NCBI GenBank assembly: GCA_005773635.1
Contig: SXHN01000084.1
Span: 1 to 46,818, forward strand
Direction: 5' to 3'
DNA: 46,818 bases
Source: Actinomycetota bacterium
GTDB lineage: Bacteria > Actinomycetota > Acidimicrobiia > IMCC26256 > PALSA-610
The position numbers and the translations under genes are program-made. The notes under the pieces are model-generated. The model had not been told where the DNA came from. It worked only from the letters and a program-made list of their open reading frames with translations, and ran no database searches. Below, piece after piece: positions 1-46,818 of the stretch (position 1 is the first letter of the stretch; every line of letters begins with the position of its first letter).

Positions 1-141
1 CCCACCCACCACGGCAGCGAAGACCGCATCCACCTGCCGCGCTAGCCGTACAAACGAAAGAAGGTCGTCGCGGCCCAGTTTCGGTTCGGAACCGAATGCC
101 GCTATGGCTTGTTGTAGCAGCTCAATCCCACTCGAACTCAT
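1..141 (-). CDS. DUF222/HNH (13E12-type) protein, N-terminal part
   Basis: Only the first 47 codons lie in the window; the gene runs off the left edge. The visible part, starting MSSSGIELLQQAIAAF and continuing DLLSFVRLARQVDAVFAAVV, resembles the helical start of actinobacterial DUF222 proteins, which usually carry an HNH nuclease domain at the far end. In mycobacteria this 13E12 repeat family is partly under SOS control. Here a LexA box sits inside the promoter, which supports the family call. The start ATG lies 6 bases after a perfect TATAAT, so the mRNA is probably leaderless. The nuclease domain itself cannot be seen, so the function is inferred. Confidence 0.55.
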   Translation of the reverse strand, partial: MSSSGIELLQQAIAAFGSEPKLGRDDLLSFVRLARQVDAVFAAVVGG

Positions 142-147
142 TCCAAC

Positions 148-176
148 ATTATACCGAACGTATGTTCGTATCACAA
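148..176 (-). promoter_or_regulatory. LexA-controlled leaderless promoter
   Basis: On the minus strand a -35 box TTGTGA (171-176) and a perfect -10 box TATAAT (148-153) are separated by 17 bases. The -10 is followed by 6 bases and then the ATG at 141, so transcription should begin at or next to the start codon. The SOS box fills the spacer, so a bound repressor would block RNA polymerase. Confidence 0.75.
155..168. promoter_or_regulatory. SOS box (LexA operator)
   Basis: The sequence CGAACGTATGTTCG matches the actinobacterial LexA consensus CGAAC-N4-GTTCG with both half sites perfect. It lies wholly between the -35 and -10 boxes of the leftward gene. Confidence 0.85.
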
Positions 177-291
177 GCGAAATGAGAGAAAAGATCAATA
201 TCTTCCGGTTGTTTCGAGGCCGACTGCGTATTCGTCGTCGTTGGAATGTTCACTGACGAGGCGTCGCGCGTTTGTTTGATGTACCTACTAT

Positions 292-894
292 GTGGGCGTG
301 TCTTTGCCATCCGCTGCCGATCTACTCAAGGTGCAACTTCGCCACGCCTGGCACTATTCGCGTCGTGTGTTGCAAGACCTCGACGACCAAGAGTATTTCT
401 GGGAGCCCACAGCGACGAGTTGGTCAATTCGGCGACGCGCGCCATCGGTGCGTGGTTGGGGATCCGGCGAGTTCGTGTGCGAAGACGCTTGGCCAGCTCC
501 TGTGCCCTTGCCGACAACAACGATCGGCTGGCGCGTAATTCATCTCGCGGCATGGACGGATATCTATAGGCAATATGGTTTCGAAGGTAAACGGCCGGAT
601 CTCAACGATTTCGATATACCTGGTGATGCGAACGCTGGGCTCGCATGGCTGTTTCGGGCGCAGGACGATTTCATCGGTGCAGTCAACCAGGTCACCGATG
701 CAGTGGCGTTCGAATTGCGGCCTGCACACTGGGGCGAGTCGCTACCAGTCGTGCAACTAGTCACATCGATGCTCGCTGAACACGTCCATCACATCGCAGA
801 AATTGGTGCTGTGCGCGACATCCGCCGTGGCCATGCCCGCACCTACATCCCACCCGTTTCGATGCCGATACCGCCATCGTGGTTCACGACCTAG
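292..894 (+). CDS. DinB-superfamily protein
   Basis: A 200-residue protein resembling the DinB/DfsB four-helix bundle family. The N-terminal stretch LLKVQLRHAWHYSRRVLQDL matches the usual first helix, and histidines that could bind metal appear at WRVIHLAAW and in the cluster EHVHHIAEIGAVRDI near the C terminus. Members of this family are often thiol- or mycothiol-dependent enzymes, but many have no assigned reaction. The start is a GTG at 292, with a second in-frame GTG at 298. A TACTAT element at 286-291 would fit a leaderless start near 298. The gene stands alone, back to back with the SOS-regulated gene. The fold call is reasonable; the reaction is unknown. Confidence 0.6.
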   Translation: MGVSLPSAADLLKVQLRHAWHYSRRVLQDLDDQEYFWEPTATSWSIRRRAPSVRGWGSGEFVCEDAWPAPVPLPTTTIGWRVIHLAAWTDIYRQYGFEGKRPDLNDFDIPGDANAGLAWLFRAQDDFIGAVNQVTDAVAFELRPAHWGESLPVVQLVTSMLAEHVHHIAEIGAVRDIRRGHARTYIPPVSMPIPPSWFTT

Positions 895-999
895 ATCTTC
901 CTCCCACCTCTGTCAAGGCGTCGAAGATGCGACTGAGGTCCTTGTGGCGAGGGACTTCCGGCTCTGTTGCAGAGAGACCCCGGGGTCGAGAGTTGCGCT

Positions 1000-1617
1000 A
1001 TGACAAAATCATTGAACGTGTTGGTTCTCGAATCCTCGCCGGGAGCTGCCGACGATGCCATCGCGTCTCTGGAAGACCACGGGCATTCCGTACACCGATG
1101 TCATGAAGCGGGCGCAGCTGCGTTTCCGTGTCGGTCCCTCGCCCACGATGGTTGTCCGTTAGATAGTGGAACGATCGATGTTGCCCTTACGATGCGATCG
1201 GGCGATTCGTCGAAGGTGACTGGCTTCGAAGACGGTGTGAGTTGCGCATTGCAGCAACGGATCCCGTTGGTTGTCGGCGGTGATGTCCGGGAACACCCGT
1301 ACGAACTGTTTGCATCCAAGGTTGTCACCAACCCAGCAGACCTCGCAAACGCGGTACAGACAGCAGCATCGGACGCACTGTCTCACCATGGAGTGCTCGG
1401 GGCGAACGCTGCTCGTGAAGTGCTCACCCGACGAGGTGTCGCGTCGCCGGAAGTCGCCGTTGACGTACGCCGTTGCGGCGGGGATCTGAAAGTCGTTGTC
1501 ACGGTGGCGACCGACGTCGACCGCACGACGCGCGAAATGATTGCCGTACGTGTTCAAGCTGTTCTGAGTAAGTATGACCGCCATGCCCGCTCGATCGATG
1601 TCGGCGTACCGATCTAA
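1000..1617 (+). CDS. Hypothetical protein, receiver-like N terminus
   Basis: I do not recognise this 205-residue protein. Its first segment, LNVLVLESSPGAADDAIASLEDHGHSV, has the strand-helix rhythm of a response-regulator receiver fold, but I see no convincing phospho-acceptor aspartate set. The middle contains IPLVVGGDVREHPYELFASKV, again like a Rossmann-type strand and helix. The C-terminal third (DVRRCGGDLKVVVTVATDVDR) reads as alternating strands and a final helix. I chose the ATG at 1000; the open frame extends to 967, but that extension has no family support. It converges on the ThuA gene with only 6 bases between the stops. Confidence 0.5.
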   Translation: MTKSLNVLVLESSPGAADDAIASLEDHGHSVHRCHEAGAAAFPCRSLAHDGCPLDSGTIDVALTMRSGDSSKVTGFEDGVSCALQQRIPLVVGGDVREHPYELFASKVVTNPADLANAVQTAASDALSHHGVLGANAAREVLTRRGVASPEVAVDVRRCGGDLKVVVTVATDVDRTTREMIAVRVQAVLSKYDRHARSIDVGVPI

Positions 1618-1623
1618 ACGCGA

Positions 1624-2409
1624 TTATCCACCTGCCGCAAGTTCGATCCCGCCGGCGACGCTTTGCAGAAACGTAGGGTCTCGCCAAGTTGCGCGGGAAT
1701 GCCCCATCGAGTTGTAGACCGAGCGTCCCCCATCGAAATGTCGCCACCACACGATTGGATGATCCGCACCCATCGCTCCGAGACCGGGATCGTAGGTGGA
1801 TTCGTCGACCGTCGCCACGACGTTCACGAGGCCGCGCGGATTGCGATCGAAGCCGTACCACTCGTCGCTTCGCATCGAGGAGCTCGCCAAACCTTTGGCG
1901 GCCAAGCAGTCGACAGCTTCAACAGTGACGCGTGCCTCTTGCCACGACACGACCGCGATCTCGGTGGAAATCACTTCCGCATCAATGGGTGCGTCACGAC
2001 GACGTCCGCCGTACCGCGCGGTTGCACTTGCTTCGAACTGATCCGGGCCATAGACGATTGCAGCCGTGTGGCCCTTGAACGATGCTCCGACCAATTCTCT
2101 GTACCAGGGCCATTCGCTCGCGTACTCACCCATCGACGCCGCCGCATGGATTCCGAAGTAGCCACCACCCTCGCGAATGTATGACTCCAACGCCGAGCGC
2201 TGATCGAGTTTTGGAAGCACATTGCCGCTCGTTTGCAGGAACACCGCTGCATCGAATTCGTTGAGTGTTGCCGCGGAAAATGCATCCGGATCCTCGGTAC
2301 TCGTGCACGCGTAGCCGTGGTGAGTTGCCAGAGATTCGATTGCGGCTACCGCGTCGGGAATCGATTGGTGTACGAAACCCGCAGCGCGGTGAAATAGAAG
2401 GAACTTCAA
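1624..2409 (-). CDS. ThuA-domain protein
   Basis: A 261-residue protein spanning one ThuA (trehalose-utilisation type) domain, a class I glutamine-amidotransferase-like fold. The start MKFLLFHRAAGFVHQSIPDA and the segments YIREGGGYFGIHAAAS and PIVWWRHFDGGRSVYNSMGHS are typical of the family. ThuA proteins are found with sugar and osmolyte catabolic genes, but their reaction is poorly defined. It is the last gene of a four-gene minus-strand operon: its ATG overlaps the stop of the Old Yellow Enzyme gene by 4 bases, which implies translational coupling. The family call is firm; the substrate is unknown. Confidence 0.8.
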   Translation of the reverse strand: MKFLLFHRAAGFVHQSIPDAVAAIESLATHHGYACTSTEDPDAFSAATLNEFDAAVFLQTSGNVLPKLDQRSALESYIREGGGYFGIHAAASMGEYASEWPWYRELVGASFKGHTAAIVYGPDQFEASATARYGGRRRDAPIDAEVISTEIAVVSWQEARVTVEAVDCLAAKGLASSSMRSDEWYGFDRNPRGLVNVVATVDESTYDPGLGAMGADHPIVWWRHFDGGRSVYNSMGHSRATWRDPTFLQSVAGGIELAAGG

Positions 2410-3824
2410 CTCTTGGTTACCTTGTCGCGTTGTGCTCGTTTCGCCGCAGTGAGGTGGACTCGGTCGGGATGATCTTTGTAGAAAGGATCAAGCGGAAAAC
2501 AGCCAGATACCAACCCGTTGCGGGGCGCAGTAGTGCAGTCGCTGAACGTACGACACACAAGATGCCGATCGAGGGCAGTTCCCGCGAGGACATCGCGCGC
2601 GAGATGTGGGTACGACAGCGCCATGCGACCGAGACCGACCATCGCAGCACCCCCGGATTCGACGACGGCGTGCGCGACTTCGGGCACAAAGTCTTGGAGG
2701 TAGGAATATGCGGAACCGATGACCGAGATCGAGCGATGAGCTTCAGCAAGTTCGCGACACACTGCGAGGTGGCGTGCCACGCCCACTAACGGGTCTTCGG
2801 GCGGTTGATATCCGTCTGATGGAGGAAAGTATGCGGGGCGCTGCACGTGGGGGTTGTAGTACGGGCTCCCCGCAGTAACACTCACCAAACCAATGCCCAG
2901 CGATGTGAATACCTCGAAGAGTTGATGGGTTTCAGACAAGTCGAAGGTAGTTCCGTCGGCAGCGCTGCCGAAGGCGTGTGGGTATTTGTCGCTCTGGGCG
3001 GGTACTCCAAAGCCGTTGGGCCCAGCTATATACGGGCGAACGTCAAAGGCCGACAAACGTACAGCAATTGCTAACTGCGGCACCCGACTGCGAATGCCTG
3101 CAACGACGCTGCGCAGAAAGTTGGTGCGGCCTGCGAGGTCGCCGCCGTAGCGGCCGGGGCGTGAGTAGGCAGAGAGCAATTCGTGCAGCAAGTAGCCGTG
3201 GCAATGCTTGATGTCCACAAAGTCAAAGCCCGCCTCCGCGGTCGCGATCGCAGCTTCGATATATCGTTCCACAAGGTCATCAAGCGCGGTGTCGCTCAGC
3301 ACGCTGGCATCGTGGGCACCGACTCGGTCATCAAGTTCGGGATGGCGGTATGCGATCTTTGGTTCGGGCCGAGCGCCGGGCTTGGCCCAACGTCCGGAGT
3401 GCGTGAGTTGTAACCCAACGATCTGATCAGAATGCAGCTCACTGCGCAACGCGCGAAAGTCGTCGACTCTGGTGGAATCGATCATCAGTTGACGCGGGTT
3501 TGCGCGCCCATCAGGATGCACGGCCGTCGCTTCGGCCCAGACGACCCCGCAGCCGCTCTGGCCAAAGTTCCGCCAGCGGCGTCTCACAAGATCAGTTGGG
3601 CGTCCGTCCTCGGTCGCATCCCAACCTTCCATCGGCAGAATCGCGAATCGGTTGGCGCTTACGAAATGGCCCGCGCTTCCATCCTCAAATGTCGTTGATG
3701 TAGTAAGGACACCGGGGATCACATCGGACTCGGAGATCGGGATCGAAATGTCCAGTTCCGAGCAACGCCCCCGAAACGCCTCGACCGATCGAATGTTCTT
3801 GATTTGCGGATACCTCACAACCAT
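2406..3824 (-). CDS. NADH:flavin oxidoreductase, Old Yellow Enzyme family
   Basis: A 472-residue FMN TIM-barrel oxidoreductase. Family marks are QLTHSGR near residues 139-145, the substrate-binding pair in DFVDIKHCHGYLLHE near 201-215, and SRPGRYGG just after it. It is longer than a minimal Old Yellow Enzyme (about 360-400 residues) but lacks the C-terminal FAD/NADH domains of 2,4-dienoyl-CoA reductase. Such enzymes usually reduce activated double bonds using NAD(P)H. It overlaps the DapA-like gene upstream by 10 bases and the ThuA gene downstream by 4, so it belongs to one operon with the amidohydrolase. That suggests a role in a small-molecule degradation route whose substrate cannot be read from sequence. 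Confidence 0.82.
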   Translation of the reverse strand: MVVRYPQIKNIRSVEAFRGRCSELDISIPISESDVIPGVLTTSTTFEDGSAGHFVSANRFAILPMEGWDATEDGRPTDLVRRRWRNFGQSGCGVVWAEATAVHPDGRANPRQLMIDSTRVDDFRALRSELHSDQIVGLQLTHSGRWAKPGARPEPKIAYRHPELDDRVGAHDASVLSDTALDDLVERYIEAAIATAEAGFDFVDIKHCHGYLLHELLSAYSRPGRYGGDLAGRTNFLRSVVAGIRSRVPQLAIAVRLSAFDVRPYIAGPNGFGVPAQSDKYPHAFGSAADGTTFDLSETHQLFEVFTSLGIGLVSVTAGSPYYNPHVQRPAYFPPSDGYQPPEDPLVGVARHLAVCRELAEAHRSISVIGSAYSYLQDFVPEVAHAVVESGGAAMVGLGRMALSYPHLARDVLAGTALDRHLVCRTFSDCTTAPRNGLVSGCFPLDPFYKDHPDRVHLTAAKRAQRDKVTKS

Positions 3825-4753
3825 TGCTGCAAACTTTCCAAGATGGTGGTCAGCACTTCGCGATCCGAATCAGGACGACGCGGAATACCCTGCGGAACTT
3901 CGCTCGACGCAGCCCAACCACGAAGTTCCAGAAACATTGCCGCATTGTGGCGGTACGCGGGCACGGGATTACGAAACGCAAAGGCTCCGAGGTACTGCAG
4001 TAAGTCGTTCAGTTCGTAGAAATCACGAGATTGATTTGCCCACAAGCTGTCTCGCTTCGCGAACAGGTCTGGAGCAAACGTCGAGAGACCGAGCAGATAA
4101 TCCGAGCCGTACATCACCATGTCGATCGCGAGGTCATTGCCGGTGAAGACTTTGAAGTCGGGGCGCTGCGTGTCGCGCAACGCGATGCGATCCCATTCCA
4201 AACCGCGCTGCAATGACGAGTGCTTCGCGCCAATACAAGAGCTGATTTCCATCAACGAGCTGTACGCGTCAAGCGAAACAATGCGACCATAGGGAACGAA
4301 CATAGCGCCGAGCTCAAAGCCAATGAATCGATCGACGTTGCGCCCAATTGTTGCAAGCGCCGAAACCCAACCGTCGTCGCCAGACTCGTTCAATCCGTGG
4401 GATGGAAAGATCACCGGAGTGCCACCCCGTTGCTCGATCGCATCGCAACTATGCAGGTATGCGCCGACGGCGAATTTGTCACCGGGACTATCGGCTACGA
4501 ATGCACCAGCAATAAACGAATGATTGGTGATGTCGGCGGCGGCATCGAGGATACGCACTTGGGTCGCGACATCAAGCAATTGCACATAGCCGGTGTCCAT
4601 GTTGACGGCGGGTGCGATGCCCACTGCGTGGGTTCGCGCGATGTGAGCTTCGAAGGCGCTCCAATCGATCTCACCTGCACTGTCGAATGGCACGAGCACA
4701 GCAGACATTCCCGTGATTGGTCGTCCCAATTGGAGGTTGGGGGCGTGTGCCAT
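3815..4753 (-). CDS. Dihydrodipicolinate synthase-family aldolase/lyase
   Basis: A 312-residue protein of the DapA/N-acetylneuraminate lyase family, an eight-stranded barrel using a Schiff-base lysine. The probable lysine is in CIGAKHSSLQRG near residue 200, at the place where the family has a G-x-K-[DH]-S-S segment. The N-terminal TGMSAVLVPFDSAGEIDWSAFEAH is a good match to the usual start, and VNMDTGYVQLLD stands where DapA has its G-T-T-G-E loop, which argues against true DapA function. It probably cleaves or condenses a 2-oxo acid. It sits 20 bases after the amidohydrolase and overlaps the next gene by 10 bases. Confidence 0.75.
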   Translation of the reverse strand: MAHAPNLQLGRPITGMSAVLVPFDSAGEIDWSAFEAHIARTHAVGIAPAVNMDTGYVQLLDVATQVRILDAAADITNHSFIAGAFVADSPGDKFAVGAYLHSCDAIEQRGGTPVIFPSHGLNESGDDGWVSALATIGRNVDRFIGFELGAMFVPYGRIVSLDAYSSLMEISSCIGAKHSSLQRGLEWDRIALRDTQRPDFKVFTGNDLAIDMVMYGSDYLLGLSTFAPDLFAKRDSLWANQSRDFYELNDLLQYLGAFAFRNPVPAYRHNAAMFLELRGWAASSEVPQGIPRRPDSDREVLTTILESLQQWL

Positions 4754-4773
4754 GAACGTCGTGAGATGATCTC

Positions 4774-6519
4774 TCAGCGACGGCCGCGGACGAGTCGCCC
4801 CGGGCGCGCCCCGGTATCGACTCCATCGCGACGAGTCACTTCGCCGGCAACAATGGTCGCAACGTACCCGTGCGCATCTTGCAACAAACGACTTCCACCC
4901 GCAGGGAGATCGGCTATGGAATACGGCGGCTCGATGCCCACGGTCTCGAGGTCGATGATGTTGAGATCAGCACGTTTACCGACCTCGAGTGTGCCGCGGT
5001 CACTGAGACCAAACAAATCCGCTCCGTCTTTTGTTTGCATTCGTATCGCAGCTTCAAGCTCGATGCGCGGCCCACGTGAGCGGTCGCGAACCCAATGCGA
5101 AAGCATGTAGGTCGGCATCGATGCATCACAGATCATTGCGCAATGCGCACCACCATCACCGAGTCCGATAACCGTCGCGGGATGCTGCATCATCTCGTAG
5201 AGGGCATCATGGTTGCCATCCACGTAATTGAAGAACGGCAACATCATCAAGTTGCCAGCATCCTTTTCACACATCATGTCGTACAAATAGTCGAACGGAT
5301 CGACGCCAGCCGTGCGAGCCAAAGCTTCGATGCTCATGTCCGCGGTTGGCTCATAGTCGCAATCGTCGTTGAGAGGAAAAAGCTGTCCGAGCATCGCTTG
5401 GATAATTGGGGCAAGACCGTCGAAGTGCGTACCGCTGTCTGCAGTATCTGTTTCGCTCAGGATTGCTGTTTTGACTTCGGGTTTGCGAAGCTCGGCGGCA
5501 AGTGCTGCACCGTGCAACCCTTGTTGTGCGAGGGCAACGTACGTTGGTCGCTTCTGAAATGCGTGATAGCTCGGAAACCCGATCAGCATGCCGAAGGGTC
5601 GGTTGGCGACCTGGGCCGTGAGGTCTGCGCCTTCGGCCCGTGCGGCATTGGTGCGCGACAGCATCTCGCGCCATTGATCAGGCGTTGACGCGAACTGCAG
5701 TAGCAAGTACGTAATCTTCGTACCGAATTCCAACGACACTCGACGCATCCAGTCGAGCTCTTTCAGCATGCCCTCGGCGTCTTCGCCCGCCGCACCGAGC
5801 TCGGCAATTTCAAACAATCCGGTTTTCGATGCCGTGCTCATGGCCGCGGCAATGCCAAAGAGTTCGTCTTCGGAAGCGAATGTGCCCGGCACCGGCACGC
5901 CATCTCGTGTCGTGTGGCCCAGTGTGCGCGATGTGGAAAAGCCCAACGCACCAGCTTCCACAGCTTCAGCAACAAGCTGGCCCATCGTCGCGATGTCTGC
6001 GTCAGTTGATGCCTCGTTGCGGGCACCGCGATCCCCCATCACGTAGACACGAAGCGCACTGTGGGCGATCATCGCCGCAACATCGATAGACCAGACCCTG
6101 CGGTCGAGTGCGTCGAGATATTCGGGGAAGGTTTCCCAATCCCAAGTGAGTCCTTCGGTCAGCGCTGAGCCCGGGATGTCCTCAACTGCTTCCATGAGCT
6201 CGATGAGCTGCCGATGCTCTGAAGGTCGAGCTGGCGCGAAGCCCACACCGCAGTTGCCTGCGACGATTGTGGTCACGCCATGCATTGACGAAGGCTCGAG
6301 CAATTCATCCCACGTGGCCTGGCCGTCATAGTGGGTGTGGTGATCCACGAAGCCTGGCGTGACGATGAGACCAGTCGCGTCAATGACCTGTGTCGCGTCG
6401 CCTTCGACGCTTCCGCCGACTTGGGTGATCCGGCCCGCGGTGATCGCGATGTCGCCCACCTTGCGGGGCTCTCCCGTGCCGTCGACGATCGTTCCGTTGC
6501 GGATGATGAGGTCGAACAT
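4774..6519 (-). CDS. N-acyl-D-amino-acid deacylase-type amidohydrolase
   Basis: A 581-residue amidohydrolase of the D-aminoacylase branch. It shows the metal-binding strand GFVDHHTHYDGQ near residue 60, the NCG signature in VAGNCGVGFAP, and the C-terminal GLGDGGAHCAMICDAS segment typical of this branch, then a C-terminal barrel-flanking beta domain. These zinc enzymes hydrolyse N-acyl-D-amino acids or related amides. The ATG at 6519 is preceded by GGGAGC and starts MFDLIIRNGTIVDGTG as family members do; the 22-residue upstream extension is therefore not used. It is the first gene of the operon with the DapA-like, Old Yellow Enzyme and ThuA genes, and an MFS carrier is divergent. Confidence 0.82.
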   Translation of the reverse strand: MFDLIIRNGTIVDGTGEPRKVGDIAITAGRITQVGGSVEGDATQVIDATGLIVTPGFVDHHTHYDGQATWDELLEPSSMHGVTTIVAGNCGVGFAPARPSEHRQLIELMEAVEDIPGSALTEGLTWDWETFPEYLDALDRRVWSIDVAAMIAHSALRVYVMGDRGARNEASTDADIATMGQLVAEAVEAGALGFSTSRTLGHTTRDGVPVPGTFASEDELFGIAAAMSTASKTGLFEIAELGAAGEDAEGMLKELDWMRRVSLEFGTKITYLLLQFASTPDQWREMLSRTNAARAEGADLTAQVANRPFGMLIGFPSYHAFQKRPTYVALAQQGLHGAALAAELRKPEVKTAILSETDTADSGTHFDGLAPIIQAMLGQLFPLNDDCDYEPTADMSIEALARTAGVDPFDYLYDMMCEKDAGNLMMLPFFNYVDGNHDALYEMMQHPATVIGLGDGGAHCAMICDASMPTYMLSHWVRDRSRGPRIELEAAIRMQTKDGADLFGLSDRGTLEVGKRADLNIIDLETVGIEPPYSIADLPAGGSRLLQDAHGYVATIVAGEVTRRDGVDTGARPGRLVRGRR

Positions 6520-6622
6520 GAGCGCTCCCGGATGACTAGGGCGAAACGACGGGGTCATGATGGTTCCTGGCGCCAGATCTTGCATTCGCGCGAAACCCTT
6601 GACTCAAACAATACTAAGTCTG

Positions 6623-8026
6623 ATGCACACCGTGCCAGATAGACCAGGCCCCACATCAATGTCTCAGAGACCGTGGCGTCTATTTGCTTTGGTCGGAGGC
6701 GCGACCCTGCTGACGTCAATCAACTTCTCGTTGATCTTCATTGCATTCAAAGCCATAGCCACCACAATGGGCGGCTCGGCGTCGACGGTGCAATGGGCAC
6801 TCACCGGATTCTCAATCACTGCCGCGTCTCTTTGGGTGCCAGCTGGCTGGATGACTGACCGATTCGGACGAGAGCGAGTGTTCCTCTGGGGATTGATCTT
6901 GTTTACTGTGGGATCAGCAATCGTTGCATGGTCGCCGAATGTGGGCTTTCTTATTGGTGGCCGAGTCGTGCAAGCAATGGGGTTGGCGTTCGAATCAAGC
7001 GCCGCGTTGCCGATCCTGCTCAGCGTGTTTCCTGTCGAACGCCGCGCCACCATCGTTGGCAGCCTCGGAGCAACTGGAGGCGTGGCAGCCGCAATCGGCC
7101 CTGTGATTGGCGGCGCGCTCGTCGACAACATTGGGTGGCGGGCAACCTTTGCGTTGAACGTGCCGATTGGCCTGTTGCTGTGCGCATTTGTGCTGTGGAA
7201 ACTGCCGCTTTCCGCGCCGCTCGCCACGGGATCTGCACCTGACGCCATCGGCGTGGTGAGTTTGGCTGCCGGCATGGGAACGTTGGTTCTCGCAATCACG
7301 CAGATGCATGCATGGGGCTTCAACAACGTACGAACTGCACTGTCACTCGGTACTTCGGTCCTGTTGCTGAGCGCTGTCGTGGCGCGTTCAGTTCGCCACC
7401 CTGATCCGGTGTTGTACCTGCCGCTATTTCGTGAAGCCTCGTTTCGGCTCGGCGTGATTTTGAACTTTCTGATCGCAGGTACATTCGCAGGCACCTTCTT
7501 CGCGTTCATTCGACTGCTCACGGTCGGCTGGGGGCTCTCGACTTACCGGGCGGGCCTTGCCGTCGCGGTGATCCCGCTATTCGGCGGGCCACTTTCATTT
7601 CTCGCCGGAAGAATTGCTGACCGTCACGGTCCACGATGGGTGATCGTGCCTGGGGCAGTGCTGATTTCCGCAGCCGGGTTGTGGTTTTCGCTCGCGGTGA
7701 CGCAGCATCGCGACATCGCAGGGCTGTGGCTTCCGGTCGCGGCCATATACGGCATCGGCGTTGGGTTTGCACATGCTGCCTGTCAAGGCGCGGCACTTCG
7801 CAACGTTGCTCCCGAACGTCTGGGTATCGGCGGCTCAATGTCGAGGCTCGGTATGGACATTGGTGGCATCATCACGGTGGCGGTCGCGGTGGCGCTCGTC
7901 ACGAGTGTCGACGATGCGATTACGGGCGTACGGCGTTTTACCTTGCTGGTGAGTGTCGTCGCAGCGGTCGGTGCAATCTATGCACTTCGGCTGAGTAAGG
8001 GTGATCCAGTAACTCATCGGGTCTGA
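6623..8026 (+). CDS. MFS transporter, DHA2-like
   Basis: A membrane carrier of about 467 residues with around fourteen hydrophobic segments, as in the DHA2 drug/proton antiporter branch. The loop motif GWMTDRFGRERVFLWG between the second and third helices is the MFS A-motif, and AIGPVIGGALVDNIGWRATF is the antiporter C-motif region. It is transcribed away from the amidohydrolase operon, which makes it a candidate importer or exporter for that pathway. The start is uncertain: ATG at 6623 (chosen) or ATG at 6659, where MSQRPWRLFALVGG begins just before the first helix. The longer frame from 6557 overlaps the divergent gene's leader and is unlikely. Confidence 0.85.
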   Translation: MHTVPDRPGPTSMSQRPWRLFALVGGATLLTSINFSLIFIAFKAIATTMGGSASTVQWALTGFSITAASLWVPAGWMTDRFGRERVFLWGLILFTVGSAIVAWSPNVGFLIGGRVVQAMGLAFESSAALPILLSVFPVERRATIVGSLGATGGVAAAIGPVIGGALVDNIGWRATFALNVPIGLLLCAFVLWKLPLSAPLATGSAPDAIGVVSLAAGMGTLVLAITQMHAWGFNNVRTALSLGTSVLLLSAVVARSVRHPDPVLYLPLFREASFRLGVILNFLIAGTFAGTFFAFIRLLTVGWGLSTYRAGLAVAVIPLFGGPLSFLAGRIADRHGPRWVIVPGAVLISAAGLWFSLAVTQHRDIAGLWLPVAAIYGIGVGFAHAACQGAALRNVAPERLGIGGSMSRLGMDIGGIITVAVAVALVTSVDDAITGVRRFTLLVSVVAAVGAIYALRLSKGDPVTHRV

Positions 8027-8093
8027 ATGGGCGGTAGCCTTGGGGCACCGGCCGGTATTCATGTGGCCATTCTGAGCAACTAAGGCGACCTCC

Positions 8094-9689
8094 GTGACTG
8101 CCCCCGAACGCGAAATTCTTGCCGAGGCGCGCCGCCGCCGTACGTTCGCCATCATTAGTCACCCAGACGCGGGCAAGACGACACTCACAGAGAAGTTTCT
8201 GCTGTATGCCGGTGCAGTCGCCGAAGCTGGCGCGGTGAAGGCACGAGCAGGACGACGCAAGGCGACATCCGACTGGATGTCGATGGAACAAGAACGTGGT
8301 ATCTCGATTACGTCGACCGTGCTCCAATTCGGGTATCGCGCCCACACCATCAATCTGCTTGACACCCCAGGTCACCGCGATTTCTCCGAAGATACGTTCC
8401 GGGTCTTGTCGGCCGCCGACGCCGCGATCATGGTGCTCGACGCTGCCAAAGGCATCGAACCGCAAACGTTGAAACTGTTCGAAGTGTGCCGATCACGTTC
8501 GATGCCCATCATCACCTTCATCAATAAATACGACCGCCCGGGCCTAGAGCCACTTGAACTCCTCGACGAGATCGAGCGACGGATCCAGTTGCGGCCTACG
8601 CCGGCAACGTGGCCAGTCGGCGTGGCAGGCGACTTCCGGGGTGTCATCGAACAAACCAGCGGCGAGTTCGTTGCTTACTCACGCACCGCTCGTGGCGCGA
8701 GCATCGCACCGGAAGACCGTCACTCCCCCGCTGACGCTGCGCAACAGCACGGTGCATCGTGGGACCGTGCAGTCGAGGAGATTTCGCTGACCGAGGAAGT
8801 TTCGGGTGGTGTCGACTCCAAGTCGTTTCTGGCTGGGGAATCCACTCCGGTGTTCTTCGGTTCTGCTCTCACCAACTTCGGTGTCCGGCATCTTCTCGAC
8901 GCGGTGATCGATCTTGCTCCAGCACCTTCACCTCGAGCGAGCGATCACGGCAATCCACGTCCGCTCGAAGCTCCCTTTTCAGCCTTCGCCTTCAAAGTGC
9001 AAGCAAACATGGACCCCGCGCACCGTGATCGCGTTGCGTTCGTTCGCGTCTGTTCTGGCCACTTCGAACGGGGCATGACAGTGACGCATGAACCCAGTGG
9101 CCGACCGTTTGCTACGAAATATGCGGCGTCGGTTTTCGGCGCAGATCGCGACACCATCGACAACGCCTATCCAGGCGACGTAATTGCATTGGTCAACGCC
9201 AACGACGTACGAATTGGCGACACTCTCTTCGTTGACGCATCCGTGCGTTTTCCGCCGATCGAATCGTTTGCTCCTGAACTCTTCGCTGAGGCTCGACCCA
9301 AAGATGTATCGCGGGCCAAGCAGTTTCGCAAAGGGCTCGAGCAACTTGCGCAGGAAGGCGTGGTGCAAGTACTCAGCCGTGTCGACGGTGACCGAACCCC
9401 TGTGCTCGCGGCAGTAGGGCAAATGCAGTTCGAGGTGTTCTCGCATCGGCTCCAATACGAATTCGGTGCGGAGATTCGCCTTGGCCCAATTCGCCAGCGA
9501 ATTGCCCGTCGCACCGATGCAACTACCGTCACAGCAATGGCGACCACGTCGGGTGTCGAGATCTTGGAGCGTGGAGACTCGACGCTCTTGGCACTATTCG
9601 AAAGCCCTTATTGGCTTGATCGCCTCGTCGCGGAACACCCCGACTGGTTGCTCGACCCGATACTGACCGGTGCCATCACGCAGAACTAG
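8094..9689 (+). CDS. prfC: Peptide chain release factor 3
   Basis: A 531-residue translational GTPase. The P-loop is SHPDAGKTTLTEK (near residue 22), the G3 motif is DTPGHRDFSEDTFR, and the G4 motif is FINKYDR, where NKYD replaces the usual NKLD. The SMEQERGISITSTV switch region is characteristic of RF3 and separates it from EF-G. Domain II and the RF3 C-terminal domain follow (QMQFEVFSHRLQYEFGAEI). RF3 removes RF1/RF2 from the ribosome after peptide release. The start is a GTG at 8094 that immediately precedes TAPEREILAEARRRRTF. It is a free-standing gene, 68 bases after the MFS gene and 78 before rnj. Confidence 0.95.
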   Translation: MTAPEREILAEARRRRTFAIISHPDAGKTTLTEKFLLYAGAVAEAGAVKARAGRRKATSDWMSMEQERGISITSTVLQFGYRAHTINLLDTPGHRDFSEDTFRVLSAADAAIMVLDAAKGIEPQTLKLFEVCRSRSMPIITFINKYDRPGLEPLELLDEIERRIQLRPTPATWPVGVAGDFRGVIEQTSGEFVAYSRTARGASIAPEDRHSPADAAQQHGASWDRAVEEISLTEEVSGGVDSKSFLAGESTPVFFGSALTNFGVRHLLDAVIDLAPAPSPRASDHGNPRPLEAPFSAFAFKVQANMDPAHRDRVAFVRVCSGHFERGMTVTHEPSGRPFATKYAASVFGADRDTIDNAYPGDVIALVNANDVRIGDTLFVDASVRFPPIESFAPELFAEARPKDVSRAKQFRKGLEQLAQEGVVQVLSRVDGDRTPVLAAVGQMQFEVFSHRLQYEFGAEIRLGPIRQRIARRTDATTVTAMATTSGVEILERGDSTLLALFESPYWLDRLVAEHPDWLLDPILTGAITQN

Positions 9690-9767
9690 ATCATCACGAG
9701 GAGTGCTCGGACTGGTCTCTTCTGATCGCTACCATTCGGACACAAAGTAATCGAGAGGGCTTTACGC

Positions 9768-11435
9768 ATGGCAGCACAGGTCAAAGTCACCTTCCTCGGT
9801 GGGTTAGGTGAAATCGGTCGCAACTGTGCAGCCGTGGAAATCGATGAACGCATCATGCTTATCGACTGTGGTCTCATGTTCCCCGATGCGGACATGTTGG
9901 GCGTCGATCTGGTACTCCCCGATTTCTCGTACCTGCACGAACGCGCCGACAACATTGAAGGCTGCATCGTCACTCATGGTCATGAAGACCACATGGGCGG
10001 GCTGTCGTTTTTGCTTCGTGACGTTTCGTTTCCGATTATCGGTTCGGCGCTAACACTTGCGCTTGCACGCAACCGCATCGATGAAGCCGGACTTTTGGAC
10101 AAAACAGAGTTCATAGCGGTCGCCGACAATGAACGTCGCAAGTTCGGGCCCTTCGACTGCGAATTCATTCCAGTTACCCACTCGGTGCCCCACGGTTTCG
10201 CGACGGCCTTTCATACTCCGCAAGGCACCATTATGCATTCGGGCGATTTCAAGCTCGACCTCGATCCGGTTGATGGGCGCCGTACCGACCTCGCGACGAT
10301 GGGTGCAATCGCTCGCACCGAAGGCATCCGTTTGCTCCTATCGGACTCGACGAACGCATGTGAACATGGGCATTCGCGGTCCGAAACAACGGTCGGCAAG
10401 GTGTTGTTTGACTTGTTCCATGCCAATGCAGGCCGGCGCATTATCACTGCATGCTTTGCGAGCCACATTCATCGAGTACAGCAAATCGCTGATGCTGCGG
10501 TCTCGTTCGATCGCATCATCGCAACTCTTGGTCGTTCGATGCAGAACAACGTACGAATCGCTCGTGAAATGGGACTGCTCAACATCCCCGATTCACATCT
10601 GCGCGACATTAAAGACGTGGCCGACTTACCACCCGAAAAGGTCTGCATCATCTCTACTGGTTCGCAAGGCGAAGCAATGTCCGCGTTGAGCTTGATGGCA
10701 GCCGGAGAAAGTCGCTGGCTCAAATTGTCCGAAGATGACACTGTCATTTTGAGTTCGCACCCGATCCCCGGCAACGAAACCAATGTCACCAAGGTGCTAG
10801 ACGGCTTGGCGCGGCTCGGAGTTGAAGTTGTGCACTCCGGTATCGAGGACGTGCATGCGACCGGTCATGCGAAGGCAGAGGAACTCAAGACCTTGCTCAC
10901 AGTCACCGAACCCGCATGGTTCACCCCCGTACACGGTGAGTATCGACATTTGCTGGCGCACGCGAAGCTCGCACGCAACATGGGCGTTGCTGAGAAGCAG
11001 GTGATCATTTGCGAAGACGGCGATCAGCTGATCATCGACGATCGAGGTATCCGCAAGGGCGCATCGGTACCAGCGGGCTACCTCTACGTGGATGGCTCGG
11101 TCGTTGGCGATGTCGGGCACGGGGTGTTGCGCGATCGCAAAGTGCTCGCCGAAGAAGGAATGGTGGTCGTGTTAGTGACGATTGATATCGGTAACCGCAC
11201 GGTTGTCGGTGCTCCTGAGGTGGTGACCAGGGGTTGGATTCAAGACTCGCTCGCCAACGATCTCATCGAGGGGTGCATTGCAGCAGTGCATCTCGATGTC
11301 ACGGCGGCACTCGAGCGATCTGCCCATTCCGACATTGAATCAATGCAGAAAGTGGTGCGCAGCGCTGCGGGTCGTTTCGTCAAGAAACAGACGCAACGGC
11401 GGCCAATGATTATTCCGATCGTGATCGAAACGTAG
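9768..11435 (+). CDS. rnj: Ribonuclease J
   Basis: A 555-residue metallo-beta-lactamase/beta-CASP ribonuclease. The zinc motif is VTHGHEDHMGGL (near residue 72), followed by HSVPHG, HSGDFKLD and the beta-CASP segment STGSQGEAMSALS. The C-terminal histidine motif region PVHGEYRHL is also present. RNase J acts as a 5' exonuclease and endonuclease in mRNA decay and rRNA maturation in actinobacteria. The ATG at 9768 has a good GAGAGG ribosome-binding site. It ends 5 bases from the stop of the convergent MFS gene. In many actinobacteria rnj lies next to dapA and ftsK; that context is not seen here. Confidence 0.95.
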   Translation: MAAQVKVTFLGGLGEIGRNCAAVEIDERIMLIDCGLMFPDADMLGVDLVLPDFSYLHERADNIEGCIVTHGHEDHMGGLSFLLRDVSFPIIGSALTLALARNRIDEAGLLDKTEFIAVADNERRKFGPFDCEFIPVTHSVPHGFATAFHTPQGTIMHSGDFKLDLDPVDGRRTDLATMGAIARTEGIRLLLSDSTNACEHGHSRSETTVGKVLFDLFHANAGRRIITACFASHIHRVQQIADAAVSFDRIIATLGRSMQNNVRIAREMGLLNIPDSHLRDIKDVADLPPEKVCIISTGSQGEAMSALSLMAAGESRWLKLSEDDTVILSSHPIPGNETNVTKVLDGLARLGVEVVHSGIEDVHATGHAKAEELKTLLTVTEPAWFTPVHGEYRHLLAHAKLARNMGVAEKQVIICEDGDQLIIDDRGIRKGASVPAGYLYVDGSVVGDVGHGVLRDRKVLAEEGMVVVLVTIDIGNRTVVGAPEVVTRGWIQDSLANDLIEGCIAAVHLDVTAALERSAHSDIESMQKVVRSAAGRFVKKQTQRRPMIIPIVIET

Positions 11436-11440
11436 GTCGA

Positions 11441-12745
11441 CTACTCGGGCCCTTGACGGCCCGCGGGCTCGCTCTGTTGAGGTTTCCGCGCCTTTCTTCC
11501 AAGCGCAACCACTGTCGCGGGGAGAAAGAACACGCGTGCCGGAAGTGAAAGTTGGCTCACCGGAAGTTTGTTCAGCGGTGACCGCCACACTGACATCCGG
11601 TATACAAAGAACGCTCCAATCAATGCGTGAATTGCAACCAGAGACCAATAGAAACCTGCGGCCCCGAACGCGATCATCATTCCCGCAGCAACCAACGGTC
11701 CGACTACGGCTCCGATGCCGTAGAGCGCGACAAGCTGTGACGCGGCCGCGCTGACATGCTCCGGTTCAATCCAGTCGTTGGTGTAGGCCGCAGCAATCGA
11801 GTACAGCGGGAAGGTGAAACCTCCAAGCACAGTGATGAGCACAAGTGGAATGGCGCCGTGATCGGGGCTGACCAACAACAGTGCAGCGAACGCCGTCGCA
11901 AGGAGCGCGATGACCAAACCGACCGCCCGTCGGTCAAGTTCATCCGCGGCTGCAGAAATCGGCCACTGGAAGATCATGCCGCCAAGGTTCGGGGCTGCGA
12001 CAAAAATGCCGGTCACGGCGGGCGACAGTCCAATGCGGATCGCATAAATCGCGGCCATGCCGATGAGTGCGCCGTGCGCGATCCCAATTAGCACACATGA
12101 TCCAACGCCAGTAGGAACGGTTGTAGCGAGTTGACGCAGGGAGATCGGCGCCGCGCGTTGCACTACTGGAGCGACGGCGGCTTCTGACAATGCGACCGGA
12201 GCAACGGCAAGCGAAGCGACAATGCTCGCGACTGCGAATCCGGTTATCAGGCGCGCATCCAAGGCAAACAACATGACTTGGCCGATACCGAAGGCACCGG
12301 TGGTCACCAATGAGTAGATGGCCAGCAGTCGTCCTCGAGTGGCATTGGTTGCCAAATCATTCAGCCAGCTTTCCGCAACTACATACTGACCGGCGAGACA
12401 AAGCCCCGTGACGAAGCGCAAAGCAATCCACGCTGGCGACGAGTCGGTGAGCCCAACGGCGATCATCGAAGCCGACAGCAGTGACGCCAACGCGGAATAC
12501 ACGCGAATATGGCCTACACGTCCTAAGGCATTGAGTGCCACGCGGGCGCCAACAAGAAAACCGGCATAGTACGCGGCGCTGATAACTCCGCTCACCGCGG
12601 TGGGGAGCTTGACCAACTCCGAGCGGACACCAAGCACAGTGCCGAAGAGACCGGCAGCAAACAGCAACAGTGCCAGGCCCACGAAAAGGCCCCACGTGGC
12701 GAGAGCCACATCGCGCTTGCGAGGCTGGCTCCTACCTCGTTCCAT
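11441..12745 (-). CDS. MFS transporter, YcaD-like
   Basis: A 434-residue carrier with twelve predicted membrane segments. The first helices (GLFVGLALLLFAAGLFGTVL) and RFVTGLCLAGQYVVAESWLN near residue 120 resemble the YcaD/YfkF-like branch of the major facilitator family, whose substrates are mostly unknown. The C terminus carries a short basic tail (GRKARKPQQSEPAGRQ). It is divergent from purU, with 63 bases between the two start codons, and convergent with rnj. The substrate cannot be inferred. Confidence 0.82.
   Translation of the reverse strand: MERGRSQPRKRDVALATWGLFVGLALLLFAAGLFGTVLGVRSELVKLPTAVSGVISAAYYAGFLVGARVALNALGRVGHIRVYSALASLLSASMIAVGLTDSSPAWIALRFVTGLCLAGQYVVAESWLNDLATNATRGRLLAIYSLVTTGAFGIGQVMLFALDARLITGFAVASIVASLAVAPVALSEAAVAPVVQRAAPISLRQLATTVPTGVGSCVLIGIAHGALIGMAAIYAIRIGLSPAVTGIFVAAPNLGGMIFQWPISAAADELDRRAVGLVIALLATAFAALLLVSPDHGAIPLVLITVLGGFTFPLYSIAAAYTNDWIEPEHVSAAASQLVALYGIGAVVGPLVAAGMMIAFGAAGFYWSLVAIHALIGAFFVYRMSVWRSPLNKLPVSQLSLPARVFFLPATVVALGRKARKPQQSEPAGRQGPE
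11446..11463. terminator. Possible bidirectional terminator hairpin between convergent genes
   Basis: CGGGCC and GGCCCG form a 6-bp stem around a 6-base loop just past the rnj stop and inside the last codons of the convergent MFS gene. There is no T-run on either side, so intrinsic termination is only a possibility. Confidence 0.3.
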
Positions 12746-12808
12746 CGGTTGAGCGTACGTCGCCCATGGACAGTCTGCGTGCGTTTGTCAATTACGGTAT
12801 ACACACTT

Positions 12809-13651
12809 ATGCCAATTCATGTACTTACGTTGTCGTGCCCCGATCGGCCCGGGATCGTTGCCACAGTGGCACAGCATCTCTTCCAGCTCGACGCCAACAT
12901 TTTGGATAATGCGCAGTTCAGTGACCCCGCTAGCCGCCACTTCTGTATGCGCACTCGCTTTGAGGCGCCGAACGATGCTGCGACCATTGCCGCAGGATTG
13001 GGCCCAGCAGTCGCAGACTTGCGGGCCAATTTTCGCGTGCGTCGCGAGGACGCAAGGCCGAAAGTTCTCGTGATGGTCTCCAAGTTCGATCATTGCCTCG
13101 TTGACCTATTGCAACGTTGGCAGGCTGATGAGTTGCCGGTCGCGATCGACATGATTGTGTCAAACCATCCAGACCTTGAAGATGTCGCAGCCGCGGCACA
13201 CGTGCCGTTTCGACACATTCCGGTTACCGCAGCAACGAAACCCGCAGCTGAGCGTGAGTTGCGGCATCTCCTCGTCGAGCGATCGATAGATCTTGTAGTG
13301 CTCGCCCGCTATATGCAAATCCTCTCGCCAGAGTTAACCGATGAACTCGCAGGGAAGGCGATAAATATCCATCATTCATTTCTCCCGGGCTTCAAAGGTG
13401 CTCGTCCATATCACCAAGCTTGGGCTCGAGGCGTGAAGCTCATTGGAGCAACTGCGCATTTTGTCACCAGCGATCTCGATGAAGGTCCGATCATTGACCA
13501 AGATATTGCGCGGGTTTCGCATGCAGTGTCGGCTGAACAAATGGTCGTATTAGGTAAAGACGTTGAGCGCATCACACTGTCGCGAGCAGTAAAGGCGTGG
13601 GCCGAAGGCCGCGTTTTTCTTGTCGGAAATCGCGTTGTGGTATTTCCATGA
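12809..13651 (+). CDS. purU: Formyltetrahydrofolate deformylase
   Basis: A 280-residue enzyme that hydrolyses 10-formyltetrahydrofolate to formate and tetrahydrofolate. The N-terminal ACT domain is visible as LTLSCPDRPGIVATVAQHLF, and the C-terminal formyltransferase-type domain carries INIHHSFLPGFKGARPYHQAW and DEGPIIDQDIARV, which hold the catalytic Asn, His and Asp residues. The ATG at 12809 begins MPIHVLTLSC exactly as the family does; the open frame from 12749 adds 20 unlikely residues. A TATACA element ends 5 bases before this ATG, so the transcript may be leaderless. It stands alone between divergent and convergent genes. Confidence 0.93.
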   Translation: MPIHVLTLSCPDRPGIVATVAQHLFQLDANILDNAQFSDPASRHFCMRTRFEAPNDAATIAAGLGPAVADLRANFRVRREDARPKVLVMVSKFDHCLVDLLQRWQADELPVAIDMIVSNHPDLEDVAAAAHVPFRHIPVTAATKPAAERELRHLLVERSIDLVVLARYMQILSPELTDELAGKAINIHHSFLPGFKGARPYHQAWARGVKLIGATAHFVTSDLDEGPIIDQDIARVSHAVSAEQMVVLGKDVERITLSRAVKAWAEGRVFLVGNRVVVFP

Positions 13652-13673
13652 ACAAGCGTTAGGGCGAAGTTGG

Positions 13674-14885
13674 TTAGGCCTGTGGGCCGCCAAGTGCATC
13701 GGCGCCCATCTGCAGGTGAAGCTCATTGCCGGTATAGGCATTCGCGAGTGCGACGGCTTCGTTGAGTTCCACGCCGAGGCCGGGTTCTGTCGGCGGGATC
13801 ACATAGCCATTTTCCCATTGAATTGGTTTGACCAACAACTGGGAGTGGAACCCACTCCAGTCTTGAATGGATTCGAGCATCAAGAAGTTGGGTGTGCAAG
13901 TGCTCAGTTGAATATTTGCGGCCGCAACAATTGGCCCGCAATAGAGATGCGGAGCGATCTGCGCATGGTGAGTTTCGGCTATCGCCGCGATCTTCTTGCC
14001 CTCGAGAATTCCGCCGCAGCGACCAAGATTGAGTTGCAGGATCGAGGCCGCGCCTGCCACAAGTACCTTGGCGAACTCATATTTAGTTGTGAGTCGCTCT
14101 CCGGTTGCAATTGGGATCGTTGTCGACCGTGCGACCTTGGCCATTTCTTCAACGTTGTCGGGAGGAATCGGCTCTTCGAACCACAGCGGATCGAACGCCT
14201 CAAGTTGGCGGGCAAGCCGAATAGCTCCCGATGCCGTGAATTGTCCGTGGGTCCCGAACAGAAGATCAACCTTCGTGCCGACTGATTCGCGGATCCGTTC
14301 GACCATGCGCCGAGACCGCTCCAGCGCATCGAGATCAGGCTGGCGACCATCGAATGCGGTGTACGGGCCCGCAGGGTCGAGCTTGACTGCGGTGAAGCCG
14401 CGTTCCATTTCGGCAACCGCTTTCTCCGCCGCCGCGTCAGGGTCGGAATACACCGGGTGATCCTGGTAAACATCCACATCGTTTGGGGGGTAGAGATACG
14501 TATACGAACGCAGCGATTCGTGGACACGCCCGCCGAGCAAGTCGTACACGGGGCGACCGAGTTCTTTGCCCATGATGTCCCAGCAGGCCATCTCCAAACC
14601 GCTCATGACTCCCCCCAACGTGATGTCGGGGCGAAGCGCGAACCCACTGCCGTACATGCGACGCCACATAGTTTCGATGCGAAACGGATCTTGTCCAAGC
14701 ACAAAACGTTGCGCGACATCTTCGATCATTTGCGCGACAAGATGCGGTGCGAATGTGGCTACGTACACCTCGCCATACCCGATCACCCCCGAATCGGTTG
14801 TGAGCTTGAGGAAGATGAAATACCGACCGCCGAATCGTGGAGGAGGATTGCCAACTACAAAGGTACGAACGTCAACAACTTTCAT
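13674..14885 (-). CDS. Mandelate racemase/muconate-lactonizing enzyme family protein
   Basis: A 403-residue enolase-superfamily enzyme. The N-terminal capping domain is MKVVDVRTFVVGNPPPRF and onward; the barrel carries FEEPIPPDN and ATGERLTTKYEF, which supply two of the usual metal-binding glutamates, and QIAPHLYCGPI. The position that normally holds the first metal aspartate reads FGTHGQFT, keeping a histidine as in galactonate and mannonate dehydratases but with Gly in the Asp position. It may be an acid-sugar dehydratase relative with altered metal binding. Its ATG overlaps the stop of the alcohol dehydrogenase by 4 bases, so the two are co-translated and probably act on the same pathway. 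Confidence 0.78.
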   Translation of the reverse strand: MKVVDVRTFVVGNPPPRFGGRYFIFLKLTTDSGVIGYGEVYVATFAPHLVAQMIEDVAQRFVLGQDPFRIETMWRRMYGSGFALRPDITLGGVMSGLEMACWDIMGKELGRPVYDLLGGRVHESLRSYTYLYPPNDVDVYQDHPVYSDPDAAAEKAVAEMERGFTAVKLDPAGPYTAFDGRQPDLDALERSRRMVERIRESVGTKVDLLFGTHGQFTASGAIRLARQLEAFDPLWFEEPIPPDNVEEMAKVARSTTIPIATGERLTTKYEFAKVLVAGAASILQLNLGRCGGILEGKKIAAIAETHHAQIAPHLYCGPIVAAANIQLSTCTPNFLMLESIQDWSGFHSQLLVKPIQWENGYVIPPTEPGLGVELNEAVALANAYTGNELHLQMGADALGGPQA

Positions 14886-15964
14886 GGGAACACGATCACA
14901 TTCCGCAGCGCCTCGCCTCGGCGGACTCCGTCCATCGCTTCATTGATGTCGGCGAGTGCAAACTTTCCGCTGATGAGTTCATCGAGTTTGATTTTGCCCT
15001 GCTGATACAGCGAAACCAGCCGCTGAATATCGACCGCGATATTTGCTGCACCCATCTTGGATCCGAGCAGTCGTTGGCTGTTGTTCGCAAGTTCTCCTGG
15101 ATCGAAAGATGTCAATGCACCATTGGCTGGCATTCCTACCAACACCACGGCGCCGCCTTTGGCGAGCATTGCGTAGGACTGGTCGAACGCAGATTTGGCT
15201 CCGACCGTCACGAACACAAAATCGACGCCGCGACCACAGGTGAGGTCACGCACGGCCTCGACTGGCTCAGTGGTCATCGCGTTGATTGCGTGTGTGGCGC
15301 CAAAGCTGATTGCCGCATCGCCTTTCGCGGCTGAAGTATCAATGGCGATGACCTGCTCGGCACCTTCCAAACTTGCGGCTTGCACTGCGTTGAGTCCGAC
15401 TCCCCCGCATCCGACCACTGCGACTGTGCTTCCCCTCGGCATGTGCGCTGTGCGGGTAACTGCGCCAAACCCCGTGATCACTCCGCACGCCAACAACGCC
15501 GCCGAGTCGAACGGTACTCCTGGCGGTAACCCAACAATCTGGGATTCATGCACCACAACCGCTTCGGCAAACGCACCGGTGCGCATCCCTTGGAGGAGTG
15601 CGTTCCCGTGCGCATCGCGCAGCGGAGTTTGTGCATCAAGCGCAAAGGAAGCCTCACAACTCACCGATAGCTGTCGTGCACAGTTGGCGCATGTACCGCA
15701 TGAGCGAACAAGTGTGACGACAACCGGCGCACCGGCAACAACCCTCGTGACGCCGGCACCAACCTCGGTCACGATTCCGGCTGCTTCATGTCCGTAGACG
15801 GCAGGAATCTGTCCGCCCCATCCGCCGTCGGCGTAGGTGATGTCGCTGTGACAAACAGCGCTCGCTCGCAACGAAATCTGCACCTCGCCGGGCCCGGGGT
15901 TTGCCAACTCGACGTCTTCGATCACCAGGGGTGCTGCGAACTCGCGACATACTGCTGCTTTCAC
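14882..15964 (-). CDS. Zinc-dependent alcohol dehydrogenase
   Basis: A medium-chain dehydrogenase of 360 residues. It has the catalytic-zinc ligands in ASAVCHSDITY and YGHEAAG, the structural-zinc cysteines in CGTCANCARQLSVSC, and the Rossmann motif VAVVGCGGVGLNA. It resembles the class III/NDMA- or mycothiol-dependent group of actinobacterial alcohol dehydrogenases, but I cannot settle the cofactor or substrate. The chosen start is a GTG at 15964 (VKAAVCREFAAPL); the open frame reaches 16093, which would overlap the upstream dehydrogenase by 59 bases and add non-homologous residues. It lies between a 3-hydroxyisobutyrate-type dehydrogenase and an enolase-superfamily enzyme on the same strand. 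Confidence 0.85.
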   Translation of the reverse strand: MKAAVCREFAAPLVIEDVELANPGPGEVQISLRASAVCHSDITYADGGWGGQIPAVYGHEAAGIVTEVGAGVTRVVAGAPVVVTLVRSCGTCANCARQLSVSCEASFALDAQTPLRDAHGNALLQGMRTGAFAEAVVVHESQIVGLPPGVPFDSAALLACGVITGFGAVTRTAHMPRGSTVAVVGCGGVGLNAVQAASLEGAEQVIAIDTSAAKGDAAISFGATHAINAMTTEPVEAVRDLTCGRGVDFVFVTVGAKSAFDQSYAMLAKGGAVVLVGMPANGALTSFDPGELANNSQRLLGSKMGAANIAVDIQRLVSLYQQGKIKLDELISGKFALADINEAMDGVRRGEALRNVIVFP

Positions 15965-16034
15965 CGAAACACCATATGTCGATAGATGCCTCGCTCGCAT
16001 TGCGAATCGTGCGAGGTCGTTGCCACTGCGGACG

Positions 16035-16949
16035 TCATTGCAATCGCTCAGGAAATCCAGGTGCTCGTAGTTCAGTTCCCACCGAGTCTTCAAGCAATTT
16101 GACTACTTTCGATGACCAAGCCTTTCCTCCGTATTGCAATCTCGATCGGAGAAAGATGTTCTGTACATGGGTTCCGAGTTCAAGCGGTACGCCAAACTGT
16201 TCACCAAGCTGGGTCGCGAAACCGAGGTCTTTGCAAGCCAAATCCATCGTGAATCCAATGTCGTAGCTGCCGTTGAGTATCACTTGGCTTTCGGTCTCGT
16301 GCACGAAGCTGTTACCAGAACTGTGCTTGATTGCCTCGAATGCTTTACCAAGGTCTAAGCCACCTTGTTTCGCGAGCATCAGCGCTTCGCCTGCGGCTAC
16401 CAAGTGAATGAACGCGAGCATGTTCGTGATCACTTTGATAATGGCGGCGTTGCCCAACTCACCCATATAGAGAATGGGGCTGCCCATCGCTTGCAAAAGA
16501 TGACGATGTTGTTCGAATGCCGCTTCGTCGCCGCCCACTAAGACTGTGATGTCGCCTTCGGCAGCCTTGTGCACTCCTCCGGTCACAGGACACTCCAGCA
16601 TCCGCACCCCGTGTTCGGCACAAAGTTCCGCGAGGCGCAGAGTCTCTTCTCGGTCGTTGGTGCTCATGTCGATCCATGTGCTGCCAGGTGAACATCCTGC
16701 GAGCAGTCCGTTGGGACCGACCACGACCGTATTGATCACTGTCGGTGACGGCAGACAAGTAATGATGGTCGTACATTCTCTGGCCACCGAAGCCGGGTCG
16801 CTACCGCGCTGAGCCCCGAGGGCGATCAGAGCGTCGACTGCGGCCTCGTCGGGATCGCACACGACCAGTGAAACCTGAGCACGCAACAAACTTGAGGCGA
16901 GGTGCATGCCAAGATGCCCAAGGCCGATGAAACCGATTGGATCATTCAC
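16035..16949 (-). CDS. 3-hydroxyisobutyrate dehydrogenase-family oxidoreductase
   Basis: A beta-hydroxyacid dehydrogenase of about 304 residues. The NAD(P)-binding motif IGFIGLGHLGMHLASSLL opens the protein, and CPVTGGVHKAAEGDITVLVGG and GELGNAAIIKVITNML carry the substrate-binding and catalytic-lysine segments of the family. It oxidises short hydroxy acids using NAD(P)+; the exact acid is unknown. I chose the GTG at 16949 because it sits just before the Rossmann motif; an ATG at 16982 would add 11 residues. It is the first gene of a three-gene minus-strand cluster, 70 bases before the alcohol dehydrogenase, and is divergent from an SDR gene. Confidence 0.85.
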   Translation of the reverse strand: MNDPIGFIGLGHLGMHLASSLLRAQVSLVVCDPDEAAVDALIALGAQRGSDPASVARECTTIITCLPSPTVINTVVVGPNGLLAGCSPGSTWIDMSTNDREETLRLAELCAEHGVRMLECPVTGGVHKAAEGDITVLVGGDEAAFEQHRHLLQAMGSPILYMGELGNAAIIKVITNMLAFIHLVAAGEALMLAKQGGLDLGKAFEAIKHSSGNSFVHETESQVILNGSYDIGFTMDLACKDLGFATQLGEQFGVPLELGTHVQNIFLRSRLQYGGKAWSSKVVKLLEDSVGTELRAPGFPERLQ

Positions 16950-17035
16950 CCTGCAAGCTTCCGCTATCGCGTCATGGAGCACCGAATTCGACCGTGAATC
17001 TCAGCGCTGTCGCTGCGAAGTGATGGAATCGCCCC

Positions 17036-17899
17036 ATGACGAATCATGATGCACCGCAACCTGCTACGAACTATGTCGACGGCAAGACGGTTGTCGTCAC
17101 CGGCGCGGGTGGTGGCTTCGGATCTCTGATCTGTCGCATGTGCGCTGCACTTGGTGCCAACGTCGTGGCCGCGGATGTGAACGGGCCGGCGATCGAAACC
17201 CTCTCCGGAGAGATCATCTCTGGGGGCGGCCAAGCCACAGCGCACATCGCGGACGTCACGGATCGTACGAGCATGGCAGCTCTGGTGGATACCACGGTTG
17301 AACGCTACGGGCAGCTTGACGTGATGGTGAACAACGCAGGTGTAATGCCACTCGCGTTCTATTCGGATCATGCCATTGCGGCAGACGCCTGGGATCGTTG
17401 TATCGATATCAATTTGAAGGGTGTCCTGAACGGAATCACCGCAAGCTACGACCAGATGATCGCTCAGGGCCGCGGCCAAGTGATCAATATCTCATCGATT
17501 TACGGCAACTTCCCGAACGCAGGCGCTGCGGTCTACAGCGCTACGAAAGCAGCCGTGAACGTGTTGTCAGAAGCATTGCGTGTGGAATCTCAAGGCAAGA
17601 TCAAAGTAACCATTATTAAGCCAACTGGCGTACCCGCGACGAACCTTGGTGCATCGGTTGTCAACGGCGAAGCGATTATCGGCATCTTGGGTGATCGCAT
17701 TGGTCAGTTCGGCGAACACATCATGCAGTCGCTCAGCGGCTCGTTGCCTGCTGAGTTGTCAGACCCCAACAACATCAAGTACTGGTCAATCATCCCAGAA
17801 CAAATCGCCGAGACCGTGGTACACGTGATCAATCAACCGTGGGGTGTCTCAATCAGCGATATCACTGTGCGGGCGTCCGGTGAGGAATACCTGCTGTGA
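17036..17899 (+). CDS. Short-chain dehydrogenase/reductase
   Basis: A 287-residue classical SDR. The cofactor motif is VVVTGAGGGFGSLICRM, the NNAG motif is MVNNAGVMP, and the catalytic Ser-Tyr-Lys set lies in INISSIYGNFPNAGAAVYSATKAAV, with Tyr and Lys in YSATK. The acidic residue after the second strand (AADVNG) suggests preference for NAD(H). It is transcribed divergently from the dehydrogenase cluster with a short gap, and so may share a regulator with it. The substrate is not predictable from sequence. Confidence 0.9.
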   Translation: MTNHDAPQPATNYVDGKTVVVTGAGGGFGSLICRMCAALGANVVAADVNGPAIETLSGEIISGGGQATAHIADVTDRTSMAALVDTTVERYGQLDVMVNNAGVMPLAFYSDHAIAADAWDRCIDINLKGVLNGITASYDQMIAQGRGQVINISSIYGNFPNAGAAVYSATKAAVNVLSEALRVESQGKIKVTIIKPTGVPATNLGASVVNGEAIIGILGDRIGQFGEHIMQSLSGSLPAELSDPNNIKYWSIIPEQIAETVVHVINQPWGVSISDITVRASGEEYLL

Positions 17900-18122
17900 A
17901 TCCGCCAAAGCCTTGATGGCGTATCGACAAGACCAGGTAGTAGGACGGCTCGTCGGAATACGAGCGGGGTCAACAAGCGCAACGATGCGCACGAAGGTCG
18001 TTCTGCGCTCGTTCGATAGGCTTGCATAATGCGCTCCAGCGGACGATCGGCGCTCAGGAGAGCGTCGCAACATCACTGCGGGCGAAGCCTGAACGAGCTG
18101 CTTCGTCTGGGACCATTGCGCG

Positions 18123-18932
18123 TCAGGTGCGCTGTCCGATGCGCATCACAGCGAGGTAGCGACGGCACACACGATCGTCTAAGTGCGTCCGGACTCGTGC
18201 AGCGACTGCGTCGAGAAGCGGCTCGCGAACGCTGGAGTCGAGACATCGGTACATCGAATTGGTGCGAAGGAAGTCGGCCAATCCGGTGCCGTCGAACCAC
18301 TGCTCAGTCGGATACCAAGAGACAATCGTTTCTCCGAATAACCCCAACGGATCGGTGTTTGGTCCCCAGCCCGCATTAGTGCCGCGCACTTCGGCTTCGA
18401 GCGGAGGGTGGCACCAGTTCGGATTGCCCGGCGCAAACTGTTCGTGAAGGTCCTCAGTCATGGCGTACATCTCGGGCTCGCCTTCCTGGCGTACAACCAC
18501 GTGCCCGATGAGTGCCATCCAGCCACCAGGGCGAACGACTCTGTGCGCTTTCGGCCAGCCAACGACCTGATCGACCCAATGCCATGAAGCCGCGGCCACG
18601 AGCGCGTCGAAGCAACGATTCGCGTCGTCCCACTCCTCGAAGGTCGCCTGCTCGAGCTGTACCGAGGCAAAGCTCGACAAGCGTTGTCGAGCCATGTTGA
18701 ACATTGCCGGACCGGGTTCGATGGCCAGCACTGAACAGCCCAGCGCGGCGAGCGCGCCGGTTGCTTGCCCGGTTCCACAGCCGACCTCAACGATCGAAGA
18801 ACGCTGGCCAATCTCAGCGGTAGCGGCGAAGTCAGCGAGAAGTTCGGCTGGGTAGGTCGGTCGCATCCGGTCGTACAGCTCGGGCACTTGGTTGAATACG
18901 GCCCCGAGGTCACGATGATGCCCTTCTGCCAT
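18123..18932 (-). CDS. Class I SAM-dependent methyltransferase
   Basis: A 269-residue protein with a Rossmann-type methyltransferase core. Motif I is SSIVEVGCGTGQATGALAALG, the acidic residue that binds the ribose is in VLAIEPGPAM, and the motif IV region is DALVAAASWHWVD. The family is the generic Methyltransf_11/25 group found in many secondary and lipid pathways; its acceptor is unknown. The ATG at 18932 (MAEGHHRDLGAVFNQV) matches the usual start; the open frame to 19004 adds an arginine-rich, unlikely extension. It lies downstream of the Baeyer-Villiger-type monooxygenase on the same strand, 72 bases away. Confidence 0.82.
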   Translation of the reverse strand: MAEGHHRDLGAVFNQVPELYDRMRPTYPAELLADFAATAEIGQRSSIVEVGCGTGQATGALAALGCSVLAIEPGPAMFNMARQRLSSFASVQLEQATFEEWDDANRCFDALVAAASWHWVDQVVGWPKAHRVVRPGGWMALIGHVVVRQEGEPEMYAMTEDLHEQFAPGNPNWCHPPLEAEVRGTNAGWGPNTDPLGLFGETIVSWYPTEQWFDGTGLADFLRTNSMYRCLDSSVREPLLDAVAARVRTHLDDRVCRRYLAVMRIGQRT

Positions 18933-19004
18933 GCAACCGATTCTGACATGTTTGAGCACCAAGCGCCGTCGGCGTGACCCTCGGCAATCCCCTGCATTCG
19001 TCAA

Positions 19005-20816
19005 TTATCCGCGGAAGTCCAGTCCTTCGAACTTGCCGTTGGTGCGCCACTCTTCGATGTAACGAAAGTATGCGACCGGACCCGCCGGGTAGCCACTTCC
19101 GTTGAAGCGTTCCTTGGGCCCTGCCGGTTTTCCTTCATTGTTGTAGTAGCCGGGAGTGCAATCTGCGTTTCCTAGAAACCCGCCGGTTTCGCCGTTGAAT
19201 TGACTGATCCATGCCATTTCGGCATCCGCGGTCACCTCGACTTCTTCAGCGTCAACGCGCTGCGCGTGGGCGATGATCGCTGCGATGGTTGTGCCAGCCT
19301 CGACGAGATTGTGTGTCACGTTCGAAATGAGATTCGCCGCCTGCGTGAAGCCAACGATAAAGGCGTTCGGAAACCCATGCACATGAATACCGTGCAAGCT
19401 CCGCATGCCGTCGTTCCATGCGCTCGACAACGTGACGGCATCTCTACCTCTTGTCTCGAAACCAGAACGGCGGGCATAGTCGGTGCCGACTTCGAAACCC
19501 GACGCGAAGATGAGGCAATCCAACGCATAATGCTTTCCTCCAACCCACACTCCGGATTCGTCAATTCGTTCGACGCCTCGGCCGTCGGTGTCTATGAGGT
19601 GAACCGTTGGTGAGTTAAATGCATCGAGATACTCGTCGTGGAAACATGGTCGTTTACAGAGTTGGCGATACCAGGGCTTGAGTGCCGCCGCGGTTGTTGG
19701 ATCCTCGACAACCGCATCCACGCGATCACGGATCTCGTTCATCTTGTCGTCGTCGCTATCTTCGAAGGCGCGCATTGCCACTTGGGGGGTGAACTCGGCA
19801 CCTTGGCTCATCGCCGCAACGATGCGATCGCGAATCCGCAGGGCAATGTCGGTCCAGCCGTCTTTGACGAGATCCTTTTCCGCGTAACCACCCGTCTGTA
19901 ACGTCGCAAAATTGGTCAACCACTCCTGTTGCCAGCCGGGTTCGAACGTTGCGAATTCGATCGGATCAATCTCGTGATTATTGCGAATATCGATCGATGA
20001 CGGTGTTCGTTGAAATACGAAAAGCTCGCCAGAATCTCGGCCGAGCGCCGGTATGCATTGCACGGCCGTCGCGCCCGTACCGATAATCCCAACCCGTTTG
20101 TCATGGAGATTCGCAAGCGGTATCCCCGAAGGGTCTCCTCCGGTGTAGGTGTAATCCCATCGACTGGTGTGAAAACAATGGCCCCCGAAGGTCTCAATGC
20201 CGGGAATACCCGGAAGCTTCGGCCTGTGCAGTGGTCCGGTGCCCATGGTCACGAATTTGGCGCGGATTTCGTCGCCACGATCGGTTGTGATAATCCAACG
20301 GTGGAGATCGGGATTCCAGACCAGTGCCGTAACCTCGGTTGAGAACAACGCATTTTCGTAGAGACCAAATTGAGTTGCGATGCGACGAGCATGGCCGAAG
20401 ATCTCGGGCGCATACGTGTATTTCAGAGTCGGCATATGTCCGGTCTCTTCGAGCAACGGCAGGTACACCATCGCAGCGGTGTCACACATTGCTCCTGGAT
20501 AGCGATTCCAATACCAAGCGCCCCCGACATCTCCACCACCCTCGATAATGCGGATGTCGTCGATTCCGGCTTGCTTCAACCGTGCTCCGGTGACAAGCCC
20601 GCCGAAACCTCCACCGATGAGTGCAACGGTCACTTCGTCGAAGCGCGGCTCGCGTTCCTCACGTGCGATATACGGGTCATCGAGAAAGTGCGCGAACCGT
20701 CCGCGGGGCTCTAGGTACTGCTCGTTACCGTCAGGTCGAATCCTTTTGTCACGCTCCGCACGATATTTCGCTCGAAGTGCATCTCGGTCTCGAGGCGTGA
20801 TGTCCATAGCCGTCAT
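19005..20816 (-). CDS. Flavin monooxygenase, Baeyer-Villiger type
   Basis: A 603-residue FAD/NADPH enzyme. It shows the FAD-binding motif LIGGGFGGLVTG, the second Rossmann motif IIGTGATAVQCIP, and between them FGGHCFHTSRW, which fits the Baeyer-Villiger signature F-x-G-x3-H-T-x2-W. Such enzymes convert ketones to esters or lactones in steroid, terpene and alicyclic breakdown. I chose the ATG at 20816 (MTAMDITPRD); a TATTCT box lies exactly 6 bases upstream, as in other apparently leaderless genes of this window. The longer open frame runs back into the neighbouring membrane-protein gene and is rejected. The substrate is unknown. Confidence 0.88.
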   Translation of the reverse strand: MTAMDITPRDRDALRAKYRAERDKRIRPDGNEQYLEPRGRFAHFLDDPYIAREEREPRFDEVTVALIGGGFGGLVTGARLKQAGIDDIRIIEGGGDVGGAWYWNRYPGAMCDTAAMVYLPLLEETGHMPTLKYTYAPEIFGHARRIATQFGLYENALFSTEVTALVWNPDLHRWIITTDRGDEIRAKFVTMGTGPLHRPKLPGIPGIETFGGHCFHTSRWDYTYTGGDPSGIPLANLHDKRVGIIGTGATAVQCIPALGRDSGELFVFQRTPSSIDIRNNHEIDPIEFATFEPGWQQEWLTNFATLQTGGYAEKDLVKDGWTDIALRIRDRIVAAMSQGAEFTPQVAMRAFEDSDDDKMNEIRDRVDAVVEDPTTAAALKPWYRQLCKRPCFHDEYLDAFNSPTVHLIDTDGRGVERIDESGVWVGGKHYALDCLIFASGFEVGTDYARRSGFETRGRDAVTLSSAWNDGMRSLHGIHVHGFPNAFIVGFTQAANLISNVTHNLVEAGTTIAAIIAHAQRVDAEEVEVTADAEMAWISQFNGETGGFLGNADCTPGYYNNEGKPAGPKERFNGSGYPAGPVAYFRYIEEWRTNGKFEGLDFRG

Positions 20817-20851
20817 CAAACCAGAATATGCACTATGTGTGCAAGTTCTTT

Positions 20852-21733
20852 CTATCCGACACGATTCGCAGCAGCGGCGGCATCGCGCCGTTGCACATAG
20901 ACGAGCCGCACCGCGCAGGCATGGCGCACGGCGTCGTCGGCGGTATCCGATATGCCTTCGCGCAGTGAAGGGTCGGTTGCTGACACGACAGAAAAATAGA
21001 AACCGGTAAACGTGCTCAAAAAGCCAACCACCCTGAGGTGCTCCCAACTCAAAATCCAAGTGCGGCCCGGAACTTTGAGAGAGACCAAAATTGTTGGGTC
21101 GTGCAGCGTCCAGGCTTTCACTACTTCAGCGTCAATTGCCAACGCTCCGAGCACTGTAAACACGGTGCCTACGGCCATCGCCACCACCACCGCAACAACC
21201 ATTCGAGACAGCACCGCAATGAGTCGGAGATTGAACGTTTGCTGACTGCTCAACGGACACAACCCTTCGTACTCTTCGAGGCGCACTGACGAGTCGAAGG
21301 GCTGATCAACATCGGCAAGCACGTCGGCTACAGAATGGTCCAGGTCGAATCGCGCCAGCAACTGGAGATCGAGTTGGCGGCGACTCGCGAGAAATATCGC
21401 ACCGAGTCCAACAAACGTCAACAAGATCAGCGCATATGACAAGCTGCGTGCCCGACCAACAGATTGCCAAACTTCGGCTGTGAAGAAAAAGAAGGTGACG
21501 ACGCCGAGCAGCAGCGGCAATGTGCGCGCAAGCGCAGCAGTAGTCGCCGCGAGTGTCCCGATAAGTTCGCGCAGCAGCCAGCGCGCCAGCGTGAACAGAA
21601 TGACCGGAGGCGACCTGCGCCACAACGACGGCTTACTGTGCTGATCGACGAGCATCATTGGCAAGCCGCGTCGAAGGAACCATCGGTCGACTCGTTGTTG
21701 CTCTGAAAGTAGCTTCGCCGTTCCTAATGGCAC
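20852..21733 (-). CDS. Hypothetical multi-span membrane protein
   Basis: A 293-residue protein I do not recognise. It has hydrophobic segments around TLPLLLGVVTFFFFTAEVW, SYALILLTFVGLGAIFLA and MVVAVVVAMAVGTVFTVLGALA, plus a weaker one near SWEHLRVVGFLSTFTGFYF, with a polar stretch of about 50 residues between the second and third. The arginine-rich beginning and end suggest cytoplasmic termini. It lies 35 bases upstream of the monooxygenase on the same strand, but that gene seems to have its own -10 box. No motif gives a function. Confidence 0.6.
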   Translation of the reverse strand: MPLGTAKLLSEQQRVDRWFLRRGLPMMLVDQHSKPSLWRRSPPVILFTLARWLLRELIGTLAATTAALARTLPLLLGVVTFFFFTAEVWQSVGRARSLSYALILLTFVGLGAIFLASRRQLDLQLLARFDLDHSVADVLADVDQPFDSSVRLEEYEGLCPLSSQQTFNLRLIAVLSRMVVAVVVAMAVGTVFTVLGALAIDAEVVKAWTLHDPTILVSLKVPGRTWILSWEHLRVVGFLSTFTGFYFSVVSATDPSLREGISDTADDAVRHACAVRLVYVQRRDAAAAANRVG

Positions 21734-21787
21734 CGTGACATTCTGGCCGATGCTTCGTTACTAGCTGCGGATACCGATCCGTGGGTC

Positions 21788-21813
21788 GTATTTCATCCGA
21801 TCGGATGAAATAC
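21788..21813. promoter_or_regulatory. Perfect 26-bp palindrome, probable operator
   Basis: The 26 bases are perfectly self-complementary around the centre CCGATCGG, with outer arms GTATTTCAT and ATGAAATAC. A second short stem (TTCGG, 8-base gap, CCGAA) follows at about 21818-21835. It lies in the 231-bp gap between a leftward membrane gene and the rightward secretion cassette, where an operator would be expected. A dimeric helix-turn-helix repressor is the most likely partner, but none is visible nearby. Confidence 0.55.
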
Positions 21814-21964
21814 ATCTTTCGGACCTAGTGCCGAAGGTCACCCGATGCCCCAACAACACCGATTCAGGGTGCGCCGCAGTCAAGTTGGGCTTGATTTCGA
21901 CCGACGAATCGAAAACGTTCAGCGCTGTTGCGCTCGACGTACACACCAAAGATCGGGCCAAAAA

Positions 21965-22372
21965 ATGCTATCGCTACCGTCGAAGAAACTTTCCGGCGTT
22001 CTACTCGCCGCTGCCGTGGGTGCGGGCCTCGCTGGCGCTTCGGCAGCCACGCTCGGCGGAATAACCAGCCAAGGTCTGGGTGCTGACGATCAAGTCGTGA
22101 GCACCTGCGATAGTGACGGCATGACGAGCGCCTATACCACTGCGTACAGCGCGACCGCCCAGACCTACCAAGTCACTGTAGTGACCTTTTCTGGTGTCAA
22201 CGCTGCCTGCAATGGAAAATCGGTTTCCCTGACGCTTCGCAATGGCACGACCAGCCTCGGAACGACGACCGCCGCGTCGATCACGGTCGCGGCTTCATCG
22301 TTTTCCATCACGCTGAGCTCGCCAATTGCGGCGACATCAATCAACGGCTTGTCACTGTTGATCACTGGATAG
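21965..22372 (+). CDS. Small exported protein of the SipW-associated cassette
   Basis: A 135-residue protein with a signal peptide: positive MLSLPSKKLSG, hydrophobic VLLAAAVGAGLAGASA, then the probable cleavage before or within ATLGGITSQG. The mature part contains STCDSDGMTSAYTTAYSAT and a beta-rich, Thr/Ser/Ala-rich tail (SLTLRNGTTSLGTTTAAS). Similar small proteins with a C-D-x-D-G-x-T segment occur beside SipW-type signal peptidases in actinobacteria and may form surface fibres or layers, though I know of no proven role. The ATG at 21965 is chosen because the signal peptide begins there. It shares its mature N-terminal motif with the next gene and lies in one operon with it. Confidence 0.68.
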   Translation: MLSLPSKKLSGVLLAAAVGAGLAGASAATLGGITSQGLGADDQVVSTCDSDGMTSAYTTAYSATAQTYQVTVVTFSGVNAACNGKSVSLTLRNGTTSLGTTTAASITVAASSFSITLSSPIAATSINGLSLLITG

Positions 22373-22389
22373 CGCAAAGTACGAATCTG

Positions 22390-23094
22390 ATGGAGTGGAA
22401 ATGCATCGGCGCTATAGGAGTAGCTGTGCTGCTGGGCGCGCCTACTGCGGCCGCTGCGACCAACCTCAACGGCATCACAACGCGCACGTTGCTGTCCCTC
22501 AACTCTGTGGTCGCGGTCGGTGCTCTCACGGTGATCGGCTGCGATAATTTCACCGGGACCAACGGCGCCTCGCTCGGCGGACGCGTTGGCACCACTGCGG
22601 TTGCTTGTTCCGCTATCAGTTGGTCGATCAACACCGGCGCCTGGACGTTGTCTGCAAATCGCGCCCGGTCCGGTACCGCCGTGTCTTCAGTGGTCACGGC
22701 TGGCACCAGCACCGCCAACTCCACCATCGGAGTGACACTCACGGGCGTGAATACTGGATTGAGGTTCGGTGGCCTTGTGAGTTCCCACAACGGCGTGGAT
22801 ACGTACTTGGCGGTCGTAGCCATCAACGGCACACCCGATCGAATCGAGTTGCGCCTCATCAAAGCTGGGGTTTCCTCGGTGATTGCCTCTGTGAACACCA
22901 CGCTGGTGGGCACGAATACTGTGCGAATGACGCGACAGTCAGGGTCTGTCTCGATTGTGCTGAACTCGGTGACGGTGTTGAACGTGACGCTGTCGGCATT
23001 GCAGGTTGCTGATCTGGGTGTGGCGACGCGTGCCGGTCTCTTTGGGGGAAGTACGAGCGTCATGTTCGACAACTTCTTTGCGAGTAACCCATGA
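22390..23094 (+). CDS. Exported beta-rich surface protein
   Basis: A 234-residue protein with a signal peptide (GAIGVAVLLGAPTAAAAT) and no further membrane span. After the likely cleavage it reads TNLNGITTRTLLSLNSVVAV, which parallels ATLGGITSQGLGADDQVV in the gene before it. The rest resembles a beta-sandwich, with GLRFGGLVSSHNGVDTYLAVV, RIELRLIKAG and ending VMFDNFFASNP, as in laminin-G/concanavalin-type folds. It starts 17 bases after the previous stop and overlaps the signal peptidase gene by 4 bases. The function is unknown; export and processing by the adjacent peptidase are inferred from linkage. Confidence 0.62.
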   Translation: MEWKCIGAIGVAVLLGAPTAAAATNLNGITTRTLLSLNSVVAVGALTVIGCDNFTGTNGASLGGRVGTTAVACSAISWSINTGAWTLSANRARSGTAVSSVVTAGTSTANSTIGVTLTGVNTGLRFGGLVSSHNGVDTYLAVVAINGTPDRIELRLIKAGVSSVIASVNTTLVGTNTVRMTRQSGSVSIVLNSVTVLNVTLSALQVADLGVATRAGLFGGSTSVMFDNFFASNP

Positions 23095-23624
23095 AACGAG
23101 ACATCTCGAATTGGAGATCAGCGAAGTACGTGCGGTTCATCGTGCGGACTGCCTTCGCTCTGGTTGTGCTCGCGGTGGTGGGTCTCGTTTGGCCAGCCCG
23201 GCTTGGTGGCTCGAGCACGTTCGTGATGGTTCATGGCAATTCAATGGCACCCGCGTACCGAGACGGTGATCTTGTTATCGCCCGAACCCAGGACCGGTAT
23301 GCGCCAGGCGACGTTGTGCTATTGCGGGTTCGTGCTGTTGCGCCGTCGCCGACCAATCCGCTCGTCGTGCATCGCATCCGCGACATTGACTCCGATGGCA
23401 ACCTCGTCACGCAAGGTGACAATCGCAGCACTGCCGACAACTTCAACGCAACGGTCGACGATGTGTTCGGTGTCACCACGCAACGGATTCCACACGTTGG
23501 GAATCTGATCTGGTGGATGTCGCGCTGGTGGGTGCTGGCTGCGATCGTCGGCGTGTGCTGCGCTCGCTCCGCATCCGATAGGTACGACCGCCAGAACATT
23601 CGGAAAGCAGCAATGAGCACTTGA
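23091..23624 (+). CDS. Signal peptidase I, SipW/ER type (S26B)
   Basis: A 177-residue membrane peptidase. One N-terminal span (FALVVLAVVGLVWPA) is followed by the nucleophile motif VHGNSMAPAYRDGD. The second catalytic residue is a histidine in PLVVHRIRD instead of the lysine of ordinary bacterial enzymes, then GDNRSTADN; this Ser-His arrangement defines the SipW/archaeal/ER branch. A second span near the C terminus (WWVLAAIVGVCC) supports this. Such enzymes process dedicated substrates, and here two exported proteins lie directly upstream with a 4-base overlap. The general signal peptidase is presumably elsewhere in the genome. Confidence 0.85.
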   Translation: MKRDISNWRSAKYVRFIVRTAFALVVLAVVGLVWPARLGGSSTFVMVHGNSMAPAYRDGDLVIARTQDRYAPGDVVLLRVRAVAPSPTNPLVVHRIRDIDSDGNLVTQGDNRSTADNFNATVDDVFGVTTQRIPHVGNLIWWMSRWWVLAAIVGVCCARSASDRYDRQNIRKAAMST

Positions 23625-23651
23625 CTTCAAGTGCACTTGAATGTTTATGGT
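23621..23651 (+). promoter_or_regulatory. MerR-type promoter with palindromic operator
   Basis: A -35 box TTGACT (23621-23626) and a -10 box TATGGT (23646-23651) are 19 bases apart, longer than the usual 17. A perfect 16-bp palindrome, TTCAAGTGCACTTGAA, occupies 23626-23641 in that spacer. A 19-base spacer filled by a CAAGT/ACTTG dyad is the signature of MerR-family activators (compare SoxR sites). The predicted start of transcription coincides with the ATG at 23658. Confidence 0.75.
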
Positions 23652-23657
23652 TCGAAC

Positions 23658-24563
23658 ATGGACCTGAAATACCTCGACTATGAACGCTCGCGCCGCGTTC
23701 CCAACATCGTGGTCGATGGCTCGGCGAATGCGTCGACAGTAGTGACCTTGAGCCATTGGCCGGGGGCCAACGCTCCGGATGGTTTGGCCCGCGACCTCTC
23801 GGCTGAAATGGCTTTTGCCTACCTCGACAACCCAAGTGCCCACGAAGACGCTGGAGTCGTGACGAACAACCACTTCGATCAGGATGGCTTGGTTTCGATA
23901 TTCACTCTGTGCCAGCCAGAGATCGCCATGGCCCACAGGGAGGTCCTCATCGACGTCGCCAGCGCAGGTGATTTTGGCAAGTACAACGAGCGGCGTGCGG
24001 CGCACGCCTCCGTGGTGATCGCACATTGGAGCGACCTTGGATTGGGTTACGAAGAGGCACTACCGCGGCTCATGGATCTTGTGACCGACCCAACGCCATA
24101 TCGCCATATTTGGGAACGCGAAGATGCCAATTTGACCGCTAGCGAAGCCGCAATAGTTCGTGGGTCCATCGTGATCACCGAAATGCCCGAAATTGATCTT
24201 GCCATTGTCGAGATCAGCGACGACGAGCCACTTACTGGAGGTCATCGCTTTGCGCACGAGACGTTCTGCGGATTGCATCCGATGGCATTGCACAATGCGA
24301 CCGACCGGTTTCGCATTCTTGTGATCGCGGGCAATCACTACACCTATACGGACAGATATGAAACGTGGGTCCAATTCCAATCACGCCCAACCCTTGCTCG
24401 GCGCAACATGGCAGCGCTGGCCCAACGACTGAACCAACTCGAATCCGGGGAGTGGACGGCGGGCAGTCCCGATGAGCTCGTGCCGACCATGACCCACACT
24501 CGCGAATCGCAACTGCAACGGCAACAAGTCGTCGATGAACTTGTTGCCTACCTGCAGTCCTGA
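23658..24563 (+). CDS. Hypothetical protein (possibly DUF6687-like), MerR-promoter controlled
   Basis: A 301-residue soluble protein. The opening NIVVDGSANASTVVTLSHWPG and the acidic/histidine stretch VTNNHFDQDGLVSIF recall a family I tentatively associate with DUF6687, whose function is not established; this name is from memory and needs a search. Other conserved-looking parts are GGHRFAHETFCGLHPMALHN and LARRNMAALAQRLNQLE. The ATG at 23658 lies 6 bases after the TATGGT box, so the mRNA is probably leaderless. The MerR-type promoter suggests induction by a redox-active or electrophilic compound or a metal. No MerR gene lies in the window. Confidence 0.6.
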   Translation: MDLKYLDYERSRRVPNIVVDGSANASTVVTLSHWPGANAPDGLARDLSAEMAFAYLDNPSAHEDAGVVTNNHFDQDGLVSIFTLCQPEIAMAHREVLIDVASAGDFGKYNERRAAHASVVIAHWSDLGLGYEEALPRLMDLVTDPTPYRHIWEREDANLTASEAAIVRGSIVITEMPEIDLAIVEISDDEPLTGGHRFAHETFCGLHPMALHNATDRFRILVIAGNHYTYTDRYETWVQFQSRPTLARRNMAALAQRLNQLESGEWTAGSPDELVPTMTHTRESQLQRQQVVDELVAYLQS

Positions 24564-24659
24564 AACTGACTACCCTTCAAGCGCTTCCTGATCGTGGGCT
24601 GTTGCGACGGATGATGAATTCACAACAACGCGGCTCCGCTTGTGCGCGATGCTGTGGAC

Positions 24660-25463
24660 ATGCTCACGGCGCAGCAACGCATCGACTTTGAGAGAGATGG
24701 GATCGTACGGATTTCAGGTGCGTTTTCTGGCGTAGCAGCCGAACGAATGCAGGCAGTGGTATGGAGGGAGCTCGCGCGGCGCTACGCAGTGGACCGTGAC
24801 ATTCCAACAACATGGCCGCGATCTGCGGCGACCGGCCTAAAATCGTCGAAGAAGCATCGCGAGTTTGACGCGATTTTGTCGCAGAAGCTAAGTGAATCGT
24901 TGGATGTTCTCTTCGGAAGTGGCGAGTGGACACGCCCGAAGGCTTGGGGGAACGTATTGGTCACGTTTCGCGACGCCGACGTATGGACGGTTCCGCACCG
25001 AGTGTGGCATTCAGACTTTCCCCCGACGTTGTGCGCTGAGAAACTCGACGTCGTGAAAGTTTGGTCGCTTATTTCGCACATAGAGCCGAGCGGCGGCGGG
25101 ACACCGCACATTGCGGGTTCTCATCGGCTCTTCGCTCGCTGGCTTGCGAATAATCCTGAGCGCGACTACAAACGCGCGAAGTTCGGATTCCTCAAATCCC
25201 ATCCATGGCTACGTGAGCTCAGTAGCGACTCCCCGTCGCACGAACGCACTACTCGCTTGATGAGGGAAAGTGATATCGATGGGCTGCCGGCACGGGTGGT
25301 CGAAACGATTGGGCAACCTGGAGATGTCTGGATTACGCATCCTTGGGTGTTTCACTCGATCGCATGCAACGCGCGCGACGAGCCTCGGATGCAGCGAAGC
25401 ACTGCAGTCTGGCGTCGATCAGCGCGCAGTGCTGATCCTGGCGGCATTGAAGGTGGGGACTAG
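24660..25463 (+). CDS. Phytanoyl-CoA dioxygenase family (PhyH) protein
   Basis: A protein of about 267 residues resembling the Fe(II)/2-oxoglutarate PhyH oxygenases. The start LTAQQRIDFERDGIVRISGAF is typical (an acidic D-G segment ahead of a helix), the metal motif H-x-D is in RVWHSDFPP, the distal histidine is in HPWVFHSIACN, and SGGGTPHIAGSHRLF matches the family's conserved G-S-H loop. These enzymes hydroxylate small lipophilic molecules. I chose the ATG at 24660; a GTG at 24642 is an alternative. The next gene starts at the base after its stop, so the two form an operon. Confidence 0.75.
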   Translation: MLTAQQRIDFERDGIVRISGAFSGVAAERMQAVVWRELARRYAVDRDIPTTWPRSAATGLKSSKKHREFDAILSQKLSESLDVLFGSGEWTRPKAWGNVLVTFRDADVWTVPHRVWHSDFPPTLCAEKLDVVKVWSLISHIEPSGGGTPHIAGSHRLFARWLANNPERDYKRAKFGFLKSHPWLRELSSDSPSHERTTRLMRESDIDGLPARVVETIGQPGDVWITHPWVFHSIACNARDEPRMQRSTAVWRRSARSADPGGIEGGD

Positions 25464-25991
25464 GTGCGCCCTTCAGCCATTAAACGATACGTTGGACGGG
25501 TGACAGCCACGCCGCCGGATCTCGAAAGTTTCGTCGCTGCCTTCGCTCAAGGTTGGGCGCTCGACCGCGGCCCCGAGGCGTTCATTGAGTTCTTCGAAGC
25601 GCGTTGGATCGATCCTGAGGTCGTACTACGACAGCCGCTGCTTCCCACAGAGACTGGTCATGACGGGTTTCGGCGATTCGCACGGCAAGCATTTGCCCTC
25701 CTGCCAGACTTACATATTGAAGTCACTGAGTGGCATCCGCACGCCGACGGAGTCAGCATTTCGCTCGCATACACGGCGACGCTGGGCACGACGCCGATCT
25801 CTACGAGCGGCACCGACGTGATTCGGCTTCGTAATAATCGGATCGTGCGACGCGACGCGACCTTGCGCTTGGCCCCATTATTCCGTGCCGCAGCCCGCGA
25901 CCGCACTGCCGCGCTACACCTTGCGAAATGGTTGCTCAATATCGGGCGCGGCCACGTCCGTGTCGCACGTCAGTGGGCAGCACGAGGCTAA
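25464..25991 (+). CDS. NTF2-like (SnoaL-type) protein
   Basis: A protein of up to 175 residues with an NTF2-like/SnoaL fold: the N-terminal helix LESFVAAFAQGWALDRGPEAF is followed by DPEVVLRQPLLPTETGHDGFR and strand pairs such as HADGVSISLAYTATLG and DVIRLRNNRIVRRDA. This fold holds isomerases, cyclases and many proteins of unknown reaction. It begins with a GTG directly after the stop of the PhyH gene, or with a GTG at 25500, and so is probably translated together with it. The pair may act on one substrate. Confidence 0.65.
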   Translation: MRPSAIKRYVGRVTATPPDLESFVAAFAQGWALDRGPEAFIEFFEARWIDPEVVLRQPLLPTETGHDGFRRFARQAFALLPDLHIEVTEWHPHADGVSISLAYTATLGTTPISTSGTDVIRLRNNRIVRRDATLRLAPLFRAAARDRTAALHLAKWLLNIGRGHVRVARQWAARG

Positions 25992-26168
25992 CTCCCGGAT
26001 CAGCGACTCCACGCAGAATGCGGCGGGACAGATCCACCACCGACTCAATCTTGATCGCAACGGCTCAGGAACCGGTACGCGCGAACGCGCTGCAACCAGT
26101 GATTTGCAAATCTGTAATACGTTGCGAGTCTGGCCATGTGGGTCCCCCGACATATCACAAGGAGTGCA

Positions 26169-26326
26169 ATGAAGTGCCCCATCGACAGCGCGCAGTTACA
26201 GATGAGCGAGCGCCAAGGAATCGAAATCGACTTCACGATGACGACCGCGGCTACGGGTTCGGGAGTTCATCAAAGAAGAAGAAAAGGGGCGGTTTTCTCG
26301 GCGAGTTATTCGAGTTTGGCGACTGA
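26169..26326 (+). pseudogene. zf-TFIIB domain gene with internal deletion and frameshift
   Basis: The gene starts with a good AAGGAG site and MKCPIDSAQLQMSERQGIEI, the first half of a zf-TFIIB zinc ribbon. Intact members continue with a second C-x-x-C and a W-L-D-R-G-E-L segment. Here those bases are missing. The sequence passes in another frame straight into HDDDRGYGFGSSSKKKKRG followed by GFLGELFEFGD and a stop at 26326, which is the normal acidic/lysine-rich tail of these proteins. The start frame instead runs on to 26363. I infer a deletion of the middle of the gene that also shifted the frame. Confidence 0.65.
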
Positions 26327-26412
26327 TCTGATGCTGCTCCGAACCGGCGAGACTTGCCCCTGAGCTTCGTGAATGATCGCGACGTGGCAGTGGCTCGCTC
26401 TAGTGTTTGCCG

Positions 26413-26790
26413 ATGCCAGTCAGTCGCAGTCGTACGGCACGAAGTGCTCGCAAACGCAAGCGGCGGATGGATCGCGTCGAACATGACTTGAGCGACGAGC
26501 AATGGAGTTCGCTCCAACGAGCTTGGGGCGGGTGCGCATACTGCGGAGCCTCGACGGTCCCGCTACAACGCGACTGTGTGCAAGCGATTTCTCGTGGCGG
26601 CCGTTACACCCTCGACAACATTGCACCGGCATGCCGGTCGTGCAATGCCAGTAAGTGCAACGACGAGGTCACCAGTTGGATGCGCCGTAAGCGTTTCGAT
26701 GAGCGAGCCTTCCTGCTGCGTCATCTCGAGATCCAAGGCGCAATGGCAGCGCAATTTCCTGGCGCCACTCATGCGCCTGACGGTGAATGA
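26413..26790 (+). CDS. HNH endonuclease-like protein
   Basis: A 125-residue protein with a single HNH/zinc module. Cys pairs are in GGCAYCGAST and PACRSCNASKCN, and the core is QRDCVQAISRGGRYTLDNIA. The first catalytic position, normally the H of a D-H pair, is a cysteine here (R-D-C). I recall other actinobacterial members of this subgroup having the same D-C, so it may be normal for them and not proof of inactivity. The C-terminal half SWMRRKRFDERAFLLRHLE is helical and basic. The start is ATG at 26413; a TTG at 26407 is possible. It is a lone gene, 123 bases before the acyl-CoA dehydrogenase start at 26887 with no gene between. Confidence 0.7.
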   Translation: MPVSRSRTARSARKRKRRMDRVEHDLSDEQWSSLQRAWGGCAYCGASTVPLQRDCVQAISRGGRYTLDNIAPACRSCNASKCNDEVTSWMRRKRFDERAFLLRHLEIQGAMAAQFPGATHAPDGE

Positions 26791-26886
26791 GAGCGACGGG
26801 CGCACCAGTCGACACGGATCAAGGAACAATCGCCTCAGATTCGCTCGGCTGGCGCGACTGGGTACCCGCACGACTACGGTCAGAGC

Positions 26887-29043
26887 ATGACTCTTGCCAT
26901 TTCCGAAGACCATCGAGCGCTTGCCGACACAGTTGGCAGCCTGATGGAACGCCATAACGCACTTGGTGCATCCCGAGAGCTCCTGAACGGAGCCGAGGCG
27001 GCACTGCCGTCGTTTTGGAAGGAAGCCGCCGAGCTGGGATGGATGGGCTTACACCTCCCAGAAGCCCATGGCGGCTCGGGTTATGGCCTTGCCGAAACGG
27101 CAATCGTATTGGAGGGCATGGGGCGAGTGGTCGCTCCCGGCCCCCTGCTTCCAACGGTTGTCGTGAGTGCCGTGGTTGCTCGGTGTGGCACCGATGAGCA
27201 ACGCGCTCGCCTGCTCCCCGGACTCGCCGACGGATCAACCGTCGCCACGTTCACGCTCGGCGGCTCGATGTCGGTGAGCGACGGCGCGGCATCTGGTGAT
27301 GTTGGCCCATTATTGAACGCGAGCCTGGCCCAGATCGCACTCATGCGAATCGGCGACGATGTTGCCATCGTGCATCTTGACGCTGAGGGCGTGACGATTA
27401 CTGATGCCCGCAACATCGATCTCTCCCGTCCGGCTTCCACCGTCGTGCTGCAAGAGGCTCAGGCCGAGCTATTGGTCGGCGCGGGCACCGAATTGCGAGA
27501 TGTAGCTCGCGCACTTGCCGCGGCCGAGGCAATCGGAGTTGCTGGCGCGTGCACCGAACTGGCAGCCGAATACGCCAAGGAACGTAAACAATTTGGGCGC
27601 GTCATCGCAGCATTCCAAGCGGTCAAACACCATTGCGCCAACATGTTGGTAGCAACTGAACTTGCAACCGCAGAGGTGTGGGATGCCTGTCGCGCTTCGG
27701 ATGCCGGAGGTGCTGCGTGGTCTATCGGCGCGGCGATGTCTGCGAGCCTCGCGCTGCCCGCCGCCGACTTTTGTGCGCAACACAGCATCCAAGTGCACGG
27801 TGGGATCGGTTTCACATGGGAACATGACGCGCATCTCTACCTCCGACGTGCAACTGCACTCGGTGCCATTGTGGACGCCGAAGCCTCGGCCCGCGACGTC
27901 GCTGATCTCGCCCGCGATGGTGCTCGCGGCAAACGTTCAATTGAGTTGCCGCCCGAGGCTGAACCCTTTCGCATCGAGGCGCGTGCATTCGCGGAACGCA
28001 TCAAGGGCCTCGACGCTTCGGCGCAACGCACTGCGATGATCGACGATGGTTACGCCGTGCCGCATTGGCCGAAGCCGTGGGGCCGCGAGGCGAAAGCTGT
28101 CGAGCAACTCGTGATCGAAGAAGAGTTTGCACTCGCAGGGCTGAAGCGTCCGGCGTATGCCATCACTGGTTGGGTAATCCTTACGCTGGTGCAACATGCA
28201 ACTGCCGATCAGGTGGCGCGTTGGGTGCGGCCTGCACTCGATCAGGAAGTCACATGGTGTCAGTTGTTTAGCGAACCCGATGCAGGCTCAGATGCTGCGG
28301 CGGTGAAGGCCAAGGCAGTTCGAGTCGACGGTGGCTGGAAGGTAACCGGACAAAAGGTATGGACTTCGGGTGCCCATGTAGCGCGGTACGGATTCGCGAC
28401 CGTACGAACCAACTTTGATGTCGCGAAACATGCTGGCGTGACGACGATGGTGATCGACATGCACGCGCCCGGCGTCGAAGTACGTCCGTTACGCCAGATC
28501 ACAGGAGACTCAGATTTCAACGAAGTTTTCTTCGATGAGGTCTTCGTGTCCGACGACGACGTTGTTGGTCCAATCGATGGCGGCTGGGCGGTGGCTCGGG
28601 CCACACTTGGCAACGAGAGCGTGAGCATCGGTGGCGGAGACGGAGGCATGGCGCTTCCACCGGAGTCGATCGTTGCCGCGTTTGACACCCACCCAGAGCG
28701 TCTGGCTGGTGGTGCCGGTCGTGTCGGGCGCTATGTAAGCCGAGCCGATTCGATCCAGCTCCTGAATCTCCGCAGCGCGTATCGCGCGGTTGCTGGCGAA
28801 GGCCCCGGCCCCGAAGGTGCGGTCACGAAGCTTGTGTTGAGTGAAAACCTCCAAGAGGCCGCGGAGATTCTGACCGGTGTGCATGGCCCCGATGCGCTGT
28901 ATTTGGAGGGTCCAGGGATGATGGCTGGCTACATGATGCTCGTGCATCGCGCAATGTCAATCGCCGGTGGCACGTCCGAGATCAAACGCAACCAGATCGG
29001 CGAACGGATCCTTGGTCTCCCCCGCGATCCACTCGTGAGCTAA
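26887..29043 (+). CDS. Two-domain acyl-CoA dehydrogenase, FadE34-like
   Basis: A 718-residue fusion of two acyl-CoA dehydrogenase domains. The first runs to about residue 340 and ends in QVHGGIGFTWEHDAHLYLRR; the second begins near 360 and contains CQLFSEPDAGSDAA, VTGQKVWTSGAH and the terminal SIAGGTSEIKRNQIGERILG. Length and layout match mycobacterial FadE34 (about 711 residues), a two-domain enzyme reported to act on the sterol side chain. A TACGGT box lies 6 bases before the ATG, another apparently leaderless start. With two Baeyer-Villiger-type enzymes, PhyH and an epoxide-hydrolase-like gene in the window, a role in steroid or isoprenoid acyl-CoA oxidation is plausible but inferred. Confidence 0.85.
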   Translation: MTLAISEDHRALADTVGSLMERHNALGASRELLNGAEAALPSFWKEAAELGWMGLHLPEAHGGSGYGLAETAIVLEGMGRVVAPGPLLPTVVVSAVVARCGTDEQRARLLPGLADGSTVATFTLGGSMSVSDGAASGDVGPLLNASLAQIALMRIGDDVAIVHLDAEGVTITDARNIDLSRPASTVVLQEAQAELLVGAGTELRDVARALAAAEAIGVAGACTELAAEYAKERKQFGRVIAAFQAVKHHCANMLVATELATAEVWDACRASDAGGAAWSIGAAMSASLALPAADFCAQHSIQVHGGIGFTWEHDAHLYLRRATALGAIVDAEASARDVADLARDGARGKRSIELPPEAEPFRIEARAFAERIKGLDASAQRTAMIDDGYAVPHWPKPWGREAKAVEQLVIEEEFALAGLKRPAYAITGWVILTLVQHATADQVARWVRPALDQEVTWCQLFSEPDAGSDAAAVKAKAVRVDGGWKVTGQKVWTSGAHVARYGFATVRTNFDVAKHAGVTTMVIDMHAPGVEVRPLRQITGDSDFNEVFFDEVFVSDDDVVGPIDGGWAVARATLGNESVSIGGGDGGMALPPESIVAAFDTHPERLAGGAGRVGRYVSRADSIQLLNLRSAYRAVAGEGPGPEGAVTKLVLSENLQEAAEILTGVHGPDALYLEGPGMMAGYMMLVHRAMSIAGGTSEIKRNQIGERILGLPRDPLVS

Positions 29044-29068
29044 CGGTCGCCACGAAATACTCACTCAT

Positions 29069-29524
29069 CTAGCGGTTACCGCTTTCCTTTGCCGCCAGCA
29101 CCGACTCTCGTGTAGGGACGCGCCAAAGTATGTATGCCGTTCCAATCAGTCCCGCGGCAACGACAATGGCTGCGACGGTCACGCGCTCCCGCATGAAAAC
29201 GACGCTGACTCCAATGGCAACCCACATCATCGTTATCGCCACGAGCTTCGCTTGTTTTGCCATACCGAGACCGGCGCGGTGATCGGCAACCAATGGACCG
29301 ATGCGAGGTAGATCGAGCACCCATTGTTCGAAACGCGGACTGGATCGGCTGAAGCACCACGCGGCGATGATGAAAAACACGGTGGTCGGCAACCCCGGAA
29401 CGATGATGCCGATCGCGCCGAAACCTACCGACGCAAAGCCGACCACGAGCCACCACACGCGCACCATTTTGTTGCGGGCCACCTCGGCCGACACCGCGGT
29501 TTCGCGTGCCGTCGTGTTCGTCAC
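29069..29524 (-). CDS. DUF454 (YbaN) family membrane protein
   Basis: A 151-residue inner-membrane protein of the DUF454/YbaN family. The signature GFGAIGIIVPGLPTTVFFII and AAWCFSRSSPRFEQWVLDLP is clear. Two further spans follow (LVAITMMWVAIGVSVVF and VTVAAIVVAAGLIGTAYIL). The function of the family is not established. Its start is a GTG within a tandem CGTCA repeat that also contains the stop of the upstream membrane gene, only a few bases away, so the two are almost certainly co-transcribed. Confidence 0.8.
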   Translation of the reverse strand: MTNTTARETAVSAEVARNKMVRVWWLVVGFASVGFGAIGIIVPGLPTTVFFIIAAWCFSRSSPRFEQWVLDLPRIGPLVADHRAGLGMAKQAKLVAITMMWVAIGVSVVFMRERVTVAAIVVAAGLIGTAYILWRVPTRESVLAAKESGNR

Positions 29525-29538
29525 GTCACGTCACGTCA
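29519..29538. repeat. Tandem pentanucleotide repeat (CGTCA)4
   Basis: Four perfect CGTCA units span the junction of two minus-strand genes. On that strand the repeat (TGACG)4 supplies both the TGA stop of the upstream gene and the GTG start of the DUF454 gene. Confidence 0.85.
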
Positions 29539-30055
29539 GAAGATGAACGATGTCTTGAACGAGGAGCACTGCGAGCAACACGATTACTCCTGATGCAACT
29601 GCTCCAAAACGCCAGCGCCACCGATGGTCTACGGCGAAGAATCGCCGCACCGAAAATACGTCGCACACCATCGCAACGATTCCGATGACGATTCCTATTG
29701 CTGGCCCAAGGCCGTTGCCGAAGCTGAGCGCGGGCAGTACGAACGGGAAGATCACGTAGGTGAGCGTGCACCGCGTTGCGGAGATCAACATCGACCGTTG
29801 GAAGGAACTGTACGCATCTTGACTGGTTGTCTGGACTGGGGCGTCGCTGATCCGTAGTAGGCGGCGAACGAACAGGTCTCCCGCAGTCCGTTGCGGTGCG
29901 GCGCTGTTCCCCGCGTGCATCGGACATCCCGATATAACGGGCTCAACTGCAGCAACCGCTGTTTGTCCGGCGTGCATCGGGCAACCAGGAGCGATTGTGG
30001 CCGTTGAGTTAGGTGCCGTCGTCTCAGAGCCAGACATTCGCTGCATCATGCGCAT
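29531..30055 (-). CDS. Hypothetical membrane protein with two CPMHAG motifs
   Basis: A 174-residue protein I do not recognise. The soluble N-terminal part contains the hexapeptide CPMHAG twice, 14 residues apart (IAPGCPMHAGQ and ISGCPMHAGN). A Cys-Pro-x-His pair repeated like this suggests a heme or metal site. The C-terminal half has three hydrophobic segments (YVIFPFVLPALSFGNG, GPAIGIVIGIVAMVCDVF, FGAVASGVIVLLAVLLVQ) and ends with VHLLT. I chose the ATG at 30055 because TACACT lies 7 bases upstream; ATGs at 30049, 30046 and 30037 are alternatives. It is the first gene of a two-gene operon with DUF454. Confidence 0.55.
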   Translation of the reverse strand: MRMMQRMSGSETTAPNSTATIAPGCPMHAGQTAVAAVEPVISGCPMHAGNSAAPQRTAGDLFVRRLLRISDAPVQTTSQDAYSSFQRSMLISATRCTLTYVIFPFVLPALSFGNGLGPAIGIVIGIVAMVCDVFSVRRFFAVDHRWRWRFGAVASGVIVLLAVLLVQDIVHLLT

Positions 30056-30179
30056 TCTGTGGAGTGTACGCCTTGTCGAGCGAACGATAGGAGTACTGAA
30101 AGTTGTGGCCCGCAACCATCCGTGCGGCTGCTATTGCCCAACTCATAGGCTGCACCGCGAATCCAAATCTGAAGGGTTG

Positions 30180-30971
30180 ATGATGGGCAACGGCGTATTG
30201 CAGGACAGCTGGGATTTCCTGCGGCATCACCTCGGCACTTTCCTCGAATCGCCGGGCTTCTTGTTGACCGCAGTCGTGCTTGGCATCTATGTCCCCGGCA
30301 TCATGTTTTCAGCGATCGATGTTTTGGTAACGAAGCGGATGACCTGGAGACAATGTTGCGCCGTGTACTGGCGGGCTATGAAATGGTACGGAACGTTGTA
30401 CATCGTTGCGGTGCCGTTGATGTTGTTGGTTTCGCTACCCGTTTCGTTGGATGTGCCAGCTACAGCCCCCACTTCAGTGGAGTTCGTCCGCGACCTGCTG
30501 TTGTATTTTCTCGTCGGCGACTTCTTTTCGTACTGGTGGCATCGCCTCGAACATGAAAACTCCTGGTACGCCACGCGGGTGCATCGCGTTCACCACGCAG
30601 ATCATCCGCCGCTCAGCATTTGGACCGCGATGGTGGTGCACCCCGTAGAAGGCTTCTCAGTGTTTATCTTCTTTCACTTGTACGGCATCGTGTTCCCAAT
30701 CCATACGTTGACGTTTGCCGTAGCGGCCTTTGCCATGACTGCCGTCACGATGGTCACCCACTGCGGCTATCGCCTTCCTGTGTACGACTCGATCTTCGCC
30801 CACGCCGCGGCGCATGATCTGCACCACACGAACCGCAAACCGACGAATATCTCTGTGGTGCTGACGTTGTGTGATTGGCTGTTTGGCACGCATCAGCAGG
30901 CGAAGTACCCGCGAGAGCCACGCCGTGAGCACATCGGCTCGACCGGCGCCTTGGACACGACCTCGCCATGA
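30180..30971 (+). CDS. Fatty acid hydroxylase/sterol desaturase family protein
   Basis: A 263-residue integral membrane di-iron enzyme. The histidine boxes are HRLEH, HRVHH (in ATRVHRVHHADHP) and HDLHH (in HAAAHDLHHTNRK), in the order and spacing of the family. Hydrophobic segments lie before the first box and between the second and third. Members hydroxylate or desaturate sterols, fatty acids or carotenoids. The start is ATG at 30180 after GAAGGG; the next codon is also ATG. The open frame back to 29997 is rejected as too long. Its last four bases overlap the ATG of the DUF808 gene. Confidence 0.85.
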   Translation: MMGNGVLQDSWDFLRHHLGTFLESPGFLLTAVVLGIYVPGIMFSAIDVLVTKRMTWRQCCAVYWRAMKWYGTLYIVAVPLMLLVSLPVSLDVPATAPTSVEFVRDLLLYFLVGDFFSYWWHRLEHENSWYATRVHRVHHADHPPLSIWTAMVVHPVEGFSVFIFFHLYGIVFPIHTLTFAVAAFAMTAVTMVTHCGYRLPVYDSIFAHAAAHDLHHTNRKPTNISVVLTLCDWLFGTHQQAKYPREPRREHIGSTGALDTTSP

Positions 30972-31918
30972 GCGGCGGTCTCGCAGGCCTGCTCGACGAC
31001 ATCGCGGCGCTTGCCAAGCTCGCGGCGGCGTCGATTGATGACGTCGGGGCGGCGGCGGGGCGAGCCAGTATGAAGGCAGCTGGCGTGGTCGTGGATGACG
31101 CAGCGGTAACGCCAGCGTATGTGCAGAACTTGGCGGCCGAACGCGAGCTGCCAATTATCAAACGGATCGCTCGGGGTTCCCTTCGTAACAAGGTGTTGTT
31201 CATTCTCCCTGCTGCGTTACTGTTGAGTGAACTCCTACCCAAACTTGTGGAGGTGATCTTGATGTGCGGCGGGGCATACCTCTGTTTCGAGGGTGCAGAA
31301 AAAATCCACCACAAGATCAGTCATCGCAATCACCACGCCCCGGAGCCCGTGCCTGCAGTGGTAGCAGGGCCAGAGCACGAAGAGACGACGATCGCCGGCG
31401 CGATCCGCACCGACTTCATCTTGTCGGGCGAGATCATGGTGATTTCGCTCAAAGAAGTCATCGACGAGAGCTTTGTGTCGCGAGCCGTGATACTGGTGGT
31501 GGTCGCCGTAGCGATCACCGCGGTCGTGTACGGCGTTGTGGCACTGATCGTCAAAATGGACGATGTTGGTTTGCGTTTGGCCCAAACCGACCGGCCTTCA
31601 GCGCAGCGTTTCGGCCGGGGCCTGGTGCACGCCATGCCGAAGGTGTTGACCGTACTGTCGGTTGTTGGCACCGCAGCAATGGTCTGGGTCGGCGGCCACA
31701 TCTTGCTTGCGGGGTCCGACGAGCTTGGCTGGCACTGGCCGTATCAGCAGGTTCATGAGCTCGAACATCACGCGCACGATGTCGAGGGAGTTGGTGGTGT
31801 GCTCGGATGGGTTGTCAACACCTCCCTGTCTGCAGTCGTCGGGCTGATCGTCGGATTCCTCATCGTGGCTGTGGTCGCCCGCGTCCCGCGCCGAGCGGGA
31901 TCGACGTCACTTCGCTGA
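30968..31918 (+). CDS. DUF808 (YedI) family membrane protein
   Basis: A 316-residue protein matching the DUF808/YedI family from its first residues (SGGLAGLLDDIAALAKLAAA, then SIDDVGAAAGRASMKAAGVVVDD in two parts of the same region). The family's VLFILPAALLLSELLPKLVE and FEGAEKIHHKISH segments are present, with four or more membrane spans later. The function of the family is unknown; it is widespread and always membrane-bound. The ATG overlaps the stop of the hydroxylase gene by 4 bases, so the two are translated together. Confidence 0.85.
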   Translation: MSGGLAGLLDDIAALAKLAAASIDDVGAAAGRASMKAAGVVVDDAAVTPAYVQNLAAERELPIIKRIARGSLRNKVLFILPAALLLSELLPKLVEVILMCGGAYLCFEGAEKIHHKISHRNHHAPEPVPAVVAGPEHEETTIAGAIRTDFILSGEIMVISLKEVIDESFVSRAVILVVVAVAITAVVYGVVALIVKMDDVGLRLAQTDRPSAQRFGRGLVHAMPKVLTVLSVVGTAAMVWVGGHILLAGSDELGWHWPYQQVHELEHHAHDVEGVGGVLGWVVNTSLSAVVGLIVGFLIVAVVARVPRRAGSTSLR

Positions 31919-32002
31919 GCACGTCGACGTAATCTTTATGACCTGCGTTCGCGCGTTGCGTAGCGCCGGTCTACCTCGCCAGCGACTCAACTGGAGTGCC
32001 CC

Positions 32003-33484
32003 ATGACCCTCAGTTCCACGCACAGGTACCGGGTGGCCGTCATCGGCGCCGGGCCCGGGGGCATCAATACCGCTGTGCGTTTGCGCCAAGCGGGTATCGA
32101 AGATTTTGCGGTGCTGGAGCGAGCTGATGGCGTCGGCGGAACGTGGCGCCGAAATCGATACCTTGGTCTCGCATGCGATATTGCTTCGCATTTCTATTCC
32201 TTTTCATTCGCTCCGAAACCTGATTGGTCACGGCCCTTCGCGGGTCAGGCCGAGATTCTGGCGTACCTCGAAGAGGTCGTTTCATCGTTCGACATTCGCA
32301 GGCACTTCCACTTCGGAATCAGTGTTGACGCGGCGCGGTGGGATCACGATGAAGCCGTCTGGCATCTGACAACCAGTGATGGCACCACGGTCACAGCAGA
32401 CACTGTGGTCGCAAGCCCCGGAATGTTTGGCGAGCTCCGCTATCCCGACATAGAAGGCATTGGCAATTTCACCGGCACGGCATTTCACACTGGCGAATGG
32501 CCGAGAGGTCACGCGCTGTCGGGCGAGCGCGTCGCCATTATCGGTAGCGCTGCGAGCGCGGTGCAGCTATTGCCCGAGGCAGCCAAGGTGGCTCGGCAAG
32601 TCCATCTCTTTCAACGCAGCCCAAACTGGATCTTGCCCAAGGAAGACGTACCGTTCACGGCCGCGCAACTTGAACAATTCCGACAAGCTCCGGCCTCCGT
32701 CGCCGAAATGCGTGCAGGATGGCATGAGCGATACGCGGCGAACCCACCCTTCGTCAACGCCGATCTCAACGCCGAGATGCAGCGAATGGCGTCGTCTTGT
32801 ATCGAAGCCGTGGAAGATCCCGCAGTGCGTGCACAACTCACTCCGACTACACCGTGGGGATGCCATCGACCACTGTTTTCCAACGACTACTACGCATCGT
32901 TCAACCTGCCCCACATCGAGTTGGTGGCCGAGCCGATTCAGCGCATCACCTCGTCGGGGTTGATCATGGCCAATGGGTACGCACTGGAAGTGGACACGAT
33001 CATCTATGCCACCGGATACGAAACCACGAAGTTCGCGTCGGTGATCGATTTCGTAGGTCGTGATGGGGTGCACCTCGGCGACGCCTGGGCCGACGGGGCG
33101 CAGGCGTATCTTGGCATTACTACTTGCGGGTTTCCGAACCTGTTCATGCTCTACGGACCTAACACCAACGCGGGTTCGATCATGTTCATGATCGAGGGTC
33201 AAGTCGACTATTTCATCCGGTCGCTACTGCACATGGAGCAGGAGGGTCTTGCCTGGATCGACGTACGGCCCGATGTGATGCACTCCTACAACCAGCAGTT
33301 GCAGCGCGATATCGAAAACGTTGAAGTATGGCAGGGTGGTTGTTCCAGCTACTACCGCGTGCCTTCGGGGCGAATCGTCACGCAATGGCCGCATTCGATG
33401 GACCGATACCGAGAGTTGACCGACAATCTGACTCCACTCGAAAGCTACGAGACCCAAACGCGCAGCCAGAGACTTCGGCCTTGA
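32003..33484 (+). CDS. Flavin monooxygenase, Baeyer-Villiger type
   Basis: A 493-residue FAD/NADPH monooxygenase, the second in the window. It has VAVIGAGPGGINTAVRLRQ (FAD site), FTGTAFHTGEW, which fits the Baeyer-Villiger signature F-x-G-x3-H-T-x2-W, and a second Rossmann motif IIGSAASAVQLLPE in which the usual G-x-G-x-x-A is partly changed. GVGGTWRRNRYLG is the conserved G-G-T-W segment. The ATG at 32003 follows GGAG. The next gene, 78 bases on, looks like a limonene-1,2-epoxide hydrolase; in the known limonene pathway an epoxide hydrolase and a Baeyer-Villiger enzyme work in sequence. Confidence 0.87.
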   Translation: MTLSSTHRYRVAVIGAGPGGINTAVRLRQAGIEDFAVLERADGVGGTWRRNRYLGLACDIASHFYSFSFAPKPDWSRPFAGQAEILAYLEEVVSSFDIRRHFHFGISVDAARWDHDEAVWHLTTSDGTTVTADTVVASPGMFGELRYPDIEGIGNFTGTAFHTGEWPRGHALSGERVAIIGSAASAVQLLPEAAKVARQVHLFQRSPNWILPKEDVPFTAAQLEQFRQAPASVAEMRAGWHERYAANPPFVNADLNAEMQRMASSCIEAVEDPAVRAQLTPTTPWGCHRPLFSNDYYASFNLPHIELVAEPIQRITSSGLIMANGYALEVDTIIYATGYETTKFASVIDFVGRDGVHLGDAWADGAQAYLGITTCGFPNLFMLYGPNTNAGSIMFMIEGQVDYFIRSLLHMEQEGLAWIDVRPDVMHSYNQQLQRDIENVEVWQGGCSSYYRVPSGRIVTQWPHSMDRYRELTDNLTPLESYETQTRSQRLRP

Positions 33485-33562
33485 GGTGATGTAACCGCGA
33501 TCACGTAGTGCCGCGTCAGCTCCGATGCCCTCACGCTGTAGCTCGACGTGCACAATGTCTGC

Positions 33563-34024
33563 ATGACGCGCATTACACCGACTCAATCGATGAATCCTGC
33601 CGCACTTGCACGCGACTTCCTTGAATTGCTCCAAGCCGAGGAACTGGATCGGGCCCTGGCGTTGCTCGATGAGAATGTGGTCTATACGAATGTTTCGCTT
33701 CCAACGGTCCGCGGCCGTTCGGCAGTCGGGCGGCTCTTTCGACCGATGCTCGGCCGCGCGGGGTTTCGGGTGCATTTCCACGCAATTGGAGCGGACGAGA
33801 CCGAACCCGCGGTCGTACTGACCGAGCGTACCGACGCGTTGGTGTTTGGCCCCGTTGTCATTCAGTTCTGGGTGTACGGACGCTTTGAGATCCGTGATGG
33901 GCTCATCACCCTGTGGCGCGATTCGTTCGATTGGCGCGATGTAATCGCGGGCATGGTCCGAGGAGTAGTCGGTGTTGTGCTCCCGCAGGTACGACGGAGC
34001 TGGCCGACGAGCGGCACGCCATGA
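33563..34024 (+). CDS. Limonene-1,2-epoxide hydrolase family protein
   Basis: A 153-residue NTF2-fold protein of the limonene-epoxide-hydrolase family. The five active-site residues known from the Rhodococcus enzyme all have visible counterparts: Tyr and Asn in VVYTNVSLP, Arg and Asp in LTERTDAL, and the second Asp in LWRDSFDW. These residues activate water to open an epoxide directly. That makes a true hydrolase more likely than an inactive fold relative. The ATG at 33563 is chosen over a GTG at 33548. It follows the Baeyer-Villiger-type gene on the same strand and converges on a DUF2867 gene. Confidence 0.8.
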   Translation: MTRITPTQSMNPAALARDFLELLQAEELDRALALLDENVVYTNVSLPTVRGRSAVGRLFRPMLGRAGFRVHFHAIGADETEPAVVLTERTDALVFGPVVIQFWVYGRFEIRDGLITLWRDSFDWRDVIAGMVRGVVGVVLPQVRRSWPTSGTP

Positions 34025-34033
34025 AGTGCGAAC

Positions 34034-34516
34034 TCAGCTGGCAGTTGCCTCAGCAACAGTCCGTCGCAAGGCGTACGCAACGAAGCGTCGATGTAAGGGG
34101 CGTACGAGTGAGAAGTAGAACCGTCCGGTGCGGGGCCATAAATATTGGACTGCGGTCGCAGCTTCAATGTGTTGCGCGTCGACGCGACGGAACGAGAACC
34201 GGTACTCCATGAAACCCATGTCGTCTCCAAACACGATTTCGTCGACACTTCGATCGACGACCTCCCAAGAGCCGACTGAGTCGCCGACCGCGTAACTACT
34301 GCCGATCGAATTGGCGATGTGTCGCTTCCGCAACGTATTTGTACTTAGAAGTCTGAGCCAGCCGGGTTGGTGGCGGAACCATTGATCGACCACTGCATCG
34401 ACGTTGACAAACGCATTGGACGCGACCGTGGCTACGAAACGATCGCGGTAGTCGGGGGCCTCGTAGGCCGAATTGACGAGTGAATCCGACTCTGGTGAAG
34501 CGGAGACCACGGACAT
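34034..34516 (-). CDS. DUF2867 family protein
   Basis: A 160-residue protein resembling DUF2867: it opens with a D-Y-R-D-R-F segment (EAPDYRDRFVATVAS), has HQPGWLRLLSTNTLRKRHI in the middle, and ends with GRFYFSLVRPLHRRFVAYALRR. The family has no assigned reaction and often occurs fused to NAD(P)-binding epimerase-like domains. I chose the ATG at 34516; the open frame to 34702 runs through the first attachment repeat and is not credible. Its start lies about 44 bases from that repeat, so this is the last chromosomal gene before the element array. Confidence 0.68.
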   Translation of the reverse strand: MSVVSASPESDSLVNSAYEAPDYRDRFVATVASNAFVNVDAVVDQWFRHQPGWLRLLSTNTLRKRHIANSIGSSYAVGDSVGSWEVVDRSVDEIVFGDDMGFMEYRFSFRRVDAQHIEAATAVQYLWPRTGRFYFSLVRPLHRRFVAYALRRTVAEATAS

Positions 34517-34559
34517 ACGCGTGTCACTGTAGATGTGCAGTGAATGATCGCGTGAACTG

Positions 34560-34630
34560 CGTGTCGGAGGGCCGTCGACGCAAGAGTGCGACTGGCGTCT
34601 GGCGTCTTGGAGCGGTGTCTGATCCGTCGG
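34560..34630. repeat. Element left end, copy A (truncated)
   Basis: The core CGTGTCGGAGGGCCG (34560-34574) matches copies B and C. After about 12 unrelated bases, 34587-34630 matches 42233-42276 of copy C at 38 of 44 bases by hand alignment. About 80 bases between these two blocks, present in copy C, are missing here. No recombinase relic lies to its left, so this is the outer edge of the array. Confidence 0.7.
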
Positions 34631-34734
34631 GGATGGGGCTGTCGGACGGGATAAAGGTGCGCCGTGTGGAACCTTTGGGCCTTGTGGGGCGACTGAAGAC
34701 ATACCAGTCGGTTTCTGAGTTAGGGAGCGGTTTT

Positions 34735-35472
34735 ATGCAGGTTCGTAGATTCGGCGCGGCGGCGATCGTCGCGGGCATCGTGGGCATGGGAGTAGGGCTT
34801 GCGGGAGGCCCGGTCGCGGCGCATGTGACCGTAAATCCGCGTGAGGCGGAACAGGGCGGCTTCGCGAAGTTGACGTTCCGCGCCCCGACCGAGCGTGCGG
34901 TGCCGACGACGAAGATTGAGGTGAAGTTTCCCGAGACGCAGCCGCTTGCTTTTGTGAATGTGCAGCCAGTGACGGGTTGGACCTATGCGGTGAAGAAGCG
35001 GACGTTGGCGGAGCCAATCGACGTGTTCGGTGAGAAGGTCTCGGAGGTCGTGGACACGGTCACCTGGAGCGGCGGCAAAATTCTTGCCGGAGAGTTCCAG
35101 GAGTTCAGTGTGTCGGTTGGACCGCTGCCGACCGCTGCGTCGATGACGTTCCTAGCGAATCAGACGTATGAGGACGGGGAGATCGTGCGTTGGATCGAGC
35201 CCACTCCTTCGGACGGTGAGGAACCCGAGCATCCTGCGCCGGTGCTGACGTTGACACCCGCTAGTCAGGGCGAAGGTGCGACGACCACGACCGCGGGTTC
35301 TACGACGACCTCTACGACGGCGTCGACATCCGGCGCGAAATCGGAGGACGGCGCAAGTCAGGACGATGTCGATTCAGCGAAGACCATGTCGATCGTCGCG
35401 CTGGTCGCGGGCATCACCGGGCTAGTGCTCGGTGGGGGCGCGATAGCGGTGTCGCGTCGTCGTACGTCTTGA
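34735..35472 (+). CDS. YcnI-like copper-binding protein (DUF1775)
   Basis: A 245-residue exported protein. The signal peptide (GAAAIVAGIVGMGVGLAGGP) ends so that the mature protein begins with a histidine (AAHVTVNPREAEQGG), the N-terminal Cu(II) ligand of YcnI-type proteins. The DUF1775 beta-sandwich continues to about residue 155, then a Thr/Ser/Ala-rich linker (TTTTAGSTTTSTTAST) and a C-terminal membrane anchor followed by RRRTS. YcnI proteins are thought to deliver copper to membrane proteins. The ATG at 34735 has a GGGAG site; the frame back to 34480 crosses repeat A. The CopC-CopD gene follows 18 bases later. It is cargo of the first element unit. Confidence 0.88.
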   Translation: MQVRRFGAAAIVAGIVGMGVGLAGGPVAAHVTVNPREAEQGGFAKLTFRAPTERAVPTTKIEVKFPETQPLAFVNVQPVTGWTYAVKKRTLAEPIDVFGEKVSEVVDTVTWSGGKILAGEFQEFSVSVGPLPTAASMTFLANQTYEDGEIVRWIEPTPSDGEEPEHPAPVLTLTPASQGEGATTTTAGSTTTSTTASTSGAKSEDGASQDDVDSAKTMSIVALVAGITGLVLGGGAIAVSRRRTS

Positions 35473-35490
35473 CCTGGCACCGTCCGGCTG

Positions 35491-37167
35491 ATGCGACGGA
35501 CTTCGTCATGTAGCGCGCGTTGGCGCTGGATCAAATACGCGATCGTCGCCGTGACATTCGCTGCACTCGTAATTCCCAGCGTCCCGCAGCGTGCTGACGC
35601 GCACGCAGAACTCGAACGATCGGACCCGCTCGCAGGCGCGCAGTATCCGGCGCAAGAGCCACCGTCCGCGATCGTGCTCACGTTCGGCGAAGCCGTTCGT
35701 GCCGCTGACGACGCGATCGTGGTCTACGACAGCGCGGGTCGAGCAGTCGGAGGGGTGTCACGCCCGACGAAACCGGACGACCGAACGGTACGTGTCAAGC
35801 TCCCGGGTCTTCCCGACGGCGGTTACGTCGCTGCATGGAAGGTCGTGTCGGCCGACTCGCATCCGATTCAAGGCTCGATTGTGTTCACCGTGGGGCGAGC
35901 TGTGCCCGTGAGTGAGCGGGTGCTGGCCTCAGTCGACGCTGGCGCCGACAGCGCTGTCGAGATCGCATTCGGGTTGCTGCGCGCGCTGGCGTACGGCGGG
36001 GCGTTGCTGCTCGCTGGAATCGCGCTCATCGCAGGGTGGTTGTGGCCGGGCGGCGGGGTGCGGACGCGCGCCCCGTTACTCGTTGCCGCCGCGGTTGTGA
36101 TGGTGTGCGCGTTGCTGGTGATCCCGTTGCAGGCTGCGTACTCGGCAGGTGGGTTCAGCGACGCCTGGTCGTCGTCCGCAATTTCTGATGTGTTGCGCGC
36201 TCGCTTCGGGCAGATGGCGCTCACTCGCGCTCTGCTCGCGCTCGGTTGTGTCGGCGCGTTGTGGGGGGCGCGGCGCTCAGGTGACGCGCGATCCACAGGG
36301 GTATTAGTGGCGCTGTTCGCATCGGGCGCTCTCGCCACATTCACGTTCGCGGGGCACGCCGAAACCGGCCGCTGGCCTTTGGTCGCCATCGGCGTGGATC
36401 TCGTGCACCTGTTTGCGGCGGCAGTGTGGCTGTCCGGCGTCGTGCTGCTCGTCCTGGCATTCCGCCAAAGCGTCCCGAACAGCACTCTGCTCGGCGGCGC
36501 GCAGCGGTTCTCGGGTCGTATCGCTGCTCCTGCGATCTCGGTTGTCGTGTTGAGCGGCACTGTGCAGGCGCTACGCCAGTCGGGCGCGCTCGACGACTTC
36601 GTTGACACGACGTATGGCCGACTGGTCTTAGCCAAGGTCTTGCTCGTCGGTGCAACACTCGTCGTCGCCGCGTTTGCGCGCCGCGCCCTACAGAAACCGG
36701 CAGCCGATCCCGAACCGCGGGTGCTGTACCGCGTCGTACGACTTGAAGTCGTCCACGCGATCGCGATCCTTGCCGTGACCGCCGTGCTAGTCAACACCGT
36801 GCCCGCCAGAGAAACGAGCGAGCACGCCAACCACCGCCCCACAACGCGCAACTCGTTCGAAACCCAAGTCAAGGAACAGGGCTACACCTTCGCGATCACG
36901 GTCGACCCGAACACCGCAGGAACCCAAAGCCTGACCGTGCGCATCACCGGCCCCGACGGACAACCGTTCACACCAATTGAGACCCGCGCAACCGTCGCCG
37001 ACATCACCCGCGACCTCCCGCCAGCGTCAGTCCCACTCGAACCCAAGGCCGACCTACTTCGCGGCGACCTCGCCCTCGTCTACGCCGACACATGGCGACT
37101 CACCATTACCGCAGTCGTTGATGAGTTCGCCCAAGCGAAGATCTCCGTCGACATCCCGATCCACTGA
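35491..37167 (+). CDS. CopC-CopD fusion copper transport protein (YcnJ-like)
   Basis: A 558-residue protein. A signal sequence ends at QRADAHAELERSDP, leaving the N-terminal histidine used by CopC for Cu(II); the other ligands are visible in SADSHPIQGSIVF. About eight membrane spans of the CopD domain follow from residue 150 to 435, with GHAETGRWPLVAIGVDLVHL typical of CopD. The last 110 residues (from RNSFETQVKEQGYTF) form an exported FixH/YtkA-like beta domain. Such proteins bring copper through the membrane. It lies in one operon with the YcnI-like gene and ends 177 bases before a recombinase relic. By eye this unit is more GC-rich than the chromosome to its left. Confidence 0.88.
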   Translation: MRRTSSCSARWRWIKYAIVAVTFAALVIPSVPQRADAHAELERSDPLAGAQYPAQEPPSAIVLTFGEAVRAADDAIVVYDSAGRAVGGVSRPTKPDDRTVRVKLPGLPDGGYVAAWKVVSADSHPIQGSIVFTVGRAVPVSERVLASVDAGADSAVEIAFGLLRALAYGGALLLAGIALIAGWLWPGGGVRTRAPLLVAAAVVMVCALLVIPLQAAYSAGGFSDAWSSSAISDVLRARFGQMALTRALLALGCVGALWGARRSGDARSTGVLVALFASGALATFTFAGHAETGRWPLVAIGVDLVHLFAAAVWLSGVVLLVLAFRQSVPNSTLLGGAQRFSGRIAAPAISVVVLSGTVQALRQSGALDDFVDTTYGRLVLAKVLLVGATLVVAAFARRALQKPAADPEPRVLYRVVRLEVVHAIAILAVTAVLVNTVPARETSEHANHRPTTRNSFETQVKEQGYTFAITVDPNTAGTQSLTVRITGPDGQPFTPIETRATVADITRDLPPASVPLEPKADLLRGDLALVYADTWRLTITAVVDEFAQAKISVDIPIH

Positions 37168-37343
37168 TGTTCATTCCGTCCCACAGCTACTCGGACACCA
37201 ACATCCGACACGTCGAAGGAACCCGACCGTCAGCCGACCGCGAACCTTCGAGCAACGCACGCTCAACCTCAGCGGCGAAACCATCTGGCCGCTACAAATC
37301 ACCGGCACCGAACGCCGGATCTAGGTCGGATGCCCCGATCTCG

Positions 37344-37463
37344 CACAAGACGCTCGCCGCGTATCCGGACCATCTCGAAGTGGTCGTAGACGGCGTTTCA
37401 ACGATAAACGTCCTGCTCAGCGAGGTCGGGCTGAAAGAGTCGCAGAATGTTCGTGTCGGAGGG
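37344..37463 (+). pseudogene. C-terminal relic of a serine recombinase (first, divergent)
   Basis: The open frame here reads PDHLEVVVDGVSTINVLL and then SEVGLKESQNVRVGGP up to the attachment core. This aligns with the end of the complete recombinase (GDHVVVKVHGAPPLNMTF, EETGLVRAGEFPACRR) in the same frame and at the same distance from the core, but is clearly divergent from it. Nothing upstream looks like the rest of a recombinase. I infer that a related but different recombinase once served the first unit and was lost except for the part adjoining the attachment site. Confidence 0.65.
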
Positions 37464-37656
37464 CCGAAGAAGCCGATATCCACTGGCGGTTACGGCCGTG
37501 GGCAGAGGCGTCGTAGATCGCCTCGATCGACAGGCCGTTGTCTCGAAACTCCGACTGGCAGGTGAAGACCTGGGCCGACACGCCGCAGGTCACGGTTGCA
37601 GGGATTCTGGCCTTTGGGTCCTTGCATAACACACACAGAGCGGGCAATCGGAGCGG
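37452..37656. repeat. Element left end, copy B
   Basis: It begins with the core CGTGTCGGAGGG. The first 66 or so bases are nearly identical to copy C at 42135, including CCGATATCCACTGGCGGTTA. The middle has diverged. A second conserved block at 37621-37656, starting CTTGCATAACAC and ending GCAATCGGAGCGG, matches 42339-42374 at 35 of 36 bases. The bounds of the left end are thus fixed by two conserved blocks. Confidence 0.8.
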
Positions 37657-37916
37657 TTTCGAGATTGTGTACGCCGCCATACGCGAGTGCGGCCTCGACG
37701 CCTTGGGGGCACGTTGGTGTTAGCGATACCAGCTGAGTTGTTCACTGGTCGCTAGCAGCGCGCCTGACCGACTCGAAATGCGCGCCTACTGGTACCTGGT
37801 CGTACCATTCCACGCGCTCGTGTTCCCGGGACTGATTAAAGGAATCGCTCGCGACGCAACGTATCGCTGAGACAAACTCGACGACCCGATCGCGATCACT
37901 CAACGCAACAGTGCCG
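37464..37916. other. Gene-poor stretch after junction B
   Basis: This 453-base stretch holds the rest of left-end copy B (to 37656), then a frame with a probable DUF2867 C-terminal relic (37724-37870), and the end of the GGDEF-EAL gene on the other strand. I see no intact gene in it. Confidence 0.6.
37724..37870 (+). pseudogene. C-terminal relic of a DUF2867-like protein
   Basis: An open frame without a plausible start ends in LEMRAYWYLVVPFHALVFPG and LIKGIARDATYR followed by a stop. The pattern Y-W-x-L-x-x-P-F-H-x-L-x-F-P-G-L is the usual C-terminal helix of DUF2867 proteins, but nothing before it fits the family. I read it as a fragment left by deletion inside the second unit. An intact DUF2867 gene flanks the array on the left. 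Confidence 0.45.
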
Positions 37917-40214
37917 CTACGCGGCGGTTGCGACGTCTGGCGCGTGGTATCCGAGAACAGGACCTTCCAGCAGCGACGCGACTGCATCGGCTGGGACTGG
38001 TCGAGACAGCAGATAGCCTTGGAGATAGTCGCAGCGCAACATAATGAGTGTGGCTAGCTGCTCGTGAGTTTCGACGCCTTCAGCCACTACCCGGACGTTG
38101 AGATTTCGAGCTAGCGCAATGACGCCAGCGACGATCGCCGTGTCGTCGTGATCACTCCCCAATGTTCGCACAAACGATTGATCGACTTTGATGATGTTGA
38201 TAGGAAATGTGCGTAGATACGTGAGTGACGAATAACCAGTACCGAAGTCATCGAGTGCCAAGTTGACACCTACTTCCCGCAATGCGCGCAGGAAGATCGC
38301 GGCATTTATCGCATCGTCGATCAGAGAACTCTCTGTGATTTCAAGTGTCAGCAATGTAGCGTCAAGACCCGAGGTCGCGAGCGCATCCATGACAACATCA
38401 ACAATCGCACCTCCGAGAATCTGTCGACTTGAGACGTTGACTGCCAGGCCGAGACGACGGTCGGGCCACTGTTGAGCCCACGATGCTGCTTGGACACATG
38501 CTTCGCGCAGAACCCAAGCACCGATCTCTGGCATCAAGCCAATCTCTTCGGCAATGGGTAGGAAACAGTTCGGAGGCACCAGGCCATGACCTGGCCGATC
38601 CCAGCGGATGAGCGCTTCAAAGCTCTCAATATCACCCGAGTCTGTGTCCACGACTGGTTGGTAGTGCAACACAAATTCCTTGCAATGGAGGGCTTGACGC
38701 AGGGCTTGTTCCGTAGAGAGTCGGTCGGTTACCCAGTGCTGCATCGCTTCGTCGAAGAGTTCGAAGCATCCGGACCCCGACTCTTTTGCGCGATACATAG
38801 CCGTATCGGCATTGCGCATGATCTCATCGACGCTTTGCGAGCCATCCCACGTGACTGCGATCCCGATGCTTGCGCTGACGGAGGCGTCTTTGTCTCCAAG
38901 GTTGAATGGTGTACTGATGCTTTCGACGATGCGCTGCGCTACGTCAGTGGCGTCACGTAGATGCTCGCCGTTTTCCAGCAAGACCACGAACTCGTCGCCG
39001 CCAATGCGGGCCACAGTGTCAATCTCGCGGACCACGCCCCCGATGCGAGTAGCGGCTTCGATAAGCAGTCGATCGCCGGCTATGTGGCCAAGGCCGTCGT
39101 TGACGGCCTTGAAACGGTTAAGGTCAACGAACAGAACACTCAGCATTTGTTGAGTGCGTCGTACCCTAGCGAGCGCTTGCTCGAGGCACTCGTTGAACAA
39201 CACTCGGTTTGGAAGACCCGTCAGCGAATCATGCGATGCCTGAAACGACAATTCCTCCTCGAATCGCTTCTGATCGGATAAGTCACGCACGTGCGCCGAG
39301 ATCAATGGAACAGAACCCTCAACATCAATCACACTGGTGGAGATCAACACCGGGAAGCGAGTGCCGTCGCGGCGCATTACTTCAACTTCCAAACCCTTTC
39401 GTAGCACTGCGTTCTCGCCCTCGAGGGCATAGGATTTGAACCAATCTCCGACCCCATCGCGAAGTTCGGGAACCATCAGGACCGCAATGGACTCACCCAC
39501 CATTTCTTCACTGGTGGTGCAGAACATTTTCTCGGCTGCCGCATTGAATGCCACAACGATTGCATTCATGTTCATCGTAACAATGCCATCGGCCGCGTTC
39601 TCTACGACTGCCCGATGTTGTGCTTCACTCAACTCCAGGGCATCTCGCGCAACGCGTTCTTCAACTGCACGGACTTCGAGCACTTCCTGTGTTTGGCCTG
39701 CCTTGACAATCGCAATACCAAATACCACGGCACCGAGGAAACCTACGGTTTGTGCGTGGGATTGCGCCAAAATACTCGGCGCTACTTCCAGAAAGATCAA
39801 GAGTTGACCGACTGTGCACCCAAAAAACGACCACCCAGCAAGGGGTCGCCATGCCGCCGAACCAATCTGATCGATATCTATCTGCGCAGAAAACACGTAG
39901 GCCATTCCCAGCGCAGGCCCCCAACCGCTGAGATAGATAGTCGCGGTAACCGACAACATGTTGCAAAATGAGCGGACGTGCAACCGCCACGATCCCGTCT
40001 CGGCGTCGCTCCACCGTTCAAGAAGTTTGCTGACAACGGGTGCCGAAAGCAGCACCAGGGCATAAGCCCATACAGGTGCTTGAGCGACAAGTTGAAAATG
40101 CCGCATGATCAACAGCAGCGCGAGCGAGGCCGGGCCAACCGCGTACAACCACCCGTGCAGCTTGGAACCACCTGCGGCGATTTCGCCAGTACGAGGCGCG
40201 GGTGCGGGGCGCAT
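37917..40214 (-). CDS. Membrane-bound PAS-GGDEF-EAL cyclic-di-GMP protein
   Basis: A 765-residue protein. Residues 20-175 hold about five membrane spans, a PAS domain follows (HRAVVENAADGIVTMNMNA, near 200-310), then GGDEF and EAL domains. The GGDEF motif is intact at 405-409 (ARIGGDEFVVLL). The EAL motif is intact at 533-535 (SFEALIRWDR), with TLEITESSLIDD, DDFGTGYSSL and VVAEGVET also present. The protein therefore could both make and degrade cyclic di-GMP in response to a signal sensed by the membrane or PAS part. The start is ATG at 40214, with GATACT 6 bases upstream. It is cargo of the second element unit. Confidence 0.93.
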   Translation of the reverse strand: MRPAPAPRTGEIAAGGSKLHGWLYAVGPASLALLLIMRHFQLVAQAPVWAYALVLLSAPVVSKLLERWSDAETGSWRLHVRSFCNMLSVTATIYLSGWGPALGMAYVFSAQIDIDQIGSAAWRPLAGWSFFGCTVGQLLIFLEVAPSILAQSHAQTVGFLGAVVFGIAIVKAGQTQEVLEVRAVEERVARDALELSEAQHRAVVENAADGIVTMNMNAIVVAFNAAAEKMFCTTSEEMVGESIAVLMVPELRDGVGDWFKSYALEGENAVLRKGLEVEVMRRDGTRFPVLISTSVIDVEGSVPLISAHVRDLSDQKRFEEELSFQASHDSLTGLPNRVLFNECLEQALARVRRTQQMLSVLFVDLNRFKAVNDGLGHIAGDRLLIEAATRIGGVVREIDTVARIGGDEFVVLLENGEHLRDATDVAQRIVESISTPFNLGDKDASVSASIGIAVTWDGSQSVDEIMRNADTAMYRAKESGSGCFELFDEAMQHWVTDRLSTEQALRQALHCKEFVLHYQPVVDTDSGDIESFEALIRWDRPGHGLVPPNCFLPIAEEIGLMPEIGAWVLREACVQAASWAQQWPDRRLGLAVNVSSRQILGGAIVDVVMDALATSGLDATLLTLEITESSLIDDAINAAIFLRALREVGVNLALDDFGTGYSSLTYLRTFPINIIKVDQSFVRTLGSDHDDTAIVAGVIALARNLNVRVVAEGVETHEQLATLIMLRCDYLQGYLLSRPVPADAVASLLEGPVLGYHAPDVATAA

Positions 40215-40342
40215 TTCAACAGTATCGACCCAACGGGTCAGCCGCTAAAGGAACAACCTTGCCCCGAGTGCCCGACACGAAACGCACTGAGGGGCCGCTT
40301 TTCGACTACAAATCCCATTTGAAGTGCCGAGATAGCTGATGA

Positions 40343-40669
40343 ATGTCTGATTCTGCTATGTCTTCCCAGGAACGGGCTAACTGCTTTGCGGCTTCCCTGG
40401 AGTATTGGGACGAGTTGTACGGCTCGGACGTCACAGGCGTTGACCGTCGTGTGGTTCATCGGACAAGCCTCGAAGCGGTTGAAGAAGACCGGGCGTACAC
40501 CGCGACTCAGGACCCCTACTCCCGTTGGAAGCACCTCACCATGCCGGCGATGGGCCTGTTCGAGGCGACCGTCGAACTGTTGAGGTGCATTGGTGCTGCC
40601 GGGAGAGCCAGACAGGCAATGCCAGCCATGGCCGGGTCGTTTCGCGACCATCGAGACGGACCTCGACAG
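40343..40669 (+). CDS. Hypothetical fragment between two minus-strand genes
   Basis: An open frame starts MSDSAMSSQERANCFAAS and includes RAYTATQDPYSRWKHLTMPA and MGLFEATVELL. I do not recognise it. The frame continues past 40669, but from there it lies opposite the F420-type gene and looks like a shadow, so any real gene is probably cut off at this point. The rest of 40215-40670 shows nothing else clear. It may be a relic from rearrangement inside the second unit, or not a gene. Confidence 0.25.
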
Positions 40670-40670
40670 G

Positions 40671-41594
40671 TCAGCGGACGCCGTGCGCGAGCACTCTGGC
40701 GAGAGCTTCTCGGGTGGCCGACTGCTCGTCCTCAGTGCGGGCGAAGATCGCGACTCGAAGGTCCGTCACGCCAGCATCGACGTAGGTGGCGAAGCCATCA
40801 AAGATATCGTCGATCGTGCCGGCAAGCATGAGGTCCGCACCTCCCGCGACGCTTTCGAGATCGAGCACTCTGCGGTAGCTCGGGAACGCGTCGTACATCT
40901 GGCTCATGCGCCGAGAGTGGTCTCTCGCTCCGTCCGGATCCGACGTGACACATACTCCAACGAGTGCGACAACCCGCGGAGGGGTTCGGCCGTGTCGTTC
41001 GGCTGACGCCGTGATGACCGGAACGATGTCACGAGCGATCGTGCGCGGTCCGCAGGAGCCGACCGAAGTGCCGGCCGTGACGCGACCGGCGAGATCGAGC
41101 ATGCGTGGGCCGAGGGCTGCGAGCAACACCGGGCACGGAGCCGCGTCGATCTTCAGCCAACCCTTTGCGAAGACCTGGTCGCCATCGACATTTGCCGGCT
41201 TACCCTCGAGGAGCGGCATCAGCGCATCGAGGAACTCGACGGTTCGCGAGAACGCATGCTGATAGGACTCGCCGAAGAACCCCTCGGTGACGATCTGATG
41301 GGACGCGCCGATGCCGAGGGTGAAACGGCCGTCGAGCGCGTTCTGCGCCGTCAGTGCCTGCGCCGCGAGGGCGAGCGGATGTCGACCAGTGAGCGGCACG
41401 ACCGAAGTCCCCAGCTCCCGAAACTCGGGAACGTCAGCACCGACGGCCGCAAGCGCGACGATCGGATCGATACCGAAAACCTGCGACACCCAGAAGCTCT
41501 CGAATCCCGTGGCCGCGGCCCAGTGGGCTTCCTCTCGGAGATCGGCGACGCTGCGAACCTCGGTCCCCGCGCTGTAGCCCATTCGTACGCCCAT
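40671..41594 (-). CDS. LLM-class (F420-type) oxidoreductase
   Basis: A 307-residue protein of the bacterial luciferase-like family, F420-dependent branch. The start LMGVRMGYSAGTEVRSVADL leads into the TIM barrel; FESFWVSQVFGIDPIVALAA, DGRFTLGIGASHQIVTEGFF and PVLLAALGPRMLDLAGRVTAG are typical of actinobacterial F420 enzymes. These transfer hydride between coenzyme F420 and an unknown substrate. I chose the ATG at 41594; an ATG at 41582 is close by, and the longer frame to 41720 is rejected. It is cargo of the second unit and ends 164 bases before the second recombinase relic. Confidence 0.85.
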   Translation of the reverse strand: MGVRMGYSAGTEVRSVADLREEAHWAAATGFESFWVSQVFGIDPIVALAAVGADVPEFRELGTSVVPLTGRHPLALAAQALTAQNALDGRFTLGIGASHQIVTEGFFGESYQHAFSRTVEFLDALMPLLEGKPANVDGDQVFAKGWLKIDAAPCPVLLAALGPRMLDLAGRVTAGTSVGSCGPRTIARDIVPVITASAERHGRTPPRVVALVGVCVTSDPDGARDHSRRMSQMYDAFPSYRRVLDLESVAGGADLMLAGTIDDIFDGFATYVDAGVTDLRVAIFARTEDEQSATREALARVLAHGVR

Positions 41595-41758
41595 CAGGTT
41601 GACCGTACTAAGGAACTCCCTCGTGGCTCTGCACGACACTCCCGTCGCTCGGCATCGCCGGGTCGGCGGTACGGCCAAACACCGAATCCTTGACGCACAA
41701 TAATCGCGCGACGCGTGCACTCCGATCTGCCGATATGGGCGGTCCGTTTCGGTGGGTG

Positions 41759-42199
41759 CTCCGTAGCGAACAACGGAAGCTGCTCCAGTTGCACTATGCA
41801 GGCGAGATCAGTAGCGCGCTGTTCGCGGACGAAGAACGTCGGCTCGCAGCACAGATCGAAGTCCTCGTTGAAGCTGACTCCGCGCAAGCAATCGAGGAAC
41901 AACAGGCCCTGGACCTCGCGACCGAATTTGATCAGGTCGTGGACTACCTCGAAACCGTCGATATCGAGACGCTTTGGGGGTCAGCGTCAGAGACAGAACG
42001 CCGAACTCTGCTCAATGAGTTACTTGATCAAATCGAAGTCCACGAAGATCAGCTCGTGGTCAAAGTGCACGGAGCGCCACCGCTCAACATGACTTTTGAG
42101 GAAACCGGCCTGGTCAGAGCCGGTGAATTTCCTTCGTGTCGGAGGGCCGAAGAAACCGATATCCACTGGCGGTTACGGCCGTGGGCAGCCGCGTCGTAG
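41759..42199 (+). pseudogene. C-terminal relic of a serine recombinase (second)
   Basis: From LRSEQRKLLQLHYAGEISSA to the attachment core the frame matches the last third of the complete recombinase at 112 of 129 residues by hand count. The part encoding the catalytic, recombinase and zinc domains is absent and similarity stops abruptly at about 41759. Beyond the core the frame continues through left-end sequence of the next unit (AEETDIHWRLRPWAAAS) to a stop at 42199. This shows what the recombinase C terminus looks like when its attachment site is joined to an element left end. Confidence 0.82.
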
Positions 42200-42374
42200 A
42201 GCGTCAAAGTCAGCGGGCCGTTGTCGCGAGATTGCGACTGGCGGCTGGCGGCTTGGAGCAGCGGCTGATCCGCCGGTGCCGCAGGTTGCCTCTCAATACT
42301 GCGACATTCGAAACCTGTCGATGCGGTGTCCAGTAGGACTTGCATAACACGCACAGAGCGGGCAATCGGAGCGG
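42135..42374. repeat. Element left end, copy C
   Basis: The core CGTGTCGGAGGG is followed by about 55 bases nearly identical to copy B, then a 44-base block shared with copy A (42233-42276), then the 36-base block shared with copy B (42339-42374). It is the fullest copy and marks the left boundary of the complete unit 3. Confidence 0.82.
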
Positions 42375-42541
42375 GTGAATCAGAATGCTAACGGCCTTGT
42401 TCGTCGAGGCGAAGATCTGCCAAGCGAGCAGGCTCTTGGCGATTAGGGACACCTTTTCCATGCTGATGCGAACCGTCGAGGGTCCGAGCGCGACACTTAC
42501 CCAGAGCGGGCGAAGTGGCCCAGCAGATCCGAGGAGATTTC
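42200..42541. other. Left-end and leader region of unit 3
   Basis: The first part is left-end copy C, described separately. From 42375 to the lipoprotein start I see no gene; the only structure is the GAGGAG site just before 42542. A promoter for the lipoprotein is expected here but none is convincing. Confidence 0.5.
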
Positions 42542-43351
42542 ATGCTGTCGTCCACGCTGCGCAGTCGGGCTCTCGCCCTCGTTTCGCCCTTCGTGCTCCT
42601 CCTCGCTGCGTGCGGCGGCAGCGACAATCCCACCGGTGGATCCACAACGAGCTCCTCCCGAGCCGGCGAAGCCAAGTCGACGGGGACCGTGGCGTTCGGC
42701 GCGCCGGCCAACGGTGCCGCCGTCGCCGGCGGGGTTGGCGTCAGCATGACCGCGCAGGGGATCAATATTGAGAAGGCCGGCTCGGTCCGCGACGGCGCCG
42801 GCCACTTCCACGTCATCGCCGGCACCCAATGCGTAACGCCGGGTACAGCGATTGTCAGCGACGCGGATCACATTCATGTCGACGACGGTCAATCGAACGC
42901 GACGATCTACCTCGAGCCGGGCGCCCACCGTTTGTGCCTCCAGGTGGGCGATGGTGCCCATTTTGCCCTCGACGCTACCGACACTGTCACGATCGACGTG
43001 GGCATCGTCGACCACGCTCAATGGTGCGAAGTCTCCGACGAAGTCAACGAGCTCTTTGACGGCAACGACGACGTGATCGAGTTTGCCAAACGCCAGGTCG
43101 GCTACGAAAACGCGCGACGTCTCCTCGCGCAGCTGTCCGACGCTCTCGACCAGGTGGACGCGGATGTTCGCAGCGAGGTGGCCAACGCGATCGATTTCGG
43201 CCGCATCTTTGCGACGGCGTATATCGAGTCCGATGACGACCAGGGCGCCTTCGCTGCGATCGAGAAAGCGTTCGCTCGGGAGGGCGCCCCGCGCGACCCA
43301 GGTCCCGGCTCGGCGACTTCGATCCTCGCCAAATGCGGCGCCGTCAACTGA
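42542..43351 (+). CDS. DUF4399-type lipoprotein
   Basis: A 269-residue lipoprotein. The signal sequence ends in the lipobox LLLAACGG, giving a lipidated cysteine near residue 21, followed by a Gly/Ser/Thr linker. Residues from about 45 to 150 resemble DUF4399: GAGHFHVIAGTQC, DADHIHVDDGQSN and EPGAHRLCLQVGDGAHFAL, rich in histidines that could bind metal. The last 120 residues are acidic and helical, with no recognised domain. The ATG at 42542 has a GAGGAG site; the frame from 42515 lacks one. It is the first cargo gene of unit 3 and reads GC-rich by eye. Confidence 0.78.
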   Translation: MLSSTLRSRALALVSPFVLLLAACGGSDNPTGGSTTSSSRAGEAKSTGTVAFGAPANGAAVAGGVGVSMTAQGINIEKAGSVRDGAGHFHVIAGTQCVTPGTAIVSDADHIHVDDGQSNATIYLEPGAHRLCLQVGDGAHFALDATDTVTIDVGIVDHAQWCEVSDEVNELFDGNDDVIEFAKRQVGYENARRLLAQLSDALDQVDADVRSEVANAIDFGRIFATAYIESDDDQGAFAAIEKAFAREGAPRDPGPGSATSILAKCGAVN

Positions 43352-43750
43352 AACTCAAGTCCCGGAGACAAATGGGATCCGTGCCCGAACCACGACACCG
43401 AGAACGAACCCGCCGAACAAGTCCGCAAGTCACGATCCGTATTCGCAAGTATCCACCAGGTTCACCCGCATGATGCTTTTGCTCGGTTTATGCATTCCAA
43501 CGCAAAGACGCAGCAGCAACGTTTCCAAGAGTCAGTAGAACAGCGTTTTCGCGACGAACGACAAACTTGAATCACGCATTTCATCGTCGATAGCCGAACG
43601 GACACTTCGTGCACTCAGAACTGCCGATCTGCTCGTCCACGTTTGTGGGTGCGCTGTTGTAACACAGCACCCGCAAATTGCATACTGGCATAGATTCGCG
43701 CTGAGCTGCGAGGATGTGTCACGAGTCATTCGATCTTGTTTGGGGGATGT
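43352..43750. other. Intergenic stretch between lipoprotein and small membrane gene
   Basis: In the lipoprotein frame, directly after its stop, about 65 open codons run to 43570 (including NEPAEQVRKSRSVFASIHQV and DAFARFMHSNAK) with no upstream start codon; they could be a relic of a longer gene. Beyond that I see only the inverted repeat at 43647-43672. Confidence 0.4.
43647..43672. repeat. Inverted repeat upstream of the small membrane gene
   Basis: GGGTGC and GCACCC are 14 bases apart, with partly complementary bases between them. It could be a terminator for the lipoprotein region or an origin element; there is no T-run. Confidence 0.35.
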
Positions 43751-44023
43751 ATGGAACGTGACACGAAGTTTGCGCTGTGTGCGGCACCGGCGATTTGCGG
43801 GTGGGGAGCTGGCGCGATCAGTACGTTGGTTCGCAAGATTCAGTTTGATCGTGACGTTCGTGCTGTCCGACTAGGCACGCTTGACGCAGTGGCCGGGGCG
43901 TCGGATTCCTTGGTCGGTCATGCTCTGGTTGCGTTGCTGTTTGGCTTTCTTGCCACGGTGCCGCTGTTGGTTCTCGGAGTGCATTCTCTCGTTTACCGGG
44001 ACGCGTCGCCACTGACTCGTTGA
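43751..44023 (+). CDS. Small membrane protein
   Basis: A 90-residue protein beginning MERDTKFALC after a GGGGGA site. It has one strong hydrophobic segment (LVALLFGFLATVPLLVLGV) near the C terminus and a weaker glycine-rich one near the start (AICGWGAGAISTL), separated by a charged stretch (KIQFDRDVRAVRL). I do not recognise it. It lies in the complete unit between the lipoprotein and the putative origin, so it may belong to the element's own functions. A TTG at 43736 is an alternative start. Confidence 0.5.
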   Translation: MERDTKFALCAAPAICGWGAGAISTLVRKIQFDRDVRAVRLGTLDAVAGASDSLVGHALVALLFGFLATVPLLVLGVHSLVYRDASPLTR

Positions 44024-44041
44024 TTCTGGCGGCAACGTCGC

Positions 44042-44098
44042 TCGGTCGTCGGTCAAGGTCGGCGCAGCCGAGCGCAGCGTGCCTTGAGGGACGACCGA
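44042..44098. repeat. Long imperfect inverted repeat with nested stem
   Basis: Two 17-base arms, TCGGTCGTCGGTCAAGG and CCTTGAGGGACGACCGA, pair with two mismatches. The 23-base loop contains a nested TCGGC/GCCGA stem around GCA. This is the strongest secondary structure I found in the element. Confidence 0.7.
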
Positions 44099-44117
44099 CG
44101 GCGCACATGATTGGGCG

Positions 44118-44143
44118 AGGTCGGGTGCTTGTGCTCCCGACCT
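44118..44143. repeat. Perfect hairpin before rep
   Basis: AGGTCGGG and CCCGACCT form an 8-bp stem around a 10-base loop. It may be a terminator of the upstream gene or part of the origin recognised by Rep. Confidence 0.6.
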
Positions 44144-44168
44144 TGTTCGCGTTCCGAGCTTGTCCGTA

Positions 44169-44197
44169 TTGACATGCGTGTAATTCGCGTGTAGAAA
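44169..44197 (+). promoter_or_regulatory. Probable rep promoter
   Basis: A consensus -35 TTGACA (44169-44174) is followed after exactly 17 bases by TAGAAA (44192-44197), four of six matching TATAAT. Transcription would start near 44204, giving rep a leader of about 180 bases. Confidence 0.5.
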
Positions 44198-44387
44198 GGT
44201 GTCGCGCACGGTGCCTGGGCCCGAGTGCCGAGAGTGGATCTCGCAAACGCAGTATGTTGCCGCGGCGCCCAGGGCATAGCGCGCCGTTAATTGGACGACG
44301 ATCCGGGAGGACACAGCCCGGCGTGTGGAGGTGTGCTCGACCTCGAATCCACAGCCCTTTCATTAGTGCTGTTCAAAGGACTTCGAG

Positions 44388-45179
44388 ATGCCCGATCACC
44401 CGCGCCGCCGCCCTTCTTCACTTGAAGAAGCAACGAAACTCGTCACCCCAGATATTCGATCCGGATGGGTCCTGGGTCTTTACCCTGACGCTGGCGAAGC
44501 CAGCGGCACATTCCACTATCGCCGTCAACCTCGCCCTTGCGCGACTCCCGGCCCTGCGCTCGACCCAGAACGTGCAGCGTCGGAGGCTGCACGCCGTGCT
44601 CGAACGAAAGTGCGGCGCTACGCGGCCGCCAATCGCTTGGATCGTCTCGGAACGTTGACGTATCGCGGCGATGGGTTGCACGATGAACGCGCTGTACGTC
44701 GCCATATCGCTCACTACTTCAAGCGTCTTCGCTACGAGGTGATCGGCGAGCCGTTCCCTTATTTGTGGGTGCCAGAGTGGCACAACACCGACCACGGGCT
44801 ACACGTGCATTTCGCAATCGATCGCTACGTCAAGCAGCGGCAGCTCGCCGATGTTTGGGGTCGGGGTTTCGTGCATATCAAGCGGCTCGGGAGTGCTCGT
44901 TCCGCTGGCACTTTGGAGTCCGCGCGCCACGCTGCCGGGTATCTCTCGAAGTACGTCGCGAAGTCGTTCGATGAGAGTCCGAGGTGTGCACGATTACATC
45001 GTTACGAAATCGCGCAGGGCTTCGCACCGAAAGTTGAGCGGGTGTGGGCACCAACTCGCGAGCTTGCAATTGATGCCGTTTCCGAAATCATGGGACGCGA
45101 CCCCCGCACGGTGTGGACCTCGGATCAGACCGTGGGATGGAAGGCACCGCCAGCGGTTTGGATGTCGTGGGATGACTGA
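44388..45179 (+). CDS. HUH-family replication initiator (Rep)
   Basis: A 263-residue rolling-circle-type initiator. The Rep motifs appear in order: a first strand motif RLGTLTYRGD near residue 88, the metal-binding H-hydrophobic-H motif HGLHVHFAID (His139 and His141), and a tyrosine/lysine motif HAAGYLSKYVAKSF with Tyr185 and Tyr189 as possible nucleophiles. The family nicks one DNA strand at an origin and stays bound to the 5' end. The ATG at 44388 follows AAAGGA. Two strong hairpins and a promoter lie just upstream, and the recombinase gene follows, so the element can probably replicate when excised. I see no helicase domain. Confidence 0.78.
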   Translation: MPDHPRRRPSSLEEATKLVTPDIRSGWVLGLYPDAGEASGTFHYRRQPRPCATPGPALDPERAASEAARRARTKVRRYAAANRLDRLGTLTYRGDGLHDERAVRRHIAHYFKRLRYEVIGEPFPYLWVPEWHNTDHGLHVHFAIDRYVKQRQLADVWGRGFVHIKRLGSARSAGTLESARHAAGYLSKYVAKSFDESPRCARLHRYEIAQGFAPKVERVWAPTRELAIDAVSEIMGRDPRTVWTSDQTVGWKAPPAVWMSWDD

Positions 45180-45432
45180 GCATCAGTCGAGTCCGAATTA
45201 TCGACGAGTAGCGTCCGCGCTCGTTGCGATCGCGTTGCGTGGCATTGAAGCTGCGCGGGATGGAGTGCACGATGTTGACGGTTGCGTATTGCCGTGTCTC
45301 GACGGAGGAACAGGCGGCGGAGGGGTTCTCGATCGAGGGCCAAGCCGAGCGACTGCAAGCGTACGCGGAGTTCCACGAACTCGGAGCGGTCACGATCGTT
45401 TGCGATCCAGGGTTGTCGGGCAAGAACCTTGA
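45172..45432 (+). CDS. Possible small overlapping reading frame
   Basis: An ATG at 45172 overlaps the last codons of rep and opens a frame of 86 codons that begins MTEHQSSPNYRRVASALVAI. The first 30 residues look helical and coding-like; the rest lies under the recombinase gene in another frame and is Gly/Arg-rich, more like a shadow. Small proteins between rep and integrase are common in integrating actinobacterial elements, hence its mention. Confidence 0.2.
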   Translation: MTEHQSSPNYRRVASALVAIALRGIEAARDGVHDVDGCVLPCLDGGTGGGGVLDRGPSRATASVRGVPRTRSGHDRLRSRVVGQEP

Positions 45433-46738
45433 ACGCCCTGGACTCCAACAAGTTATGTCGATGGTCGCCGACGGCCACGTGGATCATGTGCTCGTGTGGC
45501 GACTCGATCGGCTGTCTCGCGACCTCGGTGATCTGTTGCTCCTCGCGGACACGTTCGGCAAGGCCAACGTTGCGTTGCATTCATTCAGCGAAAAGATCGA
45601 CCTTTCGTCTGCGACAGGGCGCATGTTCTACTCAGTGCTGGGTGCGTTCGCGCAGTTCTATCGTGAGCAGCTCGCCGAGAACGTGCGCATGGGTATGGCG
45701 CAAGCTGTGCGCGAGGGTAAGTGGATCAATCGACCGAAGACGGGTTACGACCTCAGCGATGGCAATCTCGTTCCCAATGGCATGGCACCCATAGTGCGCG
45801 AGGTGTTCCGGCTCCGAGCAAACGGTGCAAGCCTCGGCGATATTGAACGGGCGACAGGTATTGGCTTTTCCACTGTCCGTTCGATTCTCCATTCGCGTAT
45901 CTACCTCGGCGAAGTTCTTTACAACGGCGAGTGGTCGGCAGGCCGCCACGAACCGATCGTCAGCGCGGAGGAATTCGCAGCAGCGCATCGAGGTCGTACC
46001 CCTGGCAGGCGACAGGGTCGCGATCTTTTGTCGGGTCGCGTTCGTTGCGGTCAGTGTGGGCGCGCGATGTCGGTCGAAGACAACGGCTCAGGGCATATCC
46101 ATTTTCGTTGTCGTCATCGCGGCAAGGGTTGCGCGCTCCCCCGTCGCTCAACGCGTGGACTGACCCGCGCCGCTGTGCTCGGTCTTCGACTGATCGGCCA
46201 GGACTCCGACATCAAGGATGCGATCCGCTGTCAGTTGGCGGAGGCGAACGGGACGCGCCAGCGGCCCGCCGCCACGGCCAACCCAGCCGACGCCTTGAAC
46301 CGACTTCGCACCGAACAACGGAAGCTGCTCCAGCTGCACTATGCAGGCGAGATCAGTAGCGCGCTGTTCGCTGACGAAGAACGCCGGCTCGCAGCTCAGA
46401 TTGAAATCCTCGATCAAGCCGACTCCGTGCAAGCAATCGAGGATCAACAAAATACCGACCTCGCGAACGAATTTGATCAGGTCGTCGCCTACCTCGAAAC
46501 CGTTGACATCGAAACGCTTTGGGAAGCGGCGACCGAGACGGAGCGCCGAACCCTGCTCAACGAACTACTCGATCAAATCGAGGTGCACGGAGATCACGTC
46601 GTCGTCAAAGTTCATGGAGCACCACCGCTCAACATGACATTCGAGGAAACAGGCCTGGTCAGGGCCGGTGAATTTCCTGCGTGTCGGAGGGGGGACTTGA
46701 ACCCCCACGCCCCTAAGGGCACTAGGTCCTTAGCCTAG
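45272..46738 (+). CDS. Large serine recombinase (integrase)
   Basis: A 488-residue site-specific recombinase. The resolvase-type domain opens with the catalytic serine in VAYCRVSTEEQ (Ser10) and includes GLSGKNLERPG and VWRLDRLSRDLGD. The recombinase domain follows (WINRPKTGYDL, VREVFRLRANGASLGDI), then the zinc ribbon VRCGQCGRAM with RCRHRGKGC, a long helical region and a C-terminal cap. The ATG at 45272 with a GGAG site is preferred over the frame start at 45224. The frame crosses the attachment core, so its last residues (GDLNPHAPKGTRSLA) are read from the tRNA-Leu gene on its opposite strand. Those residues cannot be part of the excised form of the protein. Confidence 0.92.
   Translation: MLTVAYCRVSTEEQAAEGFSIEGQAERLQAYAEFHELGAVTIVCDPGLSGKNLERPGLQQVMSMVADGHVDHVLVWRLDRLSRDLGDLLLLADTFGKANVALHSFSEKIDLSSATGRMFYSVLGAFAQFYREQLAENVRMGMAQAVREGKWINRPKTGYDLSDGNLVPNGMAPIVREVFRLRANGASLGDIERATGIGFSTVRSILHSRIYLGEVLYNGEWSAGRHEPIVSAEEFAAAHRGRTPGRRQGRDLLSGRVRCGQCGRAMSVEDNGSGHIHFRCRHRGKGCALPRRSTRGLTRAAVLGLRLIGQDSDIKDAIRCQLAEANGTRQRPAATANPADALNRLRTEQRKLLQLHYAGEISSALFADEERRLAAQIEILDQADSVQAIEDQQNTDLANEFDQVVAYLETVDIETLWEAATETERRTLLNELLDQIEVHGDHVVVKVHGAPPLNMTFEETGLVRAGEFPACRRGDLNPHAPKGTRSLA
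46680..46691. other. Attachment core at tRNA-Leu (junction D)
   Basis: CGTGTCGGAGGG here overlaps the 3' part of tRNA-Leu, including most of the acceptor stem. It is the fourth copy and the only one followed by tRNA sequence, so it marks the chromosomal target. The exact crossover dinucleotide cannot be read from the sequence. Confidence 0.75.
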
Positions 46739-46764
46739 CGCGTCTGCCATTCCGCCACTCCGAC
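46682..46764 (-). tRNA. tRNA-Leu, anticodon AAG
   Basis: The minus strand folds into a class II tRNA: acceptor GTCGGAG with CTCCGAC, a D arm containing GGCGGAATGGCAGACG, anticodon stem CTAGG/CCTAG around the loop CTAAGGA, a long variable arm, and T arm GGGGG-TTCAAGT-CCCCC. Loop positions 34-36 read AAG with G at 37 and a discriminator A; no CCA is encoded. Long variable arm and discriminator A fit leucine. The A at position 34 is uncommon in bacteria outside tRNA-Arg(ACG). Confidence 0.93.
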
Positions 46765-46818
46765 GTGGAGTGACGAATATAGCGCGCGCTGCGCTCAATA
46801 TCCGGACCTAAGTGAGGG

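Follow-up and report, generated by a model that had tools for sequence, protein, structure and literature searches.

The DNA analysed here, referred to as the window, is one whole contig of 46,818 nucleotides (SXHN01000084.1, assembly GCA_005773635.1) from a member of the class Acidimicrobiia. An exact core, CGTGTCGGAGGG, was located in four copies, all on the forward strand, at 34560..34571, 37452..37463, 42135..42146, and 46680..46691. These copies divide 12.1 kb into three units, A, B, and C, at the positions given in a preliminary description of the locus, and four matches were obtained in 0 of 100 shuffles, even allowing one mismatch. Copy 1 is the left end of unit A and meets the chromosomal flank with DUF2867, copy 2 is the A/B junction (left-end model match at 37451-37491), and copy 3 is the B/C junction (left-end model match at 42134-42174). 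A tRNA-Leu with anticodon AAG was predicted using ARAGORN at 46681..46764 on the reverse strand, and copy 4 is therefore its 3' (acceptor) end and the attachment site nearest the tRNA. The tRNA, which is the apparent integration target, is kept intact; its AAG anticodon is a change within the genus, GAG being present in most other class members. The last 141 bp of the window are identical to the end of another contig (C30) carrying the same tRNA-Leu, which puts the assembly break 2 bp away from the core. Peptide-transporter ATPase genes are present on C30 where the shared end lies, and the shared end suggests that tRNA-Leu has another neighbour in the sampled population. Contig ends were much closer on the 3' side of tRNA-Leu in 32 of 41 genomes (sign test, p = 4e-4).

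Unit A (34560..37451, +; 2892 bp core to core) is probably the oldest. Its left end (34560..34622, +) encodes the tail RVGGPSTQECDWRLASWSGV, followed by a stop, in frame with the unit's own recombinase relic. The cargo consists of a YcnI-like DUF1775 protein (34645..35472, +; PF07987) and a CopC-CopD copper protein (35491..37167, +; PF04234 and PF05425), and the unit closes with a recombinase C-terminal relic of approximately 37 codons (37341..37451, +; start approximate), identified by blastp and reading frame. Unit B (37452..42134, +; 4683 bp core to core) has a left end (37454..37516, +) which, by sequence and frame analysis, encodes CRRAEEADIHWRLRPWAEAS and a stop. Its cargo genes, both on the reverse strand, encode a PAS-GGDEF-EAL cyclic-di-GMP protein (37917..40214; Pfam) and a luciferase-like (F420-type) oxidoreductase (40671..41720; PF00296), and a recombinase C-terminal relic of about 130 codons (41756..42134, +) was recognized by blastp and codon comparison with unit C. 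Unit C (42135..46679, +; 4545 bp core to core) is a complete element and probably the youngest. It comprises a left end (42137..42199, +) encoding CRRAEETDIHWRLRPWAAAS and a stop, which would complete the recombinase in a free circle, a DUF4399 putative lipoprotein (42515..43351, +; PF14347), a small ORF of 95 aa taken from the ORF list (43736..44023, +), a rolling-circle (HUH) type Rep matching REP_ORF2-G2P (44388..45179, +; PF23343), and a large serine recombinase (45272..46738, +). The same layout was found in a lone element of a relative (L014; 4145 bp, complete core to core).

The unit C recombinase has intact Resolvase, Recombinase, and Zn-ribbon domains (PF00239 at 6e-41, PF07508, and PF13408, all above the cut-off), and comparison with solved structures gave a match to the TP901-1 integrase catalytic domain (2.3e-24). 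Residues R8, S10, D79, and R80, which include the catalytic serine and active-site arginines, are invariant in a four-sequence recombinase alignment, and by domains and catalytic residues the product fits a large serine recombinase. ARAGORN and these domains bear out the initial observation that the last core overlaps the tRNA-Leu 3' end and is preceded by a complete recombinase. In plasmids the recombinase matched only at less than 40% identity, with no close relative, and neither Rep among plasmids nor the recombinase in phages had a close relative. The left-end pattern was absent from viral contigs, where no circle or plasmid form was found, and no free circle was found among short loci searched as terminal-repeat contigs. 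Membership of unit C in Inovirus was considered and not accepted: Rep matches REP_ORF2-G2P, though no Zot-like morphogenesis ATPase was found among the unit C ORFs searched with Pfam. AICEs of the pSAM2 type carry Rep, a tyrosine integrase at a tRNA, and an FtsK-like transfer protein. Unit C resembles them in combining Rep with an integrase at a tRNA, and a true RepSA is present in one relative (L068); AICE membership was not accepted, since neither a tyrosine integrase nor an FtsK-like transfer protein is among the main unit C ORFs.

The relic at the junction with unit C (131 codons) shares 85% identity with the recombinase of that unit, with no stop in 128 compared codons (dN 0.068, dS 0.536). 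The relic at the junction with unit B gave its best matches to recombinases of other lineages (L160, L184, and L075), at 59-68% by blastp, and the left end of unit A is of the 37-nt type, in a frame agreeing with its own relic. The left-end type and its frame rule out unit A as a degraded copy of B or C and place it in a separate sub-lineage. The right sides of the three left cores all match the family left-end motif; using a left-end model built from other genomes only, a whole-genome search gave E values of 1.9e-4 for B and 5.6e-5 for C, and a weak match (E 0.009) for A. Junctions B and C accordingly have the architecture first described, a recombinase relic on the left and the left-end motif on the right. 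The left end and the related recombinase sequence (85% aa) common to B and C would also be expected from segmental duplication, or from homologous recombination at a short repeat, in place of site-specific insertion. That origin is extremely improbable, as the three units carry unrelated cargo, the unit boundaries fall on the 12-bp core, ordinary homologous recombination needs a repeat far longer than 12 bp, and a precise insertion at the core in relatives contradicts it.

This insertion was found in two MAGs (loci L068 and L069) which match at 93.7% identity across 5376 bp beyond tRNA-Leu and share a recombinase element 92.5% identical over a 1832-bp stretch. The shared element touches tRNA-Leu in L069 and is 6339 bp away in L068, where a second recombinase plus RepSA element sits between the two. 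The loci read as a natural before/after pair for precise insertion at the core beside tRNA-Leu. Among the named MAGs, the recombinase gene runs straight into tRNA-Leu(GAG) in 16 of 24 loci; it abuts this tRNA in the same orientation in four loci from relatives (L007-L010), and the six strongest recombinase matches in family f32 all adjoin it. No tRNA follows the recombinase in the remaining eight, which comprise four contig ends, one locus within an array (L070), and three others (L055, L056, and L063). A tandem pair at L155, in the complete genome G176, does not lie at a tRNA. The L068/L069 pair, the tRNA-Leu adjacency, and ladder lengths that differ among relatives all support the original proposal of repeated serine-recombinase insertion at the tRNA end. 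For the window genome itself no empty site was obtained, a search of the 14 nearest relatives having given no DUF2867 protein; in the sole congener (G001, L022) the site is free of elements, but its flank differs and there is no clean join.

Repeated use of tRNA 3' ends is mostly credited to tyrosine integrases, and a different element with an apparent tyrosine integrase, as judged from its sequence, does lie at the same core in G427 (L191), the site being empty in G412, whose flank is 96.4% identical. This G412/G427 pair was dropped as proof for the serine-recombinase family because its element seems to carry a tyrosine integrase. It is nevertheless very doubtful that such an enzyme built the array in the window: the complete serine recombinase of unit C ends at the core, the relics that A and B keep at their cores belong to the same protein family, and core identity extends over only about 10-12 bp, versus the 25-76 bp reported as typical for M. 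abscessus prophages that use tyrosine integrases at tRNA genes (PMC8092301).

In each element the recombinase frame continues past the core into the left end, which supplies a conserved [HD]WR[LI] tail, the last ~20 aa of the protein. Fourteen complete elements, representing three core frames, have a left end that runs in frame to WR[LIMF], and the left ends of all three window units are likewise in frame with the tail. Of 52 left ends, 49 have Arg after Trp, and recombinase-less units retain the tail-coding pattern. Arg-codon usage alone was judged weak evidence of coding, and the question was assessed from pN/pS and stops in each frame. For the 44-nt left-end type, pN/pS was 0.61 in the recombinase frame versus 1.20 and 1.33 in the other frames, and stops occurred in 0 of 27 versus 6 and 6; column shuffling gave equally low values in 3 of 200 and 1 of 300 shuffles, which is moderate support only. 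The left end thus appears, with moderate support, to be under protein-coding constraint. Left-end DNA may act as a binding site too, and constraint on the protein is only partly distinguished from constraint on the DNA. The motif might be merely a recombinase binding site, the protein-like pattern a by-product, and the tail swap meaningless. The distance between ACTGGCG and the core is nearly fixed (36-44 nt), which would suit a DNA-binding motif, and tRNA-encoded tails are unconserved and in three frames; a lack of meaning was likewise suspected for the ssrA part of DsiB (PMC3146451). This reading is unlikely, however, as the spacing co-varies with the frame so that WR is kept in frame (36 nt with offset 2; 37, 40, and 43 nt with offset 1; 44 nt with offset 0), the variation falls on third codon positions, and, for the 44-nt type, the sequence is stop-free in the recombinase frame only. 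To the left of the core, no conserved motif was found beyond TTG, and the left arms have no common inverted repeat.

The window is very probably an accretion ladder of small integrative elements at tRNA-Leu, with the recombinase tail replaced on integration. The complete element (unit C) would form a Rep-bearing circle with its attachment site within the 3' end of its own recombinase gene, and the recombinase would link this site with the tRNA-Leu acceptor end. The inserted element would end up between the older array and the tRNA, with the 12-bp core duplicated and the tRNA intact. Since the right core always stays at the tRNA, newer elements would insert there and push older ones outward, and the order in the window genome would be A, then B, and last C. 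In the free circle, the recombinase frame would pass the core into the left end, giving the conserved ...[HD]WR[LI]... tail (...CRRAEETDIHWRLRPWAAAS for unit C), and after integration the tail would be whatever follows the core. In the integrated form of the unit C recombinase, the final 16 codons are antisense to tRNA-Leu (...ACRRGDLNPHAPKGTRSLA), with the stop at 46738 and a tRNA-form tail of ...CRRGDLNPHAPKGTRSLA. Because the far end of the unit encodes the last ~20 aa of the recombinase, insertion appears to swap the enzyme's tail, replacing the conserved one by one encoded antisense to tRNA-Leu. The units, cores, tRNA-Leu adjacency, before/after pair in relatives, and left-end coding constraint are readings of sequence; excision to a Rep-replicated circle, the insertion order in this genome, and an altered recombinase activity after the tail swap are inferences. 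As a guess, the circle form would be integration-competent and the integrated form weakened, which would stabilise the insertion. Older units could shed Rep and most of the recombinase, persisting as att-flanked cargo. The preliminary description made this loss a rule for distal units, which holds only in part: relic length falls with distance in the window (three points), but a distal unit in L068 has a complete recombinase, and many small recombinase-less units of relatives look like cassettes, which decay alone need not explain.

In other genomes, ladders of at least eight units were found, many units being 0.7-0.95 kb with a single gene. The array beside tRNA-Leu at L150 contains eight units, six of 0.69-0.92 kb, in a genome that is 95% complete and has no PF07508 recombinase; six further genomes (G249, G124, G228, G212, G409, and G255) have left-end sites and no PF07508 match. 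One-gene-unit arrays are present in relatives (L150, L184, and L071), whereas the window units are 2.9-4.7 kb with one or two main cargo genes. A methyltransferase cassette of 951 bp is homologous exactly core to core across two genera at 78.3% identity, versus 67.7% for neighbouring chromosomal genes, with unrelated flanks and different array positions. A PIN plus Phd/YefM toxin-antitoxin unit was found repeatedly in several arrays, and G353 and G249 each have 14 left-end sites, on a single strand per contig bar one partial match in G353. These observations favour an integron-like system, in which whole elements move and so do small one-gene cassettes, each with a core and a left end; recombinases of resident or incoming elements would act on the cassettes in trans and build arrays at the tRNA, the window being a short array whose cargo units still bear recombinase relics. 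We regard this as possible, yet B and A retain such relics, and therefore decay suffices in the window. Furthermore, no cassette circle was seen, there is hardly any conservation to the left of the core, leaving no evident recognition on that side of a cassette circle, and cassettes could be full elements reduced to an extreme and moved along with neighbours. In integrons, the tyrosine recombinase IntI acts on attC hairpins, which are recombined as folded single strands. The relatives' arrays resemble them in their small, mostly single-gene units, toxin-antitoxin cassettes, and occurrence in recombinase-less genomes; they differ in the large serine recombinase, the short double-stranded-type core, the tRNA anchor, and the lack of IntI. 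Slightly more tentatively still, the one-gene cassette arrays of Acidimicrobiia at tRNA-Leu may be a serine-recombinase counterpart of integrons, in which each left end is both a half-site and a portable recombinase tail, so that the joined cassette completes, and perhaps switches, the recombinase.

SCC elements target rlmH, use CcrA/CcrB or CcrC, and have much larger units. They share with the accretion ladder large serine recombinases, insertion at a host-gene 3' end, composite tandem arrays, and recombinase-less units, and differ in using rlmH and Ccr instead of tRNA-Leu and one recombinase, with neither this kind of Rep nor a tRNA. The initial statement that no described family has such an architecture does not stand, given that the Dehalococcoides ssrA islands (PMC3146451), SCC, which the same paper names, and CIME accretion (PMC5704250) come close; the ssrA islands and SCC are precedents for it. 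According to PMC3146451, the ssrA islands are in tandem at the tmRNA 3' end with short direct repeats between them, 15 are without an integration module, and DsiB is a large serine recombinase whose 3' end overlaps att and whose stop codon comes from the RNA gene or the next island. The overlap of the recombinase 3' end with att, the tandem repeats, and the recombinase-less units are all present here. The islands differ in target (ssrA versus tRNA-Leu) and in module (DsiB, DsiA, a ParB-like and a Mom-like protein versus recombinase and Rep). Unit C, which contains DUF4399, the small ORF, Rep, and recombinase, is without the DsiA-ParB-Mom module. DsiB ends are divergent, whereas a conserved tail is encoded here by the element's own left end, and arrays of ~0.7-kb one-gene units, present in the window's relatives, are not described for the islands in the available part of PMC3146451. 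Units A and B resemble CIMEs in being att-flanked, with their own recombinase not working, and adjoining a newer element at the same site, as in the L068/L069 nesting; the CIMEs worked through as examples depend on tyrosine integrases, with tRNA or protein genes as targets and no tail swap (PMC5704250). In the integration-dependent immunity of mycobacteriophages, att recombination changes the C-terminus of a repressor encoded across the site, whereas here the recombinase itself is altered (PMC8092301). What appears new is the use of tRNA-Leu as target, an element combining Rep with the recombinase, the swapped tail, and the arrays of small cassettes.

The sequence data indicate that large serine recombinases repeatedly use a tRNA 3' end and would build genomic islands there. 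They also provide evidence for a point only speculated on for Dehalococcoides, where DsiB was suggested to be perhaps fully functional only on the circle (PMC3146451), namely that the recombinase gene would be complete only on the circle and its tail swapped on integration. If the tail controls activity, the attachment site would itself encode the control of direction. The arrays of small units could serve environmental actinobacteria for capturing genes, and the recombinase and its tRNA-Leu site could serve as an integration tool.

Exact copies of the 12-bp core repeat were located on one strand at 34560, 37452, 42135, and 46680, dividing 12.1 kb into three core-to-core units as the preliminary description had proposed, and none of 100 shuffles yielded four copies of the 12-mer. 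The last core was likewise confirmed as the 3' end of a tRNA-Leu gene (46681-46764, minus strand), preceded by a complete recombinase. Unit A (2892 bp) carries YcnI and CopC-CopD genes, unit B (4683 bp) carries PAS-GGDEF-EAL and luciferase-like genes, and unit C (4545 bp), nearest the tRNA, contains, in addition to a small ORF, genes for a DUF4399 protein, a Rep of rolling-circle type (PF23343), and a complete recombinase with Resolvase, Recombinase, and Zn-ribbon domains. Both of the recombinase relics (remaining C-terminal codons) described at the internal junctions were present, but the one ending unit A, about 37 codons, belongs to a lineage other than that of B and C. The unit B relic comprises 131 codons with 85% identity to the unit C recombinase; because it contains no stop and has a dN/dS of ~0.13 against that gene (128 codons), most of its divergence appears to date from a functional gene and its truncation looks recent. 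Insertion in the order A, B, C was inferred from the geometry and relic length. The analysis was performed throughout by sequence comparison, chiefly of draft metagenome-assembled genomes (MAGs). An empty site for the window genome itself was not seen when the DUF2867 flank was sought in the 14 nearest relatives, and no circle form was found among viral contigs and plasmids.

The recombinase was present in 7 of 61 related genomes, counting that of the window, and at four of those loci (L007-L010) it lies directly against tRNA-Leu(GAG), with matching orientation. When named bacterial genomes were scanned, 24 recombinase loci were obtained, nearly all in actinobacterial MAGs and mostly of Acidimicrobiia type. 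The gene reads into tRNA-Leu(GAG) at 16 of these; the contig ends at the core in four, one lies inside an array, and in three the gene has no tRNA after it for reasons that are unexplained. The six strongest matches in family f32 all lie beside tRNA-Leu(GAG). At two loci, L019 (G040:C52, 949-1006) and L076 (5322), what follows the recombinase is a fragment of the 3' half of a tRNA-Leu that was not called as a tRNA; it is possibly a target remnant or an unusual isoacceptor. Two tandem recombinase elements with a core between them and no tRNA nearby (L155, 7158-13598, in the complete ~824 kb genome G176) possibly mark a secondary integration site. Because elements in genera g196 and g189 (L184 and L201) share 2.1 kb at 90.7% nucleotide identity against a background of 68.6%, the family is judged to have been transferred horizontally between them recently.

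Repeated insertion at the tRNA end, as previously suggested, was supported by a pair of loci, L068 and L069, which are 93.7% identical over 5376 bp beyond the tRNA on the far side. In L069 a recombinase element touches the tRNA; the same element in L068 (92.5% identical over 1832 bp) lies 6339 bp from it, and the space between is taken up by a second element that carries a recombinase of its own and a replication protein of the RepSA type. Judging by this alignment, the two loci show naturally the states before and after an insertion at the core next to the tRNA, the newer element having been placed between the tRNA and the older one. Unit numbers differ among relatives, as anticipated: L184 has eight exact-core units (more if a degenerate core at 1461 is included), L150 has eight, further ladders occur at L068, L069, L071, L153, and L162, and L014 holds just one cleanly bounded element, 4145 bp long and laid out like unit C.

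When the recombinase frame was continued through the core and into the left end of the same element (the sequence right of its left core), each of the 14 complete elements whose left end was clear yielded a short C-terminal tail containing [H/D/E/N/S/G]-W-R-[L/I/M/F]. This set included the WRF variant of L076 and used left ends at 5156 for L162 and 2314 for the second element of L068; L069 was excluded because the left end at its exact core does not keep the frame. Three core frames occurred with compensating spacing (36 nt with offset 2; 37, 40, and 43 nt with offset 1; 44 nt with offset 0), a rule followed by all three window units, whose tails end in NVRVGGPSTQECDWRLASWSGV (A), EFPSCRRAEEADIHWRLRPWAEAS (B), and EFPACRRAEETDIHWRLRPWAAAS (C), each before a stop. 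Each left end is in frame with the relic at the right end of that unit, which gives independent support for the units as real. Of 52 left ends, 49 have Arg directly after Trp. In the 44-nt type, pN/pS was 0.61 in the recombinase frame and 1.20 and 1.33 in the other two, with stops in 0 of 27 against 6 and 6; pN/pS was 0.62 in 22 sites without their own recombinase, and column shuffles were as low as observed in 3 of 200 and 1 of 300. Judged from these patterns, the left end is protein-coding. Once the element is integrated, its recombinase tail is encoded antisense to the tRNA, occurs in three frames, and shows no conservation. A block of units excising with the tRNA-proximal element would fuse the recombinase to the outermost unit's left end, and any unit that had moved in this way would have supplied the tail, which may be why recombinase-free units retain a coding end. 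A simpler alternative is that these units keep it through descent from full elements.

Many units in relatives are only 0.7-0.95 kb long with one gene each, encoding methyltransferases, PIN and Phd/YefM toxin-antitoxin pairs, a GNAT acetyltransferase, or DUF4232. In two genera, one methyltransferase unit (951 bp, 78.3% identity) shows homology that begins and ends exactly at the cores, while its flanks are unrelated and its position differs; as nearby chromosomal genes have 67.7% identity, the unit more probably moved horizontally than was inherited from a common ancestor. The PF07508 recombinase domain was not above threshold in seven site-bearing genomes (94-97% complete). A left-end sequence model built from loci other than the window recovered window junctions B and C and identified 14 sites in G353 and another 14 in G249. 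Sites on G353 contigs C2, C15, C21, and C22 lie outside the tRNA-Leu array and may be cassettes at further loci or an array split by assembly. Minimal units of 66-70 bp (core, left end, and ~25 bp) were seen at L068 (2314-2383), L152, L153, L156, L161, and L172.

Other recombinases were also observed at this site. One element (L191, 4970-6169, in G427), whose integrase looks by sequence like a tyrosine integrase, is inserted at the same 10-bp tRNA-Leu end, with an empty counterpart in G412 (L186; flank identity 96.4%). It seems that a single site, with nearly the same core, serves two unrelated classes of recombinase. A second, distant serine recombinase family (L172 and L197, in G434 and G390; 582 aa, beginning MIRFALSARTSTDD) likewise ends in the core at tRNA-Leu, and at L172 its frame continues through a 66-bp unit and on into the tRNA. 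The window is an entire contig, and its final 141 bp equal those of contig C30, which bears peptide-transporter ATPase genes; the overlap begins 2 bp from the core. We infer that the assembly graph branches here, at the recombination site, which would represent another left neighbour of tRNA-Leu in the sampled population. Contig ends were closer on the 3' side of tRNA-Leu in 32 of 41 genomes (median 4.2 kb vs 23.6 kb; sign test p 4e-4), a sign of strain variation there. The anticodon of the target is AAG in the window genome and its congener G001 (L022) and GAG in the other class members examined; the further Leu tRNAs inspected had TAG or CAG, and none had GAG. A leucine tRNA with A34 would probably require inosine modification, which is unusual in bacteria.

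In the open-access literature searched, where absence is weak evidence, no report was found of a family of serine recombinases specialised for tRNA-Leu, of a conserved tail encoded by an element's opposite end, or of arrays of sub-kilobase units. The earlier remark that no described family with this architecture was known was not supported. The Dehalococcoides ssrA islands (PMC3146451) share with the window family a recombinase that overlaps att and borrows its stop codon, direct repeats in tandem, and islands lacking an integration module, and their authors proposed that the large serine recombinase DsiB is perhaps fully functional only on the circle. SCC and CIME accretion (CIME: PMC5704250) are further precedents. 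Because these systems share such features, the window array is a variation on an already known type of element array rather than a separate kind.
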